NCBI RefSeq assembly: GCF_004765815.2
Contig: NZ_SBIS02000013.1
Span: 62,001 to 126,000, forward strand
DNA: 64,000 nucleotides
Source of the DNA: Halorussus salinus
GTDB lineage: Archaea > Halobacteriota > Halobacteria > Halobacteriales > Haladaptataceae
Direction: 5' to 3'
The notes under the pieces were generated by a model. The model saw only the letters and a program-made list of their open reading frames with translations. It had not been told where the DNA came from and did no database searches. Position numbers and translations under genes: made by a program. Shown here piece by piece: positions 1-64,000 of the stretch. Position 1 is the stretch's first letter. Every line of letters begins with the position of its first letter.

Positions 1-893
1 GTGTCGTACTCAGCGACGTATGGACCGCGCTCGGTCGTCCACACGTTTGTGCCACATTCGGTACACGCCGCGCTCTCGATATCGCCCGGTGACGGACCCT
101 GATACGCGATTTCTCGCCCGTCCTCCTGGGGTGTCGACTCGGGCCAGACGCCCTTTGTCTGCCAGAACTCACGAATCCGGGCGAGGCCGTGGCGCACCGT
201 CTTGCGAATCGTCACATGGTCGGCGTCGCGACCGCTGTCGTCCCACCCGTCGGGCGTCCAGAACTCGCCGAACTGCGCCCCGCGATGGATACCGTTCCAG
301 TCGAGGCCGACGATATCGGCCGGTGGGTCGCCCGTTAGCGTCGGGCGAGTAAGCTGGTCGATTACGCTGAGTTGCTTGGGCGGGCTTCCACCGAGAATGT
401 GGACGCGACGGCCACGCCAATCTACGGGGTCAGAGAATTCGTGGGCAAGTCGATCGGCGTAGCCGCGGGAGTACCCGACGACGAGATCATCGGGGACTGC
501 GCGAATCGCGGCACGGCACTTCGGGACGATCACGAGGTCTGCATCCGGGTAACTTCCCTGGATTTCGCGCGCGGCAGTAACGTATTCATCGACCTCGTCA
601 ATGTCGTAGGCGTCACCGATTACACCGACTTGCGGTTCGTACTCGAAAAAGCGCTCGACGTATCGATTGAGGTCGGGATTGCGAAAATCGTTGTCGAGCA
701 TTCCGACTGGTAGTTCCAAGTCTGTGTACTGGTGCTGTTGGTAGGTACAGTCTTCGCGAAAGCCCGTGAGAAAACCGAGTCGGAATGCATCAAGCGCGAA
801 GGGAACGCGGTGAAGGAACGCTACGTGGTCGGCCTGCCGGGCAGTTGTAATTTCGGTTGCGATGCGACTAGTCGGACGTGCTGAGAGCGCCAT
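1..893 (-). CDS. DUF6610-like haloarchaeal protein, 3' end cut by window edge
   Basis: An open frame runs on the minus strand from ATG at 893 to the window edge without a stop, about 297 codons. It starts MALSARPTSRIATEITTARQ and contains FREDCTYQQHQYTDLELPVG, a block I associate with the haloarchaeal family DUF6610, whose function is unknown. Near the edge a CTECG pair suggests a zinc site. The acidic, low-lysine composition supports real coding. The start lies about 30 nt after a GC-rich hairpin with a T-tract (924-950), the leader arrangement shared by many genes here. The family name is recalled rather than tested, and the C-terminus is missing. Confidence 0.75.
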   Translation of the reverse strand, partial: MALSARPTSRIATEITTARQADHVAFLHRVPFALDAFRLGFLTGFREDCTYQQHQYTDLELPVGMLDNDFRNPDLNRYVERFFEYEPQVGVIGDAYDIDEVDEYVTAAREIQGSYPDADLVIVPKCRAAIRAVPDDLVVGYSRGYADRLAHEFSDPVDWRGRRVHILGGSPPKQLSVIDQLTRPTLTGDPPADIVGLDWNGIHRGAQFGEFWTPDGWDDSGRDADHVTIRKTVRHGLARIREFWQTKGVWPESTPQEDGREIAYQGPSPGDIESAACTECGTNVWTTERGPYVAEYD

Positions 894-923
894 CTCGAAT
901 TACCTCGAAGACGGGGAGTGGTC

Positions 924-950
924 GCCCCGCACCCCTCAGGGGCAGAAAAA
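924..950 (-). promoter_or_regulatory. T-tract plus hairpin leader of the gene at 893
   Basis: Read on the minus strand, TTTTT is followed by a GCCCC/GGGGC stem with an internal CCCC/GGGG alternative, about 30 nt before the start codon. Near-identical copies precede the genes starting at 2663, 4479 and 5285. Confidence 0.7.
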
Positions 951-969
951 CCAGTCGCAGACGCCAACG

Positions 970-1011
970 TTAACCAACAATGTCCGTAGCTCGTTCCCTA
1001 TTGTTGGTTAA
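970..1011. repeat. TTAACCAAC inverted repeat, copy 1
   Basis: A perfect 12-bp inverted repeat, TTAACCAACAAT (970-981) and ATTGTTGGTTAA (1000-1011), with an 18-nt loop. It begins at the TAA stop of the upstream minus-strand gene and lies just before the leader hairpin of the next gene. Three more copies lie at 7992, 16924 and 31394. Confidence 0.85.
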
Positions 1012-1307
1012 TCCTCGAAGAGACACCGAGTGGCCGCATCCTCGCCTGTAAGCGTCCGTTGGTCGTCGGCAGTATCGGCGAATAGGGTCGCTTGGTCACT
1101 CTCGGCTGAGCGCGCTACTTCGGGCCGGTCGTCAACGCCGAACTGGTCTGCCTCCGGCTGGTCCAGTTTGGAATCACGCTCACGGTGGTCGACCTCAGCG
1201 CCGAAATCTTCGAGGGATGTCTCGACGTTTTCTTCGACGACTTCAAGTCGGCCGTCGTCTCCAAACGCGGTCTGGTGCCGAATCTCGATTTCTGGTTGAT
1301 TACTCAT
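1008..1307 (-). CDS. small acidic protein, function unknown
   Basis: A 99-residue protein starting MSNQPEIEIRHQTAFGDDGR and ending CLFED. It is strongly acidic and hydrophilic with no membrane segment and a single cysteine. I do not recognise a named domain, although the composition fits haloarchaeal plasmid proteins. The start at 1307 follows a T-tract plus hairpin (1316-1344) at close distance. Its stop codon forms the first bases of the TTAACCAACAAT repeat. It lies in a same-strand series with its neighbours. Confidence 0.6.
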   Translation of the reverse strand: MSNQPEIEIRHQTAFGDDGRLEVVEENVETSLEDFGAEVDHRERDSKLDQPEADQFGVDDRPEVARSAESDQATLFADTADDQRTLTGEDAATRCLFED

Positions 1308-1315
1308 GTTCTTCG

Positions 1316-1344
1316 AGCCTCCACCCGCCAGAGGCTTGAAAAAA
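1316..1344 (-). promoter_or_regulatory. T-tract plus hairpin leader
   Basis: On the minus strand TTTTTT is followed by an AGCCTC/GAGGCT stem, ending 9 nt before the ATG at 1307. It belongs to the leader family but has a different stem sequence. Confidence 0.5.
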
Positions 1345-1363
1345 CTCTCCGAGAGACGGAGCG

Positions 1364-1579
1364 TTACGCCTGCTCTGCGCGAATTTCTTCTGCACGTCGT
1401 TTGAGCCGTCGGAGGATTTGGATGCGATTCTGGTGGGTGTTTTCGTAGGCGACACAGGCACGGAGGGTGTCCATGTCGTCTATCGCCGCAATGCTTGGAT
1501 CGATGAGCCGGATGTTTCGCGGCTCAAGTCGTTGTTCTGGTGAGAGTCCATTCGATTCGCCGTCTCTGACATTGCTCAC
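1364..1579 (-). CDS. small hypothetical protein with basic helical C-terminus
   Basis: About 71 residues if begun at GTG 1579 (reading MSNVRDGESNGLSPEQRLEP). This start is preferred because a longer frame would run through the leader hairpin at 1585-1618. The C-terminus (NRIQILRRLKRRAEEIRAEQ) is a charged amphipathic helix that could bind a nucleic acid or a partner protein. No known domain was recognised. It sits in the same-strand run of small accessory genes. Confidence 0.5.
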   Translation of the reverse strand: MSNVRDGESNGLSPEQRLEPRNIRLIDPSIAAIDDMDTLRACVAYENTHQNRIQILRRLKRRAEEIRAEQA

Positions 1580-1584
1580 TTGTT

Positions 1585-1618
1585 GTCGCCTCCGCTCCTG
1601 TCGGAGGCGACGAAAAAA
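1585..1618 (-). promoter_or_regulatory. T-tract plus 9-bp hairpin leader
   Basis: A perfect GTCGCCTCC/GGAGGCGAC stem (1585-1593 with 1603-1611) is preceded on the minus strand by TTTTTT. It ends only 5 nt before the proposed GTG start at 1579. Confidence 0.6.
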
Positions 1619-1700
1619 CAACCGAGAGCGATTTTTGGACTCTACGCCGGAAGACTACATGAGACGTGTTTCGAGGTGCGGATGAAAGAGCGCGACCGAA

Positions 1701-2138
1701 CTAGCAGTCGCGGTCGGTGTACCGCTGGCGCTCCGGCCGAATCTCTCCAGCGAGGACCTCGCTTTCGGAGTGATCGCCGACGTTTCTATCGAGATCGACG
1801 AGTTTGAACACGCCGTCACCGGTCCAGCCACAGTCGGCCGAACATCGAGCGACCGCGTACGCATTTGCACCCTCGCCGAGATGGATACCGTTGAGCGTGA
1901 GCGCGCTATCGCACGCTGGACAGATGGGACTGACCGAGGTGTACGTGTTCCCGAGAATAGCCCTGATGTCTACCGTGGAGTTACCGAGCGTTTCGTTGAG
2001 GACAGTTCCAACAGCCGCCTCGAGTGATTCACTGAGGGCCTGCTGTTCGGCTTCGTCTTCTGGAAGGTTGGTGTTCGTAACTGCGATGGTTAGTCGTGCG
2101 AGCGAAGCGTCGTCATTGGTGTTTTCGGGGGAAGTCAT
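1701..2138 (-). CDS. zinc-ribbon-like hypothetical protein
   Basis: A 145-residue acidic protein starting MTSPENTNDDASLARLTIAV. Residues near 72-104 carry CPACDSAL and CSADCGW, two cysteine pairs that fit a zinc ribbon. No enzyme motif is visible. Unlike most neighbours it has no T-tract hairpin upstream; the roughly 75 nt before it hold no clear TATA box. Its role is unknown, and nucleic-acid or protein binding through the ribbon is only inferred. Confidence 0.65.
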   Translation of the reverse strand: MTSPENTNDDASLARLTIAVTNTNLPEDEAEQQALSESLEAAVGTVLNETLGNSTVDIRAILGNTYTSVSPICPACDSALTLNGIHLGEGANAYAVARCSADCGWTGDGVFKLVDLDRNVGDHSESEVLAGEIRPERQRYTDRDC

Positions 2139-2216
2139 AGAGTTCGGAATCTGCTGTTGATTGTACTTCGATACAGCGTGGCAGAACGGAGCGAGGTCGT
2201 CTCAACGTGCAGAGTG

Positions 2217-2663
2217 CTATTCGGGGAGGTCACGTCGGCCAGTTCGGTAGCACTCCCAACACGGAAAATCGCTGGAGAGGTCCGCACAGTCACAGTCTGG
2301 TTCGTCTGTCTCCGGTTGTTCTCCAGAGTTCTCCTCGTGGTCGGGAGGGTGGTTTGAGGGCTGGACAGTTTCGCCACCGTCGGCGAGGAGTTGGTGGTGG
2401 CGGACGGCGTCGAGAATGGGTTGGCGGAGCGCAACAGCGACGCGGTGTTTGCACGCCCCGCTGTATTTTGCGTCTGCCGGGCACGTACACGCGGTCGGCA
2501 GGTCGTCCTCGATGCGGACGGTGTATTCGTGATTCTCCGGATCGGCGTAGCTCCCATTCCGCACACGCACATCGCCATCTCGAAGTTCGAACTCGAGGGC
2601 TTCGTACTGGGCGCGTTTCCTCACTCTACTCGTCGTCTTGAGTCTTGCAAGTGGTGTCGTCAT
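2217..2663 (-). CDS. SWIM zinc-finger domain protein
   Basis: A 148-residue protein with TACTCPADAKYSGACKHRVA, which fits the SWIM pattern CxCx(n)CxH that binds zinc and mediates DNA or protein contacts. A C-terminal group CDCADLSSDFPCWEC forms a second cysteine cluster. The start at 2663 lies about 30 nt after a classic leader hairpin. Haloarchaeal plasmids often carry small SWIM proteins of this size and their function is not established. It lies in the same-strand run, upstream of the 1701-2138 gene. Confidence 0.8.
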   Translation of the reverse strand: MTTPLARLKTTSRVRKRAQYEALEFELRDGDVRVRNGSYADPENHEYTVRIEDDLPTACTCPADAKYSGACKHRVAVALRQPILDAVRHHQLLADGGETVQPSNHPPDHEENSGEQPETDEPDCDCADLSSDFPCWECYRTGRRDLPE

Positions 2664-2692
2664 CGTGGTCGTGAGGCACCGAGAAGTCGAGT

Positions 2693-2719
2693 GCCCCGCA
2701 CCCGTCAGGGGCAGAAAAA
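2693..2719 (-). promoter_or_regulatory. T-tract plus hairpin leader of the SWIM gene
   Basis: GCCCC/GGGGC stem preceded by TTTTT on the minus strand, almost identical to the copy at 924-950. The T-tract lies about 52 nt from the ATG at 2663. Confidence 0.7.
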
Positions 2720-2839
2720 CTAACCGACCGGCTCTAACTCGTCCATCGAAGCGACGTATCTATCTCGTTGTGAAACGCATGGAGCGACTCTCTTTATGGA
2801 CGAGAACTGTTTATTATCTGTATCCTGGTGGGTCCTTGT

Positions 2840-3265
2840 TCAATCGAGTTGTTGGAACCACTGAGCGAGTTCCTGTTGGAAGCGATTGAACCACTGCAAG
2901 TCATCGTGGAGTACGTCGTACACAACGTCGTGATCGACGTCGCCGTATCTGTGCGCGAGAATATTTCGAAACCCGACTGCTTCTTCGAGTTTCGCCTGCG
3001 TCTCGTTCGAGATGATGTCTGCTTCCCCAAGTGCCTGTATCTCCTGTTTGGCGGTTCCGCTCGGGGAGAGATTCTCTGTCGACCGAACGTGCTGAGCAAG
3101 GTCGATACACGCCTGAATAAGGTTCATCAACGTCCGCTCGACTGCTCGCTGGGTCACCATATCGTCCACATACTCGGCCTTTGAGAGACCTCGCATCTGT
3201 TCGAGGTCCTCGATGTACTGGTTGATGTGGCGGAGTTTGTCAACGAACACGTCTTCGTTGACCAT
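2840..3265 (-). CDS. hepT: HepT-type HEPN toxin (DUF86)
   Basis: A 141-residue helical protein with R100-N-I-L-A-H105-R-Y107, the RX4HXY motif of HEPN ribonucleases, followed by GDVDHD as in HepT. In the known HepT/MntA system the nucleotidyltransferase partner blocks the HEPN toxin by AMPylating the tyrosine of this motif. Its ATG (3263-3265) directly abuts the stop of the MntA-like gene (3266-3268), so the two are cotranscribed and probably coupled. All key residues are present, so the toxin is likely active. It probably serves element maintenance or phage defence. Confidence 0.9.
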   Translation of the reverse strand: MVNEDVFVDKLRHINQYIEDLEQMRGLSKAEYVDDMVTQRAVERTLMNLIQACIDLAQHVRSTENLSPSGTAKQEIQALGEADIISNETQAKLEEAVGFRNILAHRYGDVDHDVVYDVLHDDLQWFNRFQQELAQWFQQLD

Positions 3266-3700
3266 CTATGCGTCTCCGCTTGCTAATCGGTCGATGAATT
3301 CACGCTGTTGGCGTTTCCGCTCGTCGACCGTTGACTCGTACTCGTCTTTGATTTGCTCGTGATAGGTTTCGACGGCCTGTTCGTCGCCAGTTAGCAGGAG
3401 ACCGTCTTGGAGAGCGGCGTGTGCGACGGCAGTCGGGAGTTGCTCGATATCGCTTACGTCCACAAACTCCTCGGCATACTGCTGGAGGTCCGCATCGATT
3501 TGGTTTCGCAGTCGGAATCGTTCCCGAGCGTCCAATGTCTCCGGGAAACGGAGTGCGATGTCCACGTCTGAGTCTGGGCCAGCGGTTCCGCGTGCGTGCG
3601 AGCCGAAGAGAATCGCAAAGACGACTCGCTGTTGGTCGAGATACGACCGCAGTCGGTCGAGCTCGACGCGTTCGACCGCGGAGTCGTCTGTATGCACCAT
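3266..3700 (-). CDS. mntA: MntA-type nucleotidyltransferase antitoxin
   Basis: About 144 residues from ATG 3700, with ATG 3724 as the alternative. The minimal nucleotidyltransferase motif GSHARG (33-38) and the metal residues D45-V-D47 are intact. I prefer 3700 because a TATATT stretch lies about 25-30 nt upstream, fitting leaderless transcription. MntA proteins neutralise HepT by transferring AMP to its catalytic tyrosine. The gene is directly followed by the HepT gene without spacing. The C-terminus (DEYESTVDERKRQQREFIDR) is helical and charged. Confidence 0.88.
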   Translation of the reverse strand: MVHTDDSAVERVELDRLRSYLDQQRVVFAILFGSHARGTAGPDSDVDIALRFPETLDARERFRLRNQIDADLQQYAEEFVDVSDIEQLPTAVAHAALQDGLLLTGDEQAVETYHEQIKDEYESTVDERKRQQREFIDRLASGDA

Positions 3701-3743
3701 ACGTACGTGTTCATCGTCCCGCATAATATAGTTGTGTTGCCGA

Positions 3744-3974
3744 TTAGTCGAAGCGCTTGCCGAGTTCACGGACCGCGGCAGTATCTTCTTCCTCTGGTAT
3801 CTTGATCGCGTCCCGCATCTCACCCACTTGCTCGCTGTCGAAGACATCCTGAAGGTCACGGAGCGAACGGTTGTCGATGAGGCGCTCGATAGTCTCACTA
3901 AACGACTCTCCTTCCTGTCTATTTGCTTTGATGCGCTCGTAGAGGTCGTCATCAAGCTGAACGTGGCGCGACAT
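3744..3974 (-). CDS. ribbon-helix-helix VapB-like antitoxin (DUF7557-like), orphan
   Basis: A 76-residue protein starting MSRHVQLDDDLYERIKANRQ followed by EGESFSETIERLI, the strand-helix-helix pattern of haloarchaeal VapB-type antitoxins; I recall the family as DUF7557. Such genes normally sit directly before a PIN toxin. Here the next gene, about 43 nt downstream, is the MntA antitoxin and no PIN gene is present. It may be an orphan, or an extra regulator of the HepT/MntA pair. Confidence 0.75.
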   Translation of the reverse strand: MSRHVQLDDDLYERIKANRQEGESFSETIERLIDNRSLRDLQDVFDSEQVGEMRDAIKIPEEEDTAAVRELGKRFD

Positions 3975-4089
3975 CCTTGTCGACGACATTGCCGCCGAAG
4001 TTGAATCGGTATTTGGGTCACCCACGAAATCACTCCGCTGGCACTCTCTGGGACCGGGTTCAGTGACGCGTTTATTCCGGTAAGACGCG

Positions 4090-4479
4090 TCACACCGTTT
4101 GATCCTCAACTGGCTCAAGAGTCTGAAGGTCTGCTCGCAGGACATCGCCATGCCGGACGACGTATCGAGAGGCAAGCACCGGGAACCGACACTTGGTGAA
4201 TCCGGCCGTTTGAATATCGAGTTCGTCGCCCTCCTTGACGTGCGTTGCGAGTGCTCGAAGGAACTCGTGGGTCCGCTGTCCTGCTTCGTAGTCGGGCAGG
4301 CCGTTTTCTCGACGCCCGTAGACTTCGAATGCGTCGTAGCCCCAAATCGAGAGTCGGTCGTTGTCGTCAACCTCCCATTCGAGCATCTTGAGATAGTATG
4401 ATTCGCAGAGTTCTCGAACTGCCTGTGCATCTGTGACAGTGACGCCGTTCGACGTTGTTGCTGCTTGGAGTGTTGCCAT
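4090..4479 (-). CDS. hypothetical protein with leader hairpin
   Basis: A 129-residue acidic protein starting MATLQAATTSNGVTVTDAQA. The start at 4479 is chosen over longer options because a leader hairpin (4503-4529) lies at the usual distance and a longer frame would read through it. No known domain is visible; there is a central LSIWGYDAFEVYGRRE block. It is probably a soluble accessory protein of the element. Confidence 0.65.
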   Translation of the reverse strand: MATLQAATTSNGVTVTDAQAVRELCESYYLKMLEWEVDDNDRLSIWGYDAFEVYGRRENGLPDYEAGQRTHEFLRALATHVKEGDELDIQTAGFTKCRFPVLASRYVVRHGDVLRADLQTLEPVEDQTV

Positions 4480-4502
4480 GTCTCTCGGGCAGGGAATGCT
4501 AT

Positions 4503-4529
4503 CCCCGCACCCTTTCTGGGGTCGAAAAA
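4503..4529 (-). promoter_or_regulatory. T-tract plus hairpin leader
   Basis: A CCCC/GGGG hairpin with the variant loop GCACCCTTTCT, preceded by TTTTT on the minus strand. The T-tract is about 46-50 nt before the ATG at 4479. Confidence 0.65.
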
Positions 4530-4591
4530 TCGCCCCGGATGTCGTTTCTATTCGAGTCCCGAATTCTCGCTTCATCCGGTTTTTGTTCGTC

Positions 4592-4861
4592 TTATTCCGC
4601 CGGTTGAATCTGACGGGTGTCCTCGGCAAGGTCACGAATGTACGCTCGAAGTGCGTTCATATCGTCACGAGCGTCTTTGAGCGTTTTCGCTTTCACCTTC
4701 GCCTTGATCTGGTCTTCATCCCGTGTACCGGTTCCACGCTTGAGTTTCACAGTGAGTGAGACACCGACGTCGCTCCGCTCGACGTACTCCGTCGGTGATG
4801 ATTCGTCATTGGTCGCTTTCGATTCGGTCGTTGTACGGGAAGACGAGTTGTGTTCTGACAT
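4592..4861 (-). CDS. DUF7389-like small protein
   Basis: An 89-residue protein. A serine/threonine-rich N-terminus precedes YVERSDVGVSLTVKLKRGTG and KAKVKAKTLKDARDDM, a conserved haloarchaeal block I recall as DUF7389. No catalytic motif is visible. It starts 22 nt after the stop of the DUF6166-like gene (4884-5285), so both are probably transcribed together from the leader near 5330. Function unknown. Confidence 0.7.
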   Translation of the reverse strand: MSEHNSSSRTTTESKATNDESSPTEYVERSDVGVSLTVKLKRGTGTRDEDQIKAKVKAKTLKDARDDMNALRAYIRDLAEDTRQIQPAE

Positions 4862-4883
4862 GATGTGGCTGTATTACTGGTGT

Positions 4884-5285
4884 TCAGTTAGACGGTGCGA
4901 CGGCTTGGTCGGACAGTTCACGAAGGGTGTTTTCGATGTCGGTGCCGGTGGGCTGCCAGTACCCTTCAGGATGTGAGCAGTCCAACTGGCTCACGCCCCG
5001 GTTTTTGAACCTAGTGTAGTGGGCTATCGCGACATCTTCATCGTCGGTATAGTCCAGCAGAAGCGCAAGCGCAAGTTGCGACGGGCCACTTCCACTGTAT
5101 CCCCAGCTGAAGCCCGAGGGACTGTGGTTCGCCAGTTCGAGACTCGGCTCTGGTGTCACCCGCTCTTGACCGGGTTGTTTTTCTACGACAGCGCGTCCGC
5201 GTCGCCGGTAGCCGACGTAGACGATATCCTGTTTCTGGTTTGGCCGTGTCTGTTCGAGTGATTGCGAGTCGGTTGTTCCACTCAT
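4884..5285 (-). CDS. DUF6166-like protein
   Basis: About 133 residues from ATG 5285, the start that follows the leader hairpin at 5313-5339. The C-terminal half (SGPSQLALALLLDYTDDEDVAIAHYTRFKNRGVS) matches my memory of DUF6166, a small family in plasmids and phages with no known role. VYVGYRRRGRAVVE near residue 22 is also typical. It is probably the first gene of a two-gene unit with 4592-4861. Confidence 0.75.
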   Translation of the reverse strand: MSGTTDSQSLEQTRPNQKQDIVYVGYRRRGRAVVEKQPGQERVTPEPSLELANHSPSGFSWGYSGSGPSQLALALLLDYTDDEDVAIAHYTRFKNRGVSQLDCSHPEGYWQPTGTDIENTLRELSDQAVAPSN

Positions 5286-5312
5286 GATTCGATTCGAGGG
5301 ACTACTTCGAGA

Positions 5313-5339
5313 CCCCCGCACCCCTCAGGGGGTGAAAAA
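5313..5339 (-). promoter_or_regulatory. T-tract plus hairpin leader, left partner of a direct repeat
   Basis: A CCCCC/GGGGG hairpin preceded by TTTTT on the minus strand. Its outer flank, GAAAAACTCACCGCGGTC at 5334-5351, recurs at 7314-7331, beyond the AbiE-like cassette. Confidence 0.7.
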
Positions 5340-5367
5340 CTCACCGCGGTCGCTTCTGGCCTGTAAT

Positions 5368-6228
5368 TCAGGGAAGTGAAATCTCCTCGGCTAGCGAGAC
5401 GTCCGAGCCATCTCGCTCGACAACTCCCTTTTCAGCTAAATTGGTGACCGCTTTCCGGACAGTTTCTGGCCGGTCGATGGAGCTGTCATTGTCTGTAACT
5501 TCCCGGCACAGAACCTCGATTTCCAGAGAGCTCGTTTGGAGGTGTTCGATGACGGCACGCTCGGTGAAGGCACGGTCTGCGAGTGCTTCGACTCGGTCGA
5601 TGAACCCCGAGGGAAGCCCATCGAATCGCGTAATTGTCTGCTCAAACGTCATAAGGGGATGAGAGTAGCTGTACAGTTGGTGAGCCTCGACAGTCCCTGT
5701 ATTGACCGGGAGTTGTGCCTCAAGCTCTTCTCGGACAACGCTAAACTGTAGGCCAGACCGCACAAGCGCGAGCATATCCTCCGGATCGTATCCACGACCT
5801 GCAACGCCTTTCAGGAGGAACATATCCTCTTTTGAAAGCGTGAAACCAGCAACTGACTCTCCTCCGTATATTCGCTCTGCGCGTTCGCGCATCTCCGTCG
5901 AAAGCCGAAGCTTCCCGACGATCTGCTCCTCAAACAAATCCACCTGAACACCCGTCTCACCAGCCAACTCTAATGTCCGTCCAACACCCTCGAACTCCGC
6001 GGTCGGCTCATTCTCAACGACAAACCCCATATCGAGGAGAGCATCTCGAACGAGTTCGAATTCTGCGGAAACGCCGAGCACGAGGTCAATATCTTTTGTC
6101 TGATCTTTCAGCTGGTGTGCAGTCATCGCACTGCCGCCGACAAGATAGACCTCGACGCTCTGGTCAAGCTGGTCATCTACATCTTGGAGGAATTCGGTAA
6201 TCGCCTCACGGCCACTAAACGGACTCAT
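5368..6228 (-). CDS. nucleotidyltransferase-like toxin candidate (DUF6036/AbiEii-like)
   Basis: A 286-residue protein. The N-terminus has VYLVGGSAMTAHQLKDQTKDIDLVLG, a nucleotidyltransferase GGS...DID pattern (GGSAM near 31-35, D45/D47 region). A winged-helix-like region may lie at the C-terminus (RPETVRKAVTNLAEKGVVER). Its ATG overlaps the stop of the upstream regulator gene as ATGA, so they are translationally coupled. A helix-turn-helix gene followed by a nucleotidyltransferase is the layout of AbiE-type type IV systems. The exact family is inferred from motif and context, not established. Confidence 0.75.
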   Translation of the reverse strand: MSPFSGREAITEFLQDVDDQLDQSVEVYLVGGSAMTAHQLKDQTKDIDLVLGVSAEFELVRDALLDMGFVVENEPTAEFEGVGRTLELAGETGVQVDLFEEQIVGKLRLSTEMRERAERIYGGESVAGFTLSKEDMFLLKGVAGRGYDPEDMLALVRSGLQFSVVREELEAQLPVNTGTVEAHQLYSYSHPLMTFEQTITRFDGLPSGFIDRVEALADRAFTERAVIEHLQTSSLEIEVLCREVTDNDSSIDRPETVRKAVTNLAEKGVVERDGSDVSLAEEISLP

Positions 6229-7163
6229 GATGTCACCTCGTATTGTTGCTTGAGTGCCTCGAAATCCCGTACACTCGGGATATACTCGGAGCTGGTAGGT
6301 TCACCATGGAGGAACGAAAGCATATCTTCAATGAGTCCAGTTAAGCCGTACTCCGTTGCAGCTGCGCGTAATCGGTCTTCATCAAATGCGGTCGTCGTGA
6401 GTAGGAGGAGTGCGTAACTCGTCCGCCGACTGTCGGTCTTGGCGACGAGGGTGTGACAGACGAGTTGTTCGACGGTAATCTCGGTGTCGAGTTCGGAGTA
6501 GAAGACCGGCGGTTGGTTCGCGCCAAAGAATGTGAGGCCGTACTCTTCGTACCGTGCAAGCCCTGATACTGCCCAGACATCCGTATCCACGAGCTGTTGT
6601 CGGTCCTGTTTCGATTCGACGGACACAAGTGCTTCTGCGGGGGTACTCCACAGAACGACCGCACTCGGGGCGTATTTTCGCACTCGGTGTGCGTGTTCGT
6701 GGTCGACGAACGCCCGAGCGAATTCAACAAGGTCCGTGAGGTCGTCTGCAATCTTGTACTGGGTTCCGTCTTTGGTAAGCATTGCACGCTCTTGCAGTGG
6801 TGCAAGGAGTTGGTAGACCCGCTGGCGTGTTATCGGAAGTCGGTCTGCAATCTCGCTCACTTTCCGGGGTTGGTCCAGAAACCAGCAGACGTGGAGGGTG
6901 CGTCGAGAGAGAAGTTCCGGGAAATCGATATGTGAGTGTTGGCTTTGGAGTCGCCGGTAGGCGCGGAAGACGGCTGTTTCGGTGGCTGAAACCACTCTTC
7001 GATTGCGATTTCCGCGTTTGGTCACGACGAGGCCGTTCTGCTCTAGCTCTTCGACCACTTCGTGGACGCGGCCCATGCTATAGCCCGTTTGCTCGTGAAG
7101 GGCTGTAATCGATCGGTCCTCGGTCAATGCGTCGAGGACTCGAAGAGGCGCTTCCCCCATCAT
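6225..7163 (-). CDS. winged-helix regulator, AbiEi-like antitoxin candidate
   Basis: About 312 residues from ATG 7163. This start is chosen because a TATATAAG box (7186-7193) lies 23-30 nt upstream, the spacing of a leaderless haloarchaeal promoter; an ATG directly follows at 7160. Two winged-helix segments are visible: SITALHEQTGYSMGRVHEVV...GLVVTKRGNRNRR and KVSEIADRLPITRQRVYQLL...LTKDGTQYKI. The rest is a large helical domain. It overlaps the nucleotidyltransferase gene by 4 nt, which suggests antitoxin and autoregulator. Confidence 0.75.
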   Translation of the reverse strand: MMGEAPLRVLDALTEDRSITALHEQTGYSMGRVHEVVEELEQNGLVVTKRGNRNRRVVSATETAVFRAYRRLQSQHSHIDFPELLSRRTLHVCWFLDQPRKVSEIADRLPITRQRVYQLLAPLQERAMLTKDGTQYKIADDLTDLVEFARAFVDHEHAHRVRKYAPSAVVLWSTPAEALVSVESKQDRQQLVDTDVWAVSGLARYEEYGLTFFGANQPPVFYSELDTEITVEQLVCHTLVAKTDSRRTSYALLLLTTTAFDEDRLRAAATEYGLTGLIEDMLSFLHGEPTSSEYIPSVRDFEALKQQYEVTS

Positions 7164-7185
7164 CTGGTAAGAGATACTAAACCAG

Positions 7186-7193
7186 TATATAAG
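7186..7193 (-). promoter_or_regulatory. TATA box of the AbiE-like cassette
   Basis: CTTATATA on the minus strand, 23-30 nt before the ATG at 7163, fits a leaderless haloarchaeal promoter. Confidence 0.6.
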
Positions 7194-7290
7194 AGTCTTC
7201 GGCTTCAGTTTACAAATGCTGATTTCGGGGTTCGTTTTAGCCGCCACTACTCGAATATCGATTCGTTGGTTGCTCCACAGTAACTCGGGC

Positions 7291-7331
7291 TTCATGCACC
7301 CCTCAGGGAGAACGAAAAACTCACCGCGGTC
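7291..7331 (-). repeat. decayed leader copy, right partner of the AbiE-flanking direct repeat
   Basis: GCACCCCTCAGGGAG followed by GAAAAACTCACCGCGGTC repeats the leader and flank at 5318-5351. The stem is weakened and the copy leads into no small gene of its own, so it looks like a duplication scar beside the AbiE-like cassette. Confidence 0.65.
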
Positions 7332-7363
7332 ACTCCGTCACGTTCCCTGGCTAACTCGGGCGC

Positions 7364-7855
7364 TCAGTAGTGAACGTCAGCGGGGACAATCCAGAGATTC
7401 TCGCCCTCGTCGAGGATGCGGTCAAACTGGTCTCGATGCCGAATACCACTGCCATGTTCGTCGTACAGGAAGATAGTGGGACCACTGTACGCGCCGACTT
7501 GATGGAACGCATGCCGGGCAAGCCCTTTGTCGCGCATGATCTCCTCGTCGCTCAGTTCCTCAAGTGCGTCCCGGACGGGGTCGAGATTCCGCTTGAACTC
7601 GTTCTTCGTCGCCTCCCACCCACGTTCCAGCAATTCCTGACCATCGTCGGATTCTACAGGAACTGCTACTGGTAGGTCGCCCCACCGGGCCTTCCCAGCG
7701 ACTGACGTGCCCGACTCGTCAAACGTCACGTAATAATCGAATACAGCATCTGCGTGTGGGCTGGCTCCGACGAGTCGGTCGAACACTGTCTTTCCAGTCG
7801 CAAGTGCTTCGTCTCGTGTCGATGCCTCTACTAGCGAGTAAATTACCGTATGCAT
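7364..7855 (-). CDS. hypothetical protein, paralogue of the core of the 8048-8938 protein
   Basis: A 163-residue protein starting MHTVIYSLVEASTRDEALAT. Its blocks VEAST-DEA, SDDGQELL, TIFLYDEHGSGIRHRDQFDR and GENLWIVPADV match FVVEASTFDSA, SDSGRQLL, TTFLYDESGRGVRDESRL and GVWLVPAIAL in the next upstream gene, so the two are paralogues. No catalytic motif was recognised. It has a leader hairpin (7912-7941), here farther from the start (about 57 nt) than usual. Confidence 0.75.
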   Translation of the reverse strand: MHTVIYSLVEASTRDEALATGKTVFDRLVGASPHADAVFDYYVTFDESGTSVAGKARWGDLPVAVPVESDDGQELLERGWEATKNEFKRNLDPVRDALEELSDEEIMRDKGLARHAFHQVGAYSGPTIFLYDEHGSGIRHRDQFDRILDEGENLWIVPADVHY

Positions 7856-7911
7856 TGGTTCTCACTTCGGTCTGCCGACGCACGCGACTACACGCCGTGC
7901 TACTGCTTGGT

Positions 7912-7941
7912 GCGCCGGCACTCATCGCCGGCGCAGAAAAA
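7912..7941 (-). promoter_or_regulatory. T-tract plus 8-bp hairpin leader
   Basis: Perfect GCGCCGGC/GCCGGCGC stem (7912-7919 with 7927-7934), preceded by TTTTT on the minus strand. Confidence 0.7.
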
Positions 7942-7991
7942 CCACGGACCGACATCGTCCAACCGGGAAGGAGTGGTGAGTGGGACTGTAG

Positions 7992-8033
7992 TTAACCAAC
8001 AAATGCCGAAATACGTACTCGTCTGTTGGTTAA
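7992..8033. repeat. TTAACCAAC inverted repeat, copy 2
   Basis: TTAACCAACA (7992-8001) and TGTTGGTTAA (8024-8033), a perfect 10-bp stem with a 22-nt loop. It lies 14 nt after the stop of the 8048-8938 gene and before the next leader hairpin. Confidence 0.85.
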
Positions 8034-8047
8034 GATTGTCCTCCCGT

Positions 8048-8938
8048 TTACTGGTCTGCTTTGGGTTCTGGCCCGTATCGGGACGTACTGCAGACGTGGC
8101 ACTCCCACATTGGTTGGTCACTCCACTTGTCGTCAGGGACAGTCTCGAAGTCGAGGAATCGGTGCCTCGTATCGCGGTCGCACTCACGACACTCGAGGTG
8201 CCTCCTGTTTGGTCGCCCGCGTTGCTGGCTGTCAGCCTTGGTCTCCCCGATAGATTGCTGGAGTGCAATCGCGGGGACCAGCCACACGCCGTCTGCGTTC
8301 TCAAGAAGCGTCATAAGACGACTTTCGTCGCGAACGCCACGTCCGCTTTCGTCGTAGAGGAACGTCGTATGTTTACCGTCGTGACGCGGTTGCGTCGTGT
8401 CCTGCCACTCCGTCAGTTCACGGGCAGTCTTGAGTAGCTGTCTGCCTGAGTCGGACCTAACCCGTACTGCTTCAGGAAGCGAAGGCCACTTGCCGGCAAG
8501 TTGTGATGCAGGCTCTTCGTCGAACTCGGAGATTGGTTGGCAGTCGTCGACCGCGGAGTCTCTGTCGGCCTTCACGAGGAGGCCCGCGGCTGCAGTCCCC
8601 TTCGCGACGGCGCTGTCGAACGTCGATGCTTCCACGACGAAATGAACAACGTGAAGCAGTGTCCACTCGGTATCGGACCTCGACTGTTCCTCCTCGGTGC
8701 TATCGAGGTGGTTCACCAGACAGAACCGACATTTGGTCCGACTCGCAGGGATTGATGCTCCACAGGAGGAACACTCGCTCTCTGTTGCTGTTGTGTTGTT
8801 GGGATACTCTGCGTCAATTGCGTCGGTTTGTTTTTGATTGGATCCTTCGTCACTATTGTTGGAGAGTTTGTCGTCGGGAACATGCGTTGCTTCGCCGAGC
8901 GGCCGAAGTTCTTCGTGGTCTGAGTCCCGCCTAGTCAT
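8048..8938 (-). CDS. two-zinc-ribbon protein with a core shared with 7364-7855
   Basis: A 296-residue protein. After a polar N-terminus there is a zinc ribbon (CSSCGASIPASRTKCRFC, about 57-74). The middle domain (about 95-240) is paralogous to the 163-residue neighbour. A second cysteine group (CRECDRDTRHRF...MWECHVCSTSRYG) closes the protein. The architecture looks like a core of unknown function with added ribbons, perhaps contacting RNA, DNA or ribosomes. The paralogy is visible in the sequence; the function is not known. Confidence 0.75.
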   Translation of the reverse strand: MTRRDSDHEELRPLGEATHVPDDKLSNNSDEGSNQKQTDAIDAEYPNNTTATESECSSCGASIPASRTKCRFCLVNHLDSTEEEQSRSDTEWTLLHVVHFVVEASTFDSAVAKGTAAAGLLVKADRDSAVDDCQPISEFDEEPASQLAGKWPSLPEAVRVRSDSGRQLLKTARELTEWQDTTQPRHDGKHTTFLYDESGRGVRDESRLMTLLENADGVWLVPAIALQQSIGETKADSQQRGRPNRRHLECRECDRDTRHRFLDFETVPDDKWSDQPMWECHVCSTSRYGPEPKADQ

Positions 8939-9116
8939 TGAGTAGTGACATGGCTTGTTTCGTCTTCTAATTTAAGTAGTGGCCCTCTAGTCAAACTGTC
9001 CATCAGTAGCAATTAATAGAGTCTCTTGATTCGAAGTTACCCGTATAACCGTCCCGCGACTCAGCCAAAACAGTTACCAGAACAACACTAATTGTCACTC
9101 ATATCTAAATCGTTGT

Positions 9117-9431
9117 ATGGCCCTTGAGAAGGCAGTTCGTGGACTTACGATCCTCACCGTGATTGGACTCACATACAGACTGTCCCACCTGCTTGAACTA
9201 GGCGGAGGTGAGTCAAACCTGATATTCATCAGTAGTGTACTTCTCCTCGCGTATCTCGGCCTCGGTGGGCTTGTATATGGTCTTTCTTTAGTTGGCGTTA
9301 TATCCGGTTTCTTGCTCTTTGGAACAGGATTTATACTGTTTCTTCCCTCGATACTAGTGGCTGGGATGGCATTACTCGTCGATGGAGTATCAGCGATCAC
9401 ACCCCGCCTAACGGCCTCTGCATCTGCATAA
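9117..9431 (+). CDS. small integral membrane protein
   Basis: A 104-residue plus-strand gene among minus-strand neighbours. Roughly three hydrophobic segments are visible (about 33-50, 52-68 and 70-90) with few charges. No known family was recognised. The gene is isolated: about 180 nt separate it from the divergent gene at 8938 and about 115 nt from the convergent TFB gene. Confidence 0.6.
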   Translation: MALEKAVRGLTILTVIGLTYRLSHLLELGGGESNLIFISSVLLLAYLGLGGLVYGLSLVGVISGFLLFGTGFILFLPSILVAGMALLVDGVSAITPRLTASASA

Positions 9432-9546
9432 GTAAAACGAGCCGTCTGCACTACGTATCAAGCAACTCCCGGAGGAGAGACAGACTACAGAGCAATGAAA
9501 TCGCTAATACCCACTTTTGACATCAAAATCGGTAGAGTACACGCAT

Positions 9547-10476
9547 TTACATAGCGAGTTCGTTCAATGTATCCCGGTGGGTGCGGATGGTCACTGTTGA
9601 GACATTCGCGGCCCGTGCGACGTCTGATTGGATCATCAAGCGCCCTGCGTCACAGCCTGCTTTGTACAAGCACGCGGCGGCGAATCCTGTCGGATCCACG
9701 CCTGCAGTAACGCCTGCTGATTCTGCCTGGTCTGCTAACTGCCGGGCACGATGCCGGATCCGTTCGGGGATGTCGAGTTTCGAGGCTAACTGCGGAATGA
9801 ATCCACTCGGCCTCACGGGTTTTGCCGGAAGGCCGAGTTCCGTATTCAGCGTCTGATACGCAGCCCTCACTCGGACCTGCCCAACGCGCGCTGGCTCAGT
9901 AACATCATCGAATGTTCGCGAGAGGCCGTTACATCGACACGCGCCGTGGACGCTCGCCGCCGCCATCGCCTCGATTGACTGGCCCCGAAGCAGGTCTTCA
10001 TTCTGGGCGCTCCGGAAGAGCCGACATGCTTGGTCACAAATGGTTTCAGCGAGGTCGAGCGCGCTACTGATCCGGCGGACCTCACCGAGGCCATGCGCGA
10101 GATTGCGCTCGGCTTTCGACTGGAATCGTCCGCGGGACTGTTCCCGGCGGAGTCGACCGAGTTGTCGGCGCTTTCGCCCGGAGAGCTGATTTCCGTTCGC
10201 GTCGGTCCCACGTCCGATTTCCGTCGAGAGGCCGCGGTCGTGACGAGTGGCCGTTAGTGGCGCACCTGTACGCTCTCGGTTCTGCTCGTCGTCACTGAAC
10301 GACCGCCACTCCGGCCCGTGGTCGATACGTTCGTCTTCGAGTACGAGTCCACACTCCTCACAGACGGTCTCTGCGACGTTCGTGGCCACCCGTCCATCAC
10401 ACTCCGGACATTGGTTCGTTGTGTCGTTCTGTACGTCCTCGTCGAACGCCGTCTCGTAGATATCGCTCGTTGCCAT
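9547..10476 (-). CDS. tfb: transcription initiation factor B (TFB/TFIIB)
   Basis: About 309 residues from ATG 10476. The N-terminal zinc ribbon has C23/C26 (CPEC) and C39/C42 (CEEC). The B-finger/linker region (TGAPLTATRHDRGLSTEIGR) follows, then two cyclin-fold repeats up to a C-terminal helix-turn-helix (ARAANVSTVTIRTHRDTLNE). TFB recruits RNA polymerase to TATA/TBP promoters; haloarchaea use several TFBs with different target sets, and element-borne copies may favour element promoters. It carries the hairpin leader at 10517-10537, and its 5' region is duplicated at about 11935-12087. Confidence 0.95.
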   Translation of the reverse strand: MATSDIYETAFDEDVQNDTTNQCPECDGRVATNVAETVCEECGLVLEDERIDHGPEWRSFSDDEQNRERTGAPLTATRHDRGLSTEIGRGTDANGNQLSGRKRRQLGRLRREQSRGRFQSKAERNLAHGLGEVRRISSALDLAETICDQACRLFRSAQNEDLLRGQSIEAMAAASVHGACRCNGLSRTFDDVTEPARVGQVRVRAAYQTLNTELGLPAKPVRPSGFIPQLASKLDIPERIRHRARQLADQAESAGVTAGVDPTGFAAACLYKAGCDAGRLMIQSDVARAANVSTVTIRTHRDTLNELAM

Positions 10477-10612
10477 GATACTCACGAGGGTCTCCGTGAA
10501 TCGCTATCTCGAAGCGGCCCTCACCGATGAGGGCAAAATAAACACGTCGTGGCGGGACAACGGCAGAATTGCTGTGGCGAAAGCCCGGCCGCGAACAGCA
10601 CGTGGACCTGTG
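10461..10612 (-). repeat. tfb 5' region, copy A of a duplication
   Basis: The first tfb codons, leader hairpin and upstream sequence up to the block GAAAGCCCGGCCGCGAACAG recur with point differences at about 11935-12087. This copy is the one joined to an intact tfb gene. Confidence 0.8.
10517..10537 (-). promoter_or_regulatory. hairpin leader of tfb
   Basis: GCCCTCA/TGAGGGC stem (10517-10523 with 10528-10534) preceded by TATTTT on the minus strand, about 41 nt upstream of the ATG at 10476. Confidence 0.6.
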
Positions 10613-10639
10613 GCCTGCAACAGAACAGTGTACGAACAG

Positions 10640-10850
10640 ATGATGACGGGCGTCGTCAGATTCCGGGGGAATCTGACTGCCAATCAGAAATCTATGATTT
10701 CTGATGACGCTGTATCCCCGCCCTACTGTGTCCTCAGAACGCGAAGCGTTCTGATGTACGAACGAGAGCGAAGCTCTCGTTAACGCTACTCGGGCTTCGC
10801 CCTGCGTTGCTTGGTGAGAACGGGGCTTAGCGCCTGCATTCAGCGAATCC
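10640..10850 (-). ncRNA. orphan TnpB-element 3' end / omega-RNA-like hairpin array
   Basis: No gene is seen between the tfb duplication and 10857. On the minus strand the sequence begins GGCGCTAAGCCCCG and reaches CAGTAGGGCGGGGATACAG (about 10838 down to 10708). Hairpins follow one another, including AACGAGAGC/GCTCTCGTT, CAGAACGC/GCGTTCTG, CAGAAATC/GATTTCTG and GTCAGATTC/GAATCTGAC. The GGCGCTAAG...GGGGATACAG frame recurs at about 26745-26835. It resembles the 3' ends of IS1341-type TnpB elements, which encode the guide RNA, but no tnpB gene is attached. Expression is unknown. Confidence 0.5.
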
Positions 10851-10856
10851 GTCCCG

Positions 10857-11309
10857 TTACGGCGGATTTGATGCCCTATTCAGTTGGTTGACGTCATCGT
10901 TATCGTACGCTACTCGCCACATTGCATGGACAGCACGAGTCACAAGGGATACCTCGGTTACGTCGATACAGGATGGTTCGGCTGCCGTCGTAGTGGCATC
11001 GGGCGGGGGATGAAAGTGGATTTCGGGTGAGTGTGTATTCGGATGGCGATCAAATCGCCAGTTAACGTCCGCGGCATCGACGTAATGAAACGAATACATC
11101 CCCAGTTCGCTCCATTGGATGTCGATTCGCGCAGTGTCGGCGTCTCCGAGCCCGTCGGTGAGACTGATCTGCAGTTCCGTGGGTGCGACGACATCATCGT
11201 ACGACGTCGCTTCGACGAGCGGTTCGAGTTCGAGCCAGAGGTCACGAATCCGCTGGAGCGCCGGGAGATAAATTGGTCCAAACTCACCGGCTCGGTCGTG
11301 GTCGCTCAT
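10857..11309 (-). CDS. toxin candidate, TumE/DUF6516-like
   Basis: A 150-residue acidic protein. ELGMYSFHYVDAADVNWRFDRHPN followed by EIHFHPPPD resembles the aromatic and histidine-rich core of TumE-type (DUF6516) toxins, although I am not sure of the family. Its ATG overlaps the stop of the upstream helix-turn-helix gene by 4 nt (11306-11309), the classic layout of an antitoxin-toxin pair. I recall this pair recurring in haloarchaeal plasmids. The assignment rests on layout and weak motif resemblance. Confidence 0.6.
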   Translation of the reverse strand: MSDHDRAGEFGPIYLPALQRIRDLWLELEPLVEATSYDDVVAPTELQISLTDGLGDADTARIDIQWSELGMYSFHYVDAADVNWRFDRHPNTHSPEIHFHPPPDATTTAAEPSCIDVTEVSLVTRAVHAMWRVAYDNDDVNQLNRASNPP

Positions 11310-11818
11310 GCGGTGAGGTGGTGGCTGGCTTCACCGTAGGCGAGTGCTGCTTGGGCGACGGCGAGATTCTGCCGAGTAGTCTTCCACGCGGTGAGGTCGT
11401 TCCACCCGTCTGTCTCGTCGGCGTCGAGTTTCTGGGCGAGTTCCTCGGGTGACACCACGTCGTAGCGATCCTCGTAGTCCCGGATCTCGGCTTTCATGTC
11501 CTTGATGCCCTCGAGCAACTCGGTTCGATTGGCTTCGTCACGGAGCTCGCGGATCCGGGACATCAGAATCCGGTCGCTGTTACGCCGATACAGCGTTGTT
11601 TGGTTGTCGTGGTCCGTTTCGGCGAATCCAGTGTTCACGAGCGTCTTGCAGTGCCGACGCGCAGTCGGCTCGCTTACGAGAGCCCGGCCGGCAATCTCCG
11701 CTGCCGATTGCCCGTCGTGGGTTTGTTCGATGATCTCGTACACCCGCTCGAATGGCGTGGTGTCGTTTTTCCAGTCCGCTTTAACCTGTTCGTTGATGTC
11801 ATCCCATGTCTCGGTCAT
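11306..11818 (-). CDS. winged-helix regulator (DUF7342-like), likely antitoxin
   Basis: A 170-residue protein starting MTETWDDINEQVKADWKNDT. The helix-turn-helix QSAAEIAGRALVSEPTARRHCKTLVNTGF, then a wing, lies at about 38-75. A helical region (DEANRTELLEGIKDMKAEIRDYEDRY) probably dimerises. I recall this as haloarchaeal family DUF7342. It is translationally coupled to the downstream gene by an ATGA overlap, as expected for an autoregulating antitoxin. Confidence 0.75.
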   Translation of the reverse strand: MTETWDDINEQVKADWKNDTTPFERVYEIIEQTHDGQSAAEIAGRALVSEPTARRHCKTLVNTGFAETDHDNQTTLYRRNSDRILMSRIRELRDEANRTELLEGIKDMKAEIRDYEDRYDVVSPEELAQKLDADETDGWNDLTAWKTTRQNLAVAQAALAYGEASHHLTA

Positions 11819-12160
11819 AGTTGGTGCTACGCACTACAGAGCCAAATAATTTCCTGAGAAAACTATTCTTTTCAATAGTGCTTAGTAACTGCCTCGGGGT
11901 CAAGCCCCGTGGCACTCGCCTTGATCTCCGTAGATTTCGCTCGTTACCATGATACGCACGAGGGGCTCCGTGCATCGGTTTCTCGAAGCGGCCCTCACCA
12001 ATCAAGGGCAAAATAAACACGTCGCGGTGGGACAACGGCAGAACTGCTGTGGCGAAAGCCCGGCCGCGAACAGCACGTGGGTCGTGAGCGGCCCGGACCG
12101 TGGAGGTGGTGGGAGGTGGCGGTGACCGCACCACACCAGCAAAAAAGGGGCGTATTCGGG
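11819..12160 (-). other. gene-free stretch with truncated tfb start and IS scar
   Basis: The segment from about 12087 to 11935 repeats the tfb upstream region, leader and first codons (reading MVTSEIYG against the true MATSDIYE), then departs. The decayed leader has lost stem pairs. Directly after the departure lies a hairpin GCCTCGGGG/CCCCGTGGC (11891-11913), the same type as the right end of the TnpB element at 46150-46172. The stretch therefore looks like a broken tfb copy joined to an IS end. No gene was found. Confidence 0.7.
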
Positions 12161-13057
12161 CTATTCCCACCAGCGACCGCGCTCAGGGAAGAACATGGTG
12201 CTCCACCCAGTCACGGCGAGGGAGACGCGTCCTTCGTACCAGTTCCGGGCCGCTCCACGAATGCACACTTGCTCGCCTTCCTCCATCCACGGCGCTCGCG
12301 AGTTTTTCCAGATCGTAACTCGGACTCGCCCGCTTTCGTCTTCGATGAGCCCGACTTGCGCTATACTCGGATGCGATGGTTCCCACAATGTCTCGACACG
12401 CCCGGAGATGCTCACCTCCTTGCGATTGACCTCCTCGAGTTTGTCGATAGGAATCACGTGCCCCGACGCCGTCTGTAATTCTTCGTGAACGCCGACGACC
12501 GCACTCATCATGCTTGCCCCTTCGACCACGCGCTCGGCCAATCGCCGACTAATCGCCGCTCTCGTCCACCCATCCAACTTCTCGCTCAATCGCTTCGTCT
12601 GCTCGTTCACGCTCGCTAGCTCGTCTTGGGATAGCTCCTCGCGTGGATCCGGCCGGTCCGGGTCCGCCATTGGAGTCACGCTCGCCGCCCGCTTCTGGAA
12701 CTCCCGACGCCGCTCTTTGCTCCGCTTTGCCGCAATGTCTCGCGCCCGCTCTGCCCGACCATCCTGCTTACTGACTTTGGCACGGACACTAATTCGCTCC
12801 AGTTCGGCTTCTCGCGCCCGAATGCGCTCCTCTTGTTCGAGTGTCGTACCCTGAATTCGCTCTTTGTTCGTCTCCTTGATTCCGTTCGGGTGGTTTGCAT
12901 CCACCTTCGCTTGGATTTCCTGCTCGACCGTCGCTCTAAGTTCGGGTATATCCTCAACAACCTCGAAGCCATCCGCATCGACTTCTGCTTCGTCCGCCTG
13001 TTCAAGTGCCTGTGCATCGACCGAAACGACCTTGCCGCTTGCGTTGTTACTAGACAT
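12161..13057 (-). CDS. OB-fold nucleic-acid-binding protein, RPA-like
   Basis: About 298 residues from ATG 13057. The N-terminal half (about 40-150) is rich in E, R and K and predicted helical (ETNKERIQGTTLEQEERIRA). The C-terminal half holds an OB fold (KEVSISGRVETLW...GRVRVTIWKNSRAPWMEEGEQVCIRGAARNWYEGRVSLAV), typical of single-strand DNA-binding proteins related to RPA. It probably binds ssDNA during replication or transfer of the element. A palindromic leader hairpin (13098-13119) precedes it. Confidence 0.8.
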   Translation of the reverse strand: MSSNNASGKVVSVDAQALEQADEAEVDADGFEVVEDIPELRATVEQEIQAKVDANHPNGIKETNKERIQGTTLEQEERIRAREAELERISVRAKVSKQDGRAERARDIAAKRSKERRREFQKRAASVTPMADPDRPDPREELSQDELASVNEQTKRLSEKLDGWTRAAISRRLAERVVEGASMMSAVVGVHEELQTASGHVIPIDKLEEVNRKEVSISGRVETLWEPSHPSIAQVGLIEDESGRVRVTIWKNSRAPWMEEGEQVCIRGAARNWYEGRVSLAVTGWSTMFFPERGRWWE

Positions 13058-13821
13058 TGGTCTCACTAGACCTGAAGGCGCTCACGCGCCCGACACCGCG
13101 ATGCTACTACATCGCGGATTTCCTCGACAACCATAACCAACAGACCCATCTGCGCTCTCGCTCGCGCCTTCGCGCGCCCCCTTGGGGCGCGAGCGAGAGC
13201 GCACCCGAGAAAGTGAATCAGCCAGCACCGCGCGCCGTCTCGGCCGCCGCGAGCGTCCAGCGGAGTATGCGTCGCGGGGTGAGCACCGACGGCGCGCAAC
13301 CCCCGGCGGATACCCGCTGGCGTCGAGACCAGATTCACTTTAGCCCGGACCGGGCGCTCGCAGTGCGGAGAGCGCCCGCACGCCCGGAATGGTCGGTCGC
13401 GAGCGACGCGGCGGTCTCGTGAGCGAAGCGAACGAGACGTCGGTGAGCTTGCTCACCGAAAGCCGGTAAGCGGCGAGCGGGGCGGGCCGTTGAGAGCCAC
13501 CTGTCTTGTCGGCCACATCGCTCGGCGAGCCAACCACCGTCCTGGTGGACTCAGAAAGGGCGAGGCCGTCTCGGTCGTCCCCCGACCCTGCAAGCACCGC
13601 AGGTACGAGGAGCGCAGTCGTGGTCGCGGGATGCCGAGCGGCCGAGGGCTTTCAGCAAGCTACGCGTACTTCGCCTCGGTGGATAGCTGTATTCTGTACG
13701 TATCCTGTCGACTAATCGACTGACCAACCTTAATACTCTCCGGCCAATGTACTTATAACCAAACTATTCAATGAAAATAGATAATTTCAACTTGAATGGG
13801 GTTGGATGATTTGGTGGAACT
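13058..13821. other. gene-free GC-rich region with nested inverted repeats
   Basis: No convincing gene was found. Near 13098-13119 is CCGCGATG/CATCGCGG, the leader hairpin of the 13057 gene. At about 13207-13345 two nested inverted repeats pair AAAGTGAATC with GATTCACTTT and GCGCGCCGTC with GACGGCGCGC. Next come GTCTCGT/ACGAGAC and CGGTGAGC/GCTCACCG (about 13417-13458) and several smaller stems. GC content drops sharply after about 13720, giving an AT-rich promoter zone before 13822. It could be a structured RNA, a terminator array or a replication or recombination site. Confidence 0.55.
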
Positions 13822-13968
13822 ATGTCAGAGGCACCAAATGCAACGATGGCGGAGTACTTTAGCAAACACCCTCGAATGATGGGCATCCTCTTCACCGCTG
13901 GCCTTCTTGCGCTTGAAGCGGTAGGACAGGTAAGTGCCGGAGGTGGAGCCCACACCGCAGGACCGTAA
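13822..13968 (+). CDS. DUF7503-like 48-residue peptide
   Basis: A short gene reading MSEAPNATMAEYFSKHPRMM, then the hydrophobic stretch GILFTAGLLALEAVGQVSAG and a GGGAHTAGP tail. I recall this form, charged N-terminus, one membrane-like helix and Gly-rich tail, as DUF7503. It is convergent with the CHAT protease gene, with only 2 nt between the two stop codons. An AT-rich promoter region lies directly upstream. The peptide may be a membrane-active effector or a protease substrate; both are inference. Confidence 0.8.
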   Translation: MSEAPNATMAEYFSKHPRMMGILFTAGLLALEAVGQVSAGGGAHTAGP

Positions 13969-13970
13969 AC

Positions 13971-16070
13971 CTATTTTCGAAGGTCGCTAGCAGTAATTTC
14001 GTTACTCCAGTAGAGGTCATTATCGAAGATAACGGGGTGACTCTCGAGATCGAAGTGATGTTCAAGTTCGTCATCAGTAACAGAGAAGGTATCCAGAAGA
14101 CCAGATGCGATATACTGAGTTGATTGATCTCCAAGCACCGGATCGAACAATGGCCCCATATTGAACGTCGGTATCTGAATGGTTGTGAAATCGACGGACC
14201 AACCGTCCTTCATTTGTTCCACCTCCGAAAGATAGCAACAGCTGCTCTCAGATTGTACGAGGGTCAAGCCTCCATCGCCAATCGTCATGTACGAGTAGCC
14301 ACCGACGGTCCGTTGGACCAGATCAACTGCCGCCTGTAACGGGAATCCTCGGTTGAGAGCTTTCGCTAATGCACAGCCCACTCGCGTCCCCGTACTGTTC
14401 GTGATCTCCGACAGAGTCACGACGCCACCGAGGCTTCCGGACTCGACGAGCGCTTGTCCTTGAGCGTACGACCGGCAGGCGTTCAGGACGAATGCCTTTA
14501 CTTGCACCTCGTCAAGTAATCGCGCGTCGAGATGACCGTCTGGGCAGCGAAGGCCCTTCGCATCGACATGACCGATGAAATGGAAGAGGTCAGCCGATGT
14601 CGTTAGGAGTTCCTGTAACTCCTCGGTGTTTAGTCCGTAGTGGACAGTAACGTCGAATTCGAGAAGTTCACGAACGCCGTAGAACTCTTCAACGACGTCT
14701 TCGGACTCCATCTGTTCGTCGTTACACACGACATGGATCGTAATCGAGGACTGCTCGGGTCCTCCTTGGTCGAGTTGGCGTTTGTAAGCCTCGGTCGTCG
14801 CCTTGTTCGCGCCGAGTGGATAGCCTTCGCCGACCCACGTATGCCTGATCGACTCCGTCGATTCGGGCGTGAAAATTTCGTCGTCAGAGAGATCCTGCAA
14901 CTGATGGGCAGACCTCGTTAGCACCTCTGCCTCATTGGCTGTCTTATCCCCACGGGTAAACTCGGTGATCATGTCGGGTGCTGGCGCGGGTTCCTGCCTG
15001 TCTGGCGTCGGACTGCGGACGACCGCGAGTTGTGTGGCCGCAAAGGGAAGCATCGAAACATGCTCTGGGTCAGGTATGATGTCCATCGTCACCGACCATT
15101 GCGGGAGGTGCGGTTCTAGTATCGAGAATGGCACAGACAGATACGTTTCGAGTTGGGCCGCGAGTGACTGGTCGTAGAGCGCCTCGAAGTCAAGGTCGAC
15201 GAGTGGCTCGACTTGATTTCGCTCGTGGAGATCGACATCGTACAGTCCTTCCGTCCGGGTTAGACAATCAAGGAAGAACACCTGTTGGAGTGTCCGACGG
15301 ACATTCTCCTCGTAGCCGAGTGGTCCATCGAGTGTATACTCGAATCCGTTCTCGATCACGAGTCGCGGCGTACTCGCTGGTCGTACGTCTGCACCAAGGT
15401 AGTAAGCCAGTGACGTAGCCGGGTAGACGTACTCGTATTCGGGCGGCAATTCGATACTGACCCCCGTCTCTGGCCGTTCGATACCGGTCGGCGCATCGAA
15501 TGAACTTCCTCGCTCGATCAAGGGCGGATGACCACGTAACGTCGGGAACGACCGCTCAGGAGAGAGGTCTTTCAAGGCCGAGCCGAACAGCGAAACCGCC
15601 TTCATCACGTTTCGCGGGTCGTCTGGTACCGTAATCGTCCCCGCAGGATGTTCGTGGAACGACCGCGTCCCGACATGGACGGTCACAGGGTGCGGTCCAA
15701 AACCTATCCGAACGGTTGCCTCATTGTACTCGATGTCGAGAGTGCTCTCAACTCGAAGGTAGAGTTTGACCGGCGCTGTCGTGAGTTCGAGGACGTACTC
15801 GTTGTGGGGGAGTGACTGGTCGGTCTGTCCACTGGTCTCCGTAATCAAGCCTCCGGCAGGAGAGCGGACGTAGATGTTTGACAGCGAGGGAACGTCGATG
15901 CCGGTGGTTTCGATGCGGACGGCAGTAGAGACGGGAGCGGGAAAGATGTCGACGTCAGCGGTCGTCGGATCAACCGCGGTCGGGGTGTAGAGTGCAAACT
16001 GGGCTTGCTCGATCGGGTCGAAGATAGTGATGCCGGGTCGGTCCATCGATGTCGTGATTCGTGGTTCCAT
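13971..16070 (-). CDS. CHAT-domain (caspase-like) protease
   Basis: A 699-residue protein. The C-terminal CHAT domain (about 440-650) contains ADLFHFIGHVD with the catalytic histidine H501 and KAFVLNACRSY with the catalytic cysteine C532, followed by GGVVTLSEITNSTGT, the normal order for a caspase-like fold. The first 400 residues are beta-rich and not recognised; they may sense or bind a partner. It starts 30 nt after the DUF7504-like gene. CHAT proteases act in bacterial cell-death and anti-phage systems, so a similar role is plausible but unproven. Confidence 0.88.
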   Translation of the reverse strand: MEPRITTSMDRPGITIFDPIEQAQFALYTPTAVDPTTADVDIFPAPVSTAVRIETTGIDVPSLSNIYVRSPAGGLITETSGQTDQSLPHNEYVLELTTAPVKLYLRVESTLDIEYNEATVRIGFGPHPVTVHVGTRSFHEHPAGTITVPDDPRNVMKAVSLFGSALKDLSPERSFPTLRGHPPLIERGSSFDAPTGIERPETGVSIELPPEYEYVYPATSLAYYLGADVRPASTPRLVIENGFEYTLDGPLGYEENVRRTLQQVFFLDCLTRTEGLYDVDLHERNQVEPLVDLDFEALYDQSLAAQLETYLSVPFSILEPHLPQWSVTMDIIPDPEHVSMLPFAATQLAVVRSPTPDRQEPAPAPDMITEFTRGDKTANEAEVLTRSAHQLQDLSDDEIFTPESTESIRHTWVGEGYPLGANKATTEAYKRQLDQGGPEQSSITIHVVCNDEQMESEDVVEEFYGVRELLEFDVTVHYGLNTEELQELLTTSADLFHFIGHVDAKGLRCPDGHLDARLLDEVQVKAFVLNACRSYAQGQALVESGSLGGVVTLSEITNSTGTRVGCALAKALNRGFPLQAAVDLVQRTVGGYSYMTIGDGGLTLVQSESSCCYLSEVEQMKDGWSVDFTTIQIPTFNMGPLFDPVLGDQSTQYIASGLLDTFSVTDDELEHHFDLESHPVIFDNDLYWSNEITASDLRK

Positions 16071-16100
16071 TCTCTGGGTGTCGGGGGAGGGGCGATTTGG

Positions 16101-16826
16101 TTACAGGCGCGTCCAGCCAGTCGTTCCAACGTCAGGAATCCGCCACCGTTGTTCCGCAGGATTTCCGTTCCGCTTTCGGAGTTGAATTTCAGCATCGCAG
16201 TAAGCCATCAGCTTTTCGATGGTCTCGCGGTTCTCGTCCGGGTCCCGTTGATAGATGAAGTGCGACATCCCGTTATCGACTTTGACGCTGGCACTGATGC
16301 TTGCGACGAGTCGTTCAACTTCGACGAGGCTGTACTCGTCGAGGAGATAGCTTAGCGAATCGATTCCGACGCGGAGTTCGGCTGGTTCGAGGCCGCCACG
16401 GGCGAACCAATCGATCGCCTTTTGCAGTTCTGCTTGGAGTGCAGTCAGTGAGTTCGGCTCTCGTTCGAGCGCCGGGAGATTTGGGCTTGCAGTTGCCGGA
16501 ATACTTCGCTCTTGTTCTTGGAGGTCGATAACCCAGTTTTGAGACTTCGTTTGTACTCCCGTCCCTTGGAAATGTGCTCTGGTCTGTGCCCGTGAGCCAT
16601 CGGTGAGAGCGAGGACTCGTTTTCGGGGCGGTGAAGCCTCTGGGCCGCCGAAGAGATTGCTGCTCGCGTAGGCGGCAGTTCGTTCACCGACGGTTCCTGT
16701 GACGAGGAGTGTACTTCCAGCCTGTTTGAGTTCCTTGAGTTTGGCCTGCATTTCGTGGAGATCGTATTCTTCGTCCTCTACTGACCCGCCGCGGAAGCAG
16801 ACCCGTTTGTGATTCCCTACAGACAT
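16101..16826 (-). CDS. DUF7504-like protein, degenerate KaiC/RecA fold
   Basis: A 241-residue protein. LLVTGTVGERTAAYASSNLF sits where a KaiC-like Walker A loop would be, but GTVGERT (44-50) lacks the GKT/S lysine. LRVGIDSLSYLLDEYSLVEV (about 151-170) resembles the KaiC Walker B region. It is therefore probably an ATPase-fold protein that no longer hydrolyses ATP normally. I recall the family as DUF7504. It precedes the CHAT gene by 30 nt on the same strand and may be its sensor or regulator. Confidence 0.75.
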   Translation of the reverse strand: MSVGNHKRVCFRGGSVEDEEYDLHEMQAKLKELKQAGSTLLVTGTVGERTAAYASSNLFGGPEASPPRKRVLALTDGSRAQTRAHFQGTGVQTKSQNWVIDLQEQERSIPATASPNLPALEREPNSLTALQAELQKAIDWFARGGLEPAELRVGIDSLSYLLDEYSLVEVERLVASISASVKVDNGMSHFIYQRDPDENRETIEKLMAYCDAEIQLRKRNGNPAEQRWRIPDVGTTGWTRL

Positions 16827-16923
16827 CTATTGCCTAGTATGATTATAAATGAAATCAAACTTAATACTATTGGATTTTAGCGCGTGAAACTCAGTATAGA
16901 GAATAATTCCCAGGAGTAATACT

Positions 16924-16965
16924 TTAACCAACGGCGCGATATTCTTCTCCGCATCTGTTGGTTAA
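16924..16965. repeat. TTAACCAAC inverted repeat, copy 3
   Basis: TTAACCAAC (16924-16932) and GTTGGTTAA (16957-16965), with a 24-nt loop. It is the only copy not followed by a T-tract hairpin leader. Confidence 0.8.
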
Positions 16966-17040
16966 CTCACTAGGAAGTGACGAAGCGAAAATCACCACGA
17001 CGGTCCTCACCCGCCAGCAGACACGTGGTGTTAGCTGAAT

Positions 17041-17213
17041 CTACGCCGCGACCGTCGTGGAGTTGAACGACGAGACGGTGTTCACCCCTCTGATTCTTAT
17101 CCACGCGAACGGTGCGTGGTGAGATGGCCGCGAGGTCCTTGATTTTCTCGAAGATACGTTTGAGTCCGTCCGAGGCAAACGTCCGAGAGAAATATGCATT
17201 TAGAGTCGTGGGA
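17041..17213 (-). pseudogene. C-terminal fragment duplicated from the 18871-19617 gene
   Basis: The minus-strand reading LNAYFSRTFASDGLKRIFEK and DLAAISPRTVRVDKNQ closely matches the C-terminus of the coiled-coil protein at 18871-19617 (LNAYFDRSFASSELKRIFEK, DLAAISPRTVRVDKNQ). There is no N-terminus or start codon. The Fic gene lies between the two copies, suggesting cassette insertion into, or duplication around, this gene. Confidence 0.85.
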
Positions 17214-17240
17214 TACCAAGAAGTCGCGGCCTCTATCCCG

Positions 17241-18386
17241 TCATTTTAGGATGTCAAACACGTCGACTGCTTTGTACTCTTTCCCGCGTTCTTTCCCGGT
17301 TACTTCTTTGATAAGGCCATCTGCTTCGAGGTCGTCAACGATTTTGTAGGCAGTGCGGCGTGAAACATCGAGATACTCTACAAGGTCGGGTGCCGTGAAA
17401 TAGGGGTACTGGAGCAATTGACGAGCAAATTCATCCGTACTCGTACTGCCTGAGTACTCCCTTTCGTATCGCTGTTGGAGTTCACGGAGCTGGTGAGTCC
17501 GACTGTATGAGGTCTCGGCTTGCGTACGGAGTCCCTTGATGAAGAACATGAGCCACTCGTCCCACGCGCCTTCCTCACTTACCGCGCGCATCCGTTCTAC
17601 GTACTCGACTTTGTGGCGATTAAAGTACGCACTCGGGTAGATGTATGGACTCTCCAGATAGCCCTCGCTCGCCAGGTAGAGAATGATGAGGAGGCGGCCA
17701 AGCCGACCGTTGCCATCCGAGAACGGATGCACTGTCTCGAAGAAGTAGTGAATGATCGCGGCGTCGATGAGTGGATAGTATTGTCCTCCCATCTGGATGT
17801 ACGATGCAAGCGACTGCATGAGTTCATTGAGTCCGTCTGGGCTTGGTGGGACGAACGGACGTTGTCCCGACTGTGGGCTCGGTAAATGAACCATATGGTC
17901 ACGGAAGTCACCGACGACGTCCCCGTCGTTACGGACGTCTTCGAGAAGCATTGAGTGGAGGTCTTTGATGAGTGAGAGTGTTATTGAGCCCCCACTCTCA
18001 ATCTTCTCTAGTCCATCTGTTAGTGCGTTCTCGTAGTTGAGGGCCTCTTTCAGATCTTTCTTGATTGTGGTGTCAGCTTCGCCGGAAGGGTGTTGTGCAT
18101 GGTACGCTTCGACGTCCTGATATGCCACGTCTGCACCTTCGATTTGGGCGGATTCGACAGCCTCGATACGAATGAGCGAGGTGTAGAGGACTGCGGAGAA
18201 GTCTACTGTCGAGCTTATTCCGTCCACACGGCCGATTTGATACGCGGCATCGGCAACGAGGTCACGGGTCTGATCGGATATCTCAAGTTTTGGCTCTATC
18301 GGTAGTGTCTCTGGCGAGTAGTATGGCTCTGGATGGTATGGAACGTACTTTCCTGGGGCTTCCTCTGGAAGACTTCGCGTCGGCAT
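17241..18386 (-). CDS. fic: Fic family AMPylase with C-terminal winged helix
   Basis: About 381 residues from ATG 18386 (ATG 18413 is possible). The core carries H220-PFSDGNGRLGR, the complete Fic motif for AMP transfer. ESAQIEG (S79-E83-G84) is the N-terminal inhibitory helix motif of self-inhibited class II Fic proteins. The C-terminal winged helix (APDLVEYLDVSRRTAYKIVDDLEADG) suggests DNA binding and autoregulation. It stands alone, with the relic of another gene downstream and GTATACG sites upstream. Confidence 0.92.
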   Translation of the reverse strand: MPTRSLPEEAPGKYVPYHPEPYYSPETLPIEPKLEISDQTRDLVADAAYQIGRVDGISSTVDFSAVLYTSLIRIEAVESAQIEGADVAYQDVEAYHAQHPSGEADTTIKKDLKEALNYENALTDGLEKIESGGSITLSLIKDLHSMLLEDVRNDGDVVGDFRDHMVHLPSPQSGQRPFVPPSPDGLNELMQSLASYIQMGGQYYPLIDAAIIHYFFETVHPFSDGNGRLGRLLIILYLASEGYLESPYIYPSAYFNRHKVEYVERMRAVSEEGAWDEWLMFFIKGLRTQAETSYSRTHQLRELQQRYEREYSGSTSTDEFARQLLQYPYFTAPDLVEYLDVSRRTAYKIVDDLEADGLIKEVTGKERGKEYKAVDVFDILK

Positions 18387-18434
18387 CTCAATAACACTCG
18401 TTTCTATCCTCATTCGTATAGGTGTTTTTATAGC

Positions 18435-18556
18435 CCGTATACGGAAGTCCCGGTGGAGACCCACTGCGTGAAAATACGCATGAAGAGTATACGTACACAC
18501 ACCAACAAGAACTCTCTGTATATGACGTATATAAGTTAGTATACGGATTGTACGGG
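18435..18556. promoter_or_regulatory. putative operator/promoter region of fic
   Basis: Upstream of fic, CCGTATACGG (18435-18444), AGTATACGT (18486-18494) and AGTATACGG (18538-18546) share the palindrome-like core GTATAC. A TATA-like CTTATATACG lies near 18526-18535 on the minus strand. The repeats fit operators for the winged helix of Fic. Confidence 0.45.
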
Positions 18557-18870
18557 CTCTAGGGTCGAGGTGTCGTTTGAGAGGTACGATTGCACTTAGA
18601 GTCAACCCTACCACTGATAGCACGGACAGTTGCATCGCCTCGACAAACACGTGGTGTTAGCCGGATTTACTCCGCGTCCGTCGGCCCAACGACCGCCGAC
18701 GACCGCACTTCAAAACACACCCACCGCTAGCCAATCCAGCAAGAACAGGACTGCTCGTGCTTCCTCGGGAAGCGTGGTAGTGTCTTAGAGCGGGTTCGTA
18801 GTGTGGACGGGGGTATGCTGACACCCCGTCGTGGTGGCTGTGCTAACACCACCTGCAAGCCGGCTCGTCA
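18557..18870. other. gene-free stretch beside the duplicated segment
   Basis: No gene was found. CACGTGGTGTTAGC (about 18650) recurs near 17025 beside the relic copy, and its inverse GCTAACACCAC occurs at about 18839, forming a long-range inverted repeat. Confidence 0.5.
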
Positions 18871-19617
18871 TCACTCGCCCTCGACGCTGGCGTCGTGGAG
18901 TTGGACGACGAGGCGGTGCTCACCCGCCTGATTCTTATCCACGCGCACGGTGCGTGGTGAGATGGCCGCGAGGTCCTCGATTTTCTCGAAGATACGTTTG
19001 AGTTCGCTTGAGGCGAACGAGCGGTCGAAGTACGCATTCAGATAGGGCCGGACTTGTGGGGCGGTGTAGACGACGCGCTGGCCGTTCGCATCCGAGACAA
19101 CTCTCCCCCATTCCTTGGGGTGTTCGAGGAGTGCTTGGGCGCGTTCGTGAACGGGATAGACGCGATCGGTCACGGCATCGGGGCCCTGCTGGACGAGCCG
19201 CACGAGTTTATCCTTCGCAATCAGGTCGGCGTCCGTTACGTCGATATCGGCTTCGTCGGCGAGGTCCGAGAGCCGTTGCTTGAGGCGGGCGTCCGCTTGG
19301 CTCCGCGTCTGTTGTTCGGTCTGGATGGTGTCGTGGAGGTCGTGGACGTCCTCACGCACGTCTGCCTTCGCGCGAGCAATCTGTTGGGTGCGGTCCTTCT
19401 TCAGTTCCTCCTCGGCCTCCTTGCGCGCGTGGCGTTCTGCTTGGAGGTCACCACGGAGTTCCTCGATTTCGGTTTCTTGGCAGTCGATGGCTGTCTGTTG
19501 GTCGTCCACATCGCTCCGGAGGTCCCGGACCTCCTCGCGGAGCTGGCGGACCTCCCTCGTGAGTTCTCCAATCGTCATCGCAGACACCGGCGTCTCGGCG
19601 TCTGGCTCAGACGACAC
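18871..19617 (-). CDS. coiled-coil accessory protein
   Basis: A 248-residue protein. Residues about 14-125 form a long charged coiled coil (ELTREVRQLREEVRDLRSDV and following heptads). The C-terminal part (about 150-248) is globular and is the part duplicated at 17041-17213. No enzyme motif is visible. The coiled coil implies oligomerisation, perhaps in segregation or DNA organisation. It is preceded by the hairpin leader 19759-19788. Confidence 0.75.
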   Translation of the reverse strand: MSSEPDAETPVSAMTIGELTREVRQLREEVRDLRSDVDDQQTAIDCQETEIEELRGDLQAERHARKEAEEELKKDRTQQIARAKADVREDVHDLHDTIQTEQQTRSQADARLKQRLSDLADEADIDVTDADLIAKDKLVRLVQQGPDAVTDRVYPVHERAQALLEHPKEWGRVVSDANGQRVVYTAPQVRPYLNAYFDRSFASSELKRIFEKIEDLAAISPRTVRVDKNQAGEHRLVVQLHDASVEGE

Positions 19618-19758
19618 GCGCGGTCACTCCCTTGTCGATGTCAATCTGGCGGCGTAGAATCGGTCGAATAGGTGATTCGGCAGGTCGTGCGGGAGATTCA
19701 AGTCCCGGCGTCGTGATTGCGTACATGGCTTCCGTAGGGTGCTTACGGAGGCTCACGC

Positions 19759-19788
19759 GGATCCGATGCTACGACATCGGAGTCCGCT
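19759..19788 (-). promoter_or_regulatory. hairpin leader related to that of the OB-fold gene
   Basis: On the minus strand, GCGGACTCCGATG pairs imperfectly with CATCGGATCCGC around TCGTAG. The loop and inner stem (GATGTnGTAGCATC) match the leader at 13098-13119. Confidence 0.5.
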
Positions 19789-19884
19789 TTTCGTCATGGA
19801 CCTATCGGCGACCGACAGGTCTGCGATTGTGTCTCCGTAAACTCCCCTTTAGAGCCGGGGCCCATAAGTTTTGATACCAAGTAG

Positions 19885-19893
19885 TATTATAAA
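19885..19893 (+). promoter_or_regulatory. TATA box of the 19918 regulator gene
   Basis: TATTATAAA lies 25-33 nt before the ATG at 19918, as in leaderless haloarchaeal transcripts. Confidence 0.6.
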
Positions 19894-19917
19894 CAAGCTA
19901 GAAGGTGTTAGAAGCCG

Positions 19918-20241
19918 ATGGGTGATATGCAGTTATGGCAGTTGCGGAACCAGAGCGGAGTAATGCGTCCGCTGGTGTCTTGGATGACGAAATCTGATCC
20001 TGCTATCCTCGAATTCTTTGAGGAACAAGACATAGCCATGCCACCGGCAGTTGTCTCATTCAATATTCAGGGTGTCTCGCATCCAACAGTCAAGCGGCGA
20101 ATGCCAGAGCTAGCTGAACACGGGCTACTGGAAAAAGTCGAGGGAAAACGCGGATACTACCGAATTACCGAAAAAGGTCGACAGTATCTTGCCGGAGAAC
20201 TCGACGCGAGCAAACTGGAAGACACGAATAACGAAAACTAG
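19918..20241 (+). CDS. winged-helix transcriptional regulator
   Basis: A 107-residue protein. AVVSFNIQGVSHPTVKRRMPELAEHGLLEK (about 40-70) is a helix-turn-helix and GKRGYYRITEKGRQYLAGEL (about 76-95) the wing, as in PadR/PhiH1-type haloarchaeal repressors. The start is supported by the TATA box at 19885-19893. It lies just upstream of an integrase relic, a common position for a repressor in an integrated element. Confidence 0.82.
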   Translation: MGDMQLWQLRNQSGVMRPLVSWMTKSDPAILEFFEEQDIAMPPAVVSFNIQGVSHPTVKRRMPELAEHGLLEKVEGKRGYYRITEKGRQYLAGELDASKLEDTNNEN

Positions 20242-20271
20242 TATCTCTTCCCGTTAAAATACCAACTATTG

Positions 20272-20705
20272 TAGAAGATCAACCTGAACTCATTCTAGAT
20301 AATGTCCTTGTTCTCGGTGTAGTTCAAGGCGGATTAGGTGGGGGTGAACTCTACGACTTGCGAGTGGGTGACGTCTATGACTCCGAGCATACTGTTGGAC
20401 TGCACGTGGACGGAAAGCGTGGTGAGCGAACGATTCATCTCGTGATGTCCGTGCCCTACCTCCAGCGCTGGCTGAACGAACATCCCGGCGGCGACGGTGA
20501 CCACCTCTGGTCGAAACTCTCGAGTCCGGACCGACCCTCGTACAACTCCTTCCTCGGGTACTTCAAGAACGCCGCCGGACGTGCCGACGTCTCGAAGGCG
20601 GTCACGCCGACGAACTTCCGGAAGTCGAACACGCGCTGGCCACGTGTGAAAATGCTTCGCGTTCGACCGCGACCGTGCTCGCTCACCATCCCGATCACCC
20701 CGTAG
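20272..20705 (+). pseudogene. tyrosine recombinase (integrase) relic
   Basis: The frame VLVLGVVQGGLGGGELYDLR, continuing into VGDVYDSEHTVGLHVDGKRG and LVMSVPYLQRWLNEHPGGDG and then SYNSFLGYFKNAAGRADVSK, matches my memory of haloarchaeal XerC/D-type integrases. The N-terminal domain and start are missing. After NFRKSNTRW the frame departs, so the catalytic HxxR and tyrosine are lost. It is an inactive remnant marking an old integration or recombination locus. Confidence 0.75.
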
Positions 20706-21055
20706 ACGAACTCCTTTATATACGGACTCCCGCTCAGTCACCGCAGCAAACTAGGTCACAGGGGTACGTATGCAATTTCATGCGCCACAGAATGGCCGAT
20801 TCGCGCGAGCGTCGATTCGAAATTGGCGTTCCACACGGGAATTAGTAATACCGACTGTAGCCATCGATTTAGACTCGGACGCCACCGCCTTTGAGGTCGT
20901 GAGCGACCTATCACTGCCAAGGCACTCCAGTCCATGACCGAGGTGTTGGTCCCGAATTCGTACTTAGCACCGGCTACTGGCCACTAGGAGGCCGAAGTCA
21001 GTAGGTAACAAAGACATGATAAAAGAGACGGGACAAGGTCACAAAGCCATCTTCC
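20706..21055. other. 350-nt stretch without a gene
   Basis: No open frame with plausible composition was found. A TATA-like TTTATATACGG occurs near 20714, and the rest shows no clear repeats. Confidence 0.5.
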
Positions 21056-21211
21056 TCAAGGAAGTTCGTATTCAACGACCTCTGTTGGACCACAGTAGGG
21101 ACAGGAGTCCGTCTGTGAGTCGAGGGTCGTCCCACAATACCGACACTCATAGACCGTCGTTGGTTCGTCCTGCATCGTGAAGAGTCGGTATAGAAGCTGA
21201 GGGACGCTCAT
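21056..21211 (-). CDS. small zinc-ribbon protein
   Basis: A 51-residue protein from ATG 21211, starting MSVPQLLYRLFTMQDEPTTV. C21-x-x-C24 (ECRYCG) and C36-x-x-C39 (CPYCG) make a clear zinc ribbon. The start is fixed by overlap: its ATG shares bases with the TGA stop of the upstream gene (ATGA at 21208-21211), so it is translationally coupled. Function unknown. Confidence 0.7.
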   Translation of the reverse strand: MSVPQLLYRLFTMQDEPTTVYECRYCGTTLDSQTDSCPYCGPTEVVEYELP

Positions 21212-21438
21212 CGACGTAGCGGCCTCCGCGTCGAGTGCTGACTCTCGCGTGACGCCTCGTCCCACGAGCGCGGGATGACGCCATGATGTTCAATCACGTC
21301 GGCGTAGTCTCGTAGGAGACCGACGAGCACGAGTTCGGGGACACCGGCTTGCGCGTGCAGGAGGAGCCAGCGTTCGAGGTCTTGTTCAACTGCGTCGATA
21401 CGACTCTGGCCGAACGAACGTCGAGTCCTTTCAGTCAT
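21208..21438 (-). CDS. hypothetical helical protein with leader hairpin
   Basis: A 76-residue protein from ATG 21438, starting MTERTRRSFGQSRIDAVEQD. It is helical and has a LLLHAQAGVPELVLVGLLRDYADV stretch of mixed hydrophobicity. The start sits 25 nt after the hairpin at 21463-21484. It is followed with a 4-nt overlap by the zinc-ribbon gene. No named family was recognised with confidence. Confidence 0.65.
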   Translation of the reverse strand: MTERTRRSFGQSRIDAVEQDLERWLLLHAQAGVPELVLVGLLRDYADVIEHHGVIPRSWDEASRESQHSTRRPLRR

Positions 21439-21462
21439 TGTAGTGACGCGACCCACGATGTC

Positions 21463-21484
21463 GCGCCTGCACCCCTGCAGGCGC
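21463..21484 (-). promoter_or_regulatory. hairpin leader
   Basis: GCGCCTGC/GCAGGCGC perfect 8-bp stem (21463-21470 with 21477-21484), preceded by GTTTGTGT on the minus strand. It has the same position and form as the other leaders. Confidence 0.65.
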
Positions 21485-21510
21485 ACACAAACTCCCCTGT
21501 ACGCCACACG

Positions 21511-22137
21511 TCACAACACGCTGTCGTGAGGACCGATGACCTCTGTCTCGTCACGACTCCACGCTCGGAGCTTCTCGACCATGTACGCCCATCCCTCTTC
21601 AAGCGTGAGTTCACCGTCGTCTACACGGTCACCGACGACGTCTTTCAACGCCTGGAATTGGCCGTGGCTGTACTCCTCATGAAGCGGTTCGCCGTCCCGC
21701 CAACTGACGGACTGGAGGACGCCATTCCCTGTCGTCTCCGAGGACTCGACAGCCTCACAGTCGTACTCAAGGCCGAGCCATCGCGTTCGATACGCCGTCA
21801 CCTCGAACTCCCGCGAAACGACGTAGAATGCTTCGTGGTGAAGGAAGTCGAGGTACTCCGAGTGAACCTCGTCCAATGAAACTCCCACGGCAATTGGGTC
21901 TGTGTTGACTGGTGTCTGTGACTGTCGGTCCACGGCGTCTGCGTCCGCAGTCGTCTCCGTACTCGATTGCAGGGCTTCATACTGGTCGTGAGCCCATTAG
22001 GTTGGGTGGTCGCCACCGAAGGGTGTCTCCGGCGTGAGTTGGTGTTTCAACCGATAGTCGAGGGCTCCATTATGCGAGTAATGGAGGGTGTGCGATGCGT
22101 CTGACCGTTCGTAGGCAACAAGTGCGCGATATCCCAT
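21511..22137 (-). pseudogene. DUF6735 gene broken by one stop codon (copy 1)
   Basis: From ATG 22137 the frame reads MGYRALVAYERSDASHTLHY and on to GGDHPT, then TAA at codon 47 (21997-21999), and continues in frame as WAHDQYEALQSS to the natural stop at 21511. The second copy reads GGDHPTQWAHDQ, with CAA where this copy has TAA. It is therefore a one-base nonsense mutation in an otherwise complete gene of about 208 residues. I recall the family as DUF6735. A restart downstream of the stop is possible but has no visible signal. Confidence 0.88.
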
Positions 22138-22192
22138 TCGGAATCAGCGGGCCACCGAGGTGCGCCCGCAGTCCTGTCGGGCGCACAGAAAA
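22007..22192. repeat. DUF6735-start repeat, copy 1
   Basis: The first 40-odd codons of DUF6735 plus the hairpin leader (GTGCGCCCG/CGGGCGCAC at 22160-22168 and 22178-22186). The unit recurs at about 23150-23336 and 24420-24602. Confidence 0.85.
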
Positions 22193-22356
22193 TCCGTGGA
22201 GTCTCGAGAGTACTTCTCTGAAGCGGAGAATCGGCTACATCGTCTCTTGACTTCTGACAATCACAAATAGAGAACCATCATATTGACTACTGCCCGAAAA
22301 TGGATTCCGATACGGGATAGAAGAGGAGATGTGACGATAGTCGCCGTGGGAAGACG

Positions 22357-22773
22357 TCAAAGCGTCTCGAACGATTCGACAACGTCTGTTGTCGAATATA
22401 CTGGGACGAGGTCTTGCTCATCGAAGTCAGTATCGTCGCTCCACACCCCTGCCTCACGGGCAAGTGCGCAGGCAACGTACAAGACATCGTCTGGGTCGGT
22501 GTCACCCATTGCTTCCTTTACTTTCGGGATATAGGGATGGAACTCGCTTGCAGGGACGGTTTCGATGTACTGGAACAACAACTCAAGGAACTGCTGTACT
22601 CTCTCGGCGTCCATCCCCGACTTCTCGACAATGAGCGGTTCATAGTTCTGAACTTCCTCGCGAATCACCGCCGGCGTCAGAAGGTCCGGTTCAAGTGTGA
22701 CGATGAGTTCCCGAGTTTTCGAGTCGGCGATAAGCGCAGAAATGACGACATTCGCGTCGATAACCAACTTCAT
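22357..22773 (-). CDS. PIN-domain ribonuclease toxin (VapC-like)
   Basis: A 138-residue protein starting MKLVIDANVVISALIADSKT. The acidic residues D6, the E in VIREEVQNYE, and D/D in DTDPDDVLYVACALA and VWSDDTDFDEQDL give the four-acid PIN nuclease site. It starts 9 nt after its antitoxin gene. The pair sits between the first and second DUF6735-start repeats. Confidence 0.88.
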   Translation of the reverse strand: MKLVIDANVVISALIADSKTRELIVTLEPDLLTPAVIREEVQNYEPLIVEKSGMDAERVQQFLELLFQYIETVPASEFHPYIPKVKEAMGDTDPDDVLYVACALAREAGVWSDDTDFDEQDLVPVYSTTDVVESFETL

Positions 22774-22782
22774 CGGTCAATC

Positions 22783-23013
22783 CTACTCCGCGTCCTCTTC
22801 GAGGGTGTTCCGTGCGCTCTCGTTGATTTTTGCAGCAATCTCTTCGACGTTTTCATCAGTAAGCGTGCTGTTAGCGGTGAGTTCGTCCATGAGTTTGAGT
22901 TGCTCGATTTTTTCCTTGATGGCTTGACGCGTGACCTCACTCCAATTGATCTCAGGATGGTTCTCCATCTGTTGCTTGAGGTCGTCGTCGACATTGACCG
23001 TGATTGTGGGCAT
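22783..23013 (-). CDS. VapB-like antitoxin of the PIN module
   Basis: A 76-residue protein from ATG 23013, starting MPTITVNVDDDLKQQMENHP, then INWSEVTRQAIKEKIEQLKL, the strand-helix-helix pattern of ribbon-helix-helix proteins. Its acidic C-terminus would wrap the toxin. It is directly followed by the PIN gene. GTTTATATG at the start may serve as a near-start TATA element, but this is weak. Confidence 0.82.
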   Translation of the reverse strand: MPTITVNVDDDLKQQMENHPEINWSEVTRQAIKEKIEQLKLMDELTANSTLTDENVEEIAAKINESARNTLEEDAE

Positions 23014-23021
23014 ATAAACAA

Positions 23022-23282
23022 CTATGAGCACACAGAATACTGTATCTTTCGGTGAACTACAATCGACAATTGGCCGTGGCTGAATTTCCTCATGAAGGAA
23101 TCCGGGCTTGATTGCAGGGCTTCAAACTGGTCGTGAGCCCATTGGGTTGGGTGGTCGCCACCGAAGGGTGGCTCCGGCGTGAGTTGATGGTTCAGCTGAT
23201 AGTTGAGGGCTCCGTTGTGCGAGTAGTGGAGGGTGTACGATGCGTCTGGTCGTTCGTAGGCAATGAGTGCGCGATATCCCAT
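23022..23282 (-). pseudogene. DUF6735 copy with internal deletion (copy 2)
   Basis: It starts MGYRALIAYERPDASYTLHY and reads through GGDHPTQWAHDQFEALQSS. It then jumps to a piece matching LHEEYSHGQFQAL of copy 1, here MRKFSHGQL, with about 110 codons missing between. One extra base near the join restores the frame around SHGQ, after which the sequence is new (SIVVHRKIQYSVCS). The result is an 86-residue frame, probably non-functional. The hairpin leader (23305-23331) is intact. Confidence 0.8.
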
Positions 23283-23336
23283 GTGGAATCAGCGGGCCAC
23301 CGAGGTGCGCCCGCAGTCCTGTCGGGCGCACAAAAA
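23150..23336. repeat. DUF6735-start repeat, copy 2
   Basis: The same unit as at 22007-22192, with the identical leader hairpin stem GTGCGCCCG/CGGGCGCAC (23305-23313 and 23323-23331). Confidence 0.85.
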
Positions 23337-23594
23337 CACGGCCAATCGTTTGTTTTGAATGGTTGATTGAAGACTGGTGACCAGATAGGGTTGAGCACAA
23401 ACCGGACAGAGAGTACGGAAACTGGCCAGGATTGGTGGCTGGGTGGGAATGAACGGGGCCGGGTGCTCGCGTCCGAAGGACGTGGTCGGCTCTGTGAGCG
23501 ATTATCTGTGCCGAGTGGTGCTGGGAGAATGTTACTCGAGAATCTACCCCTCGTTCGATGGGATCTGACAGGCAGGTTCGTGCTACTGACCCAT
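23337..23594. other. gene-free stretch behind the second repeat
   Basis: About 260 nt with no plausible gene and no clear repeat other than the leader at its left edge. Confidence 0.5.
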
Positions 23595-24026
23595 CTACGG
23601 CTCAAATGGGTTTGTTGCGGTGTCAAGTCGAGTGATACCGTCGATTGCCTCGAAGTCGGTGTCGAAACTATACAGATACTCGATTTCTTCTCGTTTCAGA
23701 TAGGCTGCAATGGTCGCGTCACCGAACGAGAGGCCGTCATATTGTTCAAATAATTCGACGGCCTGTGAGAAATCGGCTTTTGGTGAATGCACTAACTCGA
23801 ACCCTGCTGCTTCTGTCAGCCGTTCGTATAATTCAACTGCGACCTGGTGTTGTTGGCGCTCGTGGATGTAATTCAGGGTTTCAGTCAGGACATAATTTGT
23901 CACCCGCATCGTGGGTAACTCTCCATGATCCGCTGCATCCACGATTGCGCACGCAGCGTCATGGTTGGCGTCCCGTGCACTCACACGTGCGACGAGTACA
24001 TTCGTATCGACTACCGCGACAGCCAT
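23595..24026 (-). CDS. PIN-domain ribonuclease toxin (VapC-like), second module
   Basis: A 143-residue protein starting MAVAVVDTNVLVARVSARDA. D7, E49 (TETLNYI), D96/D101 (YDGLSFGDATIAAY) and D120 region (YSFDTDFEAI) form the PIN active site. Its start codon overlaps the antitoxin stop by one base (TAATG). The cassette lies between DUF6735-start repeats 2 and 3. Confidence 0.9.
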   Translation of the reverse strand: MAVAVVDTNVLVARVSARDANHDAACAIVDAADHGELPTMRVTNYVLTETLNYIHERQQHQVAVELYERLTEAAGFELVHSPKADFSQAVELFEQYDGLSFGDATIAAYLKREEIEYLYSFDTDFEAIDGITRLDTATNPFEP

Positions 24027-24286
24027 TACTGTCCTTCTCCGTCTTCACGCTCGACGCCCGCAACGTCGTGGTCTGCTGTGACGTCAGTGTCGCCCATATC
24101 GACTGCTTCGAAATCGTCGAACGCACCGAACCGTTGTTTCACAACTTCGATTGTCAACTCACCCTCGTCAGTCACTTTCCACTCGATTTTATCTCCCGGT
24201 TCGATGTCGAGTCGGTCACGAATCGCCGCCGGGACTGTAACCGAGTAGTGGTCGTTGATAGTCGTTTGCTCACCATTCGTAGCCAT
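24026..24286 (-). CDS. AbrB/SpoVT-type antitoxin
   Basis: An 86-residue protein from ATG 24286. DHYSVTVPAAIRDRLDIEPGDKIEWKVTDEGELTIEV is the swapped-hairpin AbrB fold, followed by an acidic tail that would bind the PIN toxin. It overlaps the PIN start by one base. As is usual for such pairs it probably represses its own promoter. Confidence 0.88.
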   Translation of the reverse strand: MATNGEQTTINDHYSVTVPAAIRDRLDIEPGDKIEWKVTDEGELTIEVVKQRFGAFDDFEAVDMGDTDVTADHDVAGVEREDGEGQ

Positions 24287-24404
24287 AACTGATTGTTTGT
24301 ACTCAGCTCTCTTAAGCCTCATGTGCATTCTCATGAGAACTCACAATATCTACACTCGCAGTCGTCTCTGTGCTTGATGGCAGGGGCTTTGATCTAATCT
24401 TGGA

Positions 24405-24548
24405 TCATTCCAATGATTGGTTGCCACCGAAGGGCGTCTCCCTAGCGAGTTGGTGCTTCAACCGATAGTCGAGGGCTCCGTTATGCGAGTAGTGGAGGGT
24501 GTACGATACATCTAGGTGTTCGTAGGCTACGAGTGCGCGATATCCCAT
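24405..24548 (-). pseudogene. DUF6735 N-terminal fragment (copy 3)
   Basis: It starts MGYRALVAYEHLDVSYTLHY and follows copies 1 and 2 to PFGGNQ, then departs and ends SLE-stop at 24405, 47 residues in all. Some copy 1 sequence (GCAGTCGTCTC and neighbours) reappears at about 24358-24390, so the fragment is a rearranged duplicate. The leader hairpin (24571-24597) is intact. Confidence 0.8.
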
Positions 24549-24602
24549 GTGGAATCAGCGGGCCAACTGAGTGCGCCCGCAGTCCTGTCGGGCGCACAAA
24601 AA
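24420..24602. repeat. DUF6735-start repeat, copy 3
   Basis: Third copy of the repeat unit with the same GTGCGCCCG/CGGGCGCAC leader stem (24571-24579 and 24589-24597). Confidence 0.85.
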
Positions 24603-24646
24603 CCTGGTCGTTCTCTCTAGTAACATACAGGCCGTGTCCCTGGGGG

Positions 24647-25135
24647 TTACAGGAATTGGCCTTCGGTTTCGCGGACGACTACTGGGAACGTCTCGGTGTG
24701 CTCCAGTCCGGCATACCGTATCGTCGCGGTCACCGACGTGGGTGTGATATCACGTAGGTCGTCGTACTCAATTGTGGGTTCTGAGAGGATGTTCCCGTCT
24801 CGGTCACGCATGGTCGACCGTTCGACCTTCACTGCGAGGTCGTGGCAGTCACCGTCGTATTGCCCGCATGCGAAGCCAACATGCTGGCCCTCCTCGAGCC
24901 GGGATTCGACGACCTCCGTGACTCGTTGCTGACCAAGGCTCGCACACTCGGCCTTCGCCCATCGCTCGAAGGACATCGTCTTGTAAGCTGATTCGCGCTC
25001 CGGCGGGTCTTCATCGTCGACCGACCGATACGCAACGTACCGGATGGCATGGTCGTCTGGTAGGTACTCGGTTCCAGCTGGTGGACCGGCCTCGTCCAGA
25101 ATGGAGACGGAGTCGGCGTAGCCACGGTCGGTCAT
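24647..25135 (-). CDS. hypothetical acidic protein
   Basis: A 162-residue protein starting MTDRGYADSVSILDEAGPPA. It is acidic and soluble, with FACGQYDGDCHDLAVKV containing two cysteines. The end (TSVTATIRYAGLEHTETFPVVV) looks beta-rich. No family was recognised. Upstream, at about 25170-25220, CTTTTTGCGTTACCG followed by CGGTGA may be a weak version of the T-tract hairpin leader. Confidence 0.65.
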   Translation of the reverse strand: MTDRGYADSVSILDEAGPPAGTEYLPDDHAIRYVAYRSVDDEDPPERESAYKTMSFERWAKAECASLGQQRVTEVVESRLEEGQHVGFACGQYDGDCHDLAVKVERSTMRDRDGNILSEPTIEYDDLRDITPTSVTATIRYAGLEHTETFPVVVRETEGQFL

Positions 25136-25282
25136 AGAGATGGGTGTACGGCAAGGCGACTTCTAAGTATTCGGTCACGCTTGGAATCACCGCCAGTGCC
25201 TTCGGTAACGCAAAAAGCTAGTCGCATATCAGGCATGAGTGGATCGGGTAGGGCCGTTGCGGTCACAGTCTCTTGTGAACTA

Positions 25283-25332
25283 CCCCACCCTAATCGCTCA
25301 CGGCTTGCGCCGTTCGCTCGGTGAGGGTGGGG
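25283..25332 (-). ncRNA. right-end hairpin / omega-RNA 3' end of the first TnpB element
   Basis: CCCCACCCT pairs with AGGGTGGGG around an inner hairpin (GGCTTGCGCC region), overlapping the last tnpB codons and running past the stop. In IS200/IS605-type elements this segment forms the guide-RNA scaffold and right end. Confidence 0.6.
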
Positions 25333-26519
25333 CTTCCTGTTTCCACGACGCGCTTTGCAGATACAAACGTATCCACAGGGAGCGCAGTCTCCACAGGCGT
25401 TGAGTCGGAGTGAACCACTCCTACTTCTTTGAGGCCGCGAGAACGAATGTTCCACGCCGCATTCGCGTCTCTATCCGCTTCAAACCCACACGCCGGGCAC
25501 GAGTGTTCACGAACCCACAGCGGCTTATCCGTCTTGACACCGCATGACGCGCACTCCTTCGTCGTGTCTTTCGGGTCAACAGCGACGAAGTGCGTTCCTT
25601 CGCGCTCGCACTTGTACTCGAGCATCCGCAGGAACGTTCCCCACGAGGCCCCGGCACGGTTCCGTGAGTTGCCGGGGAGTTCGACCAACCCGGCGGCGTC
25701 CAAGTCCTCGACCGCGACAAGGTCGTACTCTCGGGCGTAGTAGTTTGACAACTTGTGGAGGAAGTCTCGTCGCTTGCGCTTCAGGTCGGCGTGACGTTGG
25801 GCGACTGTCTTGCGTTGTTTCTCCCAATTGTTCGAGCCGTGTTCCTTCCGTGAGAGTTCGCGCTGTGCGCGTTCCAACCGCTCGCGCTCGTCGCTGAAGT
25901 CGGGACTCTCGATGGCGTACCCGTCGGTACCGTGGGCGTACTTCAGGATACCTACGTCGATACCGACGACTTTCTCGGGCGTCTCCGGTTTCTCGGGCGT
26001 TTCTTTGTCCACGTCGATGCCGAACGTGGCATACCACTCGCCCGTGGGTTCTTGTTTGACCGTGACCTGTTTGATGGTCGCGTTCTTGGGGATGTCTCGG
26101 TGGAGGTGAATCGGAATTTCACCAATTTTGCTCAACCACAGGACAGGCCGACCACTCGTATTCTTGAGTTTGAAGCCGGACTGGTTGTAGGTGAGCGACC
26201 GATACTCCCGAGGAGACTTCCACTTGAGCATCCCCACAGCCCGCCCATTCTCCTTCTGCGCTTTGAGTGTAGAGAGGTTCTCGTAGACGCGCTTGACGAC
26301 CATCTGCAATACTTTCGAGTGAACGTCTCCGAGGTCGTCCCACCACGTTTTGAGGTCGGGAAGTCGTCCCTGTACCTCGTAGCGAGCGGGAATCTCGTCT
26401 GCGTCGTTCAGCAAGCAGAGAACGTGATTGTACAGTTGCCTACAAGTATCGACGTGGTGTAGAAGCTCCTCTTTGAGGGCCTCCGGTGGGTCGAGTCGAT
26501 ACTTGTAGTTGTACTGCAT
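25290..26519 (-). CDS. tnpB: TnpB RNA-guided endonuclease
   Basis: A 409-residue protein with an intact RuvC site: D188 (VVGIDVG), E271 (VAVEDLDAAGL) and D351 (ADRDANAAWN). A zinc finger (CASCG...CPACGF, about 323-345) lies before the last aspartate. TnpB is guided by an RNA from the element end and cuts DNA at the donor site, which favours retention of the element. Its ATG follows the DUF2080 stop by 3 nt. No transposase A is present, so movement would need one in trans. Confidence 0.95.
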   Translation of the reverse strand: MQYNYKYRLDPPEALKEELLHHVDTCRQLYNHVLCLLNDADEIPARYEVQGRLPDLKTWWDDLGDVHSKVLQMVVKRVYENLSTLKAQKENGRAVGMLKWKSPREYRSLTYNQSGFKLKNTSGRPVLWLSKIGEIPIHLHRDIPKNATIKQVTVKQEPTGEWYATFGIDVDKETPEKPETPEKVVGIDVGILKYAHGTDGYAIESPDFSDERERLERAQRELSRKEHGSNNWEKQRKTVAQRHADLKRKRRDFLHKLSNYYAREYDLVAVEDLDAAGLVELPGNSRNRAGASWGTFLRMLEYKCEREGTHFVAVDPKDTTKECASCGVKTDKPLWVREHSCPACGFEADRDANAAWNIRSRGLKEVGVVHSDSTPVETALPVDTFVSAKRVVETGSPTLTERTAQAVSD

Positions 26520-26522
26520 ATT

Positions 26523-26669
26523 CTACTCGTCTGAACTGGGTTCGGAGACGCGAACGACTTTCACGTCGGCTCCGCGCCAGCGTTTGGGAACGATGACGTG
26601 GGCACTGTTACCCGACGGTTTTGCAGTCCCGTCGAGGACTTCTTCGCCTTCGATTTCAAATCTACCCAT
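26523..26669 (-). CDS. DUF2080-type transposon-associated protein
   Basis: A 48-residue protein: MGRFEIEGEEVLDGTAKPSG, then NSAHVIVPKRWRGADVKVVR and a short tail. This AbrB-like short protein is the usual partner before tnpB in haloarchaeal IS1341-type elements (DUF2080). It ends 3 nt before the tnpB ATG. A TATA-like stretch (about 26678-26695) precedes it on the minus strand. Confidence 0.88.
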   Translation of the reverse strand: MGRFEIEGEEVLDGTAKPSGNSAHVIVPKRWRGADVKVVRVSEPSSDE

Positions 26670-26744
26670 CGTGTTTGTATATACTATGAATATACATAAA
26701 GGTGGCGGTGGGGCTGTGGGCAGAGTGTCGCGGGTGTATGAGAA

Positions 26745-26838
<94 letters not shown>

Positions 26839-26872
26839 TTAAATTCGCTTTCGATTGGCGTATCGCAGAATA

Positions 26873-26895
26873 ACACCGGTCTTCCGGAGAAATCC
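26873..26895. repeat. outlying origin repeat
   Basis: AACACCGGTCTTCCGGAGAAATC matches the TTCCGGAG unit found upstream of the orc1/cdc6 gene, here just downstream of its stop. Confidence 0.6.
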
Positions 26896-26910
26896 GGGAC
26901 GAAAACTCTG

Positions 26911-28128
26911 TCAGTAGTATTGTTGGATGCTTTCGTGGACGCCGACGTAGTCGATGGTATCGCTGAGAGCATCAACGACGACGTCGATGGCTTGGTCAAG
27001 TTCGTATTCCTTGTATTGGCCGCCGCCTGCGCCCTCGTTGATTTCGTCTGCGGAGATGATGCCGAGCATGGCGAGACTGTCAAGATGTTCACGCACCCAT
27101 CGAGTTGAGAGCACTCGTTCACCGGTCCGGTCAACGAGACGTTCGTAGCGCTCGTATACGTCGGTCGTCCGAACAGGGGTTCGGCCTTCTGCATCGAGTG
27201 TTGCCACGGCGTACGCGACGTACTGTGATTGCTCGCCACGGTCAGCAAGTCCTTTTGAAATCGTCTGTCGCTCGACAGTGCTTTTTGCTTCTTTGACGTG
27301 GTCAACTGTGACCGTGCTTTGGTTTGCATCACGGGCTAGGTCGCCAGCAACGAGAAGGTAGTCAAGTGCTTCACGGGCGTCGCCGGTTTCTTGGGCGGCA
27401 TATGCGGCGCAGAGCGGGATGACGTCATCGTTCACGCTCTCGTCTTTGAATGCGACTTCTCGACGTTGCTCGAGAACTTGCCGGAGTTCGGTCGCGTCGT
27501 AGTCTGAGAACGAAAGTTCACGCTCACAAAGCGAGGATTTGACTTTCGCGGACAGTCGGTCGCGAAAAGTCATATCGTTGGAAATGCCGATAACACCAAT
27601 TCGTGCGGTTTCAAGGTTGTCGTTTTCACGTGCTCGGGAAAGCTGGTAGAGAATCGAATCGTCTTTGCGGACGTGATCGACTTCGTCGAGGACGAGGAGC
27701 GTGATACCGGCGTTGCTGTCGAACTCCTCCCACATCATCGCGTAAACTTCGGCTTTGGAGTATCCCGATTCGCTGATTTGCTGTGTCGGCTCTCGGAGAC
27801 TATTGACGATTCTGACGGCGACTTGGTAACTGGACTCAAGTCCGTCACAGTTGATGTGGAGCGTGGCGAGGTCGAGGTCGTCGTATTCTTGTGCGTCCTG
27901 TTCAAGTGTTCGAAGCATGAACTTCGTCGCGGCTGTTTTCCCAACACCAGCTTTCCCATAGAGGAAGATATTCGATGGTTGGTCGCCCCAGATGACGGGG
28001 TTGAGGAGTTGCTGGTATTCTTCGAGTTCGTCATCTCGACCGACAAGTTCGTCGGGCGTGTAATCATCGAGAAGGGCGTCCCGGTTCGTGTAGGGCGTTT
28101 TCCCACGTTCAAACCCGATGGAAGTCAC
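26911..28128 (-). CDS. Orc1/Cdc6 replication initiator
   Basis: A 405-residue protein from GTG 28128. Walker A GKAGVGKT (58-65) and Walker B LLVLDEVD (about 142-149) identify an AAA+ initiator. The C-terminal winged helix (TTDVYERYERLVDRTGERVLSTRWVREHLDSLAMLGII) binds origin repeats. Orc1/Cdc6 marks the origin and loads the MCM helicase. The gene directly borders a region of repeated TTCCGGAG units with an AT-rich stretch (28129-28541), so it probably serves that origin. Confidence 0.95.
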   Translation of the reverse strand: MTSIGFERGKTPYTNRDALLDDYTPDELVGRDDELEEYQQLLNPVIWGDQPSNIFLYGKAGVGKTAATKFMLRTLEQDAQEYDDLDLATLHINCDGLESSYQVAVRIVNSLREPTQQISESGYSKAEVYAMMWEEFDSNAGITLLVLDEVDHVRKDDSILYQLSRARENDNLETARIGVIGISNDMTFRDRLSAKVKSSLCERELSFSDYDATELRQVLEQRREVAFKDESVNDDVIPLCAAYAAQETGDAREALDYLLVAGDLARDANQSTVTVDHVKEAKSTVERQTISKGLADRGEQSQYVAYAVATLDAEGRTPVRTTDVYERYERLVDRTGERVLSTRWVREHLDSLAMLGIISADEINEGAGGGQYKEYELDQAIDVVVDALSDTIDYVGVHESIQQYY

Positions 28129-28541
28129 ATGTAGAGGCTCTCAAAGCAATGGGATAAGCGTATCGAACCACTACTTCCGTAGCTTCCGGAGGTTCCTGAG
28201 TTTGGTTTCATTTAAAACGCAGAACACCGTTCTTCCGGAGTTCTCAGAGTCATTCACGGCTACCCACCGTCGAACACTGCATTTCCGGAGTTTCCGGATA
28301 AGTCGAACTCCCCGAGCAGACACACACCATTCTTCCGGAGTAATCGCCCAAGAGAGCACGGCGGACGCTATTCTCCAACACCTATATCGTTTAAATAGAC
28401 TATTATGCCTATAGTACGGATTTAGTTTCTACCATATTAACTTAAAGGTTCGTGTTTCTAGAGCAGAAACTGAACGAGGAGAGGAAGTGTATCTGGAAAT
28501 AACTCCGGAAGAGCGGTGTGTGTGTTCGAGAGAAGTCGCAG
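28129..28541. other. replication origin with iterons and AT-rich unwinding zone
   Basis: No gene is present. Four direct units with core TTCCGGAG lie at about 28184, 28232, 28282 and 28332, spaced 48-50 bp. Fuller matches read ACACCGTTCTTCCGGAGTTC and ACACCATTCTTCCGGAGTAA. An AT-rich stretch (about 28378-28456) follows, then an inverted unit ACTCCGGAAGAGCGGTGTG at 28502-28520. Direct repeats, an AT-rich zone, an inverted repeat and an adjacent orc1/cdc6 gene are the hallmarks of haloarchaeal origins. Confidence 0.8.
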
Positions 28542-28724
28542 TCAGTAGTCACTTGTTTGCCGAAGCTCACCCAGAAGTCGTTCAGGACAGACTTCGAGGA
28601 AGCTGAGCGGGGCTTCAACCTCTATCGCTCCCGGTTCATGGACTGATTCGTCATCAGTTTCGAGTTGGAAATGCGTTGTCCCGAGTTCTGGATGGTCGTC
28701 GTCTTTGTGCCAGCCGAGACTCAC
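28542..28724 (-). CDS. short protein, possibly a truncated toxin partner
   Basis: A 60-residue frame from GTG 28724: MSLGWHKDDDHPELGTTHFQ and an acidic C-terminus. An in-frame TAG lies five codons upstream, so no longer start exists. WHKDDDHPELGTTHFQ resembles the histidine/aromatic block of the protein at 10857-11309. It follows a helix-turn-helix gene by 37 nt, as in that pair. It may be an N-terminally truncated toxin or simply a small partner protein. Confidence 0.5.
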   Translation of the reverse strand: MSLGWHKDDDHPELGTTHFQLETDDESVHEPGAIEVEAPLSFLEVCPERLLGELRQTSDY

Positions 28725-28761
28725 GACATCGTCCGCCTAATGAACGGCACAATCGGTCTGA

Positions 28762-29313
28762 CTATCCTCTATGCGGGTGGTTCGTGGATGACTCCTCGGG
28801 AGGCGACTCCACTCCGAGTGTCGTGAGCGAATTCTTGAGGCTGATTGCGAATTGAATTGCTTCACGCATCTCGATGTTGTACACCCACTCGTCGATGGTT
28901 TCGAGGCGCTCATGTCGACCCTCACTATCGAGGTCGTCACGGCCGACGCTCTGGCGGAGTTCTGTGAGTGATTCAACCTCGTAGGTGTCCTTCCACGTAT
29001 CAATCTCCTCCCCAATTGCGTTGAGTTCCTGTGAGAGTTCGTCGAGCGTGTGTACTTCTGCAAGCGCACGCACCTCATGAAGAAACTGCGTGACGTTATC
29101 TGATTTGTAACTCCTCTCTTCGTCCGTTTCGATGACTTCCAGATCATCTTCTTCGACCATCCTCTCAAGATACGTCACGGCAGTATCGCGAGAGACCTCT
29201 GCCTCCTTAGCAATCCACTCAGCAGTACGTGATTCTATCCGCGTTAGCGCTACATGGCGGACACGTGCTGTCGTATCCATATTTTCGGGCCATCTCGATG
29301 TTTTCGTCGTCAT
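28762..29313 (-). CDS. winged-helix regulator (DUF7342-like)
   Basis: A 183-residue protein (ATG 29313, or ATG 29280 at MDTTARVRH). TAEWIAKEAEVSRDTAVTYLERMVEEDDLEVI is a helix-turn-helix with wing. The rest is helical and acidic (TLDELSQELNAIGEEIDTWKDTYEVESLTELRQ), similar in layout to the regulator at 11306-11818. It probably regulates itself and the short gene downstream as an antitoxin-like protein. Confidence 0.72.
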   Translation of the reverse strand: MTTKTSRWPENMDTTARVRHVALTRIESRTAEWIAKEAEVSRDTAVTYLERMVEEDDLEVIETDEERSYKSDNVTQFLHEVRALAEVHTLDELSQELNAIGEEIDTWKDTYEVESLTELRQSVGRDDLDSEGRHERLETIDEWVYNIEMREAIQFAISLKNSLTTLGVESPPEESSTNHPHRG

Positions 29314-29469
29314 AAGTCATGTGAGAAGTCAATCTGCTTGTTCAGAGCGTTCGACTCTCGGTAGCGCAAAGAATCCCCGTGTAAGAGGCGAAGCAAACGA
29401 GTAGATAGTAGACGGAGAGAAACTCGTTACGCACATCTGTATACGTAGGCCAATCAGTGACTTCGACAT

Positions 29470-29721
29470 TCATCCATCGAGGCCCCACTGAACGTCTTCC
29501 TCAACTGCTTCGACTTCGCGTTCTGCACGCTTGATTTGGTCTCGACCGACAAGTTCAATTGCGGTGTCTCGGTCAACGTCGCCATCTAAATACTGAGACA
29601 GTACGGCGTCTGTCCAGAGAATCTCGACACCACGCTCTATGGCTTCTTCGAGAATTTCGGATTCGGAGATGCCTCGTATCTTAGAAATCTCCTGAACACG
29701 CTCGGTGATGGTCTCCGTCAT
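29470..29721 (-). CDS. VapB-like antitoxin without partner
   Basis: An 83-residue protein starting MTETITERVQEISKIRGISE, with ESEILEEAIERGVEILW and a C-terminus AEREVEAVEEDVQWGLDG. I recall this form as the antitoxin of haloarchaeal PIN modules. The PIN gene expected directly after the stop is not there: the 150 nt down to 29313 show only short frames of no recognisable type. It is probably an orphan antitoxin. Confidence 0.75.
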   Translation of the reverse strand: MTETITERVQEISKIRGISESEILEEAIERGVEILWTDAVLSQYLDGDVDRDTAIELVGRDQIKRAEREVEAVEEDVQWGLDG

Positions 29722-29787
29722 AGTAGAATGTCACTCCGTTTCTTGATAAACGCCATAGCAACTGTGCTAAGATCTAGAAATTGGAGG

Positions 29788-30207
29788 TTAGTCTGCACTT
29801 GCGGGTGTACTCTCTGTATCCCCATCCTCAAGGAAAGGGTAGTCGATGTGTATCTCGATTTTGTCGAAGGGCACGGCTGGCTGGATTGCGCCACCAGGGC
29901 CGCCCTCTTTGAGTTCGAGAATTCCGACTACCTCCAAGTGCTTCAAATCGGAATGGACATCGGACACATTCCGGTCAACGAGGCGGGCGGCCTCACGCAT
30001 GCTCTCGGGTTGTTCGGTCGCAATTGCTTTGATGAGTTCAAGACGGAGTGGCGTGAGGCTGTCGACGAAATCATCGTAGGTGCCGAACTGGAGGACGGCA
30101 CGCTCATCACTCTCTTCTAGCTCGTCTTCTTTGGCATACTGGATGAAGTTGAGGGTGTTCTCACGAACCTGCGCTCGGTCGCCGACAGTAACGTGAAGCG
30201 TGGTCAT
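29788..30207 (-). CDS. HVO_A0114-type DNA-binding regulator
   Basis: About 139 residues from ATG 30207 (MTTLHVTVGDRAQVRENTLN). TPLRLELIKAIATEQPESMREAARLVDRNVSDVHSDLKHLEVVGILEL is a winged helix and IEIHIDYPFL the conserved end I associate with HVO_A0114 proteins, which often accompany TumE-type toxins. No toxin gene lies directly upstream or downstream, so this is a solitary regulator or a leftover antitoxin. Confidence 0.8.
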   Translation of the reverse strand: MTTLHVTVGDRAQVRENTLNFIQYAKEDELEESDERAVLQFGTYDDFVDSLTPLRLELIKAIATEQPESMREAARLVDRNVSDVHSDLKHLEVVGILELKEGGPGGAIQPAVPFDKIEIHIDYPFLEDGDTESTPASAD

Positions 30208-30337
30208 ATTTGATACGGAGTTCACCGCTACTTCGTCCTGCATATCGTCCCACCGCCCATCGATTTCGCGTGACTAGACCAAGCCCTTTCGGGGGATAGG
30301 GGATGTCGAAGACGCCGTTGGCGGCAGTAAGGTTTCC

Positions 30338-30679
30338 TCAGGAGGAGATATATCCATTCAGTTGTCTCGCCACATCCGCGATACGTTCATCAACGAGGGA
30401 GGTCATATGGAACTCCACGTCTGCAGCACTATTGAGAGTCGCGAGCGCCCACGGAAGAACGTGACTTCGTTCTCCGAGTGGTTCGCCCTCGTAATCGTCG
30501 TCTCGAAGCGTGAGTGACTCCTCGTGGTAGGTCTTCGTGGAGATCAGGACCGTGATGAGTTGCAAGCCGTGGGTCGGAAACCGAGGTGTTCCCAGAATGA
30601 GCATCGGGCGACCTTTGTCTGAGAGCGGATCGGTTCCCCAGATGATGTCACCGCGCTCCAGTTCATCGAACGCGGTCAC
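30338..30679 (-). CDS. PemK/MazF-type toxin
   Basis: A 113-residue protein. ERGDIIWGTDPLSDKGRPMLIL is the PemK/MazF N-terminal strand region with the conserved RPxLIL, and ITVLISTKTYHEESLTL follows as in the family. MazF-like toxins cleave RNA. The ATG overlaps the stop of the upstream winged-helix gene by 4 nt (30676-30679). The partner is a MarR-like protein rather than a typical MazE, so the pair may be a variant module. Confidence 0.82.
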   Translation of the reverse strand: MTAFDELERGDIIWGTDPLSDKGRPMLILGTPRFPTHGLQLITVLISTKTYHEESLTLRDDDYEGEPLGERSHVLPWALATLNSAADVEFHMTSLVDERIADVARQLNGYISS

Positions 30680-31035
30680 TGCACGTCCTCCATCTCGTCG
30701 GTTTTCAACTCCTCAAGATGCTCCTCGCCGTACTGCTCGTCTGCGGTCTGGTGGTGCTGGTGGAGCCGGTAGGCGGCCCGGAGCCGTTCCTCATCGTCAG
30801 TAATCGCCCAGTACGGCCGCTTGTGCCGCACGAGACCTCGTTCCTTCAGCCGCGAGAGAATCGCACTCACGGCGTCCGTATCTAACTCAAGTTGCTCGGC
30901 AATCGTTGCCGCCTTCCACGCACGGTCGTCGTTCTCGTCGAGGAACACCACGATCCGCTCGGTATCGTTCTGCTCCTCGAATTCGCCGTCGTCGGCGTTC
31001 TCGAACTCGTCAATATCGATGGTGCCGCTCGACAT
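30676..31035 (-). CDS. MarR-like winged-helix protein, antitoxin of the PemK-like toxin
   Basis: About 119 residues from ATG 31035 (MSSGTIDIDEFENADDGEFE). WKAATIAEQLELDTDAVSAILSRLKERGLVRHKRPYWAIT is a clear winged helix at about 40-80, flanked by acidic termini. It is coupled by an ATGA overlap to the PemK/MazF-like gene, so it probably neutralises or represses it. The acidic N-terminus could cover the toxin surface. Confidence 0.78.
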   Translation of the reverse strand: MSSGTIDIDEFENADDGEFEEQNDTERIVVFLDENDDRAWKAATIAEQLELDTDAVSAILSRLKERGLVRHKRPYWAITDDEERLRAAYRLHQHHQTADEQYGEEHLEELKTDEMEDVQ

Positions 31036-31164
31036 AGACCTAGTGTTGGGACTGTTGGAACATAGCTGTTTGGTATGTTTGTTACTTTGGGTTGGAGTGT
31101 TACCGTGCATAGAAATACAGGATGGAGTTACTCAGCTGGCGTCGCGACGAGGTGCTCCTCAGTC

Positions 31165-31323
31165 TCACGCGTTCAGTACGTTGCGAGTCTGTCTAGGCGA
31201 CATCGCTCGCACAACTACAACGGGCCGTCGAGATACCCGAGCTCGACACAGATTGGGTGGGTGACTCCGCTTCAAACCGTTCGTAATCGGGTGATGTACT
31301 ATCGAATGCATCTCATCGGTCAT
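31165..31323 (-). CDS. 52-residue frame behind a leader hairpin, possibly a gene remnant
   Basis: From ATG 31323: MTDEMHSIVHHPITNGLKRS, ending QTRNVLNA. The composition is basic, unlike real neighbours, so the protein is doubtful. What supports the locus is its position, 22 nt behind a perfect 9-bp leader hairpin (31346-31372), itself behind a TTAACCAAC repeat. It may be a gene remnant whose regulatory front end is preserved, or the leader may itself be the product. Confidence 0.35.
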   Translation of the reverse strand: MTDEMHSIVHHPITNGLKRSHPPNLCRARVSRRPVVVVRAMSPRQTRNVLNA

Positions 31324-31345
31324 GGGAATCACGTTGGCGCGCATC

Positions 31346-31372
31346 TACGCGCCTCGGCCTCTCAGGCGCGTA
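31346..31372 (-). promoter_or_regulatory. 9-bp hairpin leader
   Basis: TACGCGCCT (31346-31354) pairs with AGGCGCGTA (31364-31372). On the minus strand it is preceded by GTTTG. Confidence 0.65.
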
Positions 31373-31393
31373 CAAACTGCTAGTTCCCGCGAG

Positions 31394-31435
31394 TTAACCA
31401 ACAGACGCTCCCGAGTAATACCAAGCGTTGGTTAA
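31394..31435. repeat. TTAACCAAC inverted repeat, copy 4
   Basis: TTAACCAAC (31394-31402) and GTTGGTTAA (31427-31435), with a 24-nt loop. It lies 21 nt before the leader hairpin at 31346-31372. Confidence 0.85.
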
Positions 31436-31736
31436 GAATTGGGCTTGCCGGACTCGTCTGCCGTTGAGGGGCCTAACTCGGGGAACATTGCAGTCCCAAT
31501 ACCGCACGTTTATATCGTACGACCAGAACCAATCGGGGGTGGGATACCCTGTTTCTCCCCTAAATCCCCCATCTGGGTATCCCACGCCTGAGCCTGACCT
31601 CGTAGACACGCACTATACAGTATTCGTTGGTCGATAGCCGACGACGCAATCTTTCTACTAACTACCGAGGCCATGAGTCCAAACCGAAGGTTCGGTCGGA
31701 CCCCAATGGTCTATTTGATGGCGTCCAATATATCGA
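31436..31736. other. gene-free stretch with long inverted repeat
   Basis: No gene was found. GTGGGATACCC (31549-31559) and GGGTATCCCAC (31576-31586) form an 11-bp inverted repeat. A TATA-like CGTTTATATCG occurs near 31508. Confidence 0.55.
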
Positions 31737-31973
31737 ATGATGCCGAGTTCACGGAGGCCCCTGAGCACGAGCGAGCAATCTGTGCTCGACCACCTCGACA
31801 CGTATATCGAGACCACGGCAGATGAGGAGCGTATCTCACACGCAGACGCCGTCACGTACCTCAGTGAGCAAGGAATCAACCGTGCTGACGCCGATGAGCT
31901 TGTCGAACAACTATTATTGAAAGGATATCTGTACGAGGTCGGCGACAGACTCCGTATTCCACCTCGCATCTAA
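31737..31973 (+). CDS. small winged-helix-like protein
   Basis: A 78-residue plus-strand gene among minus-strand neighbours. RISHADAVTYLSEQGINRADADELVEQLLLKGYLYEVGDRLRIP reads as helix-turn-helix plus wing. It is acidic and soluble. CCAATATATCG lies close before the start and may be part of its promoter. It could be a regulator of nearby replication genes; the partner is unknown. Confidence 0.7.
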   Translation: MMPSSRRPLSTSEQSVLDHLDTYIETTADEERISHADAVTYLSEQGINRADADELVEQLLLKGYLYEVGDRLRIPPRI

Positions 31974-32024
31974 CCGCTTACAGCCTGCATCCGTCTTACC
32001 AGACTAACATTTCTCTACGAACAC

Positions 32025-33299
32025 CTACGAGTCAGGGTCGTTTCCGAACAACCGCTTCGTCCGCCCCCAGACAGACTCCGACTGTGACTCCCCATCATCC
32101 GGACTCCCAGCAACACCCTGCCCCTCGTGAGTCTGGTTCGTCGCTTGCTGACGCTCCGCGAGTTCATCTGTGAGTTGCTCGACTTCCGCTTCGAGTTTGT
32201 CAATGCGGTCGTTCTTCCATTCGAGGAGCGTCTCCAGTTCTTCGACACGCTCGGCCAACAGCCGATTCTTCTCGGTGAGATACGCCTGACTACGAGCTGA
32301 GTCCTCACGGCCAGTATCAACCGAGGAGTCCCCCGTTGCGGTAGAGTCCCGAGCCAACTCTTTTTTCGGTTCTGGGTCGTAGAACGCCGAGGTATTCCCT
32401 ACTGCTCGTTCGATGGTCTTCTCTCCGTACGTCGAACCGTCTGCATAGTGGACCTCATCCCATTTCTCACGGAGCAACCCAGACTGGCGAAACAGATCGT
32501 CCATCCGGGTTTGGTCGCCGCCAGTCCAGAACGCTAGCATATTGCAGAGCGCCATATCCGCTTCCGACTGACTATCATATCCACCCGTATTCCCTTTCCA
32601 GAGACGCTCGAACTTCGCCCCATTCGACGCATTCATCGCCTTCTCCAGCAACTCCTCATCTGCGAGGTCAACGTCAACTTCACGTGGCCCATCCGTCGTA
32701 GGGTCCTCGTCAGCGCCCTCACGCGGGTCAGGTTCGGCCTCCGAACTGTCGTCGGTGTCTTGGACGTACTCACGATGAATGGCCGAGAGCGCATCCTGCC
32801 GCCGTGCAACACGCGTCGGCGTCTCCTCAACGTGGTCGCCGGTCACGGTGAAAAACCGTGCCGTCTCATACAGCTCGAAGCTTCCACGTCGATTCCGGCC
32901 CTCAGGGAGGTCGCCTTTAATCAGCACGTGATACCCAGTTCCAGATGGTGAAACCTCGGTGTACGAGTCGAGACGCTCAATGATGTCACGTGCCGCCTCG
33001 TCAGCCTCCTCGGTTTCAGGGTCCCGGCAATCGTCGAGGTCCACGCCAACGATGAGATCATCATCGGTAAAGACGAACCCGACGCCGTCCGCGTTCCCTG
33101 CTTCGATGTAGTTGAGCGCGGTCTCCAATCCCGTCCACGTCTCCGAATCCGTCGAGGACGCGAACCCACCCGACCCCGGTGTCACCGGAATCTTCGTCGC
33201 CTTCCCATCCCGTTGCTCCTCCTTCCAGCACACCCACTGCTCGCGCTCACACAACTCATCCGGAAGCACCGAGACCCCGACTAGTGACTCAGAATCCAT
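32025..33299 (-). CDS. primase/polymerase-like replication protein (NrS-1 type)
   Basis: About 424 residues from ATG 33299, with AAGGAGAG shortly upstream as a possible ribosome site. WVCWKEEQRDGKATKIPVTP, FTDDDLIVGVDLDDCRD (acidic catalytic residues) and PSGTGYHVLIKGDLPEGRNR are the sequence blocks of archaeo-eukaryotic primase-like proteins related to phage NrS-1 polymerase. The C-terminus has a helical/coiled part (RLLAERVEELETLLEWKNDR). It probably primes replication or transfer of the element. Confidence 0.82.
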   Translation of the reverse strand: MDSESLVGVSVLPDELCEREQWVCWKEEQRDGKATKIPVTPGSGGFASSTDSETWTGLETALNYIEAGNADGVGFVFTDDDLIVGVDLDDCRDPETEEADEAARDIIERLDSYTEVSPSGTGYHVLIKGDLPEGRNRRGSFELYETARFFTVTGDHVEETPTRVARRQDALSAIHREYVQDTDDSSEAEPDPREGADEDPTTDGPREVDVDLADEELLEKAMNASNGAKFERLWKGNTGGYDSQSEADMALCNMLAFWTGGDQTRMDDLFRQSGLLREKWDEVHYADGSTYGEKTIERAVGNTSAFYDPEPKKELARDSTATGDSSVDTGREDSARSQAYLTEKNRLLAERVEELETLLEWKNDRIDKLEAEVEQLTDELAERQQATNQTHEGQGVAGSPDDGESQSESVWGRTKRLFGNDPDS

Positions 33300-33436
33300 C
33301 CTCGTCTCTCCTTGTAGATACTTCTTGGAACATCGCACACCTACTATCACGACGATGATAAAACGGCGCTCGACGAGCAGGCTGACCGTTACCCCATCCA
33401 ACGGGTGCAACCCGTTCTATATTAGTTGGTCTTTGG

Positions 33437-33503
33437 GCGGGGATTTGCATGGACGGCGTCCTCGTCATGCGATTTTGCGTGGACAGTCGTGTCCATGCAA
33501 CAC
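33437..33503. repeat. inverted repeat between the primase-like and coupling genes
   Basis: TTTGCATGGAC (33436-33446) is mirrored by GTCCATGCAA (33493-33502), with further GCATGG/CATGC pieces between and beyond. It may be an operator or a transfer- or replication-related site. Confidence 0.45.
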
Positions 33504-33656
33504 CCTTGGCCGTCCAGTCTGCATGGAAGGGAGTGTAGAAGACCGAAGCTGCTCGTCTTGAGGCTTGTATTGCACTATTTCGTCGGCTAGCTTCTGTCGA
33601 ATGAGGGCGGTGGCTAAGCCACCCGCGGATTGTATCCTATATTTGATTGGTTTCAT
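33465..33656 (-). CDS. possible 63-residue protein coupled to the ATPase gene
   Basis: ATG 33656 overlaps the TGA of the coupling-ATPase gene (ATGA). The frame reads MKPIKYRIQSAGGLATALIR, then QKLADEIVQYKPQDEQL, with a less convincing basic end that runs into the inverted repeat. Position favours translation; composition argues against it. It may be a remnant. Confidence 0.3.
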   Translation of the reverse strand: MKPIKYRIQSAGGLATALIRQKLADEIVQYKPQDEQLRSSTLPSMQTGRPRVLHGHDCPRKIA

Positions 33657-36600
33657 TGTTCGAGTAGTGTCTTAGCCTCTTGTGTCAGCGTGATTCCAAC
33701 GTAGAACTGAACGCGCTCACCGTTCACTCGCGACCGATCAGTATCGAATTCAATGACGTTCTGCAATTTCCGAGTGAACCATCCCTTGTTCGTCCCGTCA
33801 ATATCGTGCTGGTCAGTCCAATTAGAATACGCCTGAAATAGGTCATCCTGTGGAACCTTGGCCTCGTCCACTTGCTGAACATACATTGCGGTGAACGCCT
33901 CGACACCATCGCCACTCAGATCGACATCCACCGACTTAGCAGGTGACTGAGAATCAGCGTCCTCGGGCGATGGGAGAGTCTTCTCACTCTGGGTAGAGTT
34001 CTCAGACTGCTCTGCATCTTCAGTCAAAGTGTCGGGCCATAGTTCTACAGAGTCGGGATTCTCTGGGAGCGCATACGTCTCGCCTTGCTGGAAGACCGTC
34101 GGATTGCCGTCCGCTGATAGAATCAGAACAACGTAGCTATCTTGGGGAATCTCAGCTTCCGGCAGTTCGTCGCTTGGGACGAATGGTCGCTTGATTGGCG
34201 TCCACTCCGCCTCGAACTCCTCTTTCGAGTCATATGTCTGTGTTTCGCCGGGTTCGTGGACGGTGTACTGCCCGGTTTCTCGGTCATGACTGTAGTAAGC
34301 CGGAACCACGTCTTTCGAGAGTGTTCCTTCGTCGGGCATACGAGCGAACTTCGTCTCGCCGTCAGAGAGCACGCGCTCGTCACCGTCGCGGGTCCAGACT
34401 GTCCGGTTCGTGTCAGAGGTACGTGGCCGGACTGCAGTCACGCCACCATGCGCTGTTGCGCCACCGCCGAACGTCACGACCTCGTCGCAGTTGTAGAACT
34501 GCTCGGTCCCATCTGCGCGCTCTTGGAGTGGCGGCGAGAGAATATTCTCAACCCGTGACGCCCACTTCGTCTCCGAGTCACCCGGTCGAACGACAAAGAT
34601 TGGAATCCGGTCTGCTTCGTGGGCGCGCTTGAGATTCTGCAAGACCTTCACAGGCCGGTCCAGCGTCGTCGTCTCAGCCTCGATATTGAACACGGCGTCA
34701 TGGTCCGGATGGGTTGCAATAGCGTCAGGCTGTTCACTTCCGTCCTGTTCGACAATCTCAACGCTAAACCCACGCTCAGTTAGTGCTGCCTCAGTCTCGA
34801 CGAGGACTGCATCGTGAGTTTCACCGCCCGCAGATCGAACGGACCCTGTCTCCGGTTCAACCATCGTCTCCCCATCGTCGGTGAGACGGACCACGATATC
34901 GTCGTCCTGCAACTCGACTTCCATTAGTCCAGAGGCGTCTCGTACGTCGGGCAAGTCCTCGGGCGCATACTCGATATCGGCATCCTGATTGTCGAGGCGG
35001 ACCGCGAGTTCGTCGTCCACTGCGGCGACATCCACCCAGCCGTTTTCTGCACGGACACCCTCCCGAATCTGGACTGCGCGAATCGCCTCGGCCATCGTTT
35101 TGTCCAGTATCCTCGTGGGGTTCGCCGCCTCGTTGGCATCACCATAGATGAGGTTCTGCATGATTTCGGCGTCAGTCAACGGGTCCGTCCCATAGCGTTC
35201 GAGACTCTCCTCGATGATCTCGTCAACCTCCGCGGACGACCGGAGCGGCGGATATGGCGCGAACGAATTGAGTAGAACTGGTTCAGAGTAGCGACCACCA
35301 CTAAGAGGGAGTTTCGTCCATGCTTTGTACTGGTCAGTCGAGATGAGATCCTCTGCTGTATAGTCGCGGAATCGCTTCATCAACAGGCGAGCGTCGTCCA
35401 CGCTGTTCACTGAGAACGCGATGAGGTTGTCGCAGTTATTCTGCACTGCTTCGAGCGTCTCTTCTTCGAACTGCGATGGATACTGGGACGCAAGCGTCAC
35501 GGAGAGACGCATCGAGCGAGCGCGAGCGAGCATCGACTCAATGTCAAGGTTATCGCTGGCAATCTCATCGAACTCGTCAACAAGCACAAAGTAGGGGTCA
35601 GGGTCACGGTCTAACTCGTACGACCGGCGTTGAATCGCACTCCAGAGATTCCGCATCACACCGAGCGTGATCATCTTCTTGATATCCGTGTTCTCGACGG
35701 GCGTCCGAACGATGACGATACGGTCGTTCTCGATGATATCGCGGAAATCAATGGTGCTCTCGCGGTGGGCGATAATCCGCCGGATAACCGAGTTCTCGAC
35801 CCACGATTTAATCCGCTTCAGGATGGGTCGCACCGTCTCGTCCTCCATCTTCGCAATTTCGATGCAGAACTCACGCACATAGGGGTCCTCGACATTAGCC
35901 GCGAACTCTTCGCGACGCTCGGCGTTCAACAGCGTAAAATACAGATCAATCACCGAGAACGGCTTCTCGGACTGCATCATCGCCCGCCCCATCGACTCGG
36001 TGATTGACTCCATGTTGATGCCCCAGTATTCGTCGGTATCGAAAATCGCCTTCAGATTCTCGATCCGGCTCTCAATCTCGTTCTCGTATTCCTCCGGCGT
36101 CTCGCACTCGGGAACTTCGAGGAAATTCAGCCCAACCGTCTTCTCGTGCTTGGACGAGCCCGGTTCGATCCAAATCACATCGTCAAGGCGGTGAGCGGGG
36201 AGTTTCCGCAGAAGGTCACGGGAGTCGCGGCCTTTGGGGTCGAAGTAGACGAAACCGTGGCCAGCGTACGCCAACTGGACCGAGATATTGTTCATCTCCG
36301 TTGATTTCCCGTAGCCCGTCACGCCCTGAATCCAGATATGGCGGAACAACGAGTCGAAGCGAAGCGGTGCTTCACGGAATCCTCGCTGGACGTCCTCGTC
36401 GTATCCAATCCACAGTTGGTCAAACGTGCCCTCAGCACTTGCTTCGATCATCTCACGGACGTACGGGCCTGCAACGAGACCTTCATCGGCTGTCTCGGTG
36501 CTAACGGCCTTCCCGCCGACGTAGGTTGTGTCCTCCTCGGTAATGTCGTACGGTTCACCGAGAAGCGATTGGGCGTCGAGTGTAGAGTCGGCCTCCGTGT

Positions 36601-36685
36601 CGTCTGCTTCTGGCTTCTCAGATGCAGAGGTAGTGTCAGACGACGCCTCGGAGTCGTCACTCCCGAAAATTCGATCAAACACCAT
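33653..36685 (-). CDS. conjugation coupling-type ATPase (TraD/VirD4/HerA-like)
   Basis: About 1010 residues from ATG 36685. HIWIQGVTGYGKST (Walker A, 121-129) and YFVLVDEFDEIASDNLDIES (Walker B, about 405) belong to the VirD4/TraG-HerA ATPases, which feed DNA into a type IV secretion channel. The C-terminal third (about 600-1010) is an added region, including DHDAVFNIEAETTTLDRPVKVLQ, that may bind substrate. No N-terminal membrane anchor is visible, so docking may occur via the neighbouring protein. It overlaps the preceding gene by 11 nt. Confidence 0.88.
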   Translation of the reverse strand: MVFDRIFGSDDSEASSDTTSASEKPEADDTEADSTLDAQSLLGEPYDITEEDTTYVGGKAVSTETADEGLVAGPYVREMIEASAEGTFDQLWIGYDEDVQRGFREAPLRFDSLFRHIWIQGVTGYGKSTEMNNISVQLAYAGHGFVYFDPKGRDSRDLLRKLPAHRLDDVIWIEPGSSKHEKTVGLNFLEVPECETPEEYENEIESRIENLKAIFDTDEYWGINMESITESMGRAMMQSEKPFSVIDLYFTLLNAERREEFAANVEDPYVREFCIEIAKMEDETVRPILKRIKSWVENSVIRRIIAHRESTIDFRDIIENDRIVIVRTPVENTDIKKMITLGVMRNLWSAIQRRSYELDRDPDPYFVLVDEFDEIASDNLDIESMLARARSMRLSVTLASQYPSQFEEETLEAVQNNCDNLIAFSVNSVDDARLLMKRFRDYTAEDLISTDQYKAWTKLPLSGGRYSEPVLLNSFAPYPPLRSSAEVDEIIEESLERYGTDPLTDAEIMQNLIYGDANEAANPTRILDKTMAEAIRAVQIREGVRAENGWVDVAAVDDELAVRLDNQDADIEYAPEDLPDVRDASGLMEVELQDDDIVVRLTDDGETMVEPETGSVRSAGGETHDAVLVETEAALTERGFSVEIVEQDGSEQPDAIATHPDHDAVFNIEAETTTLDRPVKVLQNLKRAHEADRIPIFVVRPGDSETKWASRVENILSPPLQERADGTEQFYNCDEVVTFGGGATAHGGVTAVRPRTSDTNRTVWTRDGDERVLSDGETKFARMPDEGTLSKDVVPAYYSHDRETGQYTVHEPGETQTYDSKEEFEAEWTPIKRPFVPSDELPEAEIPQDSYVVLILSADGNPTVFQQGETYALPENPDSVELWPDTLTEDAEQSENSTQSEKTLPSPEDADSQSPAKSVDVDLSGDGVEAFTAMYVQQVDEAKVPQDDLFQAYSNWTDQHDIDGTNKGWFTRKLQNVIEFDTDRSRVNGERVQFYVGITLTQEAKTLLEQ

Positions 36686-37805
36686 GATTTCCTCTGTTGG
36701 AACTGGAGTCGTCGTCTTCGCCACTCTCGGTTTGGCGGTCGTGTTGTCCTGCGTCAGCAGGAACTCGGTCGCCGCGCTGAGTGTGTCGCCAGTCGATGTT
36801 CGGCGTCTCGATGTCATCACTCGGGATATGGGCAACACCAGCGAGTTCGTCGATAGTTAGAATCATCCGCTGGTCGGTCCAGTCACGGGCGGCCATCCGC
36901 TCGACATGCTGGTGGAGTTTGTTCGCCCGTTTCGCCTCTTTGCGGTGCCAGATTGGTGTATCTTCGAAGCCCTGCTCGGTGACGCCCCAGTAGAGTTTCT
37001 TGAACATTCCCGCGACACCACGGGCACGCGCTTCTGCCTCACTCTGGTCTGCAGAGACGGCTAGAATACGGATGTTCGCGTGGAAAGCCTGTTTGCCGCG
37101 CTGTTGTGCGACAGTTTTGGCGATCTGCTTGTCCGTCTCGTTGGCCGGACGGGTTCGTGGATTCAGCCAGCCGACTGAGGTTCCGTTTCGATGGGCTTCC
37201 GCGAGTTCCTCAACGCTGTTGTGTTTGAATCGGTCGCCGTCAGTCCACGACTGCTTCGCGGGCCGGAAAACGACTTGCACGACGACCATGCTATCGTCAA
37301 GCGAAAGCATCTCACTCGTGATTTCACCATAGGGATCCATCTCGAACTCCTCGCTGTTGTGGTGGCGAATCGGATAGTAGGGAATCTTCTTCAGGCCCAG
37401 TCGGGCACCAGCGACGTGTTCGTCGGGCTTGATTACGGGAAACGTGACGCCGTCTTCGACGTGAAAAACTTCGCTGTTGGCGTAGTTGTTACCGACGCGG
37501 CGACGGAACTTGTCGGCGGCCGCGTCGGTCGCGGCGTGCATGTAGAACTTGATTTTGCCTTCATCGAACCATATCTCGAACGAGTGGTGGTCGCTTGTGT
37601 TCTTCCCACGGAAGTTCGTGGTCACGTCGTGGACCGACCGGAGGAGACCGGTCGCGCCGAGGATGTCCTCGTTTTCTTTGAATGGCCGAATACGGAGCAG
37701 GCTACCGGATGTGTCCTCGGCCTGCTGGACGAACGCTTCGTCAAGGGGGAGTTGGGTTGCGCTGTACTGCGGTGAACCGCCGATGATGCGGCTGAATTTA
37801 GACAT
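36675..37805 (-). CDS. conserved conjugation-module protein (DUF8128-like)
   Basis: About 376 residues from ATG 37805. DHHSFEIWFDEGKIKFYMHA, YYPIRHHNSEEFEMDPYGEI and FHANIRILAVSADQSEAEARARGVAGMFKKLYW resemble the non-ATPase N-terminal half of HerA/TraG-type proteins; I recall DUF8128 for such partners. No P-loop is present. It lies between the VirB4-like and coupling ATPases and overlaps both genes, so it probably joins them in the transfer complex. Confidence 0.7.
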   Translation of the reverse strand: MSKFSRIIGGSPQYSATQLPLDEAFVQQAEDTSGSLLRIRPFKENEDILGATGLLRSVHDVTTNFRGKNTSDHHSFEIWFDEGKIKFYMHAATDAAADKFRRRVGNNYANSEVFHVEDGVTFPVIKPDEHVAGARLGLKKIPYYPIRHHNSEEFEMDPYGEITSEMLSLDDSMVVVQVVFRPAKQSWTDGDRFKHNSVEELAEAHRNGTSVGWLNPRTRPANETDKQIAKTVAQQRGKQAFHANIRILAVSADQSEAEARARGVAGMFKKLYWGVTEQGFEDTPIWHRKEAKRANKLHQHVERMAARDWTDQRMILTIDELAGVAHIPSDDIETPNIDWRHTQRGDRVPADAGQHDRQTESGEDDDSSSNRGNHGV

Positions 37806-40800
37806 TGTTCGTGTTCTCCGTGGAGGTCTCTGCTGAGTCGTGTTCTGTCGGTACTCCACTCCCATCCGCACGAGCAGTCGAATCGGCTACGCCATTACTG
37901 AGTGATGCAGTGAGAACGGCGTCGATAACCTCCTGCCGTGAAAATCCATCTTCGAGAATCCGCATCGCGTCTTGCTCACGGACGCCGAAGCGATTGGTGA
38001 GCGCGTTCCGCCGGGCTTCATCCTCAACGAGTTCCTCGAACGCCACGAACTCCTCAGGGTCGGCGGAGATCGCCTGCTGGATGAACTCACGGTCATCGGG
38101 TTCGTAGTCAATGACGCGCCTCTCGAACTCGTCGGCAACGATGTGGAGCGGATATGTGCCGTGTTCTTCGACGTGGACGAGCGCCTGACTGTACCCGAGG
38201 TCGTCCTTGCCAGCGTCGGCATGCCGGACGTACTTGCGTTGCTCACGAGTCAGCCCAATCTTCTCAGCTATTTCGTCATCCAATTCCGGCAGTTTATGGA
38301 AGACCTTGATTGGGCACATTCCGAGGATTTTCTCGGCTTGCTCGGCCTCGTAGAACTCTTGAATCGTCTGGGAGAGCAAGACCATCCGAAGGCCAGCGTG
38401 GCGTTGGTGGCGGAACGCTGTTTCGAGGAAATCGAGATTCGCTTGATCCTCGAAGAGATAATGCGCCTCGTCGATGGCAAGTTCGACGTTTCGGTCGGTC
38501 TTTTTCGCCTGTTGGTAGACCGTCGTGAGGAGTAACTGCATCAGGAACGTCTGGCGGTTGATACCTGACGCCGTCCCCTCGATTTGGCCGAGGTCGATAT
38601 AGACCACCTTGTTGTCGCCTTCGAGAACGTCGACCTCGGAGCGCTGTGAGAGATTCTCGTATGCACCGCCCTCTTGGAACGGTTGGAGTGCAATCGCAAG
38701 TTCATCGGCGTACTGGGCGGCGCGCTCGCGGGCAGACTCCGACGTGGCGATGTTATGCTCGTCGGGGTTCTTCGCGATGTCCGCGAGAATTCGATGGACG
38801 TCCGTCATCGTCGGCGAGTTCTCGGGCGTGTGCGTCGAAACGTCACCCTCGACGACACCGGCTTGCCGGTAGGCCTCGTCAATGACATACGAGAGGGCGC
38901 CCGTTTCGGTCCCAAGGTCGATATCGCGGGCGGTCAGGAAGTTCTCAAGCACCGCGTACACTTCGTCTTTCTTCGCAGACAATGGCGAGATACCGTCGGC
39001 AGATTCGAGGACCTCCTGTGGTGTCTCTCGAATCTCCAGCGGATTCAGTCGTGTGTCGCCACCCACCGTAATCGTCTTCGCATCGAGCGCGTCGGCGAGT
39101 CCCTTGAACCCACCAACGGGGTCAATCATCACAAGCATCGTCTCCTGCTGGCGCTTCATCAGCCGGAGGTGGCGCATTATGTCGCCGAACGTCTTCCCAG
39201 CGCCGGGCATGCCGACGACAAGTTCGCTATGGCCGGTTTCGAGGTCCCACGGATTGATTTGGACGGGAGAACCGTTGTGACCGTGGTACCCATACTCGAC
39301 GCCCTCCTCCATCATCAAGTAGTTCGAGGAGAACGGGAACATCGCGCCGATGGCCTGATTGGTCATTGTGGACATCCGGTCGCGCCCGAGTTCGTTCGCG
39401 CCGAGTGGTGACACCGTCGCAAGCCCCTTCTCTTGCCAACGGTTCGCCACCTTGAGCGTGCAATTCGCGGGCGCATCCTTGACAATCGATCGGAGGCGCT
39501 TCGTCTGATTGTCGAGTTCCTGCTTGCTCTCAGCAGAGAGACGGATGAAGACGCCACCCCGGTAGAACGACGCCTTGTTCGCGCGGACGAGCGAGCGCAT
39601 GAACTTCCCGCGGTCGATATCCTCCTGTAGGTCCTCGGCTTTGAGGCTGTTCGCGTCGTACTGGTTGACTTTCAAGTCCGAAATCCAGTCGGCCATCATG
39701 TCCTCGGCCGATTGTGTGTCGAACGGGTCGAGGTGAATACTGACGTCCGTCTGGAGATCAGTCTCCAACAGGAGTCGCTCGAACATCCCATTGGCAGGTT
39801 TCTCGGGGAACTGCTCAATCCAGAACGTTCGGACGTACGTCTCGTCGTTGAGAACCGCATAGGTTGTCTCCCAGTCAACAGCAGATGGCGCGATGACCGA
39901 CTGGTGCATCGTTGAGGCGTCATCGAGACGGTCCTCAGAGGCGACATTCGTCTCGGTGGCCTCGCTGTCGTCCATTGCATCAATAATGCTATCCGGGGAG
40001 GGATTCGACGGGACGTCGTCGCTGAGACCGTGTGCGACAACCGGGAACGTCCCGATGGCGTTCGCGATATCGTCGTACTCCTCGGTGTGGCCTGTCCAGT
40101 ATTCGTTCGTCACGCGAGCAAGATCGTAAGCATCAACGGGACTCACTGAACAGCGGTAGAGTGACGACCCACCACGACGAATCTGGCCGAGACGCGATTC
40201 CAACTGGTCTTCCTTCAGGTGGTCGCGTTCGGCCTCGGAGAGACCGTCAGACTGGAACCCGCCAAACGCACGTCCCAGAACGGGAACGTCCGCGAGGTAG
40301 GCAAGGACACTATCGCCGGTCTCGTCAAGTTGTTCGACGTCGGCGTCACGGACGGCCGTAATGATGTAGTATTCTCGGATGGTCGTGCTTTCGGAGTCGA
40401 TATCGCCGTTCTGGTTGGTGTTGGTGGTGATGTACTCTTCGAGTAGTCGTTTGAGGACCGGCCGAGAACGAACGTCGGCGTCACCAAGGCGTTGCTGGTG
40501 TTCGCGGACGGTATCGTCTTGGTCAACCTCCCGACTCGTAATGTAGAACTTCACGGGGAAGTCGAGGGTTGCATTGACGAACTCAGAGAGGGACTCGACG
40601 GCCTTCGCCCACGCTTCGTCGTCTTCGAGCGCCATGTTCGCTGGTTCGACTTTCATCGCACCGACGAGCGCGCCGTCCGACCGCTCGATAGCGTGCGGGA
40701 AGACTTGCCCGACGCGGGTCAAGTAGCGGACCTCGCTGTTGTCCTCGCCGTGGGTGTACTCTTTGTTCTTGACCGCCCAGCCAAGGCGTGCGGCCAGCCA

Positions 40801-41055
40801 TTCGGTCAGCCAGAGGTGGGAAGGCTTCACCTTGTGGAGTAGCCCGAGGAGAAGACTGAGCGTGGTACCAAGTCCGAGGATGGGTATCGTGAGGGTGGCT
40901 GGGACGAGTGCTGCGCCGATGAGCGTGACGAACGCGACGCCGATGAACAGCATGAGTTCGCCGATGGTGTAGCCGCGGAAGAACGCGGTCGTCCCGCCGA
41001 GCGACTGATGGATTCGTCGTGCACTATACTCGTAGTCGTCAGTTTTGGTACTCAT
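37798..41055 (-). CDS. virB4: VirB4-like conjugation ATPase
   Basis: A 1085-residue protein. The N-terminus has two hydrophobic segments (about 30-75, beginning GELMLFIGVAFVTLIGAALV), like a fused VirB3/PrgI module. Further on, ELVVGMPGAGKTFGDIMRHL holds Walker A and VELAIDEAHYLFEDQANLDF Walker B; QRHAGLRMVLLSQTIQEF fits the VirB4 family. It energises channel or pilus assembly at the membrane. It starts 6 nt after the VirB6-like gene and overlaps the next gene by 8 nt. Confidence 0.93.
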   Translation of the reverse strand: MSTKTDDYEYSARRIHQSLGGTTAFFRGYTIGELMLFIGVAFVTLIGAALVPATLTIPILGLGTTLSLLLGLLHKVKPSHLWLTEWLAARLGWAVKNKEYTHGEDNSEVRYLTRVGQVFPHAIERSDGALVGAMKVEPANMALEDDEAWAKAVESLSEFVNATLDFPVKFYITSREVDQDDTVREHQQRLGDADVRSRPVLKRLLEEYITTNTNQNGDIDSESTTIREYYIITAVRDADVEQLDETGDSVLAYLADVPVLGRAFGGFQSDGLSEAERDHLKEDQLESRLGQIRRGGSSLYRCSVSPVDAYDLARVTNEYWTGHTEEYDDIANAIGTFPVVAHGLSDDVPSNPSPDSIIDAMDDSEATETNVASEDRLDDASTMHQSVIAPSAVDWETTYAVLNDETYVRTFWIEQFPEKPANGMFERLLLETDLQTDVSIHLDPFDTQSAEDMMADWISDLKVNQYDANSLKAEDLQEDIDRGKFMRSLVRANKASFYRGGVFIRLSAESKQELDNQTKRLRSIVKDAPANCTLKVANRWQEKGLATVSPLGANELGRDRMSTMTNQAIGAMFPFSSNYLMMEEGVEYGYHGHNGSPVQINPWDLETGHSELVVGMPGAGKTFGDIMRHLRLMKRQQETMLVMIDPVGGFKGLADALDAKTITVGGDTRLNPLEIRETPQEVLESADGISPLSAKKDEVYAVLENFLTARDIDLGTETGALSYVIDEAYRQAGVVEGDVSTHTPENSPTMTDVHRILADIAKNPDEHNIATSESARERAAQYADELAIALQPFQEGGAYENLSQRSEVDVLEGDNKVVYIDLGQIEGTASGINRQTFLMQLLLTTVYQQAKKTDRNVELAIDEAHYLFEDQANLDFLETAFRHQRHAGLRMVLLSQTIQEFYEAEQAEKILGMCPIKVFHKLPELDDEIAEKIGLTREQRKYVRHADAGKDDLGYSQALVHVEEHGTYPLHIVADEFERRVIDYEPDDREFIQQAISADPEEFVAFEELVEDEARRNALTNRFGVREQDAMRILEDGFSRQEVIDAVLTASLSNGVADSTARADGSGVPTEHDSAETSTENTNNV

Positions 41056-41061
41056 AGGAAA

Positions 41062-42264
41062 TTACCACCGTGACACCTTGTGCTTCGTCTTCCGGAACGC
41101 CTGCTTCGACCGGGTCTTCGCAGTCTGTGTTGCTTGTGTTACGTCTGCTTTCGCTTGGTCACGCATCCGGCCGGACTCCGACTTCCGGAGGTCGTTATAG
41201 CGGCCAGCGTGTGTTTTCGCGGATTGAGCAGACGACCCGAGTTTGTAGGCGTTCGAGTCGCCGCTCCCGAGTTGCGTCTGTCCACCCTTCGTGACCGGCC
41301 CGTGTGCGTTCTGAGCGTACCCACGGTGGACGTTGCGGGCACCGCGAACCGATTTGCCAGTTCCCTTCCTTGCGGCAGTCTTCGCTTTCGGCGCACCTCT
41401 TGCAGTCGTCTGTGTGCCTGAATGAGCGATCCGTTGGAGTGTTGGGGCACTCCAATAGACCGTCAGAATACTCGCAATGCAGGCTGCGGGGATAAGCGAA
41501 AGACCGAGAATCAACGCGAACAACGCACTCAATCCACTAGCTGGATCGGTCTGCCAGCCGAGGCGGAATAGAGCTGCTGCTGGAACTCCAGCGATGATAA
41601 GACCGGGATAGATGCTTGCGGTTCGGCGAGCAGTATTGGATATGGAGCTAAGGGGCCACACGTCTACCGCCCACAGAACACCGAGTAATGGCATTAGCGG
41701 CGTCAGAACGATTATCCCGAGCCAGCGGAGGCCGTAAACGAATGCGGCCAGGAGAAGTAATATGTTCTCGACAAAGGCGATTACTAACACAGCGATTAAA
41801 CCGCCAAGTCCAGCTTTTGTCAGCTGACCAAACCCAGAGGACATCTGCTCAATTGGAGCGAGCGTCATCCCAACCGCGTTCACGAACTGGAGTGGAATCG
41901 AGACGAGCGGGAACCAAACGAACGACCCAAGAAATACAATGCCAATCCGTCGAAGGAGTCGCTTGCGGCGATATTCACTAATCGAACCTGCACGAAGCCC
42001 AATGAAGGCAAGCGCGACGAGCAACAGCATAATCGCTAATGGGAGGATATACGGGAGGTAGAAATCTTGGTAAATCGAGTTCCAAGGATCGTTCGACGGA
42101 GCATTCACGACGATGTACCGTGAATCGGATTCAGGAGCAGGAACGCCGATTATCGGTTGCAGGAGGGCTTGGAAGAGATCCTCTGCGAGTCCAAGCAGTC
42201 CATCCCTTACGTCGGTGAGAACGTCCGTGATGGCATTCTCAATCTCGTTTTCTAGCCATCCCAT
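41062..42264 (-). CDS. VirB6/TrbL-like multi-spanning membrane protein
   Basis: A 400-residue protein. About six hydrophobic segments lie between residues 75 and 275 (for example YILPLAIMLLLVALAFIGLR and ILLLLAAFVYGLRWLGIIVL). The tail (about 290-400) is long, basic and rich in Ala, Lys and Arg, and may contact DNA in the cytoplasm. Polytopic proteins next to VirB4 are typically VirB6/TrbL channel parts. No homology search was made, so the family is inferred from context and topology. Confidence 0.72.
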   Translation of the reverse strand: MGWLENEIENAITDVLTDVRDGLLGLAEDLFQALLQPIIGVPAPESDSRYIVVNAPSNDPWNSIYQDFYLPYILPLAIMLLLVALAFIGLRAGSISEYRRKRLLRRIGIVFLGSFVWFPLVSIPLQFVNAVGMTLAPIEQMSSGFGQLTKAGLGGLIAVLVIAFVENILLLLAAFVYGLRWLGIIVLTPLMPLLGVLWAVDVWPLSSISNTARRTASIYPGLIIAGVPAAALFRLGWQTDPASGLSALFALILGLSLIPAACIASILTVYWSAPTLQRIAHSGTQTTARGAPKAKTAARKGTGKSVRGARNVHRGYAQNAHGPVTKGGQTQLGSGDSNAYKLGSSAQSAKTHAGRYNDLRKSESGRMRDQAKADVTQATQTAKTRSKQAFRKTKHKVSRW

Positions 42265-42266
42265 AT

Positions 42267-43163
42267 TCAGGTATCGCTCCCGTTCGTCGTCTGGGTTTGA
42301 TTAGTCGTCTCGCTATCGAGGATGTTGAGTTCACAAGCACCCTTCTTTCCCCCGTACTTAATTGTCTCCGAGTATGTTGGATTGGAACCCGGCTGAATGA
42401 CGGTAGTCAATTGGAGTGTTTTTGTGTCGATTGTCTCGCATTCAATGGCAGAGGCCCCGACTAGCCCCCCACTCGTTTCGTAGACTGGTGGTGTCGAGTA
42501 GACGGTAGTCGTCTCTTCGGGTGGGAGAACTATCGAATGGTCGAACGTCTGCTCATTCTCATCTGTCCGGAGGACAAACGGAGCGTTTTGCCATCGAGTC
42601 TGTTTGAGTATTGCTGGCCCGTTTCCCGTGTTCTCCAGTCGGAACGCAGCGTGTTCCTCCCAGTTGTTTGCAGACTTGTCCCAGTCCATCTCGGGGTGCT
42701 TTTTCGCCCATCGGAAGTCGGTAAGTGTTACACGAGGAGTAAGGTCGACACTCACTTCTCCAAGTATTTCATCGTCCTTGGCAGCGACAAGTCGGTGTGT
42801 TCCGGGGATATAGCTCTCAGTAGTCTCGCCAACGAGGTGGAGATACGTCTGCTTCGCATCCGGCGATACTCTTGACTCCGCAAAGAGGCCACCATTTGGT
42901 CCAAAGAGGCGTACCCAGTCAGCAGGTGTATCGCTATCAAGCGCAGTTACGAGTTTTCCCCCATCGACTTCGACATCTGCGAATACAGCAGACTGTGATG
43001 CAGGTGACTCGGTCGTTGGGTTGGAGCTATTGTTCGATGTGTCGTCTGGAGAGGGTTGATTGGTACATCCAGCAAGTACAACGAGGGCACCACTAACCCC
43101 GCTAAGGAGTGTTCGACGGTCAATTCGTCTTTCGTGTTTCGGTGTATTCGTGTCGTTAGTCAT
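42267..43163 (-). CDS. Tat-type lipoprotein of the transfer module
   Basis: A 298-residue protein. The N-terminus has twin arginines R16-R17, a hydrophobic stretch and the lipobox LAGC (30-33), followed by a Ser/Asn-rich linker, so it is exported by Tat and lipid-anchored outside the cell. Two beta-rich domains follow (SAVFADVEVDGGKLVTALDS; HSIVLPPEETTTVYSTPPVY). It lies between secreted and membrane genes of the transfer operon, with a 4-nt overlap to the previous gene. Confidence 0.82.
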   Translation of the reverse strand: MTNDTNTPKHERRIDRRTLLSGVSGALVVLAGCTNQPSPDDTSNNSSNPTTESPASQSAVFADVEVDGGKLVTALDSDTPADWVRLFGPNGGLFAESRVSPDAKQTYLHLVGETTESYIPGTHRLVAAKDDEILGEVSVDLTPRVTLTDFRWAKKHPEMDWDKSANNWEEHAAFRLENTGNGPAILKQTRWQNAPFVLRTDENEQTFDHSIVLPPEETTTVYSTPPVYETSGGLVGASAIECETIDTKTLQLTTVIQPGSNPTYSETIKYGGKKGACELNILDSETTNQTQTTNGSDT

Positions 43164-44917
43164 GTTCTGTTTGAGAGTCCGAGCAATGCGCCGCCAGATA
43201 TGTAGTCGAAGCCGAAGAGCAGGACAGCAACAGGGAGGAACCAGAGTATCGTCACGACGACGAGTTGGATGAGCGACTGAGCGTCCGGAAAGTCGGCAGG
43301 AAGCGTCGTAACATCAGTCGATTTCGTATACGGTTTCTCGGCCTGCCACCACGCTGTTGGGGTATACTCCCCGCGAACGACGGACTCCGGGTTCGAGAGG
43401 GTCACAACCCCGATTCCACTACTATTCAGGGCGGTCGTCTGATTCCTGATGTGGACACGGCCAGTCGTAACGGCATCTCCGGTCGAGTTCTCCGTCACTC
43501 TTGCCTGGACGACTGCGTGGGTAGCATTGGCTTCGATGACGGTCACGGTGAGATTCGTCTCGCGAACGGTCTGTTGCTCGGTGAGCGAGACTGTTCGTGA
43601 TTGGCCTCGAACGATACCGTGGACTGTGACCTCGCGGAAGTCGCGCGCGTCCAAGGTTGTGGAACTCAGCGCGACCGAATCCGCATTCACGTACGGGTCG
43701 GCCGATTCAAGATCAATGTTCCGTGGGAGCGACGGCCCTGTCTGTTCTGTGCCCCACGCTTCTTCGATGACGAGTGGGCGTTTCCCATCGTCGTTGGGGT
43801 CAGTTGGAACGGACGGTGTCTGCTGACTCGGGAATGCGTGAACCTGGACTGGGCGTACCGACGATTCAGCACGTGACGTGTTGGTTGCAGTTCGCGTGAC
43901 CATCGTCTGCCATCCGGCGCGTCCGGTCGTGTAGAACCACCAGTTGCTCCGTGCTCGAACATCGTCGCTGACCGTGATTCTCGACCACTCAGTACTCGGA
44001 TGGACGACCGCACCGGTTCGGTTCTCGTTAGTTTCAAACTGGACACGATTGCCCGTAGCTTGAGTGAGTTGTGTGACAGAGACGTTCTGAAAGGTCGACA
44101 CCGTTTTCGACGCTTCGACGGATTCGACATCGCGGGTCCACCCGCCATCACAACCGGTACCCGTCTGGTTCCAACTCGGACAATCGAGCGTAACGTGACG
44201 GAGTTGTACCGAAATAGTAGCCGTGACAGTCAGTTGCTGCGAGCCTGAGAGGTCGGTGTACTGGAGTGTCGCTTGGTGGCCGCGACCAGTATCGAGCGAT
44301 TGTCCGTCTGCTGTGAGCCTGATGGACTCGATCTTGGTTTGGTCGATTGACCAGCGGTCACGCTCCGACCCAGTTCGATCATCCTGTGGAACGGCGACTC
44401 GGTAATCGCTAACTGCGCGAACTGTGCCGTCCGGCGAAACATACCGTGTCGTCTCATTCCCTCGGTGAAGGATTGTCGACGGTTGGATAGCGAAGATGCT
44501 GACGTATGCATCTTTGATGTACACGCCATCCATGAGGGATGCTCCCTCCGGATGGACTGACGAACGCTGATTGCCGGGTGTGTAATCGTCGAAGTCACCG
44601 CGGTTCCAGTTATCGACTGCCTGCGGTGGGCGAGTGAATGGTATGTCTGTCGACTGGGCAAGCCGTCGAGTGAACTCGCTCCGAGAACCGACGTTCGCAT
44701 CCCCGAAATCGTCGGCGGAGAGATTCCCGTTGTCGGTGTCTTCCGACCAGAGACGCTGGAACGTGCTGTTGTTCACACCGTAGTCAGGCCCGTCGTCAGG
44801 GATTGCCGAGTCGGAGTTAGCTGGTGTCGCGGCCTGCACGGTTCCTGCGATACTGATGGTGCTACTGCTCACGAGAAGCAGGGCAAGCACGGCGGGTATC
44901 GCATGGCGGACAGACAT
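43160..44917 (-). CDS. secreted, C-terminally anchored surface protein of the transfer module
   Basis: About 585 residues from ATG 44917. The start gives a signal peptide (MSVRHAIPAVLALLLVSSST, cleavage near VQAA). The body is beta-rich with many Asn-X-Ser/Thr sites, as expected for a glycosylated surface protein. A membrane segment (LIQLVVVTILWFLPVAVLLF) and the short tail SGGALLGLSNRT end it. It may form the external part of the conjugation apparatus or mediate cell contact. Confidence 0.8.
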   Translation of the reverse strand: MSVRHAIPAVLALLLVSSSTISIAGTVQAATPANSDSAIPDDGPDYGVNNSTFQRLWSEDTDNGNLSADDFGDANVGSRSEFTRRLAQSTDIPFTRPPQAVDNWNRGDFDDYTPGNQRSSVHPEGASLMDGVYIKDAYVSIFAIQPSTILHRGNETTRYVSPDGTVRAVSDYRVAVPQDDRTGSERDRWSIDQTKIESIRLTADGQSLDTGRGHQATLQYTDLSGSQQLTVTATISVQLRHVTLDCPSWNQTGTGCDGGWTRDVESVEASKTVSTFQNVSVTQLTQATGNRVQFETNENRTGAVVHPSTEWSRITVSDDVRARSNWWFYTTGRAGWQTMVTRTATNTSRAESSVRPVQVHAFPSQQTPSVPTDPNDDGKRPLVIEEAWGTEQTGPSLPRNIDLESADPYVNADSVALSSTTLDARDFREVTVHGIVRGQSRTVSLTEQQTVRETNLTVTVIEANATHAVVQARVTENSTGDAVTTGRVHIRNQTTALNSSGIGVVTLSNPESVVRGEYTPTAWWQAEKPYTKSTDVTTLPADFPDAQSLIQLVVVTILWFLPVAVLLFGFDYISGGALLGLSNRT

Positions 44918-44960
44918 TCGTTCGAGGACTGCCAAGGGATTCAGTATCGGTTCACGTGGG

Positions 44961-45440
44961 TTAGAATGGCTTGACGCAGTCTGAGAAGCCAAAGCCCATC
45001 TGACTACCAATCTTGTCGATGAGTTCGGGTGAGACGAGGGCAAGCACGACGATGCCGAAGCCGATGCCAGACATGACGAGTTTCTCTTTCGCCTCGTTCT
45101 GTTTCTCGGGATTGCCCCCCGCACGCATATACGAGAGGCCAGCCTTCCCAGTATAGTAGCCCGTTGCGGGAAGTCCAAGCCCGGCGACCGCGCTGAACAC
45201 GAGATCAATACCTGTTGCGACGCCAGTATTACAGTACACGTCACCAACTTGGCTCTGTGCAGCGGCGGGGCCGACAGCAGCGATAAAGAACGCAAGCCCC
45301 ATTGCAAGGGTCGTCACTCGCGGAGAGCTGCGGGTTATAATTGCTGTGAAGTGGTGTCTCCGTTGGGACGCAGAGTGGGAGTCGTCACGTGAACACTCGG
45401 CCGATACCTCAATTGTCGGGTCTGACGGTTGTTCATTCAT
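44961..45440 (-). CDS. VirB2-like small membrane protein (pilin candidate)
   Basis: A 159-residue protein. After a polar N-terminus there is a signal-like segment (TLAMGLAFFIAAVGPAAAQS), then LVFSAVAGLGLPATGYYTGK and MSGIGFGIVVLALVSPELID, two hydrophobic helices joined by a short charged loop. This layout is typical of VirB2/TrbC-type pilins. It is the first gene of the transfer operon. The unusually long cytoplasmic N-terminus is odd; a later start would remove it. Confidence 0.7.
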   Translation of the reverse strand: MNEQPSDPTIEVSAECSRDDSHSASQRRHHFTAIITRSSPRVTTLAMGLAFFIAAVGPAAAQSQVGDVYCNTGVATGIDLVFSAVAGLGLPATGYYTGKAGLSYMRAGGNPEKQNEAKEKLVMSGIGFGIVVLALVSPELIDKIGSQMGFGFSDCVKPF

Positions 45441-46134
45441 AGGGTTGGCTTCTCACCTGAACGCGGTCGTGTTGGTCGTCCAACTGCGGACCAATACCTA
45501 GATCGGCAGAGTTGTGACTACGAGATCAGCGGTATGGCGTATTGTTCCGCGGTCGAGTGACCGCGATTCGGCGGTAGTTCGTGGTGCTGGTCAGGGTACT
45601 ATATACCTTCTGTTCGGTCAATAATAGTCAGTATTATTCTAGAAGTTCCGGAGATAATGCTGTAGAGGAACGCATCCGACCATAGAGGATACATCACCAA
45701 TGACAAGATATCTGGTTAATGATTTTCGACAATACAGTAGTACTGGCCGACATACGTAGGCCTTCTCTCAAAACAGCAGCAAACAAGATTCTGACCTGCA
45801 AGTTCCGGCGAGTAGCCAGTACCTACGTCAAAACCGTCACCCTCATCGTTTGAGTGCATTGAGGACGCGACAACACGCAGACGGCGTACTCCGAGCGCGG
45901 ACAATAGGGTCATATATCCACCAACAGGGTCCTCAAGTTGTGCAAGGCGAACTTCGCCCTGATAACGAGCGAGACGTTCGTCAGCGCAGCCGACACGAGC
46001 CGCCGCATCTGCGAGAATCCGTCGGACAAGTTCCAATCGTAAATCGCCTTGAGTGCCGTCCGAATCGATTCGATAGCTGCGAGCGCACCGTCCAAATGTC
46101 CGCCACATTGGAACCATCCACAACCACAGCCACT
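45441..46134. other. gene-poor stretch with the transfer-operon promoter
   Basis: On the minus strand a TATA box GGTATATAGT (45598-45607) lies about 160 nt before the pilin-like gene, with a perfect 7-bp hairpin CGCGGTC/GACCGCG (45548-45565) just after the predicted transcript start. From 45716 to 46130 minus-strand frames give pieces such as AIESIRTALKAIYDWNLSDG and LVSAALTNVSLVIRAKFALH that look protein-like but lack a supported whole gene. They may be a decayed gene next to the TnpB element. Confidence 0.5.
45598..45607 (-). promoter_or_regulatory. TATA box of the transfer operon
   Basis: GGTATATAGT on the minus strand; the transcript would begin near 45573, leaving a leader of about 130 nt to the first start codon. 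Confidence 0.5.
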
Positions 46135-46149
46135 TACACGTGGTAAATC

Positions 46150-46172
46150 GCCTCGGGGTCAAGCCCCGAGGC
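46150..46172 (-). ncRNA. right-end hairpin, probable omega-RNA 3' part
   Basis: A perfect 9-bp stem GCCTCGGGG/CCCCGAGGC with loop TCAAG, 20 nt behind the tnpB stop. The same hairpin type stands alone at 11891-11913. Confidence 0.6.
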
Positions 46173-46191
46173 TTTCGCGTGGACTCCCGTT

Positions 46192-47409
46192 CTATGCCTC
46201 AGCCGAGGCAGGGGGTACGTACTCCCCACTCACGTTCAACGTCCCGCGATTCAAGCGCACATCTACGGGTGCGCCTCCATCGTCTGCGTTTTGCCGACGA
46301 CGGAGATACTGCAAACCGATGTTCTTCGAGGCGTTGTAATCGGCGTGGTTCTCATACCCGCATTGCTGACACTCGAACGACTCTCTGTCACGGTTATCGT
46401 CGTGGGTAAACCCACACGTCGAACAACGCTTGGACGTATTTCGAGGGTCTACTTGGGCGACTTCGACGCCGTGTTCTTTGGCCTTGTAATCGACGTACTG
46501 GTAGAGGCGTCGGAACGCCCAGACGTGTTGCCACGTCGCTTCGGGAATATTCTCCCGAATGTGGGTCAACTCCTCGAACACGATGTGCGAACAGTCGTTC
46601 GAGACAGCTTCCTCGATAAGTTCGTTCGCCGCCGTGTGCAAGTGTATCTCGAACCGCCCGTACTCCTTCTGTCCGACTGATTCGATGTTCTCGTGGGCGT
46701 GGCGAGAGCCACACTGCTGGAGCGAGGCCCGACGTTTTTCGTACTCTCGTCTCCAGTGGTTGAACTCGTCTGCCGACCAGAATCGCCCCGTCGAAGCGAC
46801 CGCGAGGTTGTTGACGCCCAAATCCACACCAAGGACTGTTCTGTGCTTGGACTCGGATTCGGACGTTTCCTCGTCTGCTTCGACGTTCCGCATCGAGGCG
46901 TGGAGATACCAGTCACCATCACGATACTGCAAGTGAGCCATCCGAAACTCGAAATCCTCGTCGGAGACGTATTTGGTCGGCGGAGTCTCCGAATCGTCGG
47001 GGAGGATGTAATCGCACTCGACGCGCCCGTCTACGGTGGAAAGGGAAACGTGGTCGCGGTGGAACGTCGCACTCCGCTTGTCGTACACCGCGCTATCGGC
47101 AGAAAAGTGCGGTTGCGATGTGTTCTCGTCACGTTTGAGGCGTTCAACTCCGCTTTTGACGGCTTCGACCGCTCTGCGAATCCCTTTCTGGACGAGGTTC
47201 GCGGTAAGGTCGGTTTCGTTGCGGAGTCGGTCGTAGAGGGCGCGTTCGGCTTTGGCTTTCGAGGTGACGTGGTATCCGTCGTCGCCGTGCCAGCACCATT
47301 CGCTCGCGGTGTTGGCGCAGTGTTTGAACTGCTCGACAGTCTCTCGAAGGGAGTCGTCGGCTCCGTCGGGAGTGTCGAGTTTGATGACGGCGGTACGACG
47401 GTATTCCAC
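46192..47409 (-). CDS. tnpB: TnpB RNA-guided endonuclease, second element
   Basis: About 405 residues from GTG 47409 (MEYRRTAVIKLDTPDGADDS). The RuvC residues D196 (VLGVDLGVNNLA), E279/E280 (IVFEELTHIR) and D357 (NHADYNASKN) and the zinc finger CSTCGF...CQQCGY (about 329-351) are all intact. It differs strongly from the TnpB at 25290 and has no DUF2080 partner, so it belongs to another lineage. An upstream ATG would lengthen it, but the added sequence looks non-coding. Confidence 0.94.
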   Translation of the reverse strand: MEYRRTAVIKLDTPDGADDSLRETVEQFKHCANTASEWCWHGDDGYHVTSKAKAERALYDRLRNETDLTANLVQKGIRRAVEAVKSGVERLKRDENTSQPHFSADSAVYDKRSATFHRDHVSLSTVDGRVECDYILPDDSETPPTKYVSDEDFEFRMAHLQYRDGDWYLHASMRNVEADEETSESESKHRTVLGVDLGVNNLAVASTGRFWSADEFNHWRREYEKRRASLQQCGSRHAHENIESVGQKEYGRFEIHLHTAANELIEEAVSNDCSHIVFEELTHIRENIPEATWQHVWAFRRLYQYVDYKAKEHGVEVAQVDPRNTSKRCSTCGFTHDDNRDRESFECQQCGYENHADYNASKNIGLQYLRRRQNADDGGAPVDVRLNRGTLNVSGEYVPPASAEA

Positions 47410-47725
47410 TGTGTTTTCACATATACGGACTATGTTACTTGTACGTTTGGGAGCCGGTCTGCATCGTAGCGTAATTTGTGTCATCGGTTGTCGGCTTCCT
47501 CCCCGACCTCAAGGGTCGGGGCATCCGCCTTGTACCGCCTGTGAAAATACTCCTCGAAAACTACCCCGAACTGTTAGCAGACCTTCAAAAAGCAGCCTGT
47601 GACGATGACACAGAAATAAGTGAAAGCTAAACTACACTTCTTACCCTCTCTAAAATAGGATTTCCAGCAGCGGGTAGTTTTTAACTGAGTAACATTAATA
47701 AGGACAGAGTTGTGCGGTTTACTTG
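47410..47725. other. left end of the TnpB element and promoter zone of the glycan cluster
   Basis: It contains the left-end hairpin at 47501-47521 and, from about 47560, an AT-rich stretch leading to the regulator gene at 47726. No further gene was found. Confidence 0.6.
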
Positions 47726-48055
47726 ATGTTTGAACGGGTAGAAAACGAGGTGGCAATTATAGAACGCAACCTTGGCGTCTTAGAGGCGGTCATCGAATAC
47801 AAGCCAGTTGGACTTACTACGTTAGACAACCGTCTTTCCTATCCAAAACATAAAATCCGCTATTCACTTCGAATCCTCGAATCGAAGAACCTCGTAGAAT
47901 CGACTTCATCAGGCGTCACCACGACCGACTATGTCCCAGAGTTTCAAGCTGAGATGAACTGCGGAATAGAAGACATCAGTCAGACACTGGAACGTCTTCA
48001 ATTGGTTTGTCAACCGGACTTTGAGTCTGTCTCGGAATCTGCGACCGCCGACTAA
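47726..48055 (+). CDS. winged-helix regulator at the head of the glycan cluster
   Basis: About 109 residues from ATG 47726 (a TTG lies one codon before). GLTTLDNRLSYPKHKIRYSLRILESKNLVESTSSGVTTTDYV reads as helix-turn-helix plus wing. It is acidic and soluble. It stands directly upstream of the epimerase gene (63 nt) and may control the surface glycan genes. Confidence 0.72.
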   Translation: MFERVENEVAIIERNLGVLEAVIEYKPVGLTTLDNRLSYPKHKIRYSLRILESKNLVESTSSGVTTTDYVPEFQAEMNCGIEDISQTLERLQLVCQPDFESVSESATAD

Positions 48056-48118
48056 CTACTTCGTCTCTTTAATCGTATTATCGTATCTTTTATTACTGTC
48101 TTCTTGGGCTGTTTCAGT

Positions 48119-49039
48119 ATGGTAGAGAACAAGCGAGTGCTTGTGACTGGCGGTGCTGGGTTTATCGGATCGAACCTCGCAAACTCCTTAGCCGAATCAA
48201 ACGACGTCATTGCTCTCGACAATGGGTATCTCGGCACCCCAGAAAATCTTAAGGATGATGTTGAGTTCCACGATCGGAGTGTCGTCGAAGACGATCTCCC
48301 CACGGATGTGGACGTTGTGTTCCATCTTGCAGCGCTCTCTTCATATGCGATGCACGAGGAGAACCCGACGAAGGGTGCTCGGGTGAACATTGAGGGATTC
48401 GTGAATGTTGTCGAACAAGCCCGTCAGGATGGCTGTGACACGGTTGTATATGCGTCGACTTCCTCGATTTATGGGAATCGCACGGAGCCCTCGCCTGTGG
48501 ACATGGACGTAGAAGTTCAGACAGGATATGAGGCGTCAAAGCTTGCGCGTGAACAGTATGGTGAGTACTTCGCCAATCACTATGATATGAATATGGCTGG
48601 GATGCGATTCTTCTCGGTATACCAGGGCTACGGTGGGGCAGAAGCCCACAAGGGCGAGTATGCAAATATCATCGCACAGTTCGCCGACGACCTCGCCAAC
48701 GGTGAGGCGCCGGTCATCTACGGCGATGGCACCCAGACACGAGATTTCACCCACGTCGATGATATTGTGCGCGGTCTAGAGGCGGCAGCGAATCACCAGC
48801 TCACGGGCATCTATAATCTCGGGACGGGCGAGAGCTACAACTTCAATACCGTGGTCGAGATGTTGAATGCCGAACTCAGAACCGATATTGAGCCCGAATA
48901 CGTCGAGAATCCGATTCCCGAGGATGTGTATGTTCACGACACAATGGCTGACGTGACGAAGATGCGCGAGGCGACAGGGTGGAAGCCCCAGATCAGCTTT
49001 GAGGAGGGAATCGAACGCGTGTGTGCTACGTATCGTTAG
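48119..49039 (+). CDS. NAD-dependent sugar epimerase/dehydratase
   Basis: A 306-residue extended-SDR protein. VTGGAGFIGSNLAN (about 9-22) binds NAD(P), ASTSSIYGN carries the catalytic serine, and Y-E-A-S-K in TGYEASKLAREQYG gives the YxxxK pair. The length and the HVDDIVRGLEAA and YNLGTGESYNFNTVVEML blocks fit UDP-sugar 4-epimerases or dehydratases. It probably makes an activated sugar for the glycan cluster; the exact substrate cannot be read from the sequence. The start ATG 48119 is preceded by an AT-rich promoter-like stretch. Confidence 0.92.
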   Translation: MVENKRVLVTGGAGFIGSNLANSLAESNDVIALDNGYLGTPENLKDDVEFHDRSVVEDDLPTDVDVVFHLAALSSYAMHEENPTKGARVNIEGFVNVVEQARQDGCDTVVYASTSSIYGNRTEPSPVDMDVEVQTGYEASKLAREQYGEYFANHYDMNMAGMRFFSVYQGYGGAEAHKGEYANIIAQFADDLANGEAPVIYGDGTQTRDFTHVDDIVRGLEAAANHQLTGIYNLGTGESYNFNTVVEMLNAELRTDIEPEYVENPIPEDVYVHDTMADVTKMREATGWKPQISFEEGIERVCATYR

Positions 49040-49143
49040 CCCCGTCTTTCGGCGGTTATGTGAGCATCCCTTTCAGCAATTGTGATTTCTGTACTTGTCA
49101 CGTACTGCCCGCTGTGAACAGATGGTGGCACACCATCAGTACA

Positions 49144-49266
49144 TTAGTACAGACGCGTTGACTCTGAGTCTGTCGTGGGATAGGCACACCCGGCATTCGC
49201 GCACCGTATTTTTGTCGGGTACTCCTCAAGGGCACATCCGCACCACGGACATTGTTTGGTATTCAC
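49144..49266 (-). CDS. possible 40-residue zinc-ribbon protein
   Basis: On the minus strand from GTG 49266: MNTKQCPWCGCALEEYPTKI, then RCANAGCAYPTTDSESTRLY and stop. CPWCG and CANAGC give a compact zinc ribbon. The sequence is acidic enough for a haloarchaeal protein, but the GTG start is uncertain and the gene could be longer or decayed. The rest of 49040-49611 shows no gene. Confidence 0.45.
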   Translation of the reverse strand: MNTKQCPWCGCALEEYPTKIRCANAGCAYPTTDSESTRLY

Positions 49267-49611
49267 ATGGCCTATCTCGCAACTCTGGTACTTAGTGATT
49301 TGGTAGTGTATCGGTTGCGGTTATTTGAGATTCATGTCGTTGTGAGCATCTACTATGGTTATCGGCTTTGTCCATTTGTCTTCTTGGTGGTACACAGGGC
49401 TATTCTAGTAGCCCTTTCTACGAATTCTGTCGTGGGCTTTTGTGTTGTTTCTGCTGGAGGTTACTCAGACCTCTTTTTGTCCTTCGTTATTCATAAGGAG
49501 CTCCCGGACGACAGAAGTTATGGCCAAAACGTTTATTTACGCGCTAAAATTCTAATCAAAAACGTGTTATTATAGTAAGAGTTTTTAGGGACTGGTTAAG
49601 TTGACTTAACA

Positions 49612-49779
49612 ATGGCACGCTATCCACGAACAGTACGCGATGCTGCAGTCAAATGCATCTCCTGTAATGCACCAGTCACACAAACAGTTGATGATCGATA
49701 CGTCTGTGTAAAATGTGGTAAGTCTCCTCTCAAACAAAGCAGTAAAGCAGCTCCGACGGCCACCGCGAGTGACGACTAA
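49612..49779 (+). CDS. 55-residue zinc-ribbon protein
   Basis: Reads MARYPRTVRDAAVKCISCNA, then PVTQTVDDRYVCVKCGKSPL and a short Ser/Ala-rich tail. C15/C18 and C32/C35 form a zinc ribbon. The start ATG follows an AT-rich stretch and the stop lies 20 nt before the GT2 gene, so both are probably cotranscribed. Its role is unknown; small ribbons of this kind may bind nucleic acid or assist a partner enzyme. Confidence 0.7.
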   Translation: MARYPRTVRDAAVKCISCNAPVTQTVDDRYVCVKCGKSPLKQSSKAAPTATASDD

Positions 49780-49799
49780 CCTAAGAGAAACTAGCACAC

Positions 49800-51035
49800 A
49801 TGGCAACAAAAGGCAAGCAACCATCGATAGACCAAACTTCATCCGAACGAGGGACCCAGCAGCGCCCTACCCCAACAGGTGGCCTTCTCGTCGATCAAGA
49901 CAGCGATGTCGAGCCTGCATTGAGCGTAGTGATGCCCACGCTCAACGAAGAAGAGGGCATCGCGGAGTGTATCAAGCGAATCCAGAACGGTATCGAAGAA
50001 TTTGGGATTACCACCGAAATCATTATTAGTGACAGTTCGACTGATCGCACCCCTGAAATTGCTCGGGAGATGGGTGCCATTGTCGTTGAACCTGATGCCC
50101 CCGGTTACGGCTATGCCTACCGATATGCGTTTGAACGGGCTCGCGGCGACTTAATTGCTATCGGTGATGCCGACACCACGTATGACTTTGAGGACCTCCC
50201 CCGATTGCTCGACCCAGTTGTCCGGGGCGACGCCGACATGGTGATGGGAAGCCGTCTTGAGGGTGAGATCAAGCCCGGCGCGATGCCGAAGCTCCATCAA
50301 TACATCGGGAATCCATTGCTAACCAAATTCCTAAACGCCTTCTACGGAGCGGGCGTCTCGGACGCCCACAGCGGCTTTCGGGTCTTCAGCCAAGAAGCGT
50401 GGGAAACGCTGGAGTGTACGACAACTGGCATGGAGTTTGCCAGTGAGATGATTATGGAGGCCGGCGCCAAGGATCTCACTATCAAGGAAGTCCCAATTAC
50501 CTACCATGAGCGAGAGGGTGAAGCCACGCTTGAGAGCTTTCGTGATGGTTGGCGCCACGTCCGATTTATGCTTGAAAACGCGCCGGGGTATCTCTTCTCC
50601 GTTCCCGCAGTAGCAATGTTCGCGGTTGGACTCCTTACAATGACTCTTTCAATATCTGGGGTTAGCGTGAGCGGTGTCACGTTCGGGAGTTACACGATGA
50701 TTGCCGGCAGTCTCTTTACAATCGCCAGCTATCAACTTGGCAGTCTCTCGCTCTTCAGCGCAGTTGCAGCAGACCCAATCCAGAAACCGCAGGATCCTTT
50801 CACCACATGGGTACTCAACAATTTCAAACTTGAGCACGGTGCGATGCTTGGAGTTGGTACCTTTGGTGCAGGAATGCTCTATACGGGGTACTTCGCCTAC
50901 AACTGGGTGATCAGTGGCTTTACACAACTCCCCGTCATTGCTACCAATCTCGTCGCGTTCACAGCTCTCGTACTCGGGATACAAACCATCTTCTACTCGT
51001 TCTTCCTGAGTATCATCGCCAGCAATAAAGAGTGA
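49800..51035 (+). CDS. GT2 family glycosyltransferase with membrane tail (DPM-like)
   Basis: A 411-residue protein. SVVMPTLNEEEGIAECIKRI and IIISDSSTDRTPEIAREMGA start the GT-A fold; GDADTTYD carries the metal-binding DxD. The domain ends near 270 and four membrane segments follow (about 260-405). The organisation is that of dolichol-phosphate sugar synthases (DPM1/AglJ type), which charge the lipid carrier. It fits first-sugar or lipid-linked sugar synthesis for N-glycan or polysaccharide assembly. Confidence 0.9.
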   Translation: MATKGKQPSIDQTSSERGTQQRPTPTGGLLVDQDSDVEPALSVVMPTLNEEEGIAECIKRIQNGIEEFGITTEIIISDSSTDRTPEIAREMGAIVVEPDAPGYGYAYRYAFERARGDLIAIGDADTTYDFEDLPRLLDPVVRGDADMVMGSRLEGEIKPGAMPKLHQYIGNPLLTKFLNAFYGAGVSDAHSGFRVFSQEAWETLECTTTGMEFASEMIMEAGAKDLTIKEVPITYHEREGEATLESFRDGWRHVRFMLENAPGYLFSVPAVAMFAVGLLTMTLSISGVSVSGVTFGSYTMIAGSLFTIASYQLGSLSLFSAVAADPIQKPQDPFTTWVLNNFKLEHGAMLGVGTFGAGMLYTGYFAYNWVISGFTQLPVIATNLVAFTALVLGIQTIFYSFFLSIIASNKE

Positions 51036-51896
51036 TGTCCTCCATGCTGAAATGCATGGATCTCTGATACCGCTACTTGTGCGGTACATCTTAATGCAGG
51101 AGGTTAGAAGCCACTGGTTTGTGACAAAGTGGCTAACTCTGCCACATAGCCTTCTGCGTAGATTGACATCAGATTTCACGCGAGATTCCTGGAATTGCGT
51201 GGGTCCGCACATTACAGTTGAGTGGTAGCGAACTCATTATCTGTCACCAAGCGGTTTTCGGGCGTTTATGGAGCCGTTTAGTCTGACCTCGCCTACTAGC
51301 GAAAAATATAAATATTATTTAGGAAGAGTTTGAAGCCAAGATTGATTCAGTCGTTACCATGTCCGGGACCTCCTATAGAGACGAAGCGCGTAACGAACTA
51401 GCTTGATTTCACTCGTCAGCGATTTCTATCTAGCAGCGACGTTATACATCTCTCAGATTTCCGTAGCAGTGAGTTCTTCGTTGTATGCGAGTCGCCCACG
51501 GAATGTCTCGAATGAATCTACAGCGAATCGTCTTTGAGATCCTCTAGTTCTGTCTTGAGTTGTTCCAATTCTGCTGAACGGGATTCCCGGCTATGCACCT
51601 AAACGAAAACCAAGGTTCATTGAAGAGCAACTGGGTAGGGTTGAGTTCGTCTCTTTTCTTCACGTCAGTAAGCGTCTTGCGGACAGGGTTGTAGTCTTCC
51701 AGTCGCTGGACGCTGATCAAGTTTCTAAGCGCCTTTAACGTGGACTCACGATTTAGTTCACTCAAGTACAAATCGCGAGATAGCAGTCCATCAACAATGT
51801 GTTACACAAGAGCGATACAAACAGTGCCAGTAAGAGACCGACTACGTGCATCGGTTATCCCGAACAAATTTATGCGATAGAGAGCATGTCCCGAGT
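51036..51896. other. gene-poor stretch with hairpin trio and gene remnants
   Basis: Three hairpins follow the GT2 stop: TCCATGC/GCATGGA (51041-51060), TACCGC/GCGGTA (51068-51086) and GTTAG-AGCCACT/AGTGGCT-AAC (51103-51137). Farther on, minus-strand frames yield ESRSAELEQLKTELEDLKDD ending in a stop near 51520 and, in another frame, SVQRLEDYNPVRKTLTDVKK, probably pieces of one decayed gene (about 51520-51780). No intact gene was found. Confidence 0.5.
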
Positions 51897-52100
51897 ATGG
51901 ACCGTTCGGGCGAACTAACAATCTCCAAAGATACCATCGCCGAACTCAACGAGAGAGCGGCTAAGTCGAACTTCGAGAACACAGATTCGTACGCAGAATA
52001 TCTGTTGTCGGAGGTGTTACATCATCTCGATGAGCCGGGCGATGCACCGGATAAAGCAGAAGTCGAAGACCGGTTACAATCACTGGGTTATGTCGAATAA
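51897..52100 (+). CDS. small RHH-like protein with a sulfatase-type C-terminal tail
   Basis: A 67-residue protein from ATG 51897, starting MDRSGELTISKDTIAELNER. The middle is helical (NFENTDSYAEYLLSEVLHHL) and could be a ribbon-helix-helix or a helical clamp. It ends VEDRLQSLGYVE, very close to the tails of the sulfatase-like proteins of this cluster (RLEDLGYL, RLEELGYLQ, QLEALGYL). Its last 11 nt overlap the start of the sulfatase-like gene at 52090, so the two are translationally coupled. Confidence 0.75.
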   Translation: MDRSGELTISKDTIAELNERAAKSNFENTDSYAEYLLSEVLHHLDEPGDAPDKAEVEDRLQSLGYVE

Positions 52101-53325
52101 CGTCTTACTCGTAACCGCAGACAGCCTCCGTGCCGACTATTGTGGCTTTCTGGGAGGTCCGGAGACGACACCATACCTCTCCAAGTTAGCAGATAATAGT
52201 GCGGTTTATGAGTCTGCCATCTCTCCAGGGCCGCGAACGCCGTCCTCAATTGCGTTAACACATACTGGTGAACGGTTCCGAAACGTCGATGCCGATACAA
52301 ATGAGGGCCGGCTAAAACGGATTGCAGACCACATTCGCCGGTTCGAGACAATCCCCGAGCGTCTTGCAGCGCAGGGATACTCAACAGGTGCTGTAACTGC
52401 AAATCCGTGGACGGTAGGTTTTGATGAGCCATTTGATGAATTCGTCGCAATCGGCGAAGGATACGAAAGCGAATCGGATTCCACTGAACGGAGTATTATC
52501 GATAAAGGTCTTGACTATGTGGAGCAGTGGCGAAAGGGAACAGATTGGTTCGCCCAATGCACCAGTTTTGATGACGAAGTCCACCGTCTAATTCAGGAAC
52601 TTCCCGAACCGTGGTTCATATGGGTTTTCCTGATGGACACACACAGTCCGTACATCGTCCCCCGCCAGCATCTTGTTGAATCGAATGTGGCAACGATGTA
52701 CTATAGTGCGCTCCGATACAACGCGAGCGTCATGCGGGGACAGGATGTAAGTTCGCTTCCGTCCCATCTGGATCGATACCTGAAGCGGGCGTATCGAGAT
52801 GCAATCCGCTTAGTGGACACATTCGTTGAGCAAGTCCATCAAGAGGTTCCCAGTAATACAGCACTAATCTTTCATTCCGACCACGGCGAAGCATTCGGCG
52901 AACACGGCACCTACGGGCATCAAGAGGTCCTCTATGAGGAGAACATTCACGTTCCGCTACTCGTTCACGATGGAACAACGAGTGGGCAGTTCCAGCGTCC
53001 AGCATCGACACTCGAAATCCCCTCAATTGTCGAGCAGACTGCAAAAGAGAACTTCGATGGCGAGAATGTAACCAATGATATCGCGTTTGCTCAGACCGGT
53101 GATGGGAGTATGCGTGCAGCTCGGACTCCATCTCACTGGTTCGTCTCAGATGGCGAGCAGGTACTCTGTCAGGATACACGCAACCGCTCCGATTACGGTG
53201 TTGTCCAAGACGAGGAGGTAGCCACAGCGGTTGCCAATCTCTTTGAAGCCGAGTTTGCACCAGACGCAGAGAAATCCCAAGTTATCTCGGCTATTGAAGA
53301 TGCATCCTTTTCGAGTATCAGGTAA
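52090..53325 (+). CDS. sulfatase-like hydrolase/transferase without LGYL tail
   Basis: A 411-residue alkaline-phosphatase-superfamily protein. VTADSLRADY and HSDHGEAFGEHG supply metal-binding D/H residues. The nucleophile position is T50 in GPRTPSSIALTHTG rather than the Cys or Ser that makes formylglycine in sulfatases, so it may transfer or hydrolyse another group such as a phosphodiester. It lacks the (R)LxxLGYL ending of its paralogues; that tail is present on the small protein encoded just upstream. It probably modifies the surface glycan. Confidence 0.85.
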   Translation: MSNNVLLVTADSLRADYCGFLGGPETTPYLSKLADNSAVYESAISPGPRTPSSIALTHTGERFRNVDADTNEGRLKRIADHIRRFETIPERLAAQGYSTGAVTANPWTVGFDEPFDEFVAIGEGYESESDSTERSIIDKGLDYVEQWRKGTDWFAQCTSFDDEVHRLIQELPEPWFIWVFLMDTHSPYIVPRQHLVESNVATMYYSALRYNASVMRGQDVSSLPSHLDRYLKRAYRDAIRLVDTFVEQVHQEVPSNTALIFHSDHGEAFGEHGTYGHQEVLYEENIHVPLLVHDGTTSGQFQRPASTLEIPSIVEQTAKENFDGENVTNDIAFAQTGDGSMRAARTPSHWFVSDGEQVLCQDTRNRSDYGVVQDEEVATAVANLFEAEFAPDAEKSQVISAIEDASFSSIR

Positions 53326-53470
53326 GCGAACAGGTATCGTTCAATTCGCGCGAGGGACTTAGCGTCTCACGGTTCTGAGGTTTTCGAGGTTGTAAACTGT
53401 AACTCCGATCGCGTTCTAGCTCGTGCTTTCGTTCGTGCTTGGCGTTGGAGTCGTTTCTACGTTGGATTTG
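53326..53470. other. short gene-free stretch with a cluster-internal repeat
   Basis: The motif TTCAATTCGCGCGAGGGACTTA (about 53350-53370, written here in part as TTCAATTCGCGCGA) resembles pieces at 57074 and 58295. It is probably a decayed IS end. Confidence 0.4.
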
Positions 53471-54709
53471 TCATCTGGGGTTGTCTTGCAACAGAGTCAT
53501 CGGCGAGCGGTCGACATAGAATACCACAATACTACCAAGCATTATTGCCAGACCAATCATCCCTGGAGAGGCAACCGTGAGTATGGGAGTGACAATATCC
53601 ATTATAATTCCCTCAATCCCGAACGGCAGGCCAATGAGGCCGAGCACGTTTGCGATTTCTTCCGGGCCAACAGAGAAGCTTGCGACCACTAGCCCAGTAC
53701 AGAGTGAGACTCGCAGTTGGGGGTCTGTGTAAATTGTCGTGAGTAGAGGGAAATAAGTCAACAGAAGATAGTTTGGGTACGAGGGCGTGGAGAGGATGAT
53801 TCCAATAGTAGTTACTAAGAATGCGACGATGGCGGGTTTCGTTGGGTCATCCTTGAAGTAGGCAAAAGCGATAATCGCAAGCCCCCCAAATAACGGCACA
53901 AGGAAAAACATAATTCCGGGAGCATCAGGAAATAAATGCGAGAGAGCTCGGTTCGGTGTGACGAGTGGGATATTCGGATTCAGACCTCCGTGATACCAAT
54001 GAAGACGACTCCGTTCGCTCGCGATGTACTCAACGTAGGAGGCGTGCATCTCGACTCCGAAAGCCAAGAAACTGAGAGCGACAGCGACAAGTCCAGAGGC
54101 GATGGCAACTCCGACTGCTTTATACGTCCTCTTTTTAAGAAACCAGAGACCGAAGAGGGCAGGAAATATTTTCAACACAGCTGGGAAAGCGAACGCCAAC
54201 CCACTTGCAACCTCGTCACCCTGGTTGAGAAAGATGTAGCCGATGCAGAGCATGAGCGCTATCCAATAGGTCACCTGTCCATGGGCGTACGTCATCACGG
54301 CGTGCGGGCCGACGAGAAACGCCCCTGTTATTAGTACTTCATCAACCCGGTTAAGGTCAGTACCCTGTGAGCGGATATATTTGATCGTCAGAATGGCCGT
54401 AATTGTCGCGAATATCACGTTGAAAATGATGTGCGTAGCGAGGGCGAGTTCCCAGTTCGGTAGCAGGGTAAAGGGATAAAAAAGGAAGACAGTAATCGGC
54501 GGGTAGACGTAATGCATGTTGAAGTCGGTTTCAGGGACTGCATAAGGTTTGATGAAGGGATCGCCGGCTTGCGCTTGTTTGGCAGCGAAGTAGTACCGTT
54601 GGAAGTCAGCTGCCTCAATGTTCGAGATGAGAACGAAATAGAGGAGAATTGCGATTCCTGCACAGATGGATACTGCCAATGCGAGACGTGGGATAGTTCT
54701 CTTATCCAT
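53471..54709 (-). CDS. GT87-type polyprenol-dependent glycosyltransferase
   Basis: About 412 residues from ATG 54709 (ATG 54718 is also possible). It has roughly ten membrane segments. The extracellular loop after the first helix holds ADFQRYYFAAKQAQAGDPFI and the YVYPPITVFLFYPF motif typical of GT87 (DUF2029) mannosyl/arabinosyl-type transferases, with the aspartate of the ADFQ block as the likely catalytic residue. It would add a sugar from a lipid carrier on the outer face. It is the only minus-strand enzyme gene of the cluster. Confidence 0.87.
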   Translation of the reverse strand: MDKRTIPRLALAVSICAGIAILLYFVLISNIEAADFQRYYFAAKQAQAGDPFIKPYAVPETDFNMHYVYPPITVFLFYPFTLLPNWELALATHIIFNVIFATITAILTIKYIRSQGTDLNRVDEVLITGAFLVGPHAVMTYAHGQVTYWIALMLCIGYIFLNQGDEVASGLAFAFPAVLKIFPALFGLWFLKKRTYKAVGVAIASGLVAVALSFLAFGVEMHASYVEYIASERSRLHWYHGGLNPNIPLVTPNRALSHLFPDAPGIMFFLVPLFGGLAIIAFAYFKDDPTKPAIVAFLVTTIGIILSTPSYPNYLLLTYFPLLTTIYTDPQLRVSLCTGLVVASFSVGPEEIANVLGLIGLPFGIEGIIMDIVTPILTVASPGMIGLAIMLGSIVVFYVDRSPMTLLQDNPR

Positions 54710-54941
54710 TATTAGCACTTTCGCGTTAGAACAGAATATGAATGTTCCTATCCTGTCGTTCTGGGATTTGCAGTCCCCGCTAGAATCTGTGGAAATTTAT
54801 TCATATATCTAGAATATAAATATCTTTACTATTCCGTCTCCTATCTGCCTTTTTAGTTTCAAGAATAGCAATGGTGATCGAAGGCCGCAACCGTCAGCTA
54901 GTGTCCTCAGTTTGAGTCGGCTGCAGAGTAGTTCCCGTAAT

Positions 54942-55199
54942 CTACTTTTCGGCAATTCTTTCGCACATTCTACATGGCTGTTTGTTCCGTCTTTTTGCTT
55001 CTTCGACTGTAACGCATTCAAACTCCGCTGTTTTAGAGCTAGCATTGCATAGTGGTTTCCCCTCATTTGTCGGTATGTGATAGGAGTATCCCCCGTTTGC
55101 AGCTCCATTTTTCGTTGTTAGAACCTCCACTACGTCTGAACGGGTATCCGAGGCAGCTCGCTTTTCGCGCTCATCCCGCGAAGGACGGTGTTTTGACAT
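54942..55199 (-). CDS. small hypothetical protein with C-terminal CxxC
   Basis: An 85-residue protein starting MSKHRPSRDEREKRAASDTR. YSYHIPTNEGKPLCNASSKT and RRNKQPCRMCERI place three cysteines in the second half, a possible metal site. I recall similar small proteins in haloarchaea (HxP...LC...CxxCE pattern) without known function. It is not clearly in an operon with its neighbours. Confidence 0.65.
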   Translation of the reverse strand: MSKHRPSRDEREKRAASDTRSDVVEVLTTKNGAANGGYSYHIPTNEGKPLCNASSKTAEFECVTVEEAKRRNKQPCRMCERIAEK

Positions 55200-55368
55200 A
55201 CTCTGTGAATCAAATTTGGGGATAATATAGATTTTGCTTCGATAGCGTAACCTACTTAGAGCCTCTCAATACTGAACCTACTAGGAGTTGACGTGGACTC
55301 AAACGCTGTTTCTCCACTTGATGTGTCAGACTCGTACCGAAAGAGCTTTTCCGAAAGAAATCTCGGAT

Positions 55369-56139
55369 ATGAGTATGCGATTGCTCGGTTATTACCTACT
55401 CCTTGCAGGGGTGTCTATTCTCGCTGGCGTCAGTTCTCTCCCCCTCTACCCAACCTTTGGTCTGTTAATTCTAAGCGCCGCAATTCCAGCCATCCTTGTC
55501 GGGCTCTACTCTCCTCCCCAATCTATGAGAGGATCTGCGAATCTCGTATTCGGTCTGGTGGTATTCTCCATGTCCCATCGGATCGGGATGACCCTACGAC
55601 CCGCAAGCATGGTCGGGTACGACCCGGACAAGTATGCTGTATTCTCCAATCTTATTGTTGAGTCGGGGTCAATACCTGACTTGGGTTTTTACGGATTCGC
55701 TTCTCTGTTCCATCTCCTACCCGCAATGCTGTCCGTACTATTCGACATTCCCCCGCGCCTGTCCTACCTCATTTATGCTATAATATTCGGGGCTACACCA
55801 CCGATCATGAGCTGGATTATCGCTCGCCGACTCACGACACGTGGTGGAGCGGCTATCGGGGCTGGTCTCGGAAGTGCGCTTCCGAGTTTTGTCCACTTTT
55901 CCATCTGGCCGATCTCGCAGGCTCTCGGCACCGTCTTTTTTGTGTTCGCGTTGTACTCTTTTGGTCGCGCTATTAATGTTCAGAACGATCAAAATCGGTG
56001 GGTTATCTTGATGCTTATGTATACACTTGCGGGAGGATTAGCTCACAAGCTCCCTGTGCTAATGCTTGCATTGGTAATGGTGTTCGCCAAGGCGATCGTC
56101 TATATCACCCAAAACAAGGGATTCAGCAATGCAACGTAA
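55369..56139 (+). CDS. polytopic membrane protein, N-terminal part of a possible split pair
   Basis: About 256 residues from ATG 55369 (MSMRLLGYYLLLAGVSILAG). Seven or so membrane segments are visible, with a loop containing YDPDKYAVFSNLIVESGSIP resembling the first outer loop of large archaeal glycosyltransferase-like membrane proteins. It stops at TAA 56139, while the next gene starts inside its last codons (ATG 56129), in another frame. The two together would have the size and topology of a single GT-C-like protein. Confidence 0.72.
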   Translation: MSMRLLGYYLLLAGVSILAGVSSLPLYPTFGLLILSAAIPAILVGLYSPPQSMRGSANLVFGLVVFSMSHRIGMTLRPASMVGYDPDKYAVFSNLIVESGSIPDLGFYGFASLFHLLPAMLSVLFDIPPRLSYLIYAIIFGATPPIMSWIIARRLTTRGGAAIGAGLGSALPSFVHFSIWPISQALGTVFFVFALYSFGRAINVQNDQNRWVILMLMYTLAGGLAHKLPVLMLALVMVFAKAIVYITQNKGFSNAT

Positions 56140-57067
56140 AGTTCCAACAGTTCTGACTCTTCTCGTGATTGTCTGGGGGCTTGTGGAGTATGTTTTATTC
56201 ACCAGATTTGCAGTCTCGGTAGTGCGGCTATTCGGCGGCCTATTAGATATTTTCGCGGTGGGGGCAGAGTCGCTTCCAGAACCACAAGCCGCTCGCGCGA
56301 CGTCTGCGGGGTGGCTCGAAGTATTCGGCCATTTTTCACATGCGCTGATTCTGCTCCCAATTGTGTTTGTTCTCTGGGTCTATGCAATCCAGCGCTGGCA
56401 ATTGACCGGGATGCGTCTTGCAGTCCTGTCCGGTCTTGGGGCAATATTAGGTGTCGTCGGAGTGAGCTTTCCTGGGTTCTTTTCGTCTGTCGCCCCACAA
56501 CCGTCGCGGTTCTATCTGTTCGCAACTATCCCGATTGCCGCCTTCTTAGGCGGATGTTCGGTGCTCGGTCACAAGAGCGATAACTGGCGGCGGGGAGTTA
56601 CTGCCGGACTTGTAGTGGTTCTGCTCTTTCAGTCGATGGCGTTCTCTGCATCCATTTCCCCGCCGGGAGAGCCGCGGTATTTCCTAACTGGCGAGGAGGT
56701 GGCCGGCAAACACTTTGCATCAGAACATCTGGAGTCGCCTGTATACACGGACCAATACTATGCACGAGAGGTGGTTTTCCCACAGAGTGTCAAATCGACT
56801 ACTCATCCTGCAGTTCATCTTGGCGGGGACATTGCAATCCCGCCATTTAAGCAAACCGCAGGGCATCTCTTCAATGGAACGCTCTCTGAGTTAGAGACGG
56901 TTGCACTGCGGACGGACGAGTCTGTGTTCCGACCGAGTGCGGGAACCGTAGGAGGTGGGTATCAGGAATTGACGTATGATCCTGAGGTATACCTTGATGA
57001 GACGCACAGTAAAGTCTACTCAAACGGCGGGGTGAACGTGTACACGAACGAATCTGATTCTGGATGA
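56129..57067 (+). CDS. membrane protein with outer domain, C-terminal part of a possible split pair
   Basis: A 312-residue protein starting MQRKVPTVLTLLVIVWGLVE. Four to five membrane segments run to about residue 180, followed by a soluble domain (GEPRYFLTGEEVAGKHFASE...), which in GT-C-type proteins lies outside the cell. It overlaps the preceding gene by 11 nt in a different frame. Either the pair is naturally split and coupled, or a frameshift has broken one gene. Confidence 0.72.
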   Translation: MQRKVPTVLTLLVIVWGLVEYVLFTRFAVSVVRLFGGLLDIFAVGAESLPEPQAARATSAGWLEVFGHFSHALILLPIVFVLWVYAIQRWQLTGMRLAVLSGLGAILGVVGVSFPGFFSSVAPQPSRFYLFATIPIAAFLGGCSVLGHKSDNWRRGVTAGLVVVLLFQSMAFSASISPPGEPRYFLTGEEVAGKHFASEHLESPVYTDQYYAREVVFPQSVKSTTHPAVHLGGDIAIPPFKQTAGHLFNGTLSELETVALRTDESVFRPSAGTVGGGYQELTYDPEVYLDETHSKVYSNGGVNVYTNESDSG

Positions 57068-57365
57068 GGGTGTTCAATTAGCGCGAAGTACTTATTTCCT
57101 CCCCGTTCTGGTAGGTCTCTATGTAAATTATGAGCGTCTAATCAGGTACGTGATTTCGTTACGCCAGACGTCTCGATAGCCGACATTCAGTCAATGATTG
57201 ACTCGCTGAGGGATTGGTGTCGGAAATTGTGTTTCTCGGCGAGTTCTCACATGATTCGGCGCTTACTCTGCGGCCGGGCGAATACTGGTATGAAATGGTT
57301 CACGGGTGAAGGTTAATGGACGTGGATAGCTACGTTTTTGACTCTTGATAACGGTGTCTCGGATT
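57068..57365. other. gene-free stretch with repeat shared with 58275-58410
   Basis: The blocks GCGCGAAGTACTTATTT with TTCTGGTAGGT, and CGGCGAGTTCTCAC with ATTCGGCGCTTA, recur at about 58300-58400, where the sequence between them is shorter. They are probably two decayed copies of one insertion element. Confidence 0.6.
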
Positions 57366-58274
57366 ATGTTAGCTCAATGGGCGTCTCGTTCGGTAAAGCG
57401 AGTGCGTGAAGACGGATTACACGGGGCGAAACAATCACTACGCTATCCGTACATCTATGCACTCCAATCATTAGGGGCTATTCATAAATCAGGGGATAAT
57501 ATATACTCACGTGAGTGGGATCTCTTGATTATTCTTGATGCTTGCCGAGCTGACTTGTTACAGTCCGTTTCGGACCAATATGACTTTCTCGGCAGCGGTG
57601 AGACAATGTGGTCGAAAGGCGCAGTAACAAAAGAATGGATGCAGGAAACGTTTGTTGGCTCGTACGCTAGCGAGATGAATAAGACAGCATATATTTGTGG
57701 TAATCCTCACTCAGACTCTGAGCTTGACAGTTCTAATTTCGAGTTACTTGATGAGACTTGGCGTGAAGCTTGGGAGTCGACGATTCCCCCTCGTGCAGTT
57801 ACTGATAGGGCAGTAGAGATAGCGCGAACAAGTAGACCTGAGAAGATGATTGTTCACTATATGCAACCTCACTGTCCGTTTATCTCGTGGGGTGACAAGG
57901 CCCAGGTTAAGTCCGCGGACAATTTTGGGGAACAAGATACAAAGGATGTTTGGCAGCGACTTCGAGACGGCGAAGTGAATAAAGCAGAAGTCTGGCAGGG
58001 GTACCGAGAGAACCTACAAATCGCGTTAGACGAGGTGGAAACGCTGTTGGCGAGTATTGATGCGGACACGGCAGTTATCACGTCTGACCACGGGAATGCT
58101 TTGGGGGAGTGGGGTGTGTACGGCCATAAACCACGTCTTCCATTGGCGTGTTTGCGTGAGGTACCGTGGGAAGTGACGAGTGCTGTTGACACGGGTGCTT
58201 ACGAACCAACGTATGTGTTTGAGGATTCCGACGTTAGCAAACAAGAGCAGCTTGAGGCACTTGGCTATCTGTGA
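57366..58274 (+). CDS. sulfatase-like protein (divergent type) with LGYL tail
   Basis: About 302 residues from ATG 57366 (MLAQWASRSVKRVREDGLHG). LLIILDACRADLL provides the first metal residues and ITSDHGNALGEWG the second set. The nucleophile region GAVTKEWMQETF has T88 at the expected site. It ends KQEQLEALGYL. This short type is common near haloarchaeal surface-glycan genes; the reaction is unknown, probably removal or transfer of a charged group on the glycan. Confidence 0.83.
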   Translation: MLAQWASRSVKRVREDGLHGAKQSLRYPYIYALQSLGAIHKSGDNIYSREWDLLIILDACRADLLQSVSDQYDFLGSGETMWSKGAVTKEWMQETFVGSYASEMNKTAYICGNPHSDSELDSSNFELLDETWREAWESTIPPRAVTDRAVEIARTSRPEKMIVHYMQPHCPFISWGDKAQVKSADNFGEQDTKDVWQRLRDGEVNKAEVWQGYRENLQIALDEVETLLASIDADTAVITSDHGNALGEWGVYGHKPRLPLACLREVPWEVTSAVDTGAYEPTYVFEDSDVSKQEQLEALGYL

Positions 58275-58915
58275 CAATGCAGCCACGCGCACCTCGCGCG
58301 AAGTGCTTATTTTCTCCCCATTCTGGTAGGTCGCTGTACAATTCTGTTCATCGGCGAGTTCTCACAGGATTCGGCGCTTATTCTGCGGATGAGCGTGACA
58401 TATGACGGCTATGCTATCATATTGACGGTAGAGGCGAATGCGTTCGAGACCGCGCAGGTACGCGAATTTCTGATGTGTTTTCAGTAGGAGCAGATAATTC
58501 TGGGATACGGATAGTGATTAATAACTGAGGTGATTGGCCGTCCGTTGATTAAAAGTAGTGAGTGGGCTAGGTATGGGTGTGAGGGGCTTGGAGTAGTTAA
58601 CATGTCTTCAGGCACTAAATACGTGTACCGGGGCGGCAAGTAGGTCTAATTACTGGTATCAATTCACGCAAGTTGTCGTACCTGGTCTCCATCTGTTGCA
58701 GTACCCCCAAAACAAACCCACGAAGTTTTGCCCTCCTGGTTCTTACTCAATTTACTGAGTTTCGGCCCCGGCTTGAGAATAAGATAGTGAAAGTAGCATC
58801 CTTGCTAATTAAACTACTGTTTGAAACTCACCATTCTGTGGAGCTATCTACCGCATCTTGGCAGTTGTGAATAGTTAGTACTATAAACACGCCCTCTTAT
58901 TTTGATTTACTAGGA
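58275..58915. other. 640-nt gene-free stretch with IS-like remnant
   Basis: The first 130 nt carry the repeat shared with 57068-57290. No plausible gene lies in the rest. The base composition becomes AT-rich from about 58650 on, and TTAGTACTATAAACACG with TATTTTGATTTAC just before 58916 may be the promoter of the next operon. Confidence 0.55.
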
Positions 58916-60364
58916 ATGGAGAGTCCCAACATCATTTTGCTCGTTATGGATACTGCTCGAGCAAAAACCGTGGTGCCCGCTCTTAAGAAGGAAACTTTAC
59001 CACACTTATCTAAATTTGCTCGTGATTCGGTCTTATTCAACAATGCCAGTACCGTTGCCCCCTGGACACTTCCCTCCCATGCATCGATATTTTCAGGCCA
59101 GTACACCAGTTCCCATCAGACCGACGCTAACACACCGGATTTTCAACCGGATTCCTCTTCCTTAGCAGGAAAGTTATCGAAAAATGGATATTCAACTGCT
59201 GGAATATCTGCAAATCCATGGGTGAGTCCAGAGTTTAACTTTGACCAAGGGTTTGACCAGTTTTCAATGAAATGGGATGAAGGTTGGGAAAGCTTTGACG
59301 TTACTGCCGCTGTGAATGCTGAGTCTACAATTGAGGGCCTACTAAAATCAATCAAACAAACACCTATCCAACAACTACCGGCCTTAATGAAGAGTCTTTG
59401 GCATAAGAGATTTCATGATTCTATGTCCGATAACGGGGCTAAAGAAATCACGACACGAGCAAAGAGATGGATTAAACAACAGAAGCAAGAAAGCGAGCCT
59501 TTTTTCCTTTTCCTCAATTATCTTGAACCGCATCTCCCATACGAGCCTCCTTCAGCCTTCATTGAGGAATTCCTTTCTGAAGAAGAATTAGCTACTGCCG
59601 ATGAGATTGACCAGGATCCGTGGAAGTTTATTGTTGGAAGAGTCGAACACGATACAAATGAATTTGACCTATTACGGAAGCTCTACCTTATTGAAATATT
59701 GTACTTGGATGCACAGATTGGAGAGCTATTTGATTTCCTAAAGTCTGAAGGAGTATATGAGGACACCGCGATATTTATAATTGGCGATCATGGCGAAAAC
59801 ATTGGAGAACATGATTTGATGGATCATCAGTATTGCCTATATGAGACGTTAGTGAATGTCCCATTACTAGCTAAACATCCTGAGCTGGAAACAGGAACGG
59901 TTGACGAACGGTTAATTGAGTCGCGCGACCTCTATCCTACAATTTTACAACTAGCTGGCATACCAATGAACAATTTACCATCCCCGGTCTCTCAAGAGCC
60001 TATTACTACCTCCTCCCGAGATTACGCTATCTCAGAATACCTAACGCCACAACCTGATGTAGATACACTTGCAAAGAAAGTCAATGCGGACTTATCACCA
60101 TCTCGATTTGACCGTGCTCTCCGGTCTATACGTACCAAGGAGTGGAAACTAATTGAATCTTCAGACGGATCCCACGAACTTTATAACGTATCCATTGATG
60201 TAGAAGAACAGAATGACCTTTATGATGATGAGCCAGATATTGCAGAAAAGCTACGTAGCAGGTTGTCAGAGTCTATCGGTCCCTTAACTATGTCAGAAGC
60301 ATCCCGTCAAGATATTAGCAAAAATAGTAAGCAAAGACTTGAAGAACTCGGTTATCTCCAATAA
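58916..60364 (+). CDS. sulfatase-like protein with Thr nucleophile and LGYLQ tail
   Basis: A 482-residue protein. IILLVMDTARAK (D12) and FIIGDHGENIGEHD are metal sites. WTLPSHASIFSG has T51 in the position of the formylglycine Cys/Ser. DRALRSIRTKEWKLIESSDGSHELYNV is the conserved C-terminal subdomain and RLEELGYLQ the tail. It is AT-rich compared with the genes before 58 kb. It lies 22 nt before the flippase gene and resembles the 61839 protein throughout, so the two arose by duplication. Confidence 0.9.
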   Translation: MESPNIILLVMDTARAKTVVPALKKETLPHLSKFARDSVLFNNASTVAPWTLPSHASIFSGQYTSSHQTDANTPDFQPDSSSLAGKLSKNGYSTAGISANPWVSPEFNFDQGFDQFSMKWDEGWESFDVTAAVNAESTIEGLLKSIKQTPIQQLPALMKSLWHKRFHDSMSDNGAKEITTRAKRWIKQQKQESEPFFLFLNYLEPHLPYEPPSAFIEEFLSEEELATADEIDQDPWKFIVGRVEHDTNEFDLLRKLYLIEILYLDAQIGELFDFLKSEGVYEDTAIFIIGDHGENIGEHDLMDHQYCLYETLVNVPLLAKHPELETGTVDERLIESRDLYPTILQLAGIPMNNLPSPVSQEPITTSSRDYAISEYLTPQPDVDTLAKKVNADLSPSRFDRALRSIRTKEWKLIESSDGSHELYNVSIDVEEQNDLYDDEPDIAEKLRSRLSESIGPLTMSEASRQDISKNSKQRLEELGYLQ

Positions 60365-60386
60365 TGGGATACGGCTATTAAATCAC

Positions 60387-61805
60387 ATGGCATTTGAACG
60401 GTCAACGGTTTTGCTTGCAGCAAGTAAAGCATTAAGCGCAATAATAACCTTTGTTGGAATTGCCTTTTTTACGCGAGAGCTTGGATCTGATGGAATAGGG
60501 CAGTTTTTCTTATTCCAGTCAGTATTGACATTTATTGTTTTTTGGTCGAATCTGAGCATCCAGAATGCAGCAGAGAAGCGAATTAGCGAGGGTAAACCCA
60601 AGGGTGAAGTTATATCCTCAGCTTTAGTTCTAAAATTATTTGCATTAGCTACAACTATTATATTAGTATCGGGTATAAGTGATCATATAAATAGTTATTT
60701 AGGGGGTGATTTAGCATATCTCTTGGTTATTGGAATAATCCTGAGTGGAATGGGGGATTTTGTTATTCGAATAATGAGCGGTGATCTTCGAATAGGAGAA
60801 ACAGCAATTTTACGGCTTAGTCAGCGAGTTTTTTGGCTTGTAACGGGTATAACACTAGTCTGGTACGGATACGGAACACGTGCACCAATAATTGCTCTAA
60901 TCATTGGTCTCTTTGTAATGTTTGTTTGGGCAACTATACGATGCAATTTCGAATTTGCTTCGCCTTCTATGCTTCGTATAAGGGAATTACTCTCGTTTTC
61001 AAAATATGATTTGATAGCAGGAGCAAGTCGAAAGGTCTACAATTGGGCCGATGTGTTAATTATAGGGTTATTTTTAACGTCTGCAGATGTTGGCAGATAT
61101 GAGATTGCCTGGAGAGTCACTGTTATCGCAGGGTTACTCTCAGATTCCGTTTCACAGGTAGTATTCCCCCAAATAAGTCATTGGACGAGTAACAATGCTC
61201 TGGACAAAATTGAACAGGCTATGAGTGAAGCACTTGCGATGTCGATGGCATTAGTTATTCCAGCCCTATTTGGAGCCCTAATTCTTGCAGATACAATACT
61301 TTCGGTGGTGTTCGAAATAAAGTCCCCTGAGGCAGTTCTTGTCCTTGGGATTCTAATGTTAAGCCGACTGATTTTCGTGAATTTTCAGCCGATGAAACGG
61401 ATCTTGGATGGTCTCGGGCAGGTAAGCCTTTCAGCTCGAGCAACGGCCGCATCTGCTATCGCTAACATTTTGCTGAATTTTGTGTTAGTACAGAAGTACG
61501 GTGTTATAGGGGCAGCCGTTGGGACAACTATAGCTGTGCTTGTAGGAACCATTTTGACTGGGTATTATCTACATCTCCACCTAGAAATCATATATCCCCG
61601 GAAAATGGTGGTTGGGTTTCTAGGTGGATCAATAGTCATGACTGGTGTTCTTCTTGGAATTAGAAGATACATCGATATTAAATCGGCCCCTGTACTTTTT
61701 GCGACTGTAGTGTTAGGAGCGATAGTGTACGTTGTCTCTCTTTTAATGTACACCCCTACAAGGGGGTTCCTAAGAAGACAGTACGAAAGTTTCTTTGTAG
61801 TCTAA
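60387..61805 (+). CDS. polysaccharide flippase (Wzx/RfbX-like)
   Basis: About 472 residues from ATG 60387 (MAFERSTVLLAASKALSAII). Twelve to fourteen membrane segments are spread over the protein; FFTRELGSDGIGQFFLFQSV and VGRYEIAWRVTVIAGLLSDS are typical of the oligosaccharidyl-lipid flippase family. It would move the lipid-linked glycan across the membrane. It is flanked on both sides by related sulfatase-like genes (22 and 33 nt), suggesting one operon. AT-rich like its neighbours. Confidence 0.92.
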   Translation: MAFERSTVLLAASKALSAIITFVGIAFFTRELGSDGIGQFFLFQSVLTFIVFWSNLSIQNAAEKRISEGKPKGEVISSALVLKLFALATTIILVSGISDHINSYLGGDLAYLLVIGIILSGMGDFVIRIMSGDLRIGETAILRLSQRVFWLVTGITLVWYGYGTRAPIIALIIGLFVMFVWATIRCNFEFASPSMLRIRELLSFSKYDLIAGASRKVYNWADVLIIGLFLTSADVGRYEIAWRVTVIAGLLSDSVSQVVFPQISHWTSNNALDKIEQAMSEALAMSMALVIPALFGALILADTILSVVFEIKSPEAVLVLGILMLSRLIFVNFQPMKRILDGLGQVSLSARATAASAIANILLNFVLVQKYGVIGAAVGTTIAVLVGTILTGYYLHLHLEIIYPRKMVVGFLGGSIVMTGVLLGIRRYIDIKSAPVLFATVVLGAIVYVVSLLMYTPTRGFLRRQYESFFVV

Positions 61806-61838
61806 AATCCTCTTTGACAAGAGTACTGTAATTCCACT

Positions 61839-63275
61839 ATGCAACGACCAAATATCCTGTTGATCGTCATGGATACCGCTCGAGCTGATTTCGTTGAGGA
61901 CAGCCGTGTAATGCCTTATCTCAATGAGTTTGCTAAGGAGTGTACCTGGTTTTCGAACACGTTTGCTAATGCTCCTTGGACGCTTCCGTCTCACAGTTCA
62001 ATTTTCACAGGTAAGTATCCCTCAGAACATGGGACCGGTGGTAACAAAAAGTACTTTGACTCGGAGCGAAATATAGTGTCCGAGTTAAATAAAGCCGGCT
62101 ATCAGACTGCTTCATTCTCCAATAATCCGTGGATTAGTCCGGACTTTGGGTTCGACGATTTCGATACTTTTACTCCTTGTTGGCAACTCTTCCGCCGAGG
62201 GGCTGATCTTGCAGCTATCTCACAAGAGGAAGGTATTCGACGACAGTTGAAGATGCTGGTAAGCAAATTAGCAAAGATAGATGCTCCCTTTACCTTAGCA
62301 AACGCCCTTTATATGAAATTCATAGAAGGAAAATACGATTCTGGCGCTGCTCTCACGAACTTCCGATTAAGACGGTGGTTATTGGACCAAGGGGAAGAGA
62401 AACCTTTCTTTGCTTTTGTTAATTATATGGAGCCTCATTTAGAATATAATCCGCCTCATGAACATCGGGAAAAGTTCCTAGACGAGGATGATTTAGACCG
62501 ATGGAATAAGGTAAATCAGGATCCTTGGGCATATTTGACAGACTCCGTTGAAATGGACGAAACAGATTTCCAAATATTAAAACAACTCTACCGGGGTGAA
62601 CTTCATTATTTAGATTCCCGTCTGGAGCAGGTATTTACCACCCTAAAGAATACTGGATTAATGGATTCAACGGCTGTCTTTGTGACGGCGGATCACGGCG
62701 AGAATCTCGGTGAGCACGGACTTATGGATCATCAATATTCCCTGAATGAGGCTCTACTTAGAGTCCCACTTCTAGTCCATTACCCTGATGAGTTTGAAGA
62801 CGGGGGAATTGATGACCGGATGGTTGAACTCAGAGATCTGTATCCAACAATACTTTCGCTTGCGGGAATCGAGACTTCGTTCGAAAGTACAGAATATCCT
62901 CCTCAGGACTTGACAAATAATGACTGGGGCCGTGAGGCAGTAATTGCTGAGTATCTCTCTCCACAGCCCTCGGTATCCACACTTAGTAAGCGTTACGACG
63001 TACGGAATTCGAAGATGGCTGAGTACGATCGAGCGTTACGATCTATTCGAACAGCTGATCAGAAACTTGTTGAGGGAAGTGATGGGACTCAACAACTGTA
63101 TAGAGTAGGCGAAGACGAAATGGATCAAGATCAGACACATGTGGAAGGTAAAAAGGGACTTGCTGAACAATTGCAGAAGGTTGTCGGAGATTTTGATTCG
63201 GGACTCGCTCAGTCGGGCGGCCGTAAATTACCAGAGTCAAATAGAGAGCGTCTTGAGGATCTCGGCTACCTCTGA
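61839..63275 (+). CDS. sulfatase-like protein, paralogue of 58916-60364
   Basis: A 478-residue protein. ILLIVMDTARADF and FVTADHGENLGEHG are metal sites; FANAPWTLPSHSSIFTG has T48 at the nucleophile site. DRALRSIRTADQKLVEGSDGTQQLYRV and the tail RLEDLGYL match the 482-residue paralogue. The substrate is unknown; the Thr argues against a formylglycine sulfatase and for a phospho- or other transferase/hydrolase. It sits directly behind the flippase gene and before a glycosyltransferase gene. Confidence 0.9.
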   Translation: MQRPNILLIVMDTARADFVEDSRVMPYLNEFAKECTWFSNTFANAPWTLPSHSSIFTGKYPSEHGTGGNKKYFDSERNIVSELNKAGYQTASFSNNPWISPDFGFDDFDTFTPCWQLFRRGADLAAISQEEGIRRQLKMLVSKLAKIDAPFTLANALYMKFIEGKYDSGAALTNFRLRRWLLDQGEEKPFFAFVNYMEPHLEYNPPHEHREKFLDEDDLDRWNKVNQDPWAYLTDSVEMDETDFQILKQLYRGELHYLDSRLEQVFTTLKNTGLMDSTAVFVTADHGENLGEHGLMDHQYSLNEALLRVPLLVHYPDEFEDGGIDDRMVELRDLYPTILSLAGIETSFESTEYPPQDLTNNDWGREAVIAEYLSPQPSVSTLSKRYDVRNSKMAEYDRALRSIRTADQKLVEGSDGTQQLYRVGEDEMDQDQTHVEGKKGLAEQLQKVVGDFDSGLAQSGGRKLPESNRERLEDLGYL

Positions 63276-63319
63276 TGTAGGACGGAATATTAATGTCCCT
63301 CTACTGGCCATAGTGATTT

Positions 63320-64000
63320 ATGACTCGAATCGCGTTTTTCACCGGTTCAAAATCCGCATTCAATATACTATTTGATACCTTGAATTTTGGGTGGATGCTA
63401 CACAATGACTATGAGCTAGATCTAATAACAACAAAGCCGGATGAGTTGGGTCCATTAGCCAACTACTTTGAGATGCATGGTGGGAATTTTCCTTCAACAC
63501 GGGTTGGGGAGACACGGGCCCTACATAACTATCTCAAATATAATCGACCGGAGGTGATCGTTAATGTTGTTGAGCCATCGATTCACGGAAATATTGTTGG
63601 GGCACTTGCAACCCATCACGGAATTCCATTTACTTATCGGTATAGTGGTGACCTCCTTGACCTTTATCGAGTGAGTCATGGATGGCGGAAACCAGCCCAA
63701 TTTATGCTAAATAATATTTTTGGGCGCCTCGCGATATCGACTGCAGATAAGTTCATAGCTCTAGGACCTACGGGGAAAAAGCGACTTACGGATCATGGGG
63801 CCACTCCGTCGGATGTAGAAATTCTCCCGCCACCGATTGACAATGAGCGGTTTAAGGGTGTTGAGCCGTCAGATATCTCTATTCCTGAAGGGCGGAAACT
63901 TGTCCTATATGCTGGGAGGAGAAGCCGAATCAAAGGGATGAATGACATGAATACAGCTATCCCTGAGATTCTCAGTCGGCGAGACGATTTGCAATTCGTG
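63320..64000 (+). CDS. GT4-type glycosyltransferase, 3' end cut by window edge
   Basis: The frame opens at ATG 63320 (MTRIAFFTGSKSAFNILFDT) and runs to the window end without a stop, 227 codons. TYRYSGDLLDLYR and ADKFIALGPTGKKRLTDHGA are in the acceptor domain; LPPPIDNERFKG and KLVLYAGRRSRIKGMNDMNT begin the nucleotide-sugar-binding domain of GT4 enzymes (usual length about 350-400 residues). It starts 44 nt after the sulfatase-like gene and probably belongs to the same operon. Confidence 0.85.
   Translation, partial: MTRIAFFTGSKSAFNILFDTLNFGWMLHNDYELDLITTKPDELGPLANYFEMHGGNFPSTRVGETRALHNYLKYNRPEVIVNVVEPSIHGNIVGALATHHGIPFTYRYSGDLLDLYRVSHGWRKPAQFMLNNIFGRLAISTADKFIALGPTGKKRLTDHGATPSDVEILPPPIDNERFKGVEPSDISIPEGRKLVLYAGRRSRIKGMNDMNTAIPEILSRRDDLQFV

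Follow-up and report, generated by a model that had tools for sequence, protein, structure and literature searches.

Threonine-bearing sulfatase-like proteins of a haloarchaeal glycan-assembly cluster are candidate sulfotransferases

In hydrolytic sulfatases, the second hydroxyl of formylglycine permits release of the sulfate. What, then, might be done by sulfatase-like proteins with threonine at the nucleophile position? The question is raised by a stretch of 64,000 nucleotides from the haloarchaeon Halorussus salinus (the window), in which four proteins of the alkaline phosphatase (AlkP) superfamily, S1 to S4, are encoded in the following cluster, given in window coordinates.

52090-53325, plus strand: S1, AlkP-superfamily protein (PF00884, 112 bits against a cut-off of 25); T50 (codon 52237-52239) in GPRTPSS
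53471-54718, minus strand: GT87 membrane glycosyltransferase, within the cluster (PF09594, E 1.4e-25)
55288-57067, plus strand: PMT-like membrane glycosyltransferase, split over two ORFs that overlap at 56129-56139 (the first matches PF13231 at E 6.8e-5, under the cut-off; the second has no match)
57345/57366-58274, plus strand: S2, compact AlkP protein, putatively of an Agl30-type family (PF00884, 25.1 bits, borderline)
58916-60364, plus strand: S3, sulfatase-like (PF00884, 132 bits); T51 (codon 59066-59068) in WTLPSH
60339-61805, plus strand: Wzx/MATE-type polysaccharide flippase, between S3 and S4 (PF13440, E 1.9e-21)
61839-63275, plus strand: S4, sulfatase fold (PF00884, 138 bits); T48 (codon 61980-61982) in WTLPSH
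63320-64000, plus strand: glycosyltransferase family 4, extending past the window end (PF13439, E 1.7e-7)

A second possible start of S1 is the ATG at 52030, upstream, and the S2 threonine in GAVTKEW (codon 57627-57629) is T95, or T88 when counted from the ATG at 57366. The flippase and glycosyltransferases among S1 to S4 agree with the sequence-only reading of this DNA, which had taken the locus for a glycan-assembly cluster, and more glycosyltransferase-like ORFs, judged by eye, follow past the window end. The cluster forms a low-GC island next to a plasmid-like region.

The placement of threonine at the nucleophile, claimed earlier for all four proteins, holds up in comparisons. When S3 was aligned with solved enzymes by phmmer, the threonine of APWTLPSH fell over the formylglycine-forming Cys/Ser of 4upk (NPCGPSR) and 7lha (SISTPSR). 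The Pfam match of S2 begins in the profile downstream of the nucleophile stretch, and S2 was therefore placed by aligning its profile with that of the S4 group (probability 99.6, E 3.6e-24), an alignment that sets T95 over S4 T48 and also pairs LDACRAD with VMDTARAD, QPH with EPH, DHGN with DHGE and YGH with MDH. Together these two alignments rule out an alignment slip. In AlphaFold2 models of S2 and S4 a helix begins at the threonine (S2 95-102, S4 48-57); the S2 model (pLDDT 93.3) also has an N-terminal helix at 3-46. Threonine proteins within PF00884 have been published before, making up 30 of 59 Pfam seed sequences in the available text of PMC5066984.

Among haloarchaeal relatives, the nucleophile of the S2 family is Ser in 112 rows, Thr in 19 and Cys in none, with one gap, and that of the S1/S3/S4 type is Thr in 97 (one row being a partial copy of S3), Ser in 13 and Cys in 33, with six gaps. 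With gapped rows excluded, Ser/Thr accounts for 131/131 and 110/143 readable rows, respectively. On each of two trees Ser and Thr interchange with at least four changes, while Cys is separated from Ser/Thr by one (the S1/S3/S4-type tree holds 140 of the 143 readable rows, three short ones being omitted). The two groups also differ in their surroundings: Arg at +4 is present in 32/33 Cys rows and 0/110 S1/S3/S4-type Ser/Thr rows, and a GKWH-like motif in 19/33 and 0/110 (GKWH in 0/131 of the S2 family). The second metal ligand, Asp/Gln at column 13, occurs in 31/33 Cys rows and in none of 109 readable Ser/Thr rows, as counted from alignment columns that replace a crude regular expression. Applied to the position following the first metal Asp, that expression had found DD in 4/97 Thr rows and misread S2 rows.

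The remaining metal site is retained. D12, H200, D285, H286 and H298 are conserved in S4, His298 is kept in 103 of 104 readable Ser/Thr rows, and in the S2 family D65, D248 and H249 each appear in 131/131 rows and H261 in 129/131. Metal-site residues are present in all of S1 to S4 and nearly invariant across the families, which rules out decayed genes. The S2 family was found in 219 of 243 Halobacteriales genomes with at most nine first-look candidates scored per genome; searches limited to nine or 15 candidates may miss genes, as nine host matches against ten in another search illustrate. The host genome yielded 11 genes of these types, ten with Thr and one with Ser, and a Halobacterium sample gave two Cys in 43 readable rows. 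Among the matches listed, 14 of 15 plasmid-borne S2 relatives are annotated as hypothetical and one as sulfatase-like. Because Ser/Thr is kept as a class across relatives, the threonine in the four proteins is not chance: judged by alignment and conservation, S1 to S4 all have Thr at the AlkP-superfamily nucleophile and belong to a class rather than being oddities.

Formylglycine-dependent type I sulfatases (SulfAtlas S1) resemble S4 in overall fold (Z up to 38.6) and its group in sequence profile, but they carry C/S-x-P-x-R, a second Asp/Gln and GKWH, which S1 to S4 lack; the formylglycine motif is absent from S1 (RTPSSI), S2 (VTKEWM), and S3 and S4 (WTLPSH). The formylglycine-generating enzyme (FGE), found in 27/243 genomes, has no match in the host genome at E 0.001. 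The best host match to anSME reaches 66 bits against a cut-off of 349, which is exceeded in one of 116 genomes, the host not being that one. A reading of the S2-family Ser as an anSME-type formylglycine serine was rejected, since Arg at +4 is found in no row and anSME passes its cut-off in that single genome. No Cys-type gene was detected in the host; Cys-type genes are also present without detected FGE in nine of 12 readable rows of the sample concerned. With threonine at the nucleophile, no FGE detected in the host and a metal site of MCR/EptA kind, S1 to S4 are very unlikely to be formylglycine sulfatases, in line with the earlier view that formylglycine would not arise from Thr.

That view had gone on to propose an active site of the MCR/EptA/LtaS transferase type, and here too the comparison is favorable. 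The sequence profile contains the acid-Thr-Asp-His site of EptA and LtaS, and the His of the DH pair is followed by the next His at a spacing of 12 in the Ser/Thr class, the same as in MCR-1 (His251-His263) and EptA (His453-His465), according to the available text of PMC7576196. The 18 top-ranked Foldseek matches of the S2 model are all phosphoethanolamine transferase structures, and VIA-align gives Z 15.5 against 4kav (rmsd 3.0, 202 residues). These likenesses in nucleophile, most of the metal site and fold would suit Thr-dependent phosphotransferases that add phosphodiesters to the glycan as phosphoglycerol, phosphoethanolamine or sugar-phosphate. Sulfatases, however, tie for S2 (Z 15.2), and S4 has the full sulfatase fold (AlphaFold2 pLDDT 85.6; Z 38.6 against sulfatase 4upl, rmsd 3.2, 388 aligned residues), including a C-terminal part that EptA, MCR and LtaS lack; S1 to S4 also score far under the NCBIfam cut-offs of those families.

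Location is a further difference. EptA and LtaS are membrane-anchored enzymes that work on the outer side of the cell and use phospholipids. In S1 to S4 neither a secretion signal nor, by hydropathy, a membrane segment was seen: the highest 19-residue Kyte-Doolittle means are 0.89-1.15, compared with 2.63 for the flippase. Without a strongly hydrophobic segment, S1 to S4 should act in the cytosol.

Further evidence comes from Halobacterium salinarum, in which Agl30 (VNG1056C) and Agl31 (VNG1057C), both of AlkP fold, are required for full N-glycan sulfation (PMC11980604, here and below as far as its available text goes). Deletion of either gene lowers a glycan modification read as sulfate, expression in Haloferax volcanii adds one, and sulfation partly persists in Hbt. 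salinarum without both genes. The sulfates of the Hbt. salinarum glycan were positioned by NMR, according to that paper; the Hfx. volcanii masses are given to two decimals, at which the +80 Da is not told from phosphate (a difference of ~0.005 m/z at 2+), a point in favor of phosphotransfer. A +80 sugar of Halorubrum PV6 has likewise been termed 'sulfated/phosphorylated' in the available account. The available text of PMC11980604 nowhere mentions threonine, PAPS, nucleophile, active site, formylglycine or catalytic, and leaves the mode of action open.

Agl30 and Agl31 share with S2, S3 and S4 the AlkP fold, a glycan cluster and a C-terminal L-x-x-L-G-Y tail. Agl31 is reported as soluble with 6hhm as nearest structure, and S4, without a membrane segment, matches 6hhm at Z 37.3; for Agl30 a hydrophobic N-terminal segment is reported, whereas S2 has none (PMC11980604). 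The tail closes S2 (LEALGYL), S3 (LEELGYLQ) and S4 (LEDLGYL) and is absent from S1; HLEDLGY is encoded by primers for Agl30 and LEELGYT by those for Agl31. Ser/Thr rows carry it in 94/110 cases of the S1/S3/S4 type and 125/131 of the S2 family (219/241 together), as against 0/33 Cys-type rows and 23/3143 other mechanically called ORFs. For Agl30 and Agl31 the comparison was made with primer-encoded peptides.

These peptides also bear on family membership. For VNG1056C, DFGHLDM and ITDRTV match the S2 profile, with the right order and spacing, and 12 of 5000 random pairs from other ORFs, a null pool that may contain unlabelled S2 fragments, scored equally well; the corresponding figures are 9/5000 for VNG1063H and 1909/5000 for VNG1057C, which is therefore not assigned to the S2 family, and housekeeping control primers score at chance level. 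Among S1/S3/S4-type ORF pairs, 25/3000 score as well as Agl30. When segments were tested singly, the N-terminal primer of Agl30, read in its known frame, has no S2 match, the tail of Agl30 agrees better with the S1/S3/S4 profile than with that of S2, and one control primer reaches p 0.04. The partial, primer-encoded sequence thus suggests that Agl30 belongs to the S2 family. An S2-like gene (L053, 6413-7396) of genome G064 was dropped as a candidate Agl30 when the primer peptides proved not close by eye; G064 is Hbt. salinarum (bacteriorhodopsin 100% identical over residues 3-262) and, with an S-layer peptide 83% identical, probably a strain other than NRC-1.

By locus, aglB lies in 23 of 78 named S2 loci against 0.48 expected at random, a count biased by drawing on the best 80 of 203 relatives, by a query headed by a protein from an aglB cluster and by same-genus loci that are not independent. 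Hbt. salinarum, with its NRC-1 agl cluster, is not among the 78, and the S2-like and AlkP pair of loci L094-L104 lies outside aglB clusters in L094, L095 and L097. Agl30 and Agl31 cluster with aglB, whereas the window and the 60 kb around it (contig, 205 kb) showed no AglB motif, so the glycan here may be a different one.

Canonical sulfate activation was rarely detected. A strong APS kinase was found in 19/243 genomes, the host not included (at most 15 first-look candidates scored per genome), and ATP sulfurylase in 1/116, again not the host. That the search of the host genome yielded no canonical enzymes of PAPS synthesis favors phosphotransfer, but all 12 Halobacterium genomes sampled equally lack a strong APS kinase, so its absence is no argument against sulfation. 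Presence of S2 shows no link to strong APS kinase (18/219 versus 1/24). Beside S2, no Sat or CysC motif was found in 78 loci and one P-loop sulfotransferase-like motif was (L175); S1 to S4 themselves contain no Sulfotransfer Pfam domain of P-loop PAPS-dependent enzymes at E 0.01.

Taken together, the 'transferase' part of the earlier proposal is supported, and 'phospho' is probably wrong, because Hbt. salinarum proteins of AlkP fold, one apparently of the S2 family, are needed for sulfation and because S1 to S4 should be cytosolic; phosphotransfer is accordingly an unlikely reading, if the strongest of the rivals. With moderate confidence, we propose for S2, S3 and S4, and with less certainty for S1, a role as metal-dependent AlkP-superfamily transferases that work in the cytosol and sulfate sugars of lipid-linked glycans before flippase export. 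Unmodified Thr would be the nucleophile, taking a sulfuryl group from an activated donor to form Thr-O-sulfate at a metal site of Asp, Thr, Asp-His and two further His; the group would pass to a sugar hydroxyl of the lipid-linked glycan, which would then be exported by the neighboring flippase. A Thr/Ser ester would favor transfer since it has no release route such as formylglycine provides. The donor is left unspecified because canonical activation is rarely detected; that the window enzymes do as Agl30 and Agl31 do, like the covalent step, donor and acceptor, is what we infer.

Less probable still are Thr-nucleophile hydrolases, whether phosphodiesterases, phosphomonoesterases or formylglycine-free sulfatases, trimming the glycan or its lipid carrier. 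The type I phosphodiesterase/nucleotide pyrophosphatase family has a Thr nucleophile, and its profile PF01663 also matches S3 (46.5 bits) and S4 (64.8 bits) above the cut-off of 23; the neighbors of the genes are nevertheless a flippase and synthesis genes, no secretion signal was seen, and relatives are required for addition of the group (PMC11980604, available text). That the proteins are catalytically inactive remnants or scaffolds from an island gained by lateral transfer, as the low-GC setting beside a plasmid-like region and the 25.1 bits of S2 in Pfam might suggest, is highly improbable given the near-invariant metal sites of all four and the breadth of the S2 family.

By this analysis S1 to S4, which resemble proteins needed for sulfate addition, are more likely to make sulfated sugars than to remove sulfate. 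A broader proposal, more tentative and on balance doubtful, is that haloarchaea hold a large class of sulfotransferases of sulfatase/AlkP fold, working through a Ser/Thr-O-sulfate intermediate with a non-PAPS donor (APS or other); no description of such a Thr-type mechanism was found in the open-access literature searched. If true, this would be a mechanistic kind apart from P-loop PAPS sulfotransferases and PAPS-independent aryl sulfotransferases, and many database 'sulfatases' would be named for the reverse of their actual role. It took until 2025 for enzymes of sulfated glycans on archaeal surface proteins to be named, decades after the glycans themselves became known; the reading offered here, if right, would assign a function to a family present in 219 of 243 genomes.

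The glycan-synthesis island, at 48-64 kb of the window, has a GC content of 0.43-0.50, against 0.53-0.58 upstream, in a host genome of 4.75 Mb. The window has a haloarchaeal look: its proteins are acidic, and Halobacteria make up nearly all of the relatives kept (the best 80 of 203). The island carries four genes of the sulfatase/alkaline-phosphatase (AlkP) superfamily, interspersed with glycosyltransferase genes and a Wzx-type flippase gene:

52090-53325, + strand, S1
57345-58274, + strand, S2
58916-60364, + strand, S3
61839-63275, + strand, S4

A PMT-like membrane glycosyltransferase at 55288-57067 is perhaps split into two ORFs with an 11-base overlap, with a sub-threshold Pfam match on the first ORF only. 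Positions 1-47500 resemble a plasmid or ICE, with genes named by eye:

13971-16070, CHAT-like gene
17241-18650, Fic-like gene
25290-26519 and 46192-47484, TnpB-like genes
26911-28128, Orc1/Cdc6-like gene
33653-36838 and 37798-41055, two large VirB4/HerA-like ATPase genes

The sequence-only reading had placed threonine at the nucleophile of all four enzymes, and its residue numbers (T50 in S1; T88 in S2, from 57366; T51 in S3; T48 in S4) are correct. The Thr of WTLPSH in S3 aligns by phmmer with the formylglycine-forming Cys/Ser of solved enzymes. While the Pfam match of S2 begins, in the profile, past the nucleophile stretch, aligning a profile of 64 S2-like proteins to one of 37 S1/S3/S4-like proteins (prob 99.6, E 3.6e-24) places S2 T95 over S4 T48, and the other site residues pair up likewise. 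In predicted models of S2 (pLDDT 93.3) and S4 (pLDDT 85.6) a helix begins at this Thr. The S4 model has the sulfatase fold in full (4upl, Z 38.6; 6hhm, Z 37.3). That of S2 is a minimal core on which the phosphoethanolamine transferase 4kav (Z 15.5, rmsd 3.0, 202 aligned) and the sulfatase 9koq (Z 15.2) are tied, and Foldseek ranks phosphoethanolamine transferases ahead of sulfatases.

A survey of the nucleophile in homologues, using fetched haloarchaeal loci after removal of rows with identical ends, finds that Ser/Thr recurs as a class rather than as four oddities. In the host genome, ten PF00884 matches and one further S2-family gene were found; these 11 comprise 10 Thr, 1 Ser and no Cys. 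Rows of the S1/S3/S4 type hold Thr in 97 (one a partial copy of S3), Ser in 13 and Cys in 33, with 6 unreadable; those of the S2 family hold Ser in 112, Thr in 19 and Cys in none (1 unreadable). The 57 S1/S3/S4-type rows within 78 named S2 loci (from the best 80 of 203 relatives) give Thr 48, Ser 8, Cys 0 and 1 unreadable, and a Halobacterium sample of this type gives Thr 37, Ser 4, Cys 2 and 2 unreadable. On a FastTree phylogeny of the S1/S3/S4 type (140 of 143 readable rows, many long branches), one change separates Cys from Ser/Thr (support 90); swaps between Ser and Thr require four changes, both there and in the S2 tree (64 rows).

The remainder of the active site differs between the classes. 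Cys rows have Arg at +4 (32/33), often a GKWH-like stretch (19/33), and Asp/Gln adjoining the first metal Asp (31/33); the corresponding counts in Ser/Thr rows of the S1/S3/S4 type are 0/110, 0/110 and 0/109 readable. The latter retain D12 (108/109), H286 (104/104) and H298 (103/104) in readable rows, and the S2 family retains D65, H176, D248 and H249 (each 131/131) and H261 (129/131). As listed in PMC7576196, the MCR-1 site (Thr, Glu31, Asp250-His251, His180, His263) is the same set except for Glu in place of Asp, and the EptA and LtaS lists overlap it. In the haloarchaeal Ser/Thr proteins the final His follows the DH-pair His at a distance of 12 residues, the spacing also seen in MCR-1 (His251-His263) and EptA (His453-His465). 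Because the site residues shift along with the nucleophile and resemble the MCR-1 set, these enzymes probably work through a metal-bound Ser/Thr that carries no modification.

The formylglycine-making enzyme FGE was detected in 27 of 243 Halobacteriales genomes, and not in the host genome, searched within that set and alone. For anSME, 71 of 116 genomes gave some match, one above cut-off; the best in the host reached 66 bits against a cut-off of 349. In the top-scoring sample, FGE-positive genomes gave Cys 22 and 3 unreadable, and genomes without detected FGE gave Cys 9 and Thr 3; Cys-type proteins thus exist without detected FGE. Five Cys-type haloarchaeal proteins (L078, L079, L080, L083, L085) carry CGPFR, unusual as a formylglycine motif, and FGE was not detected in their genomes (G261, G070, G109, G220, G197).

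Canonical sulfate activation is rarely detected among haloarchaea. APS kinase, scored on at most 15 candidates in each genome, passes the Pfam cut-off in 243/243 genomes, only 19 of them with E < 1e-40 (next best 1.2e-7); ATP sulfurylase was detected in 1 of 116. The host and 12 sampled Halobacterium genomes gave no strong APS kinase, although Halobacterium salinarum is known to make sulfated glycans; their weak matches look like other P-loop proteins. The S2 family occurs in 219 of the 243 genomes at E 1e-20. PF01507 (CysD/CysH-type PP-loop family) matched in 18/18 genomes tried, with no CysN-like neighbour seen by eye in four short loci. At locus L195, a strong APS kinase (1072-1932, - strand) adjoins, by eye, a PRGGSS-motif gene (2181-3404, - strand) that is P-loop sulfotransferase-like, not AlkP.

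According to PMC11980604, loss of VNG1056C or VNG1057C in Hbt. salinarum reduces an N-glycan modification read as sulfate, and their expression in Hfx. volcanii introduces it; VNG1056C (predicted segment 21-39) is in the membrane fraction, VNG1057C is soluble, and VNG1063H lacks a comparable main role. The authors call the first two Agl30 and Agl31 and leave their mode of action open. At the precision printed, the 80-Da masses gained in Hfx. volcanii do not distinguish sulfate from phosphate. The primers printed there, with qPCR frames picked by score, encode DFGHLDM, ITDRTV and the tail HLEDLGY (VNG1056C), the tail LEELGYT (VNG1057C) and VHYFQPH (VNG1063H). Taken singly against the S2 profile, three VNG1056C peptides gave p 0.02, 0.03 and 0.009, one control primer reaching 0.04; the VNG1056C N-terminal primer gave no match in its known frame. 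Ordered peptide pairs were then scored against random pairs from three ORF pools, the S2-family pool being genes of loci numbered below L111. The VNG1056C score (30.2) was equalled by 12/5000 non-AlkP, 25/3000 S1/S3/S4-type and 296/1500 S2-family pairs, and that of VNG1063H (33.2) by 9/5000, 19/3000 and 183/1500; VNG1057C (11.2) and a housekeeping control (9.9) were both random-like. The rarely equalled VNG1056C score and the random-like VNG1057C score argue, from partial sequence, that Agl30 belongs with S2 and that Agl31 does not.

An L-x-x-L-G-Y tail is common to the two unlike families of Ser/Thr-type AlkP proteins. It ends 94/110 Ser/Thr proteins of the S1/S3/S4 type and 125/131 of the S2 family (219/241), against none of the 33 Cys proteins and 23 of the 3143 mechanical ORFs outside these groups, and is present in S2 (58251-58271), S3, S4, Agl30 and Agl31, but not at the S1 C-terminus. 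We would guess at a shared docking tail.

The gene aglB lies in 23 of the 78 named S2 loci (~19 kb each), spanning 9 named genera, with 0.48 expected at random (21/78 by a stricter motif); this is not the whole-family share, because the loci come from the best-scoring 80 among 203 relatives, and the query was headed by a protein from an aglB cluster. In Halorubrum PV6, whose N-glycan carries a 'sulfated/phosphorylated hexuronic acid', PMC6137143 lists a 'sulfatase', HrrPV6_1061, and AglB as HrrPV6_1063. In 11 Halobacterium genomes (L094-L104), an S2-family gene is paired with an AlkP gene in 11/11 loci, with TTTPA as the AlkP nucleophile stretch in those read; L094, L095 and L097 show no aglB near the pair and have neighbours that are purine-gene-like by eye.

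The sequence-only reading had proposed that these enzymes transfer phospho-groups rather than remove sulfate. Transfer is supported, and a phospho-group as what is moved is less probable: on this analysis, S1-S4 most likely sulfate glycans in the manner of Agl30/31, with a plain Thr as nucleophile. Thr at a sulfatase-family site is already known, since PMC5066984 notes it in 30/59 PF00884 Pfam seeds, doubts that Thr can yield formylglycine and warns against false sulfatase annotations. No earlier report joining a Ser/Thr, FGE-free site to sulfation was found in the open-access literature searched.
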